33,438 bases of DNA from Acidobacteriota bacterium (lineage in GTDB: Bacteria; Acidobacteriota; Terriglobia; Terriglobales; Acidobacteriaceae). The position numbers and the translations under genes were made by a program. Below are positions 1 through 33,438 of the stretch, in pieces. The stretch is from assembly GCA_019243475.1 (NCBI GenBank), contig JAFAUE010000075.1, positions 1 to 33,438 of the forward strand, given 5' to 3'. The notes beneath the pieces are model-generated. The model ran no database searches. It was not told the DNA's origin and worked only from the letters and a program-made list of their open reading frames with translations. The first letter of the stretch is position 1, and each line of letters opens with the position of its first letter.

Positions 1-1296
1 AAAGGGTTTCTGAGCAAGCTGGCCAGCAAGCTGAAGCCGCGCAAGGAACATCAGCGCGAAGAAGAGAATACCGTGCGCAAGTACATTCAGATCGACGCGC
101 CGGTTGATCTCGAGTACGACCACCCCGTCGCCAAGCTCCAGGCCGGCGACCTGTTCGGCGAAATGACCTGCATGAGTTTCTACCCGCGCAGCGCGACAGT
201 GGTCGCCGCCGAGTACACGGTTTGTCTGGAAATGCTGCGAAACGTTCTGGACGTTCTGCAGAAAAACAAGACATTTCGTTCCAAGCTCGATGCGAACTAT
301 CGCGCCCGCGCTTTGGAGACTCACCTCAAGAGCGTGCCGATATTCTCCTCGCTCACTCAGGATTTCATTGACTATTTGCGCGACCGCGTGGAGCTGCGGC
401 GATTTACACCCGGCCAGGTCATCTGCCGGCAGGGCGATCCAGCGGGCAGCTTTTATCTGGTTCGCATCGGCTTCGTCAAAGTAAGTGAGCATCATCCAGG
501 CGGTGAGCTCGTCTTGTCCTACCTGGCGCGGGGAAGCTATTTCGGTGAGATCGGACTCCTCTCCGATGAGGGTATTCGAACAGCAACCTGCACTGCCCTA
601 GACCATGTGGAAGTGGTTCGTATCTCGCGAGAAGACTTCCTGGCGATGGTCGGGCGTTTTCCGCAAGTGCGTGCCAGCCTCGAGGCGGTAGCAAAGGAAC
701 GTATCGAGGAGAACCGCAGCCGTCTGCATAATCTACAAAATGTGCCGGTCGACGACTTTCTGCGTCAGGGATTGATGGATGCCCAAAGTCTGCTTGTGCT
801 CGACTTGGACCGCTGCACTCGCTGCGACCAGTGCGTAAAGGCCTGCGCCGATGCGCATGACGGCATCACGCGGCTCATTCGCGACGGCCTCCGCTTCGAT
901 CATTATTTGGTCGCGACTTCCTGCCGGCAATGCCGTGATCCGCTTTGCATGGTGGGTTGTCCGGTTGGCTCCATCCGGCGGAGAAACTCTCTTGAAGTGA
1001 TTATTGAAGATTGGTGTGTAGGTTGTGGTCTTTGCGCGAATAACTGCCCGTACGGAAATATCAATCTACACGAATTTGAACTTCCAAGCGGAGGTACAGG
1101 GCAGAAGGCCAAAGTTAAAAAGGCGACTTCCTGCAACCTCTGCTATGACCATCCTGAGCCGAGCTGTGTTTACGCCTGTCCGCACGATGCGGCGCATCGT
1201 GTGAATCCGCCCGAGTTTTTCGGCGAGATGCTTGGAGGTAAGGAGGTCAAAGCGGTGCCCTACAGCATGTCGCCAGGAATGATGGATCGCCGCTAA
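1..1296 (+). CDS. Cyclic-nucleotide-binding / 4x[4Fe-4S] ferredoxin fusion protein (5' partial)
   Basis: The frame is open from base 1, so the true start lies outside the window; the GTG at 73 is only an internal candidate. The visible part starts in the second half of a cNMP-binding (CAP_ED) domain (GDLFGEM motif near 145-175). A complete second cNMP domain follows at about 330-690, with the typical phosphate-cassette-like SYFGEIGLLSDE segment. From about 800 come four cysteine clusters of the DmsB/HybA/NrfC type: CTRCDQCVKAC, CRQCRDPLCMVGC, CVGCGLCANNC and CNLCYDHPEPSCVYAC, that is 16 cysteines for four [4Fe-4S] clusters. No Tat signal is visible, so a cytoplasmic location is inferred. The next gene, a b-type cytochrome, begins 5 nt downstream. 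Likely role: a ligand-gated electron relay on the cytoplasmic side of a membrane redox complex. The domains are clear, the partners are inferred, and binding of cAMP, cGMP or another ligand cannot be read from the sequence. Confidence 0.9.
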   Translation, partial: KGFLSKLASKLKPRKEHQREEENTVRKYIQIDAPVDLEYDHPVAKLQAGDLFGEMTCMSFYPRSATVVAAEYTVCLEMLRNVLDVLQKNKTFRSKLDANYRARALETHLKSVPIFSSLTQDFIDYLRDRVELRRFTPGQVICRQGDPAGSFYLVRIGFVKVSEHHPGGELVLSYLARGSYFGEIGLLSDEGIRTATCTALDHVEVVRISREDFLAMVGRFPQVRASLEAVAKERIEENRSRLHNLQNVPVDDFLRQGLMDAQSLLVLDLDRCTRCDQCVKACADAHDGITRLIRDGLRFDHYLVATSCRQCRDPLCMVGCPVGSIRRRNSLEVIIEDWCVGCGLCANNCPYGNINLHEFELPSGGTGQKAKVKKATSCNLCYDHPEPSCVYACPHDAAHRVNPPEFFGEMLGGKEVKAVPYSMSPGMMDRR

Positions 1297-1301
1297 AGCC
1301 T

Positions 1302-2198
1302 ATGCTCATTGACCAGACACATCGTCCCTGGCTTTGGCGGAGCATAGTTATTCTTGCCGTCTGTGCGGCGGTGTACGTCCCTTACAACCATTACACGTTG
1401 GGCGGGGCGCGGGGCGGAACCGTAATCGGAATCATCTACGGAAGCCTCGGCTTCGGATTCATGATTTTTGCCGGCTTGTTGAGCTTGCGGAAAAGGTTTC
1501 CCGTGTGGCGCATGGGCCGAACCTCCAGCTGGATGCGCGGGCATCTTTGGTTGGGCCTCCTCAGCTATCCGATTATCCTGTTTCACTCCGCGTTCAGTTT
1601 TGGGAAAGGTACGCTGACCTGGTGGATGATGTTGCTCTTCACCATCGTTATCGTCAGCGGGCTTATCGGGGCTGCGATTCAACATTACCTGCCGAAAATG
1701 ATGACGCGGCAGGTGCCATACGAAACCATTTACGCCGAGATACCACGAATCCGCGGACAGCTCCTTGATGAGGCCGACGTTAAAGTCGCCGAGATTACCG
1801 GCATTACCATGAACCAGTCGGTGATTGCCGCGGCCGCGGGCAACGCCGGAGGCGTGATCGTGACGACTGTACAGATGGAAGAGCAGGTTCGTGACGAGCT
1901 TACCCGCTTCTATAGCAACGACCTTCGTCCCTATTTGGAACTGGAGGGAGGCAAGGGACAAGCGATCGCCGACCGCTCTCTATCTGCAGCAATGTTTATC
2001 AATGTGCGCACACGACTGCCCGAAGTTGTGCATCCCGTGATCTCGGACTTAGAGAGCATCTGCGAAGAGAAGCGGCAGCTCGACCGCCAACTGAATTTGC
2101 ACCGCGTGTTGCACGCCTGGCTGCTGATCCATTTGCCGCTGTCGTTCGCCCTGCTGTTGATGGGTGCCGTGCATGCAGTGGTTGCATTGCGATACTGA
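1302..2198 (+). CDS. Di-haem b-type membrane cytochrome
   Basis: This 298-residue protein has about five hydrophobic helices, near residues 10-28, 40-62, 81-100, 107-130 and 271-295. A soluble stretch of roughly 130 residues separates helices 4 and 5. Two helices each carry a histidine pair at exact H-x13-H spacing: H81/H95 (within RGHLWLG and LFHSAF) and H277/H291 (within LIHLPLS and GAVHAVV). This is the classical arrangement for two b haems stacked across a membrane, as in the cytochrome b family. Overall similarity to named cytochrome b families is not obvious to me, and the long soluble insertion is unusual. The gene sits 5 nt after the Fe-S fusion gene and 12 nt before the decahaem cytochrome c gene. 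A role carrying electrons through the membrane between those two proteins is a natural inference; a quinone-reactive role is an alternative. Confidence 0.8.
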   Translation: MLIDQTHRPWLWRSIVILAVCAAVYVPYNHYTLGGARGGTVIGIIYGSLGFGFMIFAGLLSLRKRFPVWRMGRTSSWMRGHLWLGLLSYPIILFHSAFSFGKGTLTWWMMLLFTIVIVSGLIGAAIQHYLPKMMTRQVPYETIYAEIPRIRGQLLDEADVKVAEITGITMNQSVIAAAAGNAGGVIVTTVQMEEQVRDELTRFYSNDLRPYLELEGGKGQAIADRSLSAAMFINVRTRLPEVVHPVISDLESICEEKRQLDRQLNLHRVLHAWLLIHLPLSFALLLMGAVHAVVALRY

Positions 2199-2210
2199 CG
2201 AGAACTAACG

Positions 2211-3695
2211 ATGGCCGGACGCATACGCACAGCCAAAAGCCTGGGACAGCGCCACGACTTCCACTACTTCCAGCGTTGGGGGCGGTGGAGGTTCCTGCGT
2301 GCTTTCTTGATGATCGCGGTACCGGCGATCGCGGGACTCTGGCTGTTGGGCTTTGCTTTGCACCACGACTCCGAGCCCTATGCAAGCGGGCCGCTTTCCA
2401 CTGTGCATTCTTTCACCGGGAAAAGATGCGGCACCTGTCATCGTCCTGTCATCGAAGCTGGTTTCTTGAAGGTCGGCTTCAGGCAACATGTGGACGACGC
2501 CGCTTGCCTGAGCTGTCACCAGGCTCCCGCTCATCAGGCGCTTCAAACATTCACTCCAACCTGCGCCTCGTGCCATGTGGAGCACACAGGTTCTCAGCAT
2601 CTGCGGCAAACTGCGGATGAAACCTGCGTCCAGTGCCACGGCGAGCTGAAAGTCAAGAGCGGCTCTCCGCGGTATCAGACGGCGATCTACGACTTCGACA
2701 AGAAGCATCCTGAGTTCGCGCCATTGCGTACAGGATTCGGTGATCCGGGAACGATCAAGCTCAACCACTCAGTGCATATGCGGGCTGGACTATTGGGGCC
2801 AAATGCGCAGCCTGTGCAGATGCAGTGCCAGGACTGCCATCGCACGCCGGCAGATCAAAGCGCACCCTGGAAGTACGGTGAGTCACGACTCCTACAGACT
2901 TCTTTGCAATCGGGAAGCTCGGCGGATCCGCATAATCCTGCGATGCCGGAGGAACCGACTCGCCCTGGGATTGGTCGGGCCTACATGGCGGCTCCCACTT
3001 ATGCCAGCGCCTGCCAGAATTGTCATGCGCTGCAGTTCGACAGCCACTTCACGGAATCGGCGCCGCACGACAAACCTCAGGTCGTTCATGACTTCATCGT
3101 GCGCAGGCTTACCGAGTACATCCATCAGCATCCTGAGGCGATCCACGAAACCCCGCGTCCCTTGCGTGTCATGTTCGGCGGCACGATTTCGCGCGAGCCG
3201 CAGACGCCGCGGATCGCTCGCAGTGCCGATGAGTGGGTGCGTATTCACACTGAAGACGCTGAGAACCTGCTTTGGAGAAAGACCTGTCAAGAGTGCCATA
3301 CCCTCAGGTTTTCGCCGAATCAGACGACAGATAGTTCCGCTCTGCCGGAAGTGGCTCCCTCTCAGATAAAAGCGGTGTGGCTACCAAATTCTGTTTTTAG
3401 TCACTACGCTCATGCCGGCGTCAATTGCCAGTCCTGCCATACCAAGGCGCTCGCCAGCACGGAGACACAGGATGTGCTGATCCCGAGCATCACTACCTGC
3501 CAGCAGTGCCATAATGGGAACCCGGTCAAGCTCGGACAATCTGAGAACGGCTGCTTCCTCTGCCACCAATATCACAACTGGAAGCAGTCCCGCGGTCCAT
3601 TCATTCCTACGCACGCGATGGACCAGCTTCGAGGTGCGGCTCCGCAACGGCCTTCGACTGAAGGAATCGTTGCTTCTCAGCTTTTCCTGCCCTAG
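2211..3695 (+). CDS. Membrane-anchored decahaem cytochrome c
   Basis: This 494-residue protein has one N-terminal membrane segment at about residues 29-49, with no obvious signal-peptidase site, so it is probably anchored with the body in the periplasm. Ten CxxCH haem-attachment motifs follow: CGTCH, CLSCH, CASCH, CVQCH, CQDCH, CQNCH, CQECH, CQSCH, CQQCH and CFLCH. The first starts at residue 73. Four are closely packed at the front and three cluster at the end, with looser spacing between. Many additional histidines could act as distal ligands, as in cytochrome c3/c7-like chains. It lies 12 nt after the b-type cytochrome gene. Within the family such proteins move electrons between membrane and periplasmic partners; the true acceptor or donor is unknown. 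Maturation would need a Ccm-type pathway, and ccm genes are present at 16902-19710. Confidence 0.92.
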   Translation: MAGRIRTAKSLGQRHDFHYFQRWGRWRFLRAFLMIAVPAIAGLWLLGFALHHDSEPYASGPLSTVHSFTGKRCGTCHRPVIEAGFLKVGFRQHVDDAACLSCHQAPAHQALQTFTPTCASCHVEHTGSQHLRQTADETCVQCHGELKVKSGSPRYQTAIYDFDKKHPEFAPLRTGFGDPGTIKLNHSVHMRAGLLGPNAQPVQMQCQDCHRTPADQSAPWKYGESRLLQTSLQSGSSADPHNPAMPEEPTRPGIGRAYMAAPTYASACQNCHALQFDSHFTESAPHDKPQVVHDFIVRRLTEYIHQHPEAIHETPRPLRVMFGGTISREPQTPRIARSADEWVRIHTEDAENLLWRKTCQECHTLRFSPNQTTDSSALPEVAPSQIKAVWLPNSVFSHYAHAGVNCQSCHTKALASTETQDVLIPSITTCQQCHNGNPVKLGQSENGCFLCHQYHNWKQSRGPFIPTHAMDQLRGAAPQRPSTEGIVASQLFLP

Positions 3696-3751
3696 CTCGC
3701 AGCCTTCAGTTTGGCTAACCGAGTCGCAATGCTATGGTTGAATAGCGCCAA

Positions 3752-4927
3752 ATGGGGGATAATCGGTTTCCGAATTCGTTCTCCCGGTTGCTGAACAGCA
3801 GAGCCGCAAGCATTTTCCGCCGGCCCGTGTACATCTTCTGGCTGTCGCTGCTTGCGATCACATTCTTTGCCCTGACCTTCGGATTGAACCGACTGTATGC
3901 GCAGAAGCAGCAGCAGCTGAGTCGGTACTGGTACGGCAGGGCGCAAGCCGCTCTTGAATCTCATCAGGCAGACGAAGCTATATCCGATCTGCGCACTGCG
4001 CTGGTCTACTCGCACGATCGTCCACAGTACCTGTTCTCGCTGGCCCAAGCCCTGGAAGCTGCGGGTCGCATAACCGAAGCTCGTTCCTACCTTCTGAGCT
4101 TGCTGGAGGATGAGCCCGGCAACGGCCCCTATAACCTTCAACTTGCGCGTCTGGCGGCGAAGGAGAACGACGTCAGTCATGCAATGCGCTATTTCAATGG
4201 CGCGATTTATGGCGCGTGGGAATCAGATCCCATTTCGAAACGGCAGCAAGCGCGGCAGGAATTGGTCTCTTATCTTCTGGAAAAAGGGATGAATACCCAG
4301 GCGCGCGGCGAACTTCTCACCTTCACTACCGATATGCCCAAAACGGCACAATCGGAGTTCTGGGTTGCAAATGCCTTCAGCCGACTCGGCGACGATAGCA
4401 GTGCGCTGCAGTTTTACAAGGCTGGACTGCGACTCGACCGCCGCAACGCCGGAGCGATGCTGGGAGCCGGCGAATCTTCATTCCGATTGCTTCGCTACCA
4501 CGAAGCATTGAACTACTTTAAGGCGGCCTTGGCTTTACGACCGGACGCTACCACGTCCGGTTGGCTGCAATTAACCTCGATGACGATGGACTTGAATCCG
4601 TTTCAAAGCCAGATGTCTGCGGTTGAACGTCGCCATCGTCTGATCCTGGCGATGGATATCGCCGACCAGCGATTGCGCGCCTGCACTCAGCTACAAAATG
4701 GATCTTCCGCAAACAGCCCATCGACATCGCAAAGTCTCCGAGCGCAGTGGATCCAACTCGACGATCAACTGCAGAACGCGCGCAGCGATTCCGACGTAGT
4801 CCAACTTCTCGCGCCTGCAGCGAACTTAATTGTGAACATCGAAAAGCAAAACCGGTGTAGTGCTCCCGCAGTGGGTGACCAAGCATTGCTTCAAATCTAT
4901 GCCAATGCTGAGGAGTTGCAGCCTTGA
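3752..4927 (+). CDS. Membrane-anchored TPR-repeat protein
   Basis: This 391-residue protein has a hydrophobic helix at about residues 28-46 (YIFWLSLLAITFFALTF), followed by tetratricopeptide-like helical pairs from about residue 60 to 280. Recognisable units include AQAALESHQADEAISDL, AQALEAAGRITEARSYLL and the ALNYFKAALALRPDA block. The C-terminal hundred residues have no clear domain. It is probably a periplasmic scaffold tethered to the inner membrane. It lies 56 nt after the decahaem cytochrome gene, and its TGA stop overlaps the TTG start of the CLC gene by 4 nt, so translational coupling with the channel is likely. No strong Shine-Dalgarno sequence precedes the ATG at 3752. A role in assembling the upstream cytochromes with the channel is inferred from position alone. 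Confidence 0.82.
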   Translation: MGDNRFPNSFSRLLNSRAASIFRRPVYIFWLSLLAITFFALTFGLNRLYAQKQQQLSRYWYGRAQAALESHQADEAISDLRTALVYSHDRPQYLFSLAQALEAAGRITEARSYLLSLLEDEPGNGPYNLQLARLAAKENDVSHAMRYFNGAIYGAWESDPISKRQQARQELVSYLLEKGMNTQARGELLTFTTDMPKTAQSEFWVANAFSRLGDDSSALQFYKAGLRLDRRNAGAMLGAGESSFRLLRYHEALNYFKAALALRPDATTSGWLQLTSMTMDLNPFQSQMSAVERRHRLILAMDIADQRLRACTQLQNGSSANSPSTSQSLRAQWIQLDDQLQNARSDSDVVQLLAPAANLIVNIEKQNRCSAPAVGDQALLQIYANAEELQP

Positions 4928-6642
4928 GCGACGTCACGCCGGCGCTTGCGGATCACGTTGAAGAACAACCATCGGGCAAGGTCGCCTCTCAAGGTGAGCG
5001 CTTCTTCCTCGTGCTGGCGATCTTTATCGGAGTTCTGGCCGGACTCTCCGTAGTTTGCTTCCGGATCGCCATCGAGTTTGTTCGAATCACGCTCCTCGGC
5101 TCATCGCTGTCGCCCGGCTTCCCTCGAATTGTCCTCGCGCCTGCATTCACTGGAATTGTCGTTGCGCTGCTGGTTCTCTTTGCATTTCCCCGCGCGCGAG
5201 GTAGCGGCGTCAACCAAACTAAGGCGGCGCTTTACATCTATGACGGATACATTCCGTTTCGCACCGCCGTCGGAAAGTTCGTATGCTCGGCGTTGGCAAT
5301 TGGCTCTGGGCAATCGCTCGGTCCGGAAGATCCGTCGCTGCAGATCGGGGCGTCGATCGCTTCCGCGTTGGGCAGACGGCTTCAGCTGAATCGGGAGCGC
5401 CTGCGCTTAATAGCGCCGATCGGTGCGGCTGCCGGACTTTCGGCGGCGTTCAACTCGCCTATTTCGGCCGTGTTGTTCGTGATTGAGGAAGTAATCGGCA
5501 GATGGACGGCCAGCATCTTCGGCGCCGTGGTGCTGGCTGCAGTCTCGAGCGTAGTTGTGGCGCGATACTTTCTCGGGTCTCAGCCCCTTTTCCGAATTCC
5601 TCCGGTGCAGTTCATCGCTCCCAGCGAGCTATTTGCCTACGGCGTCTTGGGAATTGTGGGCGCCATCGCAGCTGTGATATTCGCCAAAGCCATCGAGATT
5701 CTGCGTCCGCGCATGAAGTCCCTGCCGAGGTGGACGCAGTTTCTGCAGCCTGCGCTCGCAGGACTGATCATCGGCCTCATCGGCTGGCTCGGCCGTCCGG
5801 AGGTAATGGGTGCCGGATACGAATTCATGGATCAGGCAATGCATGATCAATTCGCCTGGAAGGTCATGGCAATTCTGGCCGGATTGAAAATTCTCTCCAC
5901 AACCTTATCCTTCGTCAGCGGCACGCCCGGAGGAATGTTCGCACCCACTCTGTTCATCGGCGCAATGCTCGGCGGAGCGGTTGGAGGGGTTGAACGGCTA
6001 TTGTTTCCCCACCTTACTGGTTCGGTGGGCACATATGCTCTCGTTGGCATGGGTGTTCTGTTCGCCGCATTCCTGCGCGTCCCGTTGACATCTGTCTTCA
6101 TGGTCCTGGAGGTAAGCGGAAACTACTCAATCATCGTTCCTGTCATTCTGGCCAACACGCTCGCGTATCTCATCTCGCGCAACCTTCAACCGGTTCCCAT
6201 TTTCGACATGCTGAGCCGGCAGGACGGGATCGATCTTCCCTCAATGGAAGAACAGCGCGAAGAACGCGTGCTGCGCGTCGAAGACGCCATGCGAGCGGTG
6301 GATGTGCCGATCGTCAACTCACACGAGACGATTGAAGATGCTTTGCACGCACTGGAGGCGACCAGCAGTCCTGACGTTCTTGTCGATGACCCACCGTTTG
6401 GCTGGTGCAGCCTTAGCCGGGAGACGCTCACCGGCATCGTGGTACAGGGGAAGGGTGTCGAAGTATTGTCAGAGATTCTCCCTGAAGCTCGCATGCCGGT
6501 GCTCTACCCGGACAACCGGCTTGAAGTTGCCCTCCGACACATTGCCCAGTGGCCGTTTCTCCCTGTTGTGCATCGTGCCAACCCAAAGCAACTGGTTGGA
6601 TTGATCTCCCTGCGTGACGTTATGAGCGCGTTCGTGCAGTAA
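4924..6642 (+). CDS. CLC-family chloride channel/antiporter with C-terminal CBS-like region
   Basis: This 572-residue protein shows the CLC signatures: GSGVNQ (the GSGIP-like selectivity motif, near residue 97), GPEDPSLQIGA (GxExP, keeping the gating glutamate) and GGMFAPTLFIGAMLGG (the GIFAP-like motif). Between them lies the SAAFNSPISAVLFVIEEVIG core. About ten or more membrane helices are evident up to residue 420. The last 130 residues resemble a CBS-domain pair (start VEDAMRAVDVPIV, end LVGLISLRDVMSAFV), a module that often binds adenine nucleotides. The start is a TTG overlapping the TGA stop of the TPR gene, in agreement with coupled translation. CLC proteins transport chloride, either passively or as 2Cl-/H+ exchangers; the retained gate glutamate fits either. 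Its place at the end of a redox operon suggests charge or pH compensation for electron flow, which is an inference. Confidence 0.93.
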   Translation: MSDVTPALADHVEEQPSGKVASQGERFFLVLAIFIGVLAGLSVVCFRIAIEFVRITLLGSSLSPGFPRIVLAPAFTGIVVALLVLFAFPRARGSGVNQTKAALYIYDGYIPFRTAVGKFVCSALAIGSGQSLGPEDPSLQIGASIASALGRRLQLNRERLRLIAPIGAAAGLSAAFNSPISAVLFVIEEVIGRWTASIFGAVVLAAVSSVVVARYFLGSQPLFRIPPVQFIAPSELFAYGVLGIVGAIAAVIFAKAIEILRPRMKSLPRWTQFLQPALAGLIIGLIGWLGRPEVMGAGYEFMDQAMHDQFAWKVMAILAGLKILSTTLSFVSGTPGGMFAPTLFIGAMLGGAVGGVERLLFPHLTGSVGTYALVGMGVLFAAFLRVPLTSVFMVLEVSGNYSIIVPVILANTLAYLISRNLQPVPIFDMLSRQDGIDLPSMEEQREERVLRVEDAMRAVDVPIVNSHETIEDALHALEATSSPDVLVDDPPFGWCSLSRETLTGIVVQGKGVEVLSEILPEARMPVLYPDNRLEVALRHIAQWPFLPVVHRANPKQLVGLISLRDVMSAFVQ

Positions 6643-6681
6643 AGACCACAATCCTGAGCAGCCGAAAACTTAGCCTCAAAA

Positions 6682-6710
6682 TGCATTTTTCCCAAAAACG
6701 GGACTATAAT
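6682..6710 (+). promoter_or_regulatory. Candidate sigma-70-type promoter for the small membrane protein
   Basis: A perfect TATAAT hexamer lies at 6705-6710, about 118 nt upstream of the next ATG. At 17-bp spacing the -35 position would be TGCATT (6682-6687), which is weak. The region after it, up to 6827, would be a long untranslated leader containing a short GC-rich inverted repeat around TCCCG/CGGGA near 6778-6800. It is supported only by the -10 match and by its location just after the CLC stop codon. Confidence 0.35.
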
Positions 6711-6827
6711 TCCGCGCAAATAGGGGTTACTCCCGTCTAAGAGGAGGCCCCACGCAGCCGACCCGGCGCACGACCGCTCCCGGGCAACGAGTTCGCGGGA
6801 CCAGCTTAGAACCTTTTCGAGGTGCAT

Positions 6828-7106
6828 ATGCCTGGACTGTCGCCGATTCTTATGTTGCTCATCCTCTGGGGCGCAATCACCCTGGTTTTAATTGTTCTTC
6901 TCATTTATCGCAGCACGTTGTCGATGCATGAGGATGACCAGCTGTTCCTTAGCGAAGGCGAGAACCAGCTCGCTCAGGAACAGGCTGAACTGCAAAAAAA
7001 GATGGACAAGATTCAACCTTTCGTTCGCACATGCGGCGCCCTCTCCGCACTGCTTTTAGTAGTTATGGCCGGGTGGGGCATTTACGACATGTATAAGAAC
7101 TTCTGA
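6828..7106 (+). CDS. Small two-helix membrane protein of unknown function
   Basis: This is a 92-residue protein from the ATG at 6828. A GAGG Shine-Dalgarno sequence at 6819-6822 supports this start over the in-frame GTG at 6822. A hydrophobic helix (about residues 5-27), a charged Glu/Gln-rich linker (about 30-62, with a coiled-coil-like EQAELQKKMDKI segment) and a second helix (about 70-88, ALLLVVMAGWGIYDMY) make up the whole protein. I do not recognise a family. The coding look, good ribosome site and upstream TATAAT suggest a real gene transcribed separately from the CLC operon. Confidence 0.7.
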   Translation: MPGLSPILMLLILWGAITLVLIVLLIYRSTLSMHEDDQLFLSEGENQLAQEQAELQKKMDKIQPFVRTCGALSALLLVVMAGWGIYDMYKNF

Positions 7107-7143
7107 TCAATTGATGCAGTAGGCGCATACAACTCAATTTGAT

Positions 7144-7210
7144 CGGTCGCCGGACCGCCTGCGTTCTGTACAGGCGCGTTTCGGGACCGAGTACAGAACC
7201 CTAGGTTCTG
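7144..7210. repeat. Cluster of overlapping inverted repeats upstream of the receiver-like gene
   Basis: Four inverted repeats are packed into 67 nt. CGGTC/GACCG (7144-7148 and 7153-7157) encloses a 4-nt loop. CGCCTG/CAGGCG lies around 7157-7176. A 9-bp perfect pair, GTTCTGTAC at 7163-7171 and GTACAGAAC at 7191-7199, has a 19-nt spacer. CAGAACC/GGTTCTG (7194-7200 and 7204-7210) has a 3-nt loop. The segment CAGAAC is shared by the last two, so they cannot form together. The cluster ends about 135 nt before the likely start of the next gene. It could be an mRNA leader switch, an operator or a terminator for the upstream gene; no uridine tract follows. Confidence 0.55.
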
Positions 7211-7344
7211 AGCCAAGCCGGGGCTCGATATTTACCCTATTGCGGCAACCTACGCTCCTGAAGCAGCTTCTCTCCAGTTATCAAGTAGTACATGCCCTGA
7301 ATACCTATTCACAGGGACTTTGGAGATGGAAGGTGGAGAGCACG

Positions 7345-7725
7345 GTGAATACAGGCAACAATACAGTGCAGCGCAAGGCCATGATGGTGGATGACGATAA
7401 GGATCGCTATCGTCGTAAAGAGCGGAATGAGTCGTTGAAACAGGCCGGATATAAGGTTTTTCCGGTTCTGCGCATGCAGGATGTCTGCGCCCGCTGCAAG
7501 CCCGGCGCGTTCGAGCTGATCGTGGTAAACGGCACCCAGAACCCCATGGGCGCTTTGGAGCTCTGCGATCAAATTAAAGTCAACGACCCAGACCAGAAGC
7601 TGTTTATGGTCGCAGACGCGAGTCAGGTGAACGCCAGCCGCGAGTACATCGTTTCAAATTGGAACGAGCTGAATCAGCGTCTTGCCGGCCAGCAGGAAAA
7701 CAAGCAGGATCTGGTAGCGGCCTAG
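7345..7725 (+). CDS. Degenerate response-regulator receiver-like protein
   Basis: The GTG at 7345 is chosen because GGAG sits 6 nt upstream (7335-7338); the frame is open further up to a TTG at 7240, but the extra 35 residues look non-coding. The product has about 126 residues. The segment MMVDDDKDRYRRKERNESLKQAGYKVF resembles the first strand and helix of a receiver domain, including the acidic cluster. Where the phosphorylated aspartate would be expected (LIVVNGTQNPMGALELC) there is an asparagine or glycine. After MVADAS there is no clear conserved lysine. It therefore resembles a pseudo-receiver that probably cannot be phosphorylated in the usual way. Convergent with the patatin gene, with 37 nt between stops. 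Confidence in coding is good; the family call is moderate. Confidence 0.6.
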   Translation: MNTGNNTVQRKAMMVDDDKDRYRRKERNESLKQAGYKVFPVLRMQDVCARCKPGAFELIVVNGTQNPMGALELCDQIKVNDPDQKLFMVADASQVNASREYIVSNWNELNQRLAGQQENKQDLVAA

Positions 7726-7762
7726 AGCCCAGGAACGCTAATCGCACGATCGATAAGGTAGC

Positions 7763-9436
7763 TTAGCCATTCCCAACTGGAAATGGCTCTGAAGATCCGA
7801 TCTCCTGTTCTGAGGAGAGGCGAAGCACGCGCTTGGTCTGCACCGGCGGCGCATGGAGGACATAATCCATAAACGCCCGGATTGCGGTCGCGCCATCTTT
7901 GTATCCTTGTTCGATCGCGGGGCGCGCAATCCTGCCGTCGAAATCAAGCAGCGTCGCGGCCAGAGGAGCATCCGGACGAATCGTGAATGCCTTTAAGTAG
8001 CGGTAGGTGTGCGCTCCGATTTCCAGGATGATCTCCTCGGGCCGCCATCCCATTCTCGATGCGTAGCTCTCGCAGATCTGGTTCACACTCTGCACGACTC
8101 GCAAGTCGGCGATTACATTTCTCGACATCAGAATGTCAAACGCCCGCATGCCTACGTCGAGGAATGTCTTTATTTTGGGTACGACCTCCTGAGCCGGATC
8201 CACGGTGATGAGAAAGACCACGTCTGCACCCAGACGGATCGCAGGCGTAATGGGCTGCTTGGCTACCAGGCCCCCGTCCGACCACAGCCCGCCGTGCATT
8301 CTTACCGGTTCATACGCCATCGGGAACGCTGACGACGCAATCACCGCTCGAATCAAGTCATGCGCGTGTTCAAAATGGGAACGAATGAACTCTGCATCGA
8401 CTCCCGGATCGTTTGCAACCTCATGGAGTTTCTTGTTGATGAAGTACTTTTCCCGTCCCGTGTAAAGTTCAGCCGCAGTCATCACCAAACGAATCGGGGA
8501 TCGGCGCAGTCGACGCTGGTGAATTCTGCGCTTGAGAAAACGCGTGCGCTCGTAGTTCTGGAAGAGGCCGGAATCGAGCGGCGATTTCAGAATCTTGTGG
8601 CTGAATAGGCTGATGCGGTTACGCAATAGCGACCAGAGTAAAAGCAGGGAAAGCGCGGTCACGCTTAAAGCGATCGAGCTGCCGGTCGTGAGCATGAAAA
8701 CCGGCGTCGCCTTGAAATGCACATGCGTGGTGATCAATACCCAGAATAAGAAACCGAGAATGATGGCATTCGCAATCAGGGATGAAATCAGCTTCTTTTT
8801 CTCCGGCATCCAGCGATTGCGTCCGAGAAGATGCAGCAGCACGTAGTACGCATAGGAAAGTTCTGTGTAGGAGAAGAGCACACTTAGACCGGCGGCGCCC
8901 AGTAGCAGCCAGGTCAGCAATGGCGTGTCCTGGTGAAAGAAGATTCCGAAGCGATGCATCAGATCAGCGGCCGCATTGCCGAAGCCTGCAGTCGCGGCGA
9001 TGAGTCCGGCCAGAATAATGATGTACCGCGACCAGTCGATTCCCACCGTAGCTGGCGTTAGATCGAGCCAGCCTTGAACCAGGGGCTCGGCATTGCCCAC
9101 ATATCCACGTCCGTGCGCTGCATACGAGGCGGCGTTGATTGCGCCAATCGAGGTCGAGGTAAGGATGTGGCTGGGAAGATGGGCATCCTGGAAGGCCAGT
9201 AAAACGCCTGCCTCGTAGGCGCCGCGCGCTCCGCCTCCAGACAACACGACCGCGATGCGTCCGGGGAATCGCTTCCACAGCCTGGCGACATCGTCCGGCA
9301 GGCTGGCACGGAACCGCTGGCGCTCCTCCTGGAGCAAATTGCTGAATTCCTGATGGATTTCGATGCAGGAAGGATATCGCGAAAATGCATTGAAAACATT
9401 GGTTAATCCGGTACCTGAGCAGGCGGGTGTGAGCAA
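7763..9436 (-). CDS. Patatin-like phospholipase with inserted transmembrane region
   Basis: This minus-strand frame gives 557 residues from a TTG at 9436; no ATG or GTG precedes the conserved domain, and no clear ribosome site is seen, so the start is uncertain. Patatin features are the oxyanion-loop motif SGGGARGAYEAGVL (near residue 66), a nucleophile motif TSTSIGAIN with Ser96, and the dyad aspartate in LWSDGGLVAKQP. The nucleophile elbow reads S-x-S-x-G instead of the usual G-x-S-x-G. Between the serine and the aspartate about 150 residues of hydrophobic sequence form roughly four membrane helices, so the catalytic domain is interrupted by a membrane insert. The family hydrolyses acyl esters of lipids. 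It stands alone, divergent from the imuA cassette and convergent with the receiver-like gene. Confidence 0.85.
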   Translation of the reverse strand: MLTPACSGTGLTNVFNAFSRYPSCIEIHQEFSNLLQEERQRFRASLPDDVARLWKRFPGRIAVVLSGGGARGAYEAGVLLAFQDAHLPSHILTSTSIGAINAASYAAHGRGYVGNAEPLVQGWLDLTPATVGIDWSRYIIILAGLIAATAGFGNAAADLMHRFGIFFHQDTPLLTWLLLGAAGLSVLFSYTELSYAYYVLLHLLGRNRWMPEKKKLISSLIANAIILGFLFWVLITTHVHFKATPVFMLTTGSSIALSVTALSLLLLWSLLRNRISLFSHKILKSPLDSGLFQNYERTRFLKRRIHQRRLRRSPIRLVMTAAELYTGREKYFINKKLHEVANDPGVDAEFIRSHFEHAHDLIRAVIASSAFPMAYEPVRMHGGLWSDGGLVAKQPITPAIRLGADVVFLITVDPAQEVVPKIKTFLDVGMRAFDILMSRNVIADLRVVQSVNQICESYASRMGWRPEEIILEIGAHTYRYLKAFTIRPDAPLAATLLDFDGRIARPAIEQGYKDGATAIRAFMDYVLHAPPVQTKRVLRLSSEQEIGSSEPFPVGNG

Positions 9437-9514
9437 ATACGGAAGTACTGGGCTTGAGAATCAAGCGACTACGAAGTTCTTAAAAAGAAGAGCAAATCAT
9501 TCACAAAAGGTCTC

Positions 9515-9543
9515 TTGACAAGCTGGTTTGAGAAGCAGAGAAT
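9515..9543 (+). promoter_or_regulatory. Candidate promoter of the imuA-imuB-dnaE2 cassette
   Basis: A perfect TTGACA at 9515-9520 is followed after 17 bp by GAGAAT (9538-9543, four of six matches to TATAAT). It lies about 50 nt upstream of the imuA ATG in the divergent intergenic region. A small perfect hairpin, GCTTGA/TCAAGC, is at 9452-9466. I looked for CTGT-N8-ACAG and GAAC-N4-GTTC LexA-type operators here and found none, so SOS control cannot be claimed from the sequence. Confidence 0.45.
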
Positions 9544-9593
9544 CCTATCCACGTTAGGCGAAAATAAAGCGAAAGCAGCTGGATGGATTTCGC

Positions 9594-10508
9594 ATGCTGA
9601 ATCTTGCTTCTGACCTGCGCAGCCGCGTAGAAGCGGCCCTTGAACATCGCATTCCCCACGCTCTTACTCCGATCCAGAGAACGACCCCGGAACTGATGCC
9701 GACCGGCATTGGATCTGTGGACACGCTCACTGGAGGAATTCCCTTGGGATGTCTCACAGAAATTTGCGGTACGGAATCTTCCGGTCGCACCAGCGTGCTC
9801 ATGGCAATCATCGCGCAATCTATGCGCCGAGGAGAGATATGCGCGCTGGTGGATGCGAGCGATGCCTTCGATCCGCAGTCGGCAACCAATGCAGGAGTGG
9901 AGTTGGAAAAGCTTCTATGGGTGCGATGTGGACGCGTGAATTTGGACGATAGTACGCGATCAGCCAGGATTGAGTCGGCGCTCAAATGTACAGATCTCCT
10001 TCTGCAGGCTGGGGGATTTGGGCTTGTGGTGCTCGATCTGGCCGATACTCCTGTTTCGGCAGCGCGGCGTATTCCGCTTACAACGTGGTTTCGTTTTCGT
10101 CGCGCAGTGGAACATACAAAGACTGCGCTGGTCGTTCTTGAAGAACAACCCCACGCTAAAAGCTGCGCCTCGCTGGTAATGGAGTTTACTGTGGCGCAAT
10201 CCACCTGGACTGAGGCCGCGGAGCAACGCGGAACAATTATTGGCGTTCACGGAGATGCGCTGGAGGGAGTCTCCTTTCGCGTGACTTCCCAGGGTGTGGC
10301 TGTTCCGTTTGAGAGGCCGGCATCTTCCTTTGAAACTCCGCAGCGCTGGAATACCCCGCGCCTGCTCAGCGCTATGCATGTCCATCTACAAGTGATGCGC
10401 TCACGTGGTTTGCGCGAGATGCAAAAGTTCCCAGCACAATCAGAACGTGTGCATTCGCAGCTTCTAAGCTGCTCAGCTTCTGAACCGCTGGCAGGCCTAG
10501 AGGCTTAG
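9594..10508 (+). CDS. imuA: ImuA-like RecA-fold accessory protein of the mutasome
   Basis: This 304-residue protein matches the ImuA/RecA-like layout: an N-terminal helix (LRSRVEAALEHRI), then MPTGIGSVDTLTGGIPLGCLTEICG, and a P-loop-like GTESSGRTSVL near residue 63. In RecA the P-loop has lysine (GPESSGKT); here arginine replaces it, so ATP hydrolysis may be impaired or altered. Walker-B-like hydrophobic strand: GLVVLDLADTP. The remainder resembles a divergent RecA core without the DNA-binding C-terminus. Known ImuA-type proteins work with ImuB and DnaE2 in damage-induced mutagenesis, and those genes follow directly. The ATG at 9594 gives a sensible N-terminus. The stop codon lies inside a strong inverted repeat (10459-10521). 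Confidence 0.82.
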   Translation: MLNLASDLRSRVEAALEHRIPHALTPIQRTTPELMPTGIGSVDTLTGGIPLGCLTEICGTESSGRTSVLMAIIAQSMRRGEICALVDASDAFDPQSATNAGVELEKLLWVRCGRVNLDDSTRSARIESALKCTDLLLQAGGFGLVVLDLADTPVSAARRIPLTTWFRFRRAVEHTKTALVVLEEQPHAKSCASLVMEFTVAQSTWTEAAEQRGTIIGVHGDALEGVSFRVTSQGVAVPFERPASSFETPQRWNTPRLLSAMHVHLQVMRSRGLREMQKFPAQSERVHSQLLSCSASEPLAGLEA

Positions 10509-10521
10509 CAGCTTAGAAGCT
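10459..10521. repeat. 15-bp perfect inverted repeat spanning the imuA stop codon
   Basis: AGCTTCTAAGCTGCT at 10459-10473 is exactly repeated in reverse complement at 10507-10521, separated by 33 nt. After one mismatch the pairing continues with three or four more base pairs toward the loop. The second arm contains the last two bases of the imuA stop codon (10506-10508) and ends 17 nt before the imuB ATG. No T-run follows, so a classical terminator is unlikely. An mRNA hairpin that stabilises the imuA part or limits imuB translation is possible. Confidence 0.75.
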
Positions 10522-10538
10522 TCTTCCGATTGCCGCTT

Positions 10539-12101
10539 ATGTTCGCCTGTATCTACGTTCCTGATTTTCCTGCGCAAGCGTTGACGCGCGTCTCGCCTGA
10601 ACTGCGCGATCAAGCCATCGCTGTACTCGACGGAACGCCGCCGCTGCTCACGGTGATTGCTGCTAATCCTCGTGCGCGCGACATGGGAATTCAGGTTTCC
10701 ATGACCAAATTGCACGCCGAAGCTTGCGCGGGTCTGCAATTGCTCCGCCGCTCCTTGCTGCAGGAAGCCGCAGCGCATGACGCCTTACTGGACTCAGCCA
10801 GCAGTTTCTCTCCGCGCGTAGAAGACACGCAATTGCGCACCCCAGGCAGTCATCTTCCCGGCGACACCATCATCCTCGATATCTCCGGCCTCAATCGCCT
10901 GCTGGGGTCTGCAGCAAAGATTGCACATGAGATTTTCTCTGCCGTTTCCAAAATGGGACTCATTGCAAATGTTGCCATTGCCGACAATCCCGATGCCGCC
11001 ATGCATCTGGCACGTGGCTTCCTCGGCGTGACCGTGGCTGCACCGGGAACGGAAGCGCGGCGCCTGGCGACATTGCCTGTCACTCTGCTCGGGGCTGCAC
11101 CGGCAATGCTGGAGACCCTGGAAAGCTGGGGCATCCATGATTTTGGCTCACTGGCGGCTTTGCCCGAAGTGGCACTGAGTCAGCGGCTCGGACAAGAAGG
11201 CCTGCGTCTGCAAAAGCTCGCATGCGGAAGCACGCGGCGTACGCTCGTGCCCGCTGAGATGCCGCTCAAATTCGAAGAAACATTCGAGCTTGAAGATGCG
11301 CTTGAACTCCTTGAGCCACTGGCTTTCCTTTTGAATCGCATGTTGGAGCAGATATGCGCCCGCTTGCTGGCGCGCTCTCTTGCTGCCAACGAGATGCGTC
11401 TCGCGCTGGAGTTGACCGGTTATGAAGATCAATCGGCCGCCGAGCAGGAGGCGAGAAAAACGGCATACGAACGTACCTTCCAGTTTCCTGTACCGATGCA
11501 GGATTGCCGGACATTCCTCAAACTTTTGCAGCTTGATCTCGCTGCACATCCGCCGGGTGGGCCGGTAAAGAAGATTTTGCTCGCCGCCAAAGCTGTTCCA
11601 CCACGCTTTGCCCAGTCTGGATTATTTCTCCCGCAAGGACCTGCGCCGGAACGGCTGGAGCTTACGCTGGCACGCATTCGCGGCATTGTCGGCGACGAGC
11701 GCGTAGGTTCACCCGAATTGCTCGACACGCACGCCCCGGAAGGGTTTCGCATGAGGTCGTTTCATTCGAACAATTCCACCTCAAAAGGCGCGAAGGACGT
11801 GACACCCGGTTCTGTTCGTGGATCTTCACGCACGGCGATGCGCATCTTTCGCCCACCGCTTCAAACAAAAGTTCAACTGAAGCAGGGAATGCCGTCGCGC
11901 CTATTTCTACATGGTCAGAGGCATCAAGTTACCGCTGCAGCAGGACCATGGCGCAGGAGTGGTGGATGGTGGACGGAACACGGCTGGACCCGCGACGAAT
12001 GGGATCTCGAACTTCGCACCAATGAAACTTCTCCTGTCTTGGTGCGGGTGTACCGGGATTTGACCTCGGCGAAATGGTTTGTAGAAGGGAGCTTTGACTA
12101 A
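10539..12101 (+). CDS. imuB: ImuB, catalytically degenerate Y-family polymerase-like protein
   Basis: The start at ATG 10539 gives the typical N-terminus MFACIYVPDFPAQAL; an in-frame TTG at 10530 is less likely. About 520 residues. The Y-family palm and helix-hairpin-helix regions are recognisable, for example IANVAIADNPDAAMHLARG and LESWGIHDFGSLAALPEVALSQRLG. The metal-binding acidic residues are degenerate: the first motif reads IYVPDF and the second ILDISGL rather than a SxDE motif. This is the hallmark of ImuB, which acts as an adaptor linking the beta clamp, ImuA and DnaE2 rather than as a polymerase. The C-terminal part after about residue 390 is less conserved and ends with a WxLRTNETSPVLVRVYRD block common in this family. 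It lies between imuA and dnaE2, as in other mutasome cassettes. Confidence 0.9.
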   Translation: MFACIYVPDFPAQALTRVSPELRDQAIAVLDGTPPLLTVIAANPRARDMGIQVSMTKLHAEACAGLQLLRRSLLQEAAAHDALLDSASSFSPRVEDTQLRTPGSHLPGDTIILDISGLNRLLGSAAKIAHEIFSAVSKMGLIANVAIADNPDAAMHLARGFLGVTVAAPGTEARRLATLPVTLLGAAPAMLETLESWGIHDFGSLAALPEVALSQRLGQEGLRLQKLACGSTRRTLVPAEMPLKFEETFELEDALELLEPLAFLLNRMLEQICARLLARSLAANEMRLALELTGYEDQSAAEQEARKTAYERTFQFPVPMQDCRTFLKLLQLDLAAHPPGGPVKKILLAAKAVPPRFAQSGLFLPQGPAPERLELTLARIRGIVGDERVGSPELLDTHAPEGFRMRSFHSNNSTSKGAKDVTPGSVRGSSRTAMRIFRPPLQTKVQLKQGMPSRLFLHGQRHQVTAAAGPWRRSGGWWTEHGWTRDEWDLELRTNETSPVLVRVYRDLTSAKWFVEGSFD

Positions 12102-12105
12102 GCCT

Positions 12106-12251
12106 TTTTCACCACGGAGGCACGGAGAACACGAGGAGAAAAATAGAAAAGGTCTTATGACCAATATTTAACGTCAGTGGCACACATCGCTCGTCGCCAT
12201 ATCCCAAGCCATTTTTTTGTCCTCTGGCTCTCCGTGCCTCCGTGGTGAAAA
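12106..12251. repeat. Palindromic intergenic repeat with 23-bp perfect arms (imuB-dnaE2 junction)
   Basis: The arm at 12106-12128 (starts TTTTCACCACGG, ends CACGGAGA) is an exact reverse complement of 12229-12251. Flanking bases continue imperfectly: GAGGAGAAAAA on one side, and TTTTTTTGTCCTC on the other. The 100-nt interior is AT-rich and holds a small GGTC/GACC hairpin. The CACCACGGAGGCACGGAGA motif resembles a dispersed intergenic element I associate with many bacterial genomes; this is from memory and not a search. The right arm ends 10 nt before the dnaE2 ATG, so the element supplies the 5' leader of dnaE2. Confidence 0.85.
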
Positions 12252-12261
12252 GCTTTTGCCC

Positions 12262-15200
12262 ATGTACATCGAACTACACGCGCGCTCCGCTTTTAGCTTT
12301 CTCGAAGGCGCATCCTTGCCGGAAGCGCTGATAGCGGTCTGCGCCGAGTACGGCATGCCGGCGATGGCATTGCTCGACCGCAATGGTGTTTACGGCGCGC
12401 CACGCTTTCATCTTGCTGCGCAGAAAAATAAGCTGTATGCCCATATCGGCGCGGAAGTCACAGTCGATGACACGCTATTCGGCGAAGCCGGTCCGGCGCG
12501 TTATCCGCTATTGGCTGAATCGCGCGCTGGATATCAAAACCTCTGCCATCTGATTACCCGCACCAAGCTGCGCGCCAAAAAAGAAGAGAGCACTGCGCAC
12601 CTCGAAGAACTCGAAGAGCACGCTTCGGGACTTGTCTGCCTTACTGGTGGCGAAGACGGCCCTCTGGCAGAAGCGCTCATGCGCGGCGGTTACAACGAAG
12701 GCGTGCGCACTGTTGAGTGCCTCACGCGCATCTTCGGCCGGCAGAATGTCTTTGTCGAACTGCAGCGGCATTTTGATCGCCGCGAGGAAGCGCGCAATCA
12801 GGCGGCAGTGGCCATCGCGCGGACACTGGGGCTTCCCATTCTGGCAACCAATGGCGTGTCCTATGCCACTGCGGCAGATCGCGAAGTGCTAGATGTCTTT
12901 ACTTGCATTCGTCATCACCGGCAACTGGAGAATGCCGGACGTCTGCTGTCGATCAACTCCGAACGCTTCATCCGCACTCCTGCGGAGATGGAACAGCTGT
13001 TCGCCGATTTGCCGGAAGCAATTGCCAACACGGCGGAGCTCTCCCGGCGACTGACATTTTCTCTGGAAGATCTAGGGTACGAGTTCCCCAAATATCCCGT
13101 CCCGGAAGGGGAAACGATGATGTCGTTCCTGCGCGAGCGCGCGCGGGAAGGAGCGCAGCATCGCTACGGGCACAAACCTGCTGAACTGCGGCAACGCGCG
13201 CAAAAGCAGATCGAGCGCGAGTTGGCGCTGATCGAGAAGCTCGACTTGCCCGGCTACTTCCTTATCGTTTGGGACATCGTTCGCTTCTGCAGCGAGCAGC
13301 GCATTCTGGTTCAGGGACGCGGTTCTGCAGCCAACAGCGCAGTTTGCTACGCGCTGGGCATTACTGCCGTCGATCCGGTTGGCATGGAGCTGCTGTTTGA
13401 GCGTTTTCTCTCCGAACAGCGGGGGGAGATGCCGGACATTGATCTCGATCTTCCCAGCGGAGATCAGCGCGAGCGCGTGATCCAGCACGTTTACGCCAAA
13501 TACGGAGCGCATGGCGCTGCGATGACAGCCAATGTGATTACGTATCGCGGACGCTCGGCCGCGCGTGAAGTAGGGAAGTCACTGGGCTTCGATGTTGAGA
13601 CGCTCGATCGCCTCTCGGCGCTAGTGGGCTCCTGGGAATGGCGCGGCCCGACTGACACCATGGAGCATCAGTTTCGCCAGGCAGGATTCGATCTGCGCCA
13701 TCCGCGCATCGCTAAGTTTCTCGACCTCGCGCTGCGCGTGCAGGACCTGCCGCGCCATCTCGGACAACATTCAGGCGGCATGGTGGTCTGCCAGGGACAG
13801 CTCAGCTCGGTAGTGCCGCTGGAGCCCGCGAGCATGCCCGGCCGCGTTGTCGTGCAATGGGACAAGGACGATTGTGCCGACCTGAACCTTATCAAGATCG
13901 ATCTGCTCGGTCTGGGCATGATGGCTGTGCTGGAAGACTGCATCGAACTTATCCCGCAGCACTACGGAGACAAAATCGATCTTGCGCTTCTTCCTCAAGA
14001 CGACGCGCCGGTGTATTGCGCTCTGCAAAAGGCCGATACCGTCGGCCTGTTTCAGGTAGAAAGCCGCGCGCAGATGGCCGCTCTTCCGCGCAATGCTCCA
14101 AAATCTTTCTACGACATCGTGATCCAGGTCGCCATCATCCGCCCCGGTCCCATTGTGGGAAAGATGATGAATCCATTCTTAAAACGCCGGCAAAACCTCG
14201 AGCCCGTGCGTTATGCCCATCCCTCACTGGAGCCGGTATTGAAGCGCACGCTGGGCGTGCCTCTGTTCCAGGAACAGCTGCTGCGTATGGCCATGGTGGT
14301 AGCCAACTTTACCGGCGGGGAAGCTGAGGAGTTGCGTCGTGCGATGGGCAATAAGCGCTCGCAAGCAAAGATGGCCGCCATCGAGTCGCGCCTGCGCAGT
14401 GGAATGACGGCCAATGGCATCACCCAGGCCGCGCAGGACGAAATTGTGCAGTCGATCGTCTCTTTTGCGTTATATGGATTCCCAGAATCGCACGCTGCCA
14501 GCTTCGCTCTGCTCGCCTATGCCAGCGCATATATCAAATGCCACTATCTGGCGGCCTTCACGGCGGCGCTGCTGAACAACCAGCCGATGGGCTTTTATCA
14601 CCCGTCGACTCTGGTCAAAGACGCCCAGCGGCATGGCTTGCGCATTCGTCCAATCGACATCACGCGTTCCTCCTGGCCATGTACCCTGGAATGCGAATGC
14701 TGCGAAGATGTCGGCCCGCACAATCGCCCAGACTGCAAGATCACTCTGCGCATGGGTTTACGCTACGTGCGCGGGCTGCGCGAGGAAGCCGCCCAGGCAC
14801 TCGTGCGAGAGCGCAGCGTGAAGCCGTTTGCTTCGGTTGACGATCTCGCTCGTCGCGTTCCTGAACTCAGGCGCAATGAGCTGACCATGTTGGCGCAGAT
14901 CGGCGCGCTAAACAGGATTGGGAGCAGCTTTCATGAAACGCAACACTTCGGCCGCGCCGAAGACGATTTTTCTTTTCTGACGGAAGCCCCGTGCTCTAGC
15001 ACAGGGTCGGACTTTAGTCCGATACAAAAAGACAACAAATGGGCTTCAGCCCCTGCTGCCGCTAAACAACTTCCTGCTGATGCGGGGAATCCCCAACTTC
15101 ATCGTCGCGACGCGCTTTGGCATGTCGAACGCGGCGCCTGGGTAGAAGGTCCTTTACTGCAAAGCGTTACCGAACCTGATTCGCCTTCCCCCCTCGCACA

Positions 15201-15618
15201 GATGACCGCGGAAGAACGCTTGATTGCCGATTATCAGGGGACGGGACTCACCGTGGGCCCTCATCCCATGGTTTATCGCCGAGAGGAGATGAACCGGATG
15301 AGAGTCATCCAGGCAATCGATCTCCCCCATCTAAGACACGGACAATGGACACGAATCGCGGGCTGCGTGATCGCACGCCAGCGCCCCGGGACCGCTAACG
15401 GCTTCATTTTTCTCAGCCTCGAGGACGAAACCGGCATCTCCAACGCGATCATCACGCCTGATCTCTACGATCAGAATCGCCTTCTGGTGATTCACGAGCG
15501 CTTTCTGCTAATCGAGGGAATTCTGCAGAATGTCGAGAACGTGATCTCAGTGAAAGCGCACCGGGTAAGCAGACTGGAAGTGACCGCTGCTGAGACAAGA
15601 TCGCACGACTTCCACTAA
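12262..15618 (+). CDS. dnaE2: Error-prone DNA polymerase III alpha subunit DnaE2
   Basis: Start at ATG 12262 gives MYIELHARSAFSFLEGAS, the normal N-terminus of the PHP domain; the frame continues upstream only through repeat sequence. About 1118 residues, somewhat longer than the usual 1030-1080. The PHP metal motif H-x-H is altered to HAR, in line with loss of proofreading in DnaE2. The polymerase core contains QGRGSAANSAVCYALGIT and the catalytic PDIDLDLPSGDQRE. Then come the QVAIIRPGPIVGKMMNPF and LYGFPESHAASFALLAYAS blocks and helix-hairpin-helix motifs. A C-terminal OB-fold (about residues 1020-1100) ends in SHDFH, typical of the family. An in-frame palindromic repeat (14983-15052) lies in the linker before the OB-fold. 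It performs translesion synthesis together with ImuA and ImuB. Confidence 0.95.
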   Translation: MYIELHARSAFSFLEGASLPEALIAVCAEYGMPAMALLDRNGVYGAPRFHLAAQKNKLYAHIGAEVTVDDTLFGEAGPARYPLLAESRAGYQNLCHLITRTKLRAKKEESTAHLEELEEHASGLVCLTGGEDGPLAEALMRGGYNEGVRTVECLTRIFGRQNVFVELQRHFDRREEARNQAAVAIARTLGLPILATNGVSYATAADREVLDVFTCIRHHRQLENAGRLLSINSERFIRTPAEMEQLFADLPEAIANTAELSRRLTFSLEDLGYEFPKYPVPEGETMMSFLRERAREGAQHRYGHKPAELRQRAQKQIERELALIEKLDLPGYFLIVWDIVRFCSEQRILVQGRGSAANSAVCYALGITAVDPVGMELLFERFLSEQRGEMPDIDLDLPSGDQRERVIQHVYAKYGAHGAAMTANVITYRGRSAAREVGKSLGFDVETLDRLSALVGSWEWRGPTDTMEHQFRQAGFDLRHPRIAKFLDLALRVQDLPRHLGQHSGGMVVCQGQLSSVVPLEPASMPGRVVVQWDKDDCADLNLIKIDLLGLGMMAVLEDCIELIPQHYGDKIDLALLPQDDAPVYCALQKADTVGLFQVESRAQMAALPRNAPKSFYDIVIQVAIIRPGPIVGKMMNPFLKRRQNLEPVRYAHPSLEPVLKRTLGVPLFQEQLLRMAMVVANFTGGEAEELRRAMGNKRSQAKMAAIESRLRSGMTANGITQAAQDEIVQSIVSFALYGFPESHAASFALLAYASAYIKCHYLAAFTAALLNNQPMGFYHPSTLVKDAQRHGLRIRPIDITRSSWPCTLECECCEDVGPHNRPDCKITLRMGLRYVRGLREEAAQALVRERSVKPFASVDDLARRVPELRRNELTMLAQIGALNRIGSSFHETQHFGRAEDDFSFLTEAPCSSTGSDFSPIQKDNKWASAPAAAKQLPADAGNPQLHRRDALWHVERGAWVEGPLLQSVTEPDSPSPLAQMTAEERLIADYQGTGLTVGPHPMVYRREEMNRMRVIQAIDLPHLRHGQWTRIAGCVIARQRPGTANGFIFLSLEDETGISNAIITPDLYDQNRLLVIHERFLLIEGILQNVENVISVKAHRVSRLEVTAAETRSHDFH
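14983..15052. repeat. REP-like multi-hairpin element inside the dnaE2 coding sequence
   Basis: Outer arms GAAGCCC (14983-14989) and GGGCTTC (15041-15047) are exact inverted repeats. Inside are CCCGTGCT...AGCACAGGG (14988-15006, one bulge) and the perfect palindrome TCGGACT-TT-AGTCCGA (15007-15022); GGGCT/AGCCC (15041-15052) closes the element. It is translated in frame as a Ser/Ala/Pro-rich linker between the tRNA-like hairpin-free polymerase core and the OB-fold. The composition is that of an intergenic repeat rather than of a protein domain. Confidence 0.8.
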
Positions 15619-15626
15619 GAGGTGAG

Positions 15627-15872
15627 GCGTTTGCGGGTTAAAGCGTTTCAGGATGAGGCGTTTCAAGATAAATCGTTTCAGAATAAGGCGTTTCAGAGCG
15701 GTTCGTTTCAGACAAAATCGTTCAAGAAAATCCCGTTTCCGTCACTCATGGCGAATAGTTAAGCAAAGGCTTAATACCACCCGATCTTCGCGATTTTCTC
15801 TTGAAACGATCCTCTTGAAACGATTTTCTTTGAAACGCTTTATCCTCAAACGCCTCATCCTGAAACGCTTTA
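15627..15872. repeat. Long near-palindrome of 15-nt CGTTTCA units
   Basis: The left arm has a CGTTT core beginning at 15643, 15658, 15673, 15688, 15703, 15718 and 15733, exactly every 15 nt, with an earlier unit at 15627. Units read like GCGTTTCAGGATGAG with changes mainly in the last six bases. The right arm (about 15785-15872) holds the same units in reverse orientation. The outermost 25 nt of pairing, 15639-15663 with 15848-15872, is exact; inner units pair imperfectly. The loop is about 45 nt, near 15740-15785. A frame at 15653-15931 crosses it and gives an Arg-Phe-rich repetitive product that I do not accept as a gene. This explains most of the 408-nt gap between dnaE2 and the DUF2934 gene; the rest (15873-16026) shows only a TAAAAT at 15924-15929. 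Confidence 0.9.
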
Positions 15873-16026
15873 CCTCCTCTGAAAAAGCTCCGCCCCGGCC
15901 TCCCACTCTCCCCTCTCGCTTGCTAAAATAAAACTCGTTGTTGTGCCATCTGTGGAGGTCCCCTGTGATCTTCGCGCTGCCGATGGGCGCTCAACCAATC
16001 CCCTGAAATTTCCGGAGAAGATCAAC

Positions 16027-16317
16027 ATGGCGAAAGCAAAATCAACCACAAAGAATGCGGCAAGTACGAATGGCGATGCCCGAAATGCACCTGAATTCAA
16101 GAGCAAGTCTGCGCTTCAGACCAGCTCTGCCGGCGATAGCAATGCCTCGCGCGGCGCAACTCCTGGCGCCCGGTCGACCGAGAGTCGCAGCCCCAGCATC
16201 AGCGAAGAGCAGATCCGCCGCCGGGCTTACGAACTTTACACGCAGCGGGGCGAGTCCCACGGACACCATGTAGAAGATTGGTTCCGGGCAGAAGCCGAGC
16301 TGCTCGGACAGCGGTAA
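16027..16317 (+). CDS. DUF2934 domain protein
   Basis: ATG 16027 is preceded by GGAG at 16014-16017, giving a 96-residue protein. An upstream GTG frame from 15943 is open but lacks such a site. The first 60 residues are a low-complexity Lys/Ala/Ser/Thr-rich tail, probably disordered. Residues about 62-94 match the DUF2934 pattern: EEQIRRRAYELYTQRG followed by HHVEDWFRAEAEL. DUF2934 is a short helical domain of unknown function found in many soil bacteria. It ends 41 nt before the next gene, a response regulator, so the two may be transcribed together. Confidence 0.8.
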   Translation: MAKAKSTTKNAASTNGDARNAPEFKSKSALQTSSAGDSNASRGATPGARSTESRSPSISEEQIRRRAYELYTQRGESHGHHVEDWFRAEAELLGQR

Positions 16318-16358
16318 AATCTGAGATCAACTTTTTCGCGTACTCAAGGGTGAGCGCT

Positions 16359-16724
16359 TTGAACAAAACGGTTCTACTGGTGGACGATAACCCGGTTCAG
16401 CTGGCTGCACGGCAAATGGTGCTGAAGCAGGCTGGGCTCGAGGTACAGGTTGCCACCAGCGCCGACAGTGCGCTCGCCCTTCTCCGCTCCCTGTCGCAGG
16501 CTCAGAATATCGGCGCGGTAGTCACGGACCATGTAATGCCGCAGGCCACCGGATCAGAGTTCGTAAAGCTCCTCCGCAATGTGAATCCCACCGTGCCAGT
16601 GATCGTGATCAGTGGATTGCCTGAGGCACAGCAGGAGTACGCGGGTTTAAATGTCACCTTCCGCCAGAAACCCTGTCCTCCGCCTGAATTGATCGAATTA
16701 GTCCAAACCGCTGTGACGAAATAG
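16359..16724 (+). CDS. Single-domain response regulator (CheY-like receiver)
   Basis: The TTG at 16359 is favoured because AAGGG (16346-16350) sits 8 nt upstream; a GTG at 16350 is an alternative. The product has about 121 residues and consists of one receiver domain. It keeps the acidic pair (LLVDDNP), the phospho-acceptor aspartate (VVTDHVMP), the switch serine (VVISGLPE, VISG) and the conserved lysine (FRQKPCPPPEL). No output domain follows. Such proteins receive phosphate from a histidine kinase and act by protein-protein contact. No kinase is visible nearby, so the partner is unknown. It contrasts with the degenerate receiver at 7345-7725. Confidence 0.88.
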   Translation: MNKTVLLVDDNPVQLAARQMVLKQAGLEVQVATSADSALALLRSLSQAQNIGAVVTDHVMPQATGSEFVKLLRNVNPTVPVIVISGLPEAQQEYAGLNVTFRQKPCPPPELIELVQTAVTK

Positions 16725-16901
16725 ATCTTTCGGGCTCCCATTTCCAATTTCCTCTCTGCCTGCACATTCCTAAAGTGTGACGGATGTCTCTAAACGCTGC
16801 TTCGCAGGGGAAAGAGCTCGCCAGCAGCCCACATTCTGGTCGAATTCGGGAATCAAAGCGCGTAGAATCTTGTCATCCAGAAATCCTGATTTAGAACCCT
16901 G

Positions 16902-18953
16902 ATGCCAGCATTCGGAAGCTTTGCCCTGATCCTCGCACTTGCTCTAAGTGCCTACTGCTTTCTCGCAGGAAGCTTCGCGCTTAGACAACAGGCAGTCGGG
17001 ATTCCTAGTGACAGGTTGGCGGAAACCGCTCGTCGCGCAGGGATCGCGACGTGGATCGCGGTGGCCGCTGCCGCTTTCGCGCTGGTTTGGGCAGCGCTGA
17101 ATAACGACTTTTCCGTCGCTTACATCCTTCATCACACAAACCGGGACTTGCCCACGCCCTACAAGTTTGCGGCGCTATGGTCGGGGCAGGAAGGCTCTCT
17201 TCTTTTTTGGGCGCTCCTCCTCAGCTCCTATGGGCTCGTTCTGCGCCTGCGCCACAAAGTGGATGTAAAGCTCACCGCTTACGCCTCGACCATTCTGGCA
17301 GCGGTTCAGATCTTCTTTCTGCTCTTGCTGAATTTTGCGGCTACGCCGTTCTCGATGGTGCGCGGAGCGGTGCCGCCCGACGGCAATGGATTGAATCCGC
17401 TTCTGCAGTATCCGGAAATGGTGATTCATCCGCCGATGCTGTATCTCGGCTATGTCGGCTTTGCTGTGCCGTTTGCCTTCGCTTTGGGCGCGCTGATCAT
17501 GAAGTATCCCGGCGAGAAGTGGATTCATATCACCCGCCGCTGGACGATGGTCACCTGGTGCTTTCTTACCTGCGGAATCTTCCTGGGCGCCCATTGGGCG
17601 TATTCGGTCTTGGGATGGGGCGGCTACTGGGGTTGGGACCCGGTCGAGAACGCCTCCGTCTTTCCCTGGCTCACCGGAACGGCATTCCTCCATTCCGTAA
17701 TGATGCAAGAGAAGCGCGGCATGCTGAAGACCTGGAACGTGTGGCTCATCTTTTGCACGTTCATGCTTTCCATCCTGGGAACATTCCTCACGCGCAGCGG
17801 CGTTGTCAGCTCGGTTCACGCGTTCGCTCAATCCTCGATTGGTGAGTGGTTCATCTGGTTTTTGGGGATCACCCTTGTGGTCTGCTGCTTCTTCTACATT
17901 CGCAACCGCGATCACCTGAAGAGCGAGCACCGCCTGGAATCGTTGCTTTCGCGCGAGTCGAGTTTCCTGTTTCAGAACCTAGTACTTTTGGCTGCCTGCT
18001 TCGCTTTGTTGTGGGGCACGCTCTTTCCGGTGCTCTCAGAATGGGTGCAGGGACACAAGATCACGGTCGGGCCGCCATTCTTTAATCGCGTAAACATTCC
18101 GATTGCGATGTTCCTGCTGCTGCTCACCGGCGTAGGACCGTTGTTGGCATGGCGGAGCACTTCATGGGCAAGTTTGAAGCGCAACTTCACGATTCCTGTG
18201 ATTGCTGCTGTGGCGACAGCGATTCTGCTCATGGTCTTCGGTGTGCGTCCGTGGGAGGACGCCGCGCATTTCTATTCGCTGATGGCGATCTCGCTTTGCG
18301 CTTTGGTCACTGCCACTATTGTGTCGGAATTCGTTCGCGGCGGGCGCGTCATCTCGCGGCACACGGGACAGAACCTGCTTGCATCGATGGTTACGCTAAC
18401 CCGGCGCAACACGCGCCGCTATGGCGGATACATTGTGCACTTCGGCATCGTCGTGATTGTCGTTGGACTTGCGGGTGCTGCCTTCAATCAGCAGAAAGAG
18501 CAGGAGCTAGGTTCCGGCGAGCGCATGGAGCTGGGCGCGTACACGGTTGTCTGCGACAGCTACAGTCAGGACGATACGGCGAATTATGAAATGAACTACG
18601 CCGTGCTGAACGTATTCAAGAACGGGAACCCCCTGGGGCAGATGTTTCCAGCACGCAAGTTTTTCAAAGCCAGCCAGCAGCCCGATACGATCGTGGCGAT
18701 CCGCTCCACCCCTCTGGAAGATCTGTACATCATTTACGCCGGGCTGAATCAGGACAGCAACAAGCCCATCATCAAGGTCTTCATCAATCCTTTGGTGTCG
18801 TGGATCTGGGCGGGGGTCTTTGTATTGATCTTCGGCACCGTAGTCGCGATGATTCCGCCGATGGCGGCTGCCGCGGTGCCGCAGCTGCAGACGGTAAGAG
18901 CTGTCTCAATGCCGGTGCCCGTTCGATCGGATCCCGTCGGGGCAGGGGACTAA
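16902..18953 (+). CDS. ccmF: Cytochrome c haem lyase subunit CcmF
   Basis: This 683-residue polytopic membrane protein carries the tryptophan-rich haem-handling motif WGGYWGWDPVENASVFPWL (near residue 240) and many conserved neighbours: HPPMLYLGYVG, FLTCGIFLGAHWAYSVLGWGG, LSILGTFLTRSGVVSSVHAFA. Over a dozen membrane helices are evident. The C-terminal region (about residues 540-640) is a periplasmic domain with a final helix at about 635-655. Length and order agree with CcmF. It ligates haem to CxxCH apocytochromes together with CcmH-type proteins; the next genes are ccmH and a CcmI-like protein. The stop overlaps the ccmH start (TAATG). The 177-nt upstream gap has a TAGAAT at 16863-16868 but no good -35. 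Confidence 0.95.
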   Translation: MPAFGSFALILALALSAYCFLAGSFALRQQAVGIPSDRLAETARRAGIATWIAVAAAAFALVWAALNNDFSVAYILHHTNRDLPTPYKFAALWSGQEGSLLFWALLLSSYGLVLRLRHKVDVKLTAYASTILAAVQIFFLLLLNFAATPFSMVRGAVPPDGNGLNPLLQYPEMVIHPPMLYLGYVGFAVPFAFALGALIMKYPGEKWIHITRRWTMVTWCFLTCGIFLGAHWAYSVLGWGGYWGWDPVENASVFPWLTGTAFLHSVMMQEKRGMLKTWNVWLIFCTFMLSILGTFLTRSGVVSSVHAFAQSSIGEWFIWFLGITLVVCCFFYIRNRDHLKSEHRLESLLSRESSFLFQNLVLLAACFALLWGTLFPVLSEWVQGHKITVGPPFFNRVNIPIAMFLLLLTGVGPLLAWRSTSWASLKRNFTIPVIAAVATAILLMVFGVRPWEDAAHFYSLMAISLCALVTATIVSEFVRGGRVISRHTGQNLLASMVTLTRRNTRRYGGYIVHFGIVVIVVGLAGAAFNQQKEQELGSGERMELGAYTVVCDSYSQDDTANYEMNYAVLNVFKNGNPLGQMFPARKFFKASQQPDTIVAIRSTPLEDLYIIYAGLNQDSNKPIIKVFINPLVSWIWAGVFVLIFGTVVAMIPPMAAAAVPQLQTVRAVSMPVPVRSDPVGAGD

Positions 18954-19420
18954 TGCGGTTGCGCTCTATCGCCTCGACACTGGCGACGATTTTCTTCGCT
19001 GTAGTGCTGCTCGGCGCGAGCGGCGATCAGGCGCGTTTCACCGACCTCGGTCATCGCATGATGTGCGTCTGCGGCTGCAATCAGATTTTGCTGGAATGCA
19101 ATCACGTGGGCTGCACCTACTCAGACCGCATGCGTCAGGAGCTTACCGCTGCGATTCAAGTTGGCGACAACGACGACAACATACTTGCCGCGTTCGTCAA
19201 AGAATACGGAACAACGGTGATCGCTGCTCCGGGAACACATGGGTTTGATCGCGTAGCCTGGATCATGCCCTTCGCCGTCTTCATCTCGGGAACCGTATTT
19301 GCAGCAATCGTGATTCGCAATTGGAAGGGAGGTCCTCGGCCTCCAGCCGCTGGCGGCAGTGGAGTGTCAGGAGGTTTGGGGAAATATCGCGACCAGGCAC
19401 GGAAGGAGACTGAATTGTGA
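18953..19420 (+). CDS. ccmH: CcmH/CycL-like cytochrome c maturation thiol protein
   Basis: ATG 18953 shares one base with the ccmF stop, giving a protein of about 155 residues. An N-terminal signal or anchor helix (about 6-24) is followed by FTDLGHRMMCVCGCNQILLEC, corresponding to the CcmH active-site region. The usual LRCxxCQ is replaced by a C-x-C-x-C-N-Q arrangement, with two further cysteines in ECNHVGC. The three-helix bundle (YSDRMRQELTAAIQVGDNDDNILAAFVKEYG) and the C-terminal membrane helix (about 100-122) are normal for the family. The role is to keep apocytochrome cysteines reduced for haem attachment. A GTG start of the next gene overlaps its stop by 4 nt. Confidence 0.88.
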   Translation: MRLRSIASTLATIFFAVVLLGASGDQARFTDLGHRMMCVCGCNQILLECNHVGCTYSDRMRQELTAAIQVGDNDDNILAAFVKEYGTTVIAAPGTHGFDRVAWIMPFAVFISGTVFAAIVIRNWKGGPRPPAAGGSGVSGGLGKYRDQARKETEL

Positions 19421-19710
19421 TCCTCGCGTTGTGCTTGATATTCGCAGCTGGACTCTTGGTTTACGTATTCGCTCCCGGCGTAGTCTTTGAGCGGGTCACC
19501 GACAAATCGCGTCTGGCTTTTCTCGAGGAACGCAAACAGGTCGTCTATGAAAACCTGCGCGACTTGAACTTCGATTACAAAGCGGGAAAGTACCCGCAGG
19601 AAGACTACGAGCCTCTGCGCGCCTCGCTCGAAGCGGAAGCCGCGGAGATTCTGGCGGAGATCGATGCTTTAAATGTGCATCCGACCGCCTGGTCACCGAG
19701 CTCACTTTAG
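19417..19710 (+). CDS. CcmI-like small membrane protein
   Basis: This 97-residue protein starts at GTG 19417, overlapping the ccmH stop by 4 nt. A membrane helix covers about residues 2-22. After it comes a helical segment (RLAFLEERKQVVYENLRDLNFDYKAGKYPQEDYEPLRASLE) that resembles the first cytoplasmic part of CcmI/CycH, which follows a similar 'leader-helix then E-x-Y-x-x-L' pattern. There is no TPR domain, so it is much shorter than classical CcmI. Position and overlap argue for a part in cytochrome c maturation. The tail resembles the C-terminal end of the following gene. Confidence 0.75.
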   Translation: MILALCLIFAAGLLVYVFAPGVVFERVTDKSRLAFLEERKQVVYENLRDLNFDYKAGKYPQEDYEPLRASLEAEAAEILAEIDALNVHPTAWSPSSL

Positions 19711-19732
19711 GAATTTAGGTCCTTTTTACCGC

Positions 19733-21016
19733 ATGAAAATTCTTTTTCATTGGGCAGCGCCAACAGTGGTCGCCCTGCTGCTGGCTGCTAACCTCTCCGC
19801 CGCCGACATTACAGGCACTGTCACCAACAAAACCAGTAACAAACCCTCTGCAGGCGACGATGTGGTTCTGCTGAAACTGTCGGAAGGCATGCAGGAAGCG
19901 TCGCGGACTAAGACGGACGCGCAGGGCAAGTTCTCCATGCCACTTCCCGATGACGGCGGACAGCATCTTGTTCGCGTTACCCATCAGGGCGTTAACTACT
20001 TCAAGCCCGCTCCCTCCGGAACTACGTTCGTTCAAGTTGACGTGTATGACTCGGCGAAGCAGGTGCAGGGCGTTACCGGACGCGCAGACATCATGCGCGT
20101 GCAGACGGACGGCGGCCAGCTTCAGGTTACGGAGCTCTTCGTTCTGCAGAACACTTCAAGTCCGCCGCGCACGCAAATGAGCGAGCGCAGCTTTGAGTTC
20201 ACCTTGCCCGAAGGCGCCGTCGTGGATGCTTCGCTTGCCGCCGGCCCTGGAGGAATGCCGGTCAACTCAGCCCCGGTTCCCACCGGCGACAAGAACCATT
20301 ACGCCTTTGTCTTTCCCATTCGGCCCGGTGAAACCAAGTTCCAAATCAGCTATCACGCTCAATATTCAAGCAGCTTCTCGTTCCACTCTCAGGTACTTAC
20401 GCCGACCGACGAAGTAGCCGTCATGCTTCCTAAGAGCATGGAATTTAAGAATGCCACCTCTGACTTCAATGCCAGCGGGGAAGAGAAAGGCATGAACATC
20501 TACGTCGCTCACGCGGTCGCGGCAGGAAAACAGTTGGCGTTTACCGTTTCGGGAACGGGACAGATTCCGCGCGACGCGCAGGACGGCGACGCCGGCAGCG
20601 CCCCACCGGCCCAAGATGGCTCGCAGGGAAGCGCCGACAATCGTCCGGGCGGAGGGCTTGGCCGGCCGGAAGAGACCCCCGATCCTCTGCATAACTACCG
20701 TTGGTGGATTTTTGGCGGTTTGGCCGTAGCCTTAGTTGTCGGAGCCATAGTTGCGGTCAACCAGAAGCCTCGGACAGCCGCGATCACCACCCCTCCCGCA
20801 ATCAGCCCAGCTATCACTGCAAAACCCGCAGCCCAAGGTCGCGGAATGCTGCTCGAAGCCATGAAAGAAGAGCTGTTCCAGCTCGAAACCGAGAGGCTGC
20901 AGGGCCGGATTTCTGAGACCGATTACCGGGATGCCAAAGCTGCCTTGGATCTCACAATCAAGCGCGCAATCGGCCGCCAAGGCTCGAGCAACCAGCCCCA
21001 GGGAAGTCTTTCCTGA
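19733..21016 (+). CDS. Exported beta-sandwich membrane protein of the ccm operon
   Basis: ATG 19733 yields a clear signal peptide (MKILFHWAAPTVVALLLAANLSA) and a protein of about 427 residues; the in-frame extension from 19673 runs into the previous gene and is rejected. Residues about 25-110 resemble a carboxypeptidase-regulatory-like beta-sandwich (ITGTVTNKTSNKPSAGDDVVLL, DAQGKFSMPLP). A further beta-rich region extends to about 290, then a Gly/Pro/Asp-rich linker and a membrane helix (about 337-357, WWIFGGLAVALVVGAIVAV). The C-terminal 50 residues (EELFQLETERLQGRISETDYRDAKAAL) are helical and echo the CcmI-like protein just upstream. The function is not known; location suggests a periplasmic helper for cytochrome c biogenesis. 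Confidence 0.72.
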   Translation: MKILFHWAAPTVVALLLAANLSAADITGTVTNKTSNKPSAGDDVVLLKLSEGMQEASRTKTDAQGKFSMPLPDDGGQHLVRVTHQGVNYFKPAPSGTTFVQVDVYDSAKQVQGVTGRADIMRVQTDGGQLQVTELFVLQNTSSPPRTQMSERSFEFTLPEGAVVDASLAAGPGGMPVNSAPVPTGDKNHYAFVFPIRPGETKFQISYHAQYSSSFSFHSQVLTPTDEVAVMLPKSMEFKNATSDFNASGEEKGMNIYVAHAVAAGKQLAFTVSGTGQIPRDAQDGDAGSAPPAQDGSQGSADNRPGGGLGRPEETPDPLHNYRWWIFGGLAVALVVGAIVAVNQKPRTAAITTPPAISPAITAKPAAQGRGMLLEAMKEELFQLETERLQGRISETDYRDAKAALDLTIKRAIGRQGSSNQPQGSLS

Positions 21017-21141
21017 GGTCTTTGGGTCAGCCCAAACCCTCATCCTGTGTTAATTATTCCCGGGTAGCCCCGTCTTCAGAGTGCACGGAAGAGCTGGCGG
21101 CAATTGAGCGCCGTCGGCAAACCGGCTGGGAGAAGGTGCAC

Positions 21142-21741
21142 GTGGAGGCAGTATTGCCAGCGGCAATGGACAGAGGAGCGGCAGGACCGCCGTCGGCTTC
21201 AGTCGTCGGCAGTGTGCTGGAACGCGTCTCGCTCGAACAGGTGTTCAGGGAGCACAAAGAACGTGTGTTCCGGGCGGCGTACCGCGTTACCGGCAGCGTG
21301 AGCGATTCGGAGGACGTGGTGCAAAGCGTCTTCCTCAAACTCGCTCGCCGCGAGCTGAGCGATCTCGGGGAAGACATCCAGAACATCGGAGGATATCTGC
21401 ATCGGGCAGCGGTGAATGCTGCGCTCGACTTGATTCGGGCGCGGCGTGACGCCCAGAACATGCCGATCGAAGACGCCGAGCTTTCGCATCCTCTGGAGCT
21501 TGCGTCGCGCGGTGAGGGCGAATACAGCCCTCTGGAGCTGCGGCGCTGGCTTCGACAGGCAGTGGGTAAGCTGGGCACGCGCTCAGCGGAGATGTTCATG
21601 CTTCGCTACATCGAAGGGCGTGACAACTCCGAGATTGCCAAGATGTTGAAGACCTCGCGCGCCACAGTTGCAGTTACGCTCCACCGCACCCGCTCCATGC
21701 TCAAGAAAGATTTCCGTGCCTATATGGAAGGCAGCAAATGA
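21142..21741 (+). CDS. ECF-family RNA polymerase sigma factor
   Basis: The GTG at 21142 is preferred because GGGAG lies at 21128-21132; the frame is open up to a TTG at 21022. About 199 residues. Region sigma2 is seen in LEQVFREHKERVFRAAYRVTG followed by SDSEDVVQSVFLKLARR, and sigma4 in LGTRSAEMFMLRYIEGRDNSEIAKMLKTSRATVAVTLHRTRSMLKKD. No sigma3 region is present, as in ECF sigma factors. Its stop overlaps the start of a gene for a membrane protein with an anti-sigma zinc motif and a FecR domain, the usual partner arrangement. The -10/-35 recognition sequence cannot be deduced here. The sigma factor probably controls its own operon or the downstream transporters. Confidence 0.9.
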   Translation: MEAVLPAAMDRGAAGPPSASVVGSVLERVSLEQVFREHKERVFRAAYRVTGSVSDSEDVVQSVFLKLARRELSDLGEDIQNIGGYLHRAAVNAALDLIRARRDAQNMPIEDAELSHPLELASRGEGEYSPLELRRWLRQAVGKLGTRSAEMFMLRYIEGRDNSEIAKMLKTSRATVAVTLHRTRSMLKKDFRAYMEGSK

Positions 21742-24377
21742 AGGGCACTCATAAGGATTTGAATCTCATTTTCGATAAAGCCATTGCCGCTCTGCGCGAC
21801 GATGCTCCCGACGCGCAGGCAATGGAAACCGCCAACGCCAATGTCTGGCAACGCATTAGCCAGGAACTCGGTGTCGAGGCCACAGTCGCTCCCCTGAACC
21901 GCATTGAAGGCTGCGCCGACGTCGTCTATCTCCTGCCGGATTTTCAGGCGAAGAAATTGTCTTCAGCCCGTGCCATGCTGGTGGCCGACCACCTGCGTGA
22001 ATGCGCGGCTTGCCGCGTTCGGGCAAAGGCAAATGAGCAGAGCGTACAGCCATGGCGCGCGGAATCGGTACTGCGTCCCCGCCGCTGGAGCTTCGGACAA
22101 TATGCATTGGCTGCGGGTGTGCTCGTCGCCGCTGTGGTAGGCGTCACTATCGGTCGAAGCGGCATTCTCGCGCCCTCCGGCTATCGAGCTGCCCTTGAGT
22201 CAGTCGACGGCGCCATCTATCGCGTGGACGCGAATGGCGAGCATCGCGCTCAGCAGGGCGACCAGTTCGGCGATGGAGAAGCGGTTCGCACTTCTGCCGG
22301 CGCTCGGGCGAAGCTGCGCCTGCGTGACGGCTCAGTCGTTGAGATGAATGGACGCAGCGAGCTGTATGTGACGCTCGGCTGGCGAAATACCACCGTGAGC
22401 CTCGCTCGTGGAATGGTCATCGTGCAGGCAGCCAAGCGGCAGAGTGGACATCTTTACGTGAAGACCGCCGATGCTCGCGTGGCAGTTACAGGCACCATCT
22501 TCTCCGTCAACTCTGGCGTGAAGGGATCGCGCGTTTCCGTGATCGAAGGCACTGTTCAAGTAGCCCGCGCGGGCGGCGATGCGGTCCTGCACGCAGGCGA
22601 GCAGGCTTCCAGCAATTCCAGCGTAGGCGAAGTTCCGGTTCGAGACGAGATCTCGTGGAGCGAAGATCGCGATCGCTATCTCGCGCTGCTGGCGCAGTTC
22701 TCGATTCTCGAAAAGAAGCTCGAAACTATCCAATTGCCGGGTTTGCGCACCGAGAGCAAATTACTGCGTCTGGTGCCCGATAACACCGTGGTGTACGCCG
22801 GCGTTCCCAACTACGGTGACGCCCTGGCCCGGGCCAATGAGTTGTTCCAGCAACAGCTTGAGCAGAGCGAAGTCTTACGCCAGTGGTGGCAACAGAATGG
22901 ACCCGGCAGCAACCAGCACGGGCCCAACCTGAACCAGGTCATCAACACGCTGCACAGCCTTAGTCAGTTCGTGGGCAATGAAGTTGTGTTCAGCGTCTCC
23001 GGCAACGCCCATGAGCAGGGCAATGTGCTGGCGGTTGCAGAAATCGTGCGGCCTGGATTGCGCGAATTTCTAGAGAAAGAAATTCAGAACAACCAGACGA
23101 CGGACTCTTCAGACAACCTGCACCTGATTTCTCAGGACGACCTCAAAACCACCACGCAGGGCAACGGCCGTGACATGTACGTCCTGATCACGCCGCAGTT
23201 CGTTGCCGGATCACCATACCTCGACACACTGCGCGAAGTTGCGCATCGCTGGTCGCAGTCGTCTGATTCATCGGCCTTCGTGCAGAGCGATTTCGGCAAG
23301 CGCATTGCTTCTGAATACAACTCAGGGGCGGGCCTCCTGGTGGCAGTGAACCTGGCGCAGATGGCCAGCGATCATCAGGTGATGCAAGCGGCTGAACGTC
23401 ACGAAGGTGTGCTCGAGAGCAGTGGCTTCGCCAACGTGAAATACCTGATTGCTCAACGCAAGGACTTTAGCAACGGCAAGGCTTCCAACACGGCGGAGCT
23501 GAGCTTCAACGGGCCGCGCAGTGGAGTAGCGTCGTGGCTGGCCGCGCCGGCGCCAATTGGGGCGCTTGGCTTCATTAGTCCAAATGCGTCGGCCGTAGGA
23601 GCGCTCGTCTCAAAGAATCCGGCGCTCATGGTGGACGATTTGACGCAGATCATGAACGCTGGTGGCTCGCGCAGCAACTCGCTGGAGCGCAGCCGCGCGG
23701 AGTTGAACATCGATCTTCGCAATGACTTAGCTGCTTCTCTGGGCGGCGAGGCCGCTTTGGCGCTGGATGGGCCCATCCTGCCCACTCCTTCGTGGAAGCT
23801 GGTGGTCGAGGTCTATGACCCCAGCCGGCTCGAGTACAGCATCGAGCACCTGGTTGACGCCGTGAACCGCAATGCTGCGGAGCACAATCGTCCCGGATTG
23901 AAACTGGATAAGCAGCAGGTGAGCGGAAGCACGTACTACACGATCAGCTCGAGCGACGCCAGGATGCCGGTCGAAGTGCATTACACCTTCAACGACGGCT
24001 ACCTGATCGCAGCGCCGAGCCAGGCGCTGGTGCAGGATGCGATCCGCACGCATGGCGGTGGAGACAGCATCCTTCAATCGACGAAGTTCCAGGCATTGTT
24101 CCCGGCCGATCACTATGCGAATGTGTCGGGATTGATCTATCAGAATCTGGCGCCGGTGCTCGGACCGATCGCGGGGCAGTTGCCGGCTGCGCAGATGCAT
24201 TCACTCGAGACTATCGTTTCCAATTCAGAACCATCGATCATCTGCGCATATGGCGATGAAAATGGAATTGAGTTTGCCAGCACCAGCAAGACGCTTGGAA
24301 TTGATTTCAAGAGCCTGGCCATTTCGTCGCTGCTGGAGCAGCTCAAGCCTGGAACTCAGCAGCGCGTAACTCCGTAA
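21738..24377 (+). CDS. Large anti-sigma/FecR-domain membrane protein
   Basis: This 879-residue protein starts at ATG 21738, overlapping the sigma-factor stop by 4 nt. Its N-terminal cytoplasmic part has a zinc anti-sigma motif, HLRECAACR (H-x3-C-x2-C, near residue 85). A membrane helix lies at about 122-143 ([18 protein letters not shown]). A FecR-type domain follows (about 160-285), with [26 protein letters not shown] and [17 protein letters not shown]. The remaining 580 residues are a periplasmic region with no family I recognise; it includes repeated phrases such as [11 protein letters not shown] and a bracket of helical and beta segments. Such proteins hold the sigma factor inactive until a signal reaches the periplasm. 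The unusually long C-terminus could be the sensor. The next gene starts 8 nt after the stop. Confidence 0.85.
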
Positions 24378-24385
24378 AGGACTGC

Positions 24386-25324
24386 ATGGCGCCGGTAATC
24401 GAATTTGATGGACTGGAGGTTCGCTTCGGCCCGCGGGCCGTGCTGAAGAACCTGCGTGGTCAGCTGCAGGGACGCTGCATTGGATTGCTCGGACCGAATG
24501 GCTCGGGTAAATCCACACTGCTGAATACTCTGCTCGGTTTTTACCAGCCTGCGCAGGGAACCGCGCGTGTCTTTGGCAAGGACATTGGCGAGCACAGCCG
24601 GGAGCTGCGCGGCCTGATCGGCTACATGCCGGAGAGCGACGCCTTCATCTCGAATCTTACCGGCGTGCGTTTCGTGCGCTACATGGCCGAGCTCTCAGGA
24701 CTGCCCAGCACACACGCGCTGGAGCGCGCGCACGAAGCTCTCTTTTACGTAGGACTCGGCGAAGTCCGCTATCGAAAAGTCGGAACATATTCGCTGGGCA
24801 TGAAGCAGCTTGCGAAGCTCGCCCAGGCAATCGCTCATGGCCCGCGGCTGCTATTTCTTGACGAACCGACCAACGGCCTCGATCCGCCGGCGCGAAATCG
24901 GATGATCCAGCTCATTCGCGAGATTCGCGATGCCGGCAATATGCACGTAGTGATCTCCTCTCACCTGCTGCGCGATGTGGACGAATGCTGCGATGAGGTC
25001 ATCATTTTGCGCGACGGACACATTGCGGGAATCTGTAACCTCGAAGAAGAGCGCCGGATGAATCGCAAGTTCCTTGAACTCGAAACCCGCGGCGAGGACA
25101 ACTCCTTCGCCGATGCCGTACAGCAGCTTGGCTGCGAATGCGCTCTGTTTGGTAAGGGAAGAATGAAGGTCGTGCTCCCGGAATCGATTGAGATTCGCGA
25201 GCTTTATCAGATCGCAGCGCGAAAAGACGTGCAGATTCGTCGCATGAACTACCGCCGGGATTCTTTGGAAGATATCTTCCTCAAGGCCATGGAAGAAGTA
25301 GGAGCGCGTAATGGCAGTTTATAA
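24386..25324 (+). CDS. ABC transporter ATP-binding protein
   Basis: ATG 24386, with AAAGGA just upstream. This 312-residue protein has a Walker A ([12 protein letters not shown]), a Q-loop region, a signature-like [16 protein letters not shown], a Walker B ([13 protein letters not shown]) and an H-loop (VVISSHLL). The C-terminal 90 residues form the variable domain of ABC-2 type ATPases. It pairs with the ABC-2 type permease that follows, whose start overlaps its end by 14 nt. The substrate is unknown. As a member of a sigma/anti-sigma operon it may export or remove something at the cell envelope in response to stress. Confidence 0.93.
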
Positions 25325-26189
25325 GCGCAGCTACAAGCCATACGAAGGCGCTGTCACGCCGGATCGATGGCGCTTCCTGGTGCTCACTCGATACGGCTTT
25401 TATGGGTTCTTTGACTCACGGCTGTTCACCAGCGCGTTTGTGCTCAGCTTCATTCCCTTTTTGGTGTCGTTCGCAATTATTTACCTTGCGCACAACGCGA
25501 CCATTCGAGCCATGCTGCAGATGCGCGGCCCATCGATTGACATCAACAATTACTTCTTCCTTGCGTTCCTGGGCACGGCATCCTGGGTTTCGTTCCTGCT
25601 GATCGCCTGGCAGGGACCGCTGCTGATATCGGGCGATCTGGCCAACAACGCCCTGCCACTCGTTCTCGGACGGCCAATCTCGCGGACGGAGTACGTACTC
25701 GGCAAGTTTCTTGTAATTTTTAGCTTATTGTCGGTAGCAACGTGGATCCCGGGGCTGGTCCTGTTCTCGCTGCAGGCCGGACTTGAAGGACACGGCTGGA
25801 TCTGGTCGCACCTCTGGCTCGCAGGAGCCATTGTGATTGCGGCATGGATGTGGATTGTGATCGCGGCCCTTCTAACCCTGGCCGCCTCGGCATGGCTGAA
25901 GTGGCGGATCGCCGCCAGCGCCAGCATGTTCGCGTTCTTCTTTATAGGGCCGGCTTTCGGAGCCGCCGTCAATACCATCCTGGGAACAAACTGGGGACAC
26001 CTGTTCGATGTTCTCTATTCCGTGAAGCTCATCTGGGTAAGCTTGTTCCGCGTACCGTTGCCGGATGCAATGGCGATGCAGATGCTCGGCATTCCCACTT
26101 CGGCGGCATGGACCGCCGTGCTTGTAACTTGCGGTATCGCGATTCTGCTGCTGAATCGACGCCTGAAAGCGCGCGAGGTCGTGCGATGA
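25311..26189 (+). CDS. ABC-2 type transporter permease
   Basis: This 292-residue polytopic protein begins at ATG 25311 within the end of the ATPase gene. About six helices are evident, for example [39 protein letters not shown] and [22 protein letters not shown]. The N-terminus [13 protein letters not shown] matches a family of permeases paired with such ATPases. Its stop overlaps the next ATPase start by 4 nt. Function: the membrane part of an exporter with the preceding ATPase; substrate unknown. Confidence 0.85.
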
Positions 26190-27199
26190 ACGGCAGGGGA
26201 CAGGTTACAGGGGACAGGGAACAGGGCGGCAGCATTAGCAGTGCGGGCGCCTTTGGTTCTCCAGGCCGCGTGATCTTCGAGAATGTCTCGAAGTTTTATG
26301 GCGAAGTGCTTGGAGTTAACCGAGTAAACCTTTCAATACCGTCAGGCGTTACTGGCCTGGTCGGACCCAACGGCTCGGGCAAGACCACGTTGATGAACCT
26401 GATGACCGGCCTGATTCGTCCGAGCGAAGGCCGCATCAGCGTTCTCGGCATTCCTCCGGACCGGCCTGAAGAACTTTTTCGCAAAGTCGGCTATTGCGCG
26501 CAATTCGATTCATTCCCGAAAGGGGCCACGGGCTTTTCGTTCATATACAACACCCTGCGGCTGCATGGTCTCGATGATCGCGAGTCTGTGCGCCTGACTG
26601 ACGAGTCGCTGCAACGCGTGAGCATGACGGAAGCCGCAGGTCGCAAAGTCGCCGGGTATAGCAAGGGTATGCGTCAGAGGATTCGCCTTGCACAGGCAAT
26701 CGCTCATCACCCAACCGTGTTGGTGCTCGACGAACCTTTGAACGGTCTCGATCCCATGGCGCGGGCGGAATCTTTGGAGCTCTTTCAGGCTCTGGGAAAG
26801 CAGGGATTGCACGTGATTATCTCCAGCCACATCCTGCATGAATTGGACAAGATGTCGGATCAGGTGATCCTGATGAGCAGCGGCTACGTTGTCGCCGAGG
26901 GCCAGATCCACTCGGTTCGAACGGAAGTAAAAGAGCATCCCATGCAGATCCTGGTGCGCTGCTCCGATCCGAATCTGCTCGCCTCGCGAGTCTTTGCCCA
27001 GGACCACGTCGTAGAGGCCAAACTGAACGAAGACGGCAAAGGAGTCTTAGTCCGCACACGGGACGCCGACGCTTTTTACCTGCTGCTCAACCACCTTGTG
27101 GTGAAGGACAACATTGCGCTCGAAACCGTCGCTCCTGCCGACGACGACGTGAATTCGGTCTATCAGTACCTGATTGGCTCGGAGAACAAGACCATATGA
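26186..27199 (+). CDS. ABC transporter ATP-binding protein (second), with repeat-derived N-terminus
   Basis: ATG 26186 overlaps the permease stop by 4 nt and gives 337 residues; a longer frame to 25844 lies inside the permease gene and is rejected. Walker A is [12 protein letters not shown], the signature is [17 protein letters not shown], Walker B is [13 protein letters not shown] and the H-loop is VIISSHIL. The first 20 or so residues ([15 protein letters not shown]) come from a short direct-repeat sequence and are unlike the family. The natural domain starts around [15 protein letters not shown], where GTG 26271 would be an alternative start. It pairs with the permease that follows. Confidence 0.92.
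26194..26226 (+). repeat. Short direct repeat CAGGGGACAGG in the 5' end of an ABC ATPase gene
   Basis: CAGGGGACAGG occurs at 26194-26204 and 26208-26218, offset by 14 nt, followed by a partial copy AACAGGG up to 26226. Low-complexity purine-rich repeats of this type are common in intergenic DNA of some bacteria (recollection, not search). Here the sequence is translated as the first residues of the ATPase. Confidence 0.6.
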
Positions 27200-28056
27200 C
27201 GAGCTTTGCCCAATTCAGGAAAAACGTCTCTGAGCAGCCCTGGGAGCTCTGGGCGCGCCAGATCGCCGCGATTCTTCGCATGGATTTGCGCAAGAACTTT
27301 CTGTCTTCCCGCGGCATCTGGGTGTACCTGCTGGCATTCGCTCCGGCGAGCCTGATTTTCCTGCATGCGATTCTCGACCGCGCGGGTTCGACCTCGATCC
27401 GTACCGACACCGAAGTGCTGGCAGGCATCTTCCAGTTCTTCTATCTGCGCTTCGGCATCTTCTTCGGCTGCATGGGCATTTTCACCTGGCTCTTCCGCGG
27501 CGAGATCATCGAGAAGAGCCTGCACTATTACTTTCTTGCGCCGGTGAAGCGCGAGGTGCTGTTGCTGGGCAAGTTCGCAGGCGGCGTGATCACTGCCACG
27601 GTTACGTTCTGCATGGCGATAACGTCGTGCTTCGCAATCATGTATGCCCATTTTGGGCAGGCAGGTCAGTACTACGTCTTTGACGGGCCAGGAATGGGGC
27701 AGCTGCTTGCATATCTGGGAATTACTGCTCTCGCGTGCATCGGCTACGGGGCCGTGTTCCTCGCGTTCAGCCTGCTGATGAAGAATCCCATCGTTCCTGC
27801 GCTGCTCGTGCTGGCTTGGGAGACGTTTACGCCCGTTCTCCCCACGCTGGCACAGCGCTTCAGCATCGCCTATTACCTGAAGCAACTCTGTCCGGTGTCA
27901 GTCCCGGCGGAAGGCTTGCTGGCTCTGTTTACGGTCGTCAGCGAACCGGTGAGCACGTTCGCCGCCGTGATTGGCCCGCTCGTGCTGGCCGCTGCGGTTT
28001 TGGTCTTGGCATGCAAGCTGGTCCACCGCCTCGAGATCAGCTACGTCGCGGAATGA
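27196..28056 (+). CDS. ABC-2 type transporter permease (second)
   Basis: This 286-residue protein begins at ATG 27196, overlapping the ATPase stop by 4 nt. Roughly six membrane helices are visible, including [61 protein letters not shown] and the final [17 protein letters not shown]. An N-terminal amphipathic segment ([19 protein letters not shown]) precedes the first helix, a typical feature of ABC-2 permeases. It ends the sigma/anti-sigma/ABC operon. A hairpin follows at 28063-28085, which may help end transcription. Substrate unknown. Confidence 0.85.
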
Positions 28057-28062
28057 GCCGCG

Positions 28063-28085
28063 AGGGGCGCCAAGAGTGCACCCCT
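28063..28085. terminator. Possible terminator hairpin after the ABC operon
   Basis: AGGGG (28063-28067) pairs with CCCCT (28081-28085), extended by a G-C/C-G pair beyond one mismatch, enclosing a short loop. It lies 6 nt after the permease stop. There is no T-run, so termination would be weak or the hairpin is another repeat element. Confidence 0.3.
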
Positions 28086-28194
28086 ACAGTGAACGTCAGG
28101 ATTCCGTGCGAAAATCCTCGCCGGCCTGTCTCAGAAGCCAGGCTAGAAACGGAAGCTGGAGCCTGCAAGTATCGGCAGGGACAAAGGGTTAAAT

Positions 28195-28325
28195 CGAAAT
28201 TCCCTGCAAATTCCCTGCGAATTCCCTGGTGGTCCTCGGAAACCCGCTGTTTATGCGGATCCGGGAAAGAAATTTTTTTTTGCGGGAAAAAATTCCCTGC
28301 GAAATTCCCTGCGCAGGGAATTTCG
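28195..28325. repeat. AAATTCCCTGC repeat cluster with a 26-nt perfect palindrome
   Basis: The 11-mer AAATTCCCTGC is present at 28197-28207 and 28208-28218, with a variant (GAATTCCCTGG) at 28219-28229; these are contiguous. Further copies are at 28290-28300 and 28302-28312, and its exact reverse complement GCAGGGAATTT is at 28313-28323. The last two form, with flanking CG on each side, an exact 26-nt palindrome at 28300-28325. It ends 11 nt before the stop of the minus-strand oxidoreductase gene and lies between two convergent operons. Between the two repeat groups there is a T/A-rich stretch (AAATTTTTTTTT near 28270) and a short CCGC/GCGG hairpin. It could act as a two-way terminator or be a dispersed repeat. 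Confidence 0.85.
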
Positions 28326-28336
28326 GTTAGGGAAGT

Positions 28337-29587
28337 TTACAGGCTCTCCTGGTTGATGCTTTTGGCTTCGTCCCAGGTAAGCCGCTGTTTTTTGCGGTAT
28401 GCCAGGTTGGCCATATGGGCGGCGATCGCCGAACGGTAGCCGATGTCCACTGACGCGTTCGGCGTCTTGCGTGAGCGCACGCAATCGATGAAGTTCGCCA
28501 TGTGGTCCTGGTCCGGAGTGTTACCGACCAGCGCCGTGCCATCTTTGCGATTCACTTTTTCGGGGAAATACCGAATCGCTGACTCGGATTTTCCCGAGAC
28601 CATGTTCTGTTCGCCGGCAACGTGCTCGACCGTTCCGTCACTGCCAAGAATCCGCTCGCCCAGACCGTAGTGACTGTTGCTGAATGTCGATTGCCACGTG
28701 AGGACAAAGTCCTGCGGGAATTCCAGCGTTACGATGATGGTGTCAGGAACCTCGCGTCCGTCTTTCTCAGAGAAGACGCCCCCGGACATGGATGCAGCGG
28801 AGGGAATTGGCAGGTCGAGCGCCGTCATAATCCACGACATTTGGTGCACCATGTTCTCCGTAATGTTGCCGCCGGAGAACTCCCAGAACAAACGCCAGTT
28901 AATGAACTTGTTGGCGTCGAACGGCTGGTTCGGCCGGCCGTTGAGAAACGCTTGCCAGTTCACGTTTTGCGCGGTTACGTCGGAGGGAACCGGCCGCACC
29001 CACTGGCCTTTTCCGTGAGGAGTATTGCGGCTCATCCAGGATTCAACCATCGTGATTTTGCCGACGATGCCGTCCTTGATCCACTGCCGCGTGTCGGCGA
29101 GTGAGCCGTCGCTCACGTGTTGCAGGCCAATCTGTACCACTCGGTCAGAGTTCTTTGCCGCATTTGCGCACTGTTCCGCCTCGGGAATAGACCAGGTCAT
29201 CGTCTTTTCCGAGTACAGGTCCTTCCCGGCTGCAAGCGTGTCCTGAAAATGCCGGGCGTGAATGTGCAGCGGACTGGCGACCAACACCGCGTCAATGTCC
29301 TTCTGGTCGAGGAGCTGCTTGTGGTCGGAATAGGTGCGGATGTTCGGCGCGTATTTCTTGGCTTCGTCGAATCGGCGGGGATAGATGTCGGCGATGGCAA
29401 CCAGTTCGGCATTCGGGACCTTGAGAACCTGGCGGAGAAGCTCCTGCCCGCGTCCTCCGACGCCGATCATGCCGACGCGCACACGATCGTTAGCGCCGAG
29501 CACGCGCGAAGGATAGACCATCATGGCTGCTGTGCCGATCGCAGCCTGCTTGAGAAAATCACGACGTGGAATAAAGTTGTCTGACAT
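28337..29587 (-). CDS. Tat-exported Gfo/Idh/MocA family oxidoreductase
   Basis: This 416-residue protein begins at ATG 29587, with a strong GGAGGGG site just upstream on the minus strand. The N-terminus PRRDFLKQAAIGTAAMM is a twin-arginine signal, so the folded NAD(P)-binding enzyme should be exported. The Rossmann motif is VGMIGVGGRGQELL, followed by VAIADIYPRRF. The usual E-K-P active-site motif reads SEKTM, a variation seen at that position here. The C-terminal alpha/beta domain contains GGNITENMVHQ, a likely substrate/metal-side region with histidine. The family oxidises or reduces sugars and derivatives with NAD(P). It is the third gene of a minus-strand cluster with another Gfo/Idh/MocA protein and a TIM-barrel epimerase-like protein. 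Confidence 0.9.
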   Translation of the reverse strand: MSDNFIPRRDFLKQAAIGTAAMMVYPSRVLGANDRVRVGMIGVGGRGQELLRQVLKVPNAELVAIADIYPRRFDEAKKYAPNIRTYSDHKQLLDQKDIDAVLVASPLHIHARHFQDTLAAGKDLYSEKTMTWSIPEAEQCANAAKNSDRVVQIGLQHVSDGSLADTRQWIKDGIVGKITMVESWMSRNTPHGKGQWVRPVPSDVTAQNVNWQAFLNGRPNQPFDANKFINWRLFWEFSGGNITENMVHQMSWIMTALDLPIPSAASMSGGVFSEKDGREVPDTIIVTLEFPQDFVLTWQSTFSNSHYGLGERILGSDGTVEHVAGEQNMVSGKSESAIRYFPEKVNRKDGTALVGNTPDQDHMANFIDCVRSRKTPNASVDIGYRSAIAAHMANLAYRKKQRLTWDEAKSINQESL

Positions 29588-29656
29588 GATTGCCCCTCCG
29601 AATGGAATTGTGTCGTGCCACGAATACCGATGACCGCGCCGCGGCTTCCTGCAGGA

Positions 29657-30688
29657 TCAAACCTTGGTTGCGCACAGCTCATGGTCCCTGCTCTGAGCTG
29701 CGCGATAGATACGCTCGACCACTTCCAGTGTACGTCTGCCTTCCTCGCCGCTGCAGACCGCAGAGCCGCCGGTTCGGATGCAGCGCAGAAAGTCCTCGAT
29801 GATGCGCTGGTGCCCGCGAACGTCGTTGACCACAGGCGAATTTGAACTGGAATTCTGATCTCCAGGCTCGCTTGCTTCCGCTTCAGGAACTGCGCTGCGC
29901 AGATCCAGGCGCACGATTCGGTCCTGTTCCAGCCGCACCGTGCCTTCCGTTCCTGTGATTTCAACTGCCCGCGGATAGCCAGGATAGGCGGCAGTCGTCG
30001 CGTGTAGTACGCCTAACGCTCCGTTGACAAATTCCAGCGTTGCAACGCAGGTATCCTCCGCCTCGATTTCGTGAACAGAGGTTCGAGTCACCGCCGTGAC
30101 CTCTGCAATCTCGCCCATGAGATAGCGAAGCAAATCAACGGTGTGAATGCCCTGATTGATGAGTGCGCCTCCACCATCAAGGGCCAACGTTCCTCGCCAC
30201 CTTGAATTGGAGTAATACTCGGGCGGTCGATACCATTTGACCGACGCCTCTACCAAAATGGGACGCCCAAGTCTTCCTGAAGAAATCCAGTCTCTTAGCC
30301 GCAGAATGTCCGGCTTCAGCCGGTCTTGAAAGATCACTCCGAGCTTCACGCCATAGTTAGCAGCAATGTCAATGAGCTCGTCGGCACGTTTCGTGCTCAT
30401 GTCGATCGGCTTTTCAACGAGAACGTGTACTCCTGCTCGAGCTGCGGCCTTTCCTTCTTCTGCATGAAGGCCGGAAGGGCTTCCGATGATGATCAGATCG
30501 AGCGGACGGCGCTTCAGAAGATCCTGCAGGCTCCTGTGTGGAGCGCCGCCATACCGGCTGCACAGTGCAGAAACTTTCTCGAAATTGCTGCCGTAAATTC
30601 CGGCTACCGCGACATCCGGAATGGCAAGGGCGGCGCGAATATGAGTTTCGGTTATGTTGCCGCCGCCCGTGAAGCCGACATGAACCAT
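29657..30688 (-). CDS. Gfo/Idh/MocA family oxidoreductase (cytoplasmic)
   Basis: This 343-residue protein starts at ATG 30688, 3 nt after the stop of the preceding gene, so the two are probably co-translated. Rossmann motif GFTGGGNITETHIRAAL near the N-terminus, no signal peptide, and the canonical EKP motif in VHVLVEKPIDM. The second domain includes WRGTLALDGGGALINQGIHTVDLLRYL, with the histidine typical of the catalytic region. A cytoplasmic NAD(P)-dependent sugar dehydrogenase or similar is expected. The exact substrate is unknown. It may act on the product of the exported enzymes after uptake. Confidence 0.9.
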   Translation of the reverse strand: MVHVGFTGGGNITETHIRAALAIPDVAVAGIYGSNFEKVSALCSRYGGAPHRSLQDLLKRRPLDLIIIGSPSGLHAEEGKAAARAGVHVLVEKPIDMSTKRADELIDIAANYGVKLGVIFQDRLKPDILRLRDWISSGRLGRPILVEASVKWYRPPEYYSNSRWRGTLALDGGGALINQGIHTVDLLRYLMGEIAEVTAVTRTSVHEIEAEDTCVATLEFVNGALGVLHATTAAYPGYPRAVEITGTEGTVRLEQDRIVRLDLRSAVPEAEASEPGDQNSSSNSPVVNDVRGHQRIIEDFLRCIRTGGSAVCSGEEGRRTLEVVERIYRAAQSRDHELCATKV

Positions 30689-30691
30689 GGA

Positions 30692-31657
30692 TTACGACAG
30701 AGCTCCAGCCTGCTCCAGTTCCTGCTTCATTCCCGCCCAGCTCTGCCGAGTCGATTCCTCCGGCGTACCCGCGCCGCGCCAGTGGGTTTCCAGACTCGTG
30801 GCATGGTGATATCCCATTTGCTTGAGAGCGCGGAATTGTCCGACCCAATCGATCTGGCCTTTGCCCATCGCTGCCCAGACCACTTTGCCGGTTGCGTTCT
30901 TAACTGAGTCCTTGCAATGCACGTGGCCAATGCGATCTTTGGGAAGCTGATTGAAGCCGTCGGGGTAGGGAACTTCGCCGAGCATAGTCGCGTTGCCTGG
31001 GTCCCAGTTCAGCATGAAGTTGCGCGACTGAACCGCATTGAGTGTCCGCGCGGCCTCGGCGCCCGTACCAGTGTTGCATTCGTGCTCGTTTTCGATGATC
31101 AGAATGATGTTTCTCTTGGCAGCCTTGTCAGCTGCCTCGCGCAGTTTATCGTCGATCTCCTTGCGATAGGGCTTCTGGTCCTCCAACCTCCAAAAGTCAA
31201 AGATCCGCACACGATCGGTGTTGAATCGCTTCGCCAAATCGAACGATTTTTCCAGCAGTTCGTCCTGCTGCTTGAAAGTGAAATCGGCGTTGAAAGTGTC
31301 TCGTTTCGGACCGGATTTTGAGCGTGGCGCGCCGGGCCAATCAACTTTGAAGACCGGGCTGGCAATATCCGTGACACGCAGCTTGGCGGCATCGAGCAAG
31401 CGGCTGGCTTCGGCAAGCTGCTGGTCGTCGAGGTCCATGACGTTCTTCTTCCACATGCCGCGCAATTCGATCCACTGCATGCCGAACTCTTTAGAAACGA
31501 TGTCCACGACCTTAGCGAAATCCTGATCGACTTCATCGTTGATTACGGCAACGTGGAACGGAGAGTTGAGTGCGGCAAACATGTTTTTCGGCAGGGCAGC
31601 TGCGGCAGCGGCAGCCAGTGCGCCTCCGACAAATTCACGACGGGAAATGGAGGACAC
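30692..31657 (-). CDS. Tat-exported TIM-barrel sugar isomerase/epimerase-like protein
   Basis: This 321-residue frame begins with GTG at 31657; AGGAG lies about a dozen nt upstream on the minus strand. The N-terminus SRREFVGGALAAAAAAALP is a twin-arginine signal. The rest fits the xylose-isomerase-like TIM barrel of sugar phosphate isomerases/epimerases. Likely metal ligands are the glutamate in LIIENEHECN, the aspartate in NWDPGNA, the histidine in IGHVHCKD and the glutamate in TSLETHW. It is the first gene of the minus-strand cluster, followed after 3 nt by an oxidoreductase. Similar combinations act on oxidised glycosides in related bacteria; that is an inference from family pairing. Confidence 0.85.
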   Translation of the reverse strand: MSSISRREFVGGALAAAAAAALPKNMFAALNSPFHVAVINDEVDQDFAKVVDIVSKEFGMQWIELRGMWKKNVMDLDDQQLAEASRLLDAAKLRVTDIASPVFKVDWPGAPRSKSGPKRDTFNADFTFKQQDELLEKSFDLAKRFNTDRVRIFDFWRLEDQKPYRKEIDDKLREAADKAAKRNIILIIENEHECNTGTGAEAARTLNAVQSRNFMLNWDPGNATMLGEVPYPDGFNQLPKDRIGHVHCKDSVKNATGKVVWAAMGKGQIDWVGQFRALKQMGYHHATSLETHWRGAGTPEESTRQSWAGMKQELEQAGALS

Positions 31658-31772
31658 GATGCGATGAACTCCTGTTTTGAAGAGTGAAACGGAAAGAACA
31701 GCTTCCGCAGAAGTCTAAATCAAGCGGAGTCGAACGTGCTGAACCTGCGGAACACCCTGGAGCAGAGCAAAG

Positions 31773-31804
31773 ACAGGCCGCGATTTGTGAAAAGCGCGGC
31801 CTGT
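31773..31804 (-). terminator. Terminator-like hairpin after the TonB-dependent receptor gene
   Basis: A perfect 10-bp inverted repeat, ACAGGCCGCG at 31773-31782 and CGCGGCCTGT at 31795-31804, encloses a 12-nt loop. On the minus strand it starts about 5 nt after the receptor stop codon and is followed by CTTTGCTC, a weak T-tract. It is well placed to end receptor transcription before the isomerase gene. The rest of the 152-nt gap (31658-31772) shows nothing clear. Confidence 0.7.
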
Positions 31805-31809
31805 TCCCA

Positions 31810-33438
31810 TCAGAAGGTGAATCTTGCGCTCAGTTCCACAACGCGGTTGCCGTCGCCAACGTTGCTACCTTGGTCGTTGGTACCGGTAATGCGACCGAAC
31901 GTCGAAGAGGTAAGGCTGGTGCTGGGGTTGCTGAAGTGAGGAGTGTTGGTGATGCTAAACGCTTCGGCACGGAATTCGAGTCCAGTTTTTTCAGTAATCG
32001 CGAAGTTGCGTGAAAGCGAGGCATCGAGGTTAAACAATCCCGGGCCGGAGAACTGGTAGCGCCGCATATTGCCAAGTACACCATTCTGCGTCACTGGGCA
32101 ACCGGCAACAGTCGGCTGACAGAAGGCGGAAGTATCAAACCAAGGCTGTGAATCGATTCCGCCAAGTACGTGGAACGGCGCAATCTGAACCGGATACTGC
32201 GTCGAACCATTCGCCGCGAGGTTGGTTCCGCTGGCGGTAAAGTGCAGTGGGGCACCACTCTGGCGTGTCAGAACGGCGCTTACTCCCCAACCGCCTAAAA
32301 TCCAACTTGCCGGGCCGGAATTGAGGAAGTGCTTGTTCTTGCCGAAAGGCAGTTCGTAAACATAGCTCTGCACGAAGCTGTGAGTATGGTTGCGGCTGGT
32401 AGGTCCGTAGTTGCGTTGGAAATCGAGATAGTTGTCCGGCGCTCCATCGTCGGCGTTCATGTCGGAGCGATAAGCCAGGGCCTTCGCCCAGGTGTAAGCC
32501 GTGGTTAGCAGGAAGCCATTCTTAAACTTGTGATCAAGGCGGGCCTGCAGCGAGTTGTAGTTCGACACTGTCGGCTTGAAGAGAAACGTTGTAGCGGCGG
32601 TGCGGCCAAACTGATTGCAAAGCGGACGGGTGCTGTTGCCAATCGTGCAATCGGCACCCTGAGGAGTAACGCCGGGGATACCGGTGGCTTTGCAGCCGGC
32701 GGACAGGCTTGCAATTTGGGCGGCTGTACAAAGAGATGGAGCCAGGGCAGCATTCAAATTGTACGCAACCGGAATCTTTACACCATGGTTACCTACATAT
32801 GCTACTTCCATCACAAAACTTCCAGGTAGCGATTGTTGAATCGAAAAGTTATAGGACTCGACGTAGGGCTCCTGGAAATGTTTGTCGATCACGTTGTAGG
32901 GATCACCGCTGGCAGGAAGGACAGTTCCGCTTGACGATATGACTGGAACGGTGGGAGCCGGAAATCCGTTGGGAAAATTCCCTTGCAATCCATTGCTGAA
33001 CGTGGGAAGAGCGAAGCTGTTGCCCTGACTGGTCCCCTGATTCTGGCGAATCGGGAAATTAAACGCGTATTGGTTATTCGTGAAAGGCTCGTAGCTGATG
33101 CCGAAGCCCGCGCGAAGAACGGTCTTATCTGTTGCGCGATAGGCAGCACCGAGCCGCGGAGCGAAATACTTGTAGTAGGTCTCGCGGCCGAGGTTGGCGG
33201 GGTTGCCGTCGATGCCGGCGATCACGAGCAAATTCTGCGACGGATCGTAATTGGAGTAACGGCCCGGACGGCTGGCTGTCGCGGGCAAATAAAGCTCCCA
33301 ACGCAAACCAGCGTCAATCGTCAATCTATTGCTGGCGTGCCACGTGTCCTGACCGAAAAAGAATGCCTCGGTCTCGCGCCAGGAGCCGGAGACCAGCGAC
33401 ACGTCGCGACCGACCTGGGTCGGCGCGTCGATCAGGAA
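31810..33438 (-). CDS. TonB-dependent, Oar-like outer membrane receptor (5' partial)
   Basis: The frame is open to the right edge of the window, so the N-terminal signal, carboxypeptidase-like domain and plug are missing; 542 residues of the C-terminal beta barrel remain. Features are alternating beta strands with aromatic belts, for example EAFFFGQDTWHASNRLTIDAGLRWELY and the LGAAYRATDKTVLRAGFGISYEP strand pair. Further blocks include GSFVMEVAYVGNHGVKIPVAYNLNAAL, and the terminal strand VVELSARFTF ends in phenylalanine, the outer-membrane assembly signal. Two disulfide-like Cys pairs lie in extracellular loops (SLCTAAQIASLSAGCKATG and ADCTIGNSTRPLCNQ). Oar-type receptors are very numerous in Acidobacteriota and probably import polysaccharide fragments. 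Located upstream, on the same strand, of sugar-modifying genes. Confidence 0.93.
   Translation of the reverse strand, partial: FLIDAPTQVGRDVSLVSGSWRETEAFFFGQDTWHASNRLTIDAGLRWELYLPATASRPGRYSNYDPSQNLLVIAGIDGNPANLGRETYYKYFAPRLGAAYRATDKTVLRAGFGISYEPFTNNQYAFNFPIRQNQGTSQGNSFALPTFSNGLQGNFPNGFPAPTVPVISSSGTVLPASGDPYNVIDKHFQEPYVESYNFSIQQSLPGSFVMEVAYVGNHGVKIPVAYNLNAALAPSLCTAAQIASLSAGCKATGIPGVTPQGADCTIGNSTRPLCNQFGRTAATTFLFKPTVSNYNSLQARLDHKFKNGFLLTTAYTWAKALAYRSDMNADDGAPDNYLDFQRNYGPTSRNHTHSFVQSYVYELPFGKNKHFLNSGPASWILGGWGVSAVLTRQSGAPLHFTASGTNLAANGSTQYPVQIAPFHVLGGIDSQPWFDTSAFCQPTVAGCPVTQNGVLGNMRRYQFSGPGLFNLDASLSRNFAITEKTGLEFRAEAFSITNTPHFSNPSTSLTSSTFGRITGTNDQGSNVGDGNRVVELSARFTF

Follow-up and report, generated by a model that had tools for sequence, protein, structure and literature searches.

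A conserved, mainly acidobacterial gene cluster predicted to connect NAD(P)H oxidation to periplasmic multihaem cytochromes through a protein with cyclic-nucleotide-binding domains

The window, the whole 33,438-nucleotide stretch of DNA analysed here and an entire contig (C495 of genome G000), begins with five genes that bring together cyclic-nucleotide-binding (cNMP) domains, iron-sulfur clusters, b- and c-type haems, a TPR protein, and a CLC channel, which raises the question of what these genes do and which of them belong together. We consider it reasonably likely that the first three encode the right-hand portion of an NADH:multihaem-cytochrome oxidoreductase of the inner membrane, a candidate cAMP-gated outlet for excess reducing power, and that the TPR and CLC proteins stand outside it. 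The five plus-strand open reading frames, with gaps of 5, 12, and 56 nt and a final 4-nt overlap, lie adjacent and spaced as a sequence-only reading had described them, and the identities that it gave them agree with the domains and haem motifs recovered here:

1 to 1296, plus strand: gene 1, the C-terminal 431 residues of a protein of about 735 residues (Pfam cNMP_binding and Fer4; full-length homologues)
145 to 204, plus strand: gene 1, phosphate-binding cassette of cNMP domain 1, GDLFGEMTCMSFYPRSATV (Glu and Arg 100% conserved, 89 homologues)
541 to 588, plus strand: gene 1, phosphate-binding cassette of cNMP domain 2, FGEIGLLSDEGIRTAT (Glu 98% and Arg 94% conserved, 89 homologues)
793 to 1191, plus strand: gene 1, DmsB-like region, cysteine sets for four [4Fe-4S] clusters (Pfam Fer4; Cys 95 to 100% conserved, 89 homologues)
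1302 to 2198, plus strand: gene 2, predicted di-haem membrane cytochrome b; His-x13-His pairs at 81/95 and 277/291 (His invariant, 55 homologues)
2211 to 3695, plus strand: gene 3, membrane-anchored deca-haem cytochrome c, transmembrane segment 32-50 (ten CXXCH; Pfam Cytochrome_C7/c3)
3752 to 4927, plus strand: gene 4, TPR protein with a single N-terminal transmembrane segment; a neighbour, not core (Pfam TPR; distribution)
4924 to 6642, plus strand: gene 5, CLC protein with a CBS domain at its C terminus; a neighbour, not core (Pfam Voltage_CLC, 2e-88; distribution)

A core consisting of a NuoE-NuoF fusion (NuoEF), the cNMP/Fe-S protein, the di-haem cytochrome b, and the deca-haem cytochrome c was found on about 80 contigs, mostly from Acidobacteriota, and none of the contigs found with gene 2 is viral. 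Where the flank suffices, gene 2 comes next in the core order in 80 of 84 loci and gene 3 in 78 of 81, so that the gene order is conserved for the first three genes and is lost beyond them: the TPR gene follows gene 3 in 2 of 77 eligible loci and the CLC gene follows the core in 2 of 71. No Nuo membrane proton-pumping or quinone subunit belongs to the conserved core in the loci compared; genes 2 and 3 stand after gene 1 instead. Near the core, an HbpS-like protein is encoded in 19 of 45 fully flanked loci, and K+ channel, GH63, and MutS genes are local neighbours only. The conduit looks conserved yet undescribed, as no published account was found in an open literature search that had most subscription papers and preprints outside its reach. 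Two carriers, Granulicella aggregans M8UP14 (locus L104) and Sphingobium herbicidovorans MH, are in culture, which makes the question accessible to experiment.

The sequence-only reading had taken all five genes as one system in which the CLC channel keeps charge or pH in balance while electrons flow. The operon-like spacing in the window speaks for this, as do two congeners arranged alike and the interval between the cytochrome and CLC genes, where the transcription break that would have separated them did not appear (no promoter-like site, and terminator-like sites at chance level only). However, the window and these two congeners are the only cases in which both genes follow the core, TPR-CLC pairs also occur in genomes that lack the core, and the TPR gene is present in 27 of 61 relatives regardless of it (5 of 10 with the core versus 22 of 51 without, p = 0.74). 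Given the rarity of both genes after the core and the independence of the TPR gene, the CLC part of that interpretation fails; a five-gene system is highly improbable, and the CLC gene is probably only a neighbour.

If the core ends with gene 3, the next question is where it begins. The window holds gene 1 with its 5' end open at the contig edge, and the description of a cNMP protein with four [4Fe-4S] clusters therefore stands, while that of a complete gene does not. The missing N-terminal half was found in the same genome on contig C206, behind a NuoE-NuoF fusion; the join of C206 to C495 rests on a 335-bp overlap inside gene 1 at 95.5% identity. The complex I nuoEF genes of this genome are separate and lie on C129. 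Full-length homologues show the complete architecture, which is a NuoG-like Fe-S N terminus, two cNMP domains, and the four [4Fe-4S] clusters, with the cNMP domains placed between the two Fe-S segments (Pfam cNMP_binding, 6e-31, and several Fer4 matches in gene 1). A search to the left for a catalytic flavin subunit, which had been suggested from the window alone, was answered by the NuoE-NuoF fusion (FMN/NADH), which stands immediately upstream in 79 of 79 loci with enough flank.

NuoEF and the N terminus of gene 1 match Pfam 2Fe-2S_thioredx, Complex1_51K, NADH_4Fe-4S, Fer2_4, and NADH-G_4Fe-4S_3. In the alignment, the NuoF motifs CNADESEPGT, GEE[TS]AL, SCGKCxPCR, and SICGLGQ are 93 to 100% conserved at nearly all positions; variation includes GEESAL replacing GEETAL and a variable GGAGFPTG. 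The NuoG-type His-Cys3 cluster of the gene 1 homologues lacks one Cys in 87 of 87 proteins, which places one step of the wire in doubt and counts against our preferred explanation. A HydB/BfuB-type bifurcator was set aside, NuoEF having no Fer4 match and ending shortly past SICGLGQ. Distant Acidobacteriota and a Sphingobium plasmid carry the same parts together in a single locus, where an FAD-NAD(P)-cNMP-Fe-S fusion takes the place of NuoEF/NuoG. Overall, NAD(P)H dehydrogenases of three kinds either feed this conduit or lie next to it. A purely anaerobic-respiration role is doubtful, since Sphingobium counts as an aerobe.

The flavin subunit upstream makes a link to NADH the likely answer to the question of electron direction. 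All of the carriers are reversible in principle, and an electron uptake system that draws on extracellular or periplasmic donors and reduces NAD+ through the haems would fit the same parts; we nevertheless regard such inward flow as distinctly improbable, since the path from c-type haem to NAD+ is uphill and the cluster has no energy-coupling or bifurcating subunit, NuoEF ends without the additional C-terminal ferredoxin domain that marks HydB-type bifurcators, and three different NAD(P)H dehydrogenases supply or border the one haem wire.

How electrons might cross the membrane depends on gene 2, which matched no Pfam family. The assignment as a di-haem cytochrome b is supported by four His residues (81, 95, 277, and 291) that are invariant in 55 homologues, and an AlphaFold2 (AF2) model (pLDDT 88) has membrane helices bearing these haem-ligand His residues and a long insert, which, like a basic loop, is assigned to the cytoplasmic face. 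No solved relative was found by sequence, and Foldseek with VIA-align returned only helical-bundle matches, which neither point to a particular family nor exclude one. Quinone sites are frequent in di-haem b subunits, and His128 is nearly invariant in the same homologues besides the haem ligands, as might be expected if gene 2 exchanged electrons with menaquinone and the complex were an alternative NADH:quinone or quinol:cytochrome oxidoreductase. We find this improbable, as no quinone site is recognisable in this protein, itself without a solved relative, and the Fe-S chain and the deca-haem cytochrome lie on opposite sides of the membrane, where a direct path is possible.

On the periplasmic side, gene 3 keeps its ten haems in 73 homologues, and a gene for a tetra-haem c554-like protein stands divergent from NuoEF in 65 of 72 loci. 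A 9-haem protein with LVIVD repeats, whose gene is adjacent to that of a predicted outer-membrane barrel, is present in exactly the 10 of 61 relatives that have gene 2 (p ~1e-11, phylogeny ignored). The barrel is predicted to have 18 strands (model pLDDT 65, moderate confidence; Foldseek E 9e-16 to AlgE), its best matches being AlgE and substrate-specific porins, with no MtrB-type barrel among the best 50 listed; the LVIVD 9/10-haem protein has no close solved relative that we found. Two observations count against our preferred explanation: in the window's genus the LVIVD/barrel pair is unlinked to the core, and at the threshold used the pair occurs without a detected core in 33 of 297 genomes, compared with 7 that have gene 2, so that it either serves other systems or gene 2 was missed.

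Control by a second messenger, the other part of the earlier proposal, is tied to the conduit through the cNMP domains of gene 1; control itself we infer because these domains are retained and because genes for cyclases and a phosphodiesterase lie nearby. Both phosphate-binding cassettes (Gly-Glu ... Arg-Ser/Thr-Ala) are intact, and the loss of ligand-binding residues that would have weakened the proposal is not seen. A CHASE2-cyclase gene lies inside 14 of 45 fully flanked loci, the neighbouring cyclase has the catalytic Lys of the ATP-using type, and in four genomes the sole class III cyclase adjoins the cluster; the Sphingobium locus encodes a CpdA/SpdA-like phosphodiesterase as well as a CHASE2-cyclase. 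Against our preferred explanation, the window's congeners have several cyclases, none on core contigs. Nucleotide binding is absent from many domains of the cNMP fold, and with a cyclase beside some clusters and not all, the domains could be structural remnants or bind another ligand in an ungated NADH:cytochrome c oxidoreductase. This seems rather unlikely given the 94 to 100% conservation of the cassette Glu and Arg in 89 proteins, the single-cyclase genomes and the phosphodiesterase just mentioned, and the recurrence of cNMP domains on further kinds of input module, FAD-fusion and NDH-2 proteins among them.

Our preferred reading is of a cAMP-linked conduit that runs from NAD(P)H to the periplasm and probably on to the surface. 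The NuoE-NuoF fusion (FMN, Fe-S) would oxidise cytoplasmic NADH and pass electrons through the NuoG-like Fe-S module to the four [4Fe-4S] clusters of gene 1, from which they would cross the membrane by two stacked haems b in gene 2 and enter the ten periplasmic haems c of gene 3. The c554-like protein and the barrel with its 9/10-haem LVIVD protein would then probably take them to or through the outer membrane, while cAMP from the neighbouring CHASE2 cyclase would probably act on the cNMP domains to turn the flow on or off, making the whole a second-messenger-gated vent for surplus reducing power. The sequences themselves show which parts are present, that their order is conserved, that residues for binding cofactors and nucleotides are kept, and which parts occur together; the NADH donor, outward direction, outer-membrane step, cAMP ligand, and gating are inferences from them. 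More tentatively, and with the chances somewhat against it, the loci may represent a modular class in Acidobacteriota, Methylomirabilota, and Alphaproteobacteria, in which a cNMP-binding Fe-S adaptor joins interchangeable NAD(P)H dehydrogenases (NuoEF, FAD, perhaps NDH-2) to one transmembrane haem wire toward the cell surface and cAMP acts on a redox enzyme and not on transcription.

The conduit shares the NuoE-NuoF FMN/NADH/Fe-S motifs and the NuoG/HydA-type N-terminal Fe-S domain with the complex I N-module, HydABC, and FdsABG-type enzymes. In contrast to these, its gene cluster encodes neither proton-pumping subunits nor a hydrogenase or formate site, its His-Cys3 cluster is one Cys short, and gene 1 adds cNMP domains and four [4Fe-4S] clusters and has a di-haem b protein and a deca-haem c protein as partners. 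With Mtr, Omc/Ext, PCC, and CbcL/ImcH, it has in common inner-membrane b/c cytochromes, periplasmic multihaem c proteins, and an outer-membrane barrel with a multihaem c protein; the predicted barrel/9-haem pair has the PCC/Mtr arrangement of a barrel gene beside a multihaem cytochrome gene. To our knowledge, the inner-membrane entry points of known extracellular electron transfer take electrons from quinol, whereas input here would be NAD(P)H via Fe-S clusters. The predicted barrel, of about 18 strands, resembles AlgE, and LVIVD repeats characterise its 9/10-haem partner. A haem stretch of about 51 residues in the Sphingobium LVIVD protein matches ExtM, a cytochrome of a selenite/tellurite reduction operon (NCBIfam NF040943), at 64 bits, far under the family cut-off of 800 bits, and the remainder is unmatched.

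A nucleotide second messenger has been tied to the use of extracellular acceptors in the electrode-sensing network Esn of Geobacter sulfurreducens, in which chemosensory proteins and a diguanylate cyclase act on colonisation (PMC5585712). No electron carrier of Esn has a cNMP domain, whereas the conduit carries such domains on gene 1. CRP-family and other cNMP regulators resemble gene 1 in having cNMP domains with intact cassettes, of which gene 1 has two; it differs in that it lacks a DNA-binding domain and has its cNMP domains built into a redox enzyme, an arrangement that hints at allostery, and not transcription, as the level of control. The extracellular electron transfer routes known to us start at the quinone pool and are regulated via gene expression or biofilm signals; if our reading is right, a conserved NADH-fed route with second-messenger domains along the path of the electrons would offer cells a novel means of venting reducing power. 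It would also assign a testable redox role to the soil Acidobacteriota, which are abundant and poorly understood.

The five plus-strand open reading frames that a sequence-only reading had joined into one cyclic nucleotide-gated electron conduit at 1-6642 are present in the window with the coordinates and spacing claimed for them:

1-1296, plus strand: g1, cNMP_binding and Fer4 domains (Pfam), cut by the left contig end
1302-2198, plus strand: g2, di-haem b protein, no family match in Pfam
2211-3695, plus strand: g3, multihaem c protein (Pfam) with ten CXXCH motifs
3752-4927, plus strand: g4, TPR protein (Pfam)
4924-6642, plus strand: g5, CLC channel (Voltage_CLC, Pfam)

The window is an entire contig from a draft assembly of 512 contigs. 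When relatives were searched with g2, nine strong loci emerged in addition to that of the window, and in all nine g1 is about 735 residues long, with a NuoG-like N terminus (Fer2_4, NADH-G_4Fe-4S_3, and two Fer4 domains) followed by cNMP domains and then a DmsB-like four-cluster region. The flavin subunit that might have preceded the cluster is indeed present: a NuoE-NuoF fusion (NuoEF; FMN-binding, SLBB, and Fe-S domains) lies directly upstream of full-length g1 in relatives, and in the window's own genome contig C206 carries NuoEF and the first 422 residues of g1, apart from the usual nuoE and nuoF on contig C129. The end of C206 overlaps window positions 1-335 by 335 bp inside g1 at 95.5% identity. 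This mismatch between two contigs of one draft suggests that strains were mixed in the assembly and that strain variation probably caused the break.

When the g1 alignment was scanned against 84,980 species genomes, the best 80 loci, which were kept, proved to be mostly from several orders of Acidobacteriota, the remainder including Methylomirabilota/Rokubacteria and Planctomycetota labels; two loci with unexpected labels (an Actinobacteria MAG and Rhodanobacteraceae) may be binning errors. Among loci with enough flank, to which all neighbor counts were restricted, NuoEF occurs in 79/79, g2 in 80/84, and g3 in 78/81, so that the order of the first three genes is kept in relatives, and a divergent gene for a tetra-haem c554-like protein is found in 65/72. 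Three Planctomycetota loci (L110, L114, and L117) have g1, adjoined by NuoEF in L110 and L114, and no recognizable g2/b or g3/multihaem c gene.

The same distribution speaks against the claim that the TPR and CLC proteins belong to the system. A TPR gene follows the core (NuoEF, g1, g2, and g3) in 2/77 flanked loci and a CLC gene in 2/71; the TPR gene occurs in 27 of 61 relatives, 5/10 with the core versus 22/51 without it (P = 0.74), and TPR-CLC pairs are also seen in genomes lacking the core. We therefore reject the CLC channel, once proposed to balance charge or pH, as a general part of the conduit. Because nothing resembling a promoter lies between g3 and the CLC gene in the window, and terminators there are no more frequent than chance, the proposed linkage may hold as cotranscription of the core with both genes in the window's genus.

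Further along the window are a minus-strand gene for a patatin-like phospholipase with apparent hydrophobic segments (7763-9436); consecutive RecA-like, Y-family polymerase (IMS), and DnaE-type polymerase genes (9594-15618) that resemble an ImuA-ImuB-DnaE2 mutagenesis cassette; and, about 13 kb downstream of g3, the cytochrome c maturation genes CcmF (PF16327, PF01578) and CcmH (PF03918) at 16902-19420.

Most cofactor sites of the core are well preserved. Across 82 proteins, the FMN, NADH, and Fe-S motifs of NuoF hardly vary. In g1, every cysteine of the six [4Fe-4S] sets (two N-terminal, four C-terminal) is 95 to 100% conserved, while the His-Cys3 site lacks its middle cysteine in 87/87. Four invariant histidines of g2 form two His-x13-His pairs, which an AF2 model (pLDDT 88) places in membrane helices; its basic loop at 64-79 and an insert of about 135 residues are probably cytoplasmic by the positive-inside rule, and this arrangement would put one haem b close to each membrane face. 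g3 has a single N-terminal transmembrane segment and ten haem sites.

The g1 cNMP domains may be nonfunctional, yet both phosphate-binding cassettes are retained across homologs, with Glu and Arg 94 to 100% conserved. A class III cyclase is encoded in 10/10 core-bearing relatives versus 15/51 others (P = 4e-5, phylogeny ignored), and in all four core genomes with a single such cyclase its gene adjoins the cluster (chance, ~4e-9). A CHASE2-cyclase lies inside 14/45 fully flanked loci, in differing positions and orientations, and the Sphingobium locus has a CHASE2-cyclase together with a CpdA/SpdA-like phosphodiesterase. The catalytic lysine of the cluster-side cyclases fits ATP use, and these features together suggest cAMP as the most likely ligand.

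Many core loci also have a convergent gene for a 9-haem protein with LVIVD repeats, adjoining a CarboxypepD_reg-type gene whose product is predicted, at moderate confidence (pLDDT 65), to be an 18-strand beta-barrel with AlgE as its closest solved fold (E = 9e-16). Among 61 relatives, strong g2 and LVIVD matches fall in the identical ten genomes (chance, ~1e-11, phylogeny ignored), including five members of the window's genus in which the two are not adjacent; a sixth member has neither. The LVIVD gene is more widely distributed than the core at the phylum scale (33/297 genomes versus 7/297 for g2 at the threshold used, six in common), and of 23 LVIVD genomes inspected, the LVIVD locus also includes a cNMP/Fe-S gene in 11 and an NDH-2-cNMP fusion in a further one. 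In a two-contig 3.7-Mb genome (L152, G153:C2), a barrel and 10-haem LVIVD pair has no core genes within its 20-kb stretch.

Several distant Acidobacteriota (L151, L153, and L159 to L162) encode, in this order, an FAD/NAD(P) oxidoreductase-cNMP-[4Fe-4S] fusion, a b protein, an FHA/deca-haem c protein, an HbpS-like protein, a barrel, and a 10-haem LVIVD protein, followed by c554 where contig and stretch allow, and plasmid pMSHV of cultured Sphingobium herbicidovorans has equivalent parts in two oppositely oriented blocks; in alignments with the window proteins, the positions of the haem ligands match, as do the four cluster motifs. Some other genomes have g1 without its NuoG-like part, and NDH-2-type NADH dehydrogenases with a C-terminal cNMP domain (L106:13793-15397 and L158:2360-3994) adjoin core or outer-membrane genes. 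The input enzyme thus appears to vary around a constant cNMP-Fe-S adaptor and haem wire. Variants L168, L171, and L172 encode several additional 8- to 9-haem cytochromes alongside an FHA/multihaem c/Fer4 protein and a longer cNMP-Fe-S protein with unassigned terminal regions. Among the fully flanked loci, 19/45 have an HbpS-like (haem-degrading family) protein next to the conduit; examples of this protein are L033:15668-17212 and L176:4397-6373.

With the composition of the conduit observed, its most economical reading is an NADH-to-haem-c conduit with an outer step, tuned by cAMP. Electrons would pass from NADH through FMN and the Fe-S chain to the pair of haems b, go on to ten haems c, and then travel via c554 and the barrel/LVIVD pair to an acceptor outside or in the outer membrane, with cAMP tuning the flow at g1. 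Electrons may instead flow inward, or the conduit may be quinone linked; within the NADH-to-haem-c reading, we are most confident of the donor, then of the direction, then of the outer step, and least of the gating. Some carriers, Sphingobium among them, are regarded as aerobic, which makes plain Fe(III) respiration a doubtful name for the system's role.

Full-text searches of an open literature library turned up no account of this gene composition, which argues weakly for novelty, as subscription journals and preprints lay outside that scope. A survey of Acidobacteriota noted multihaem proteins of unknown substrate (PMC8100337), and a bioanode study described porin-cytochromes in Holophaga (PMC7399161).
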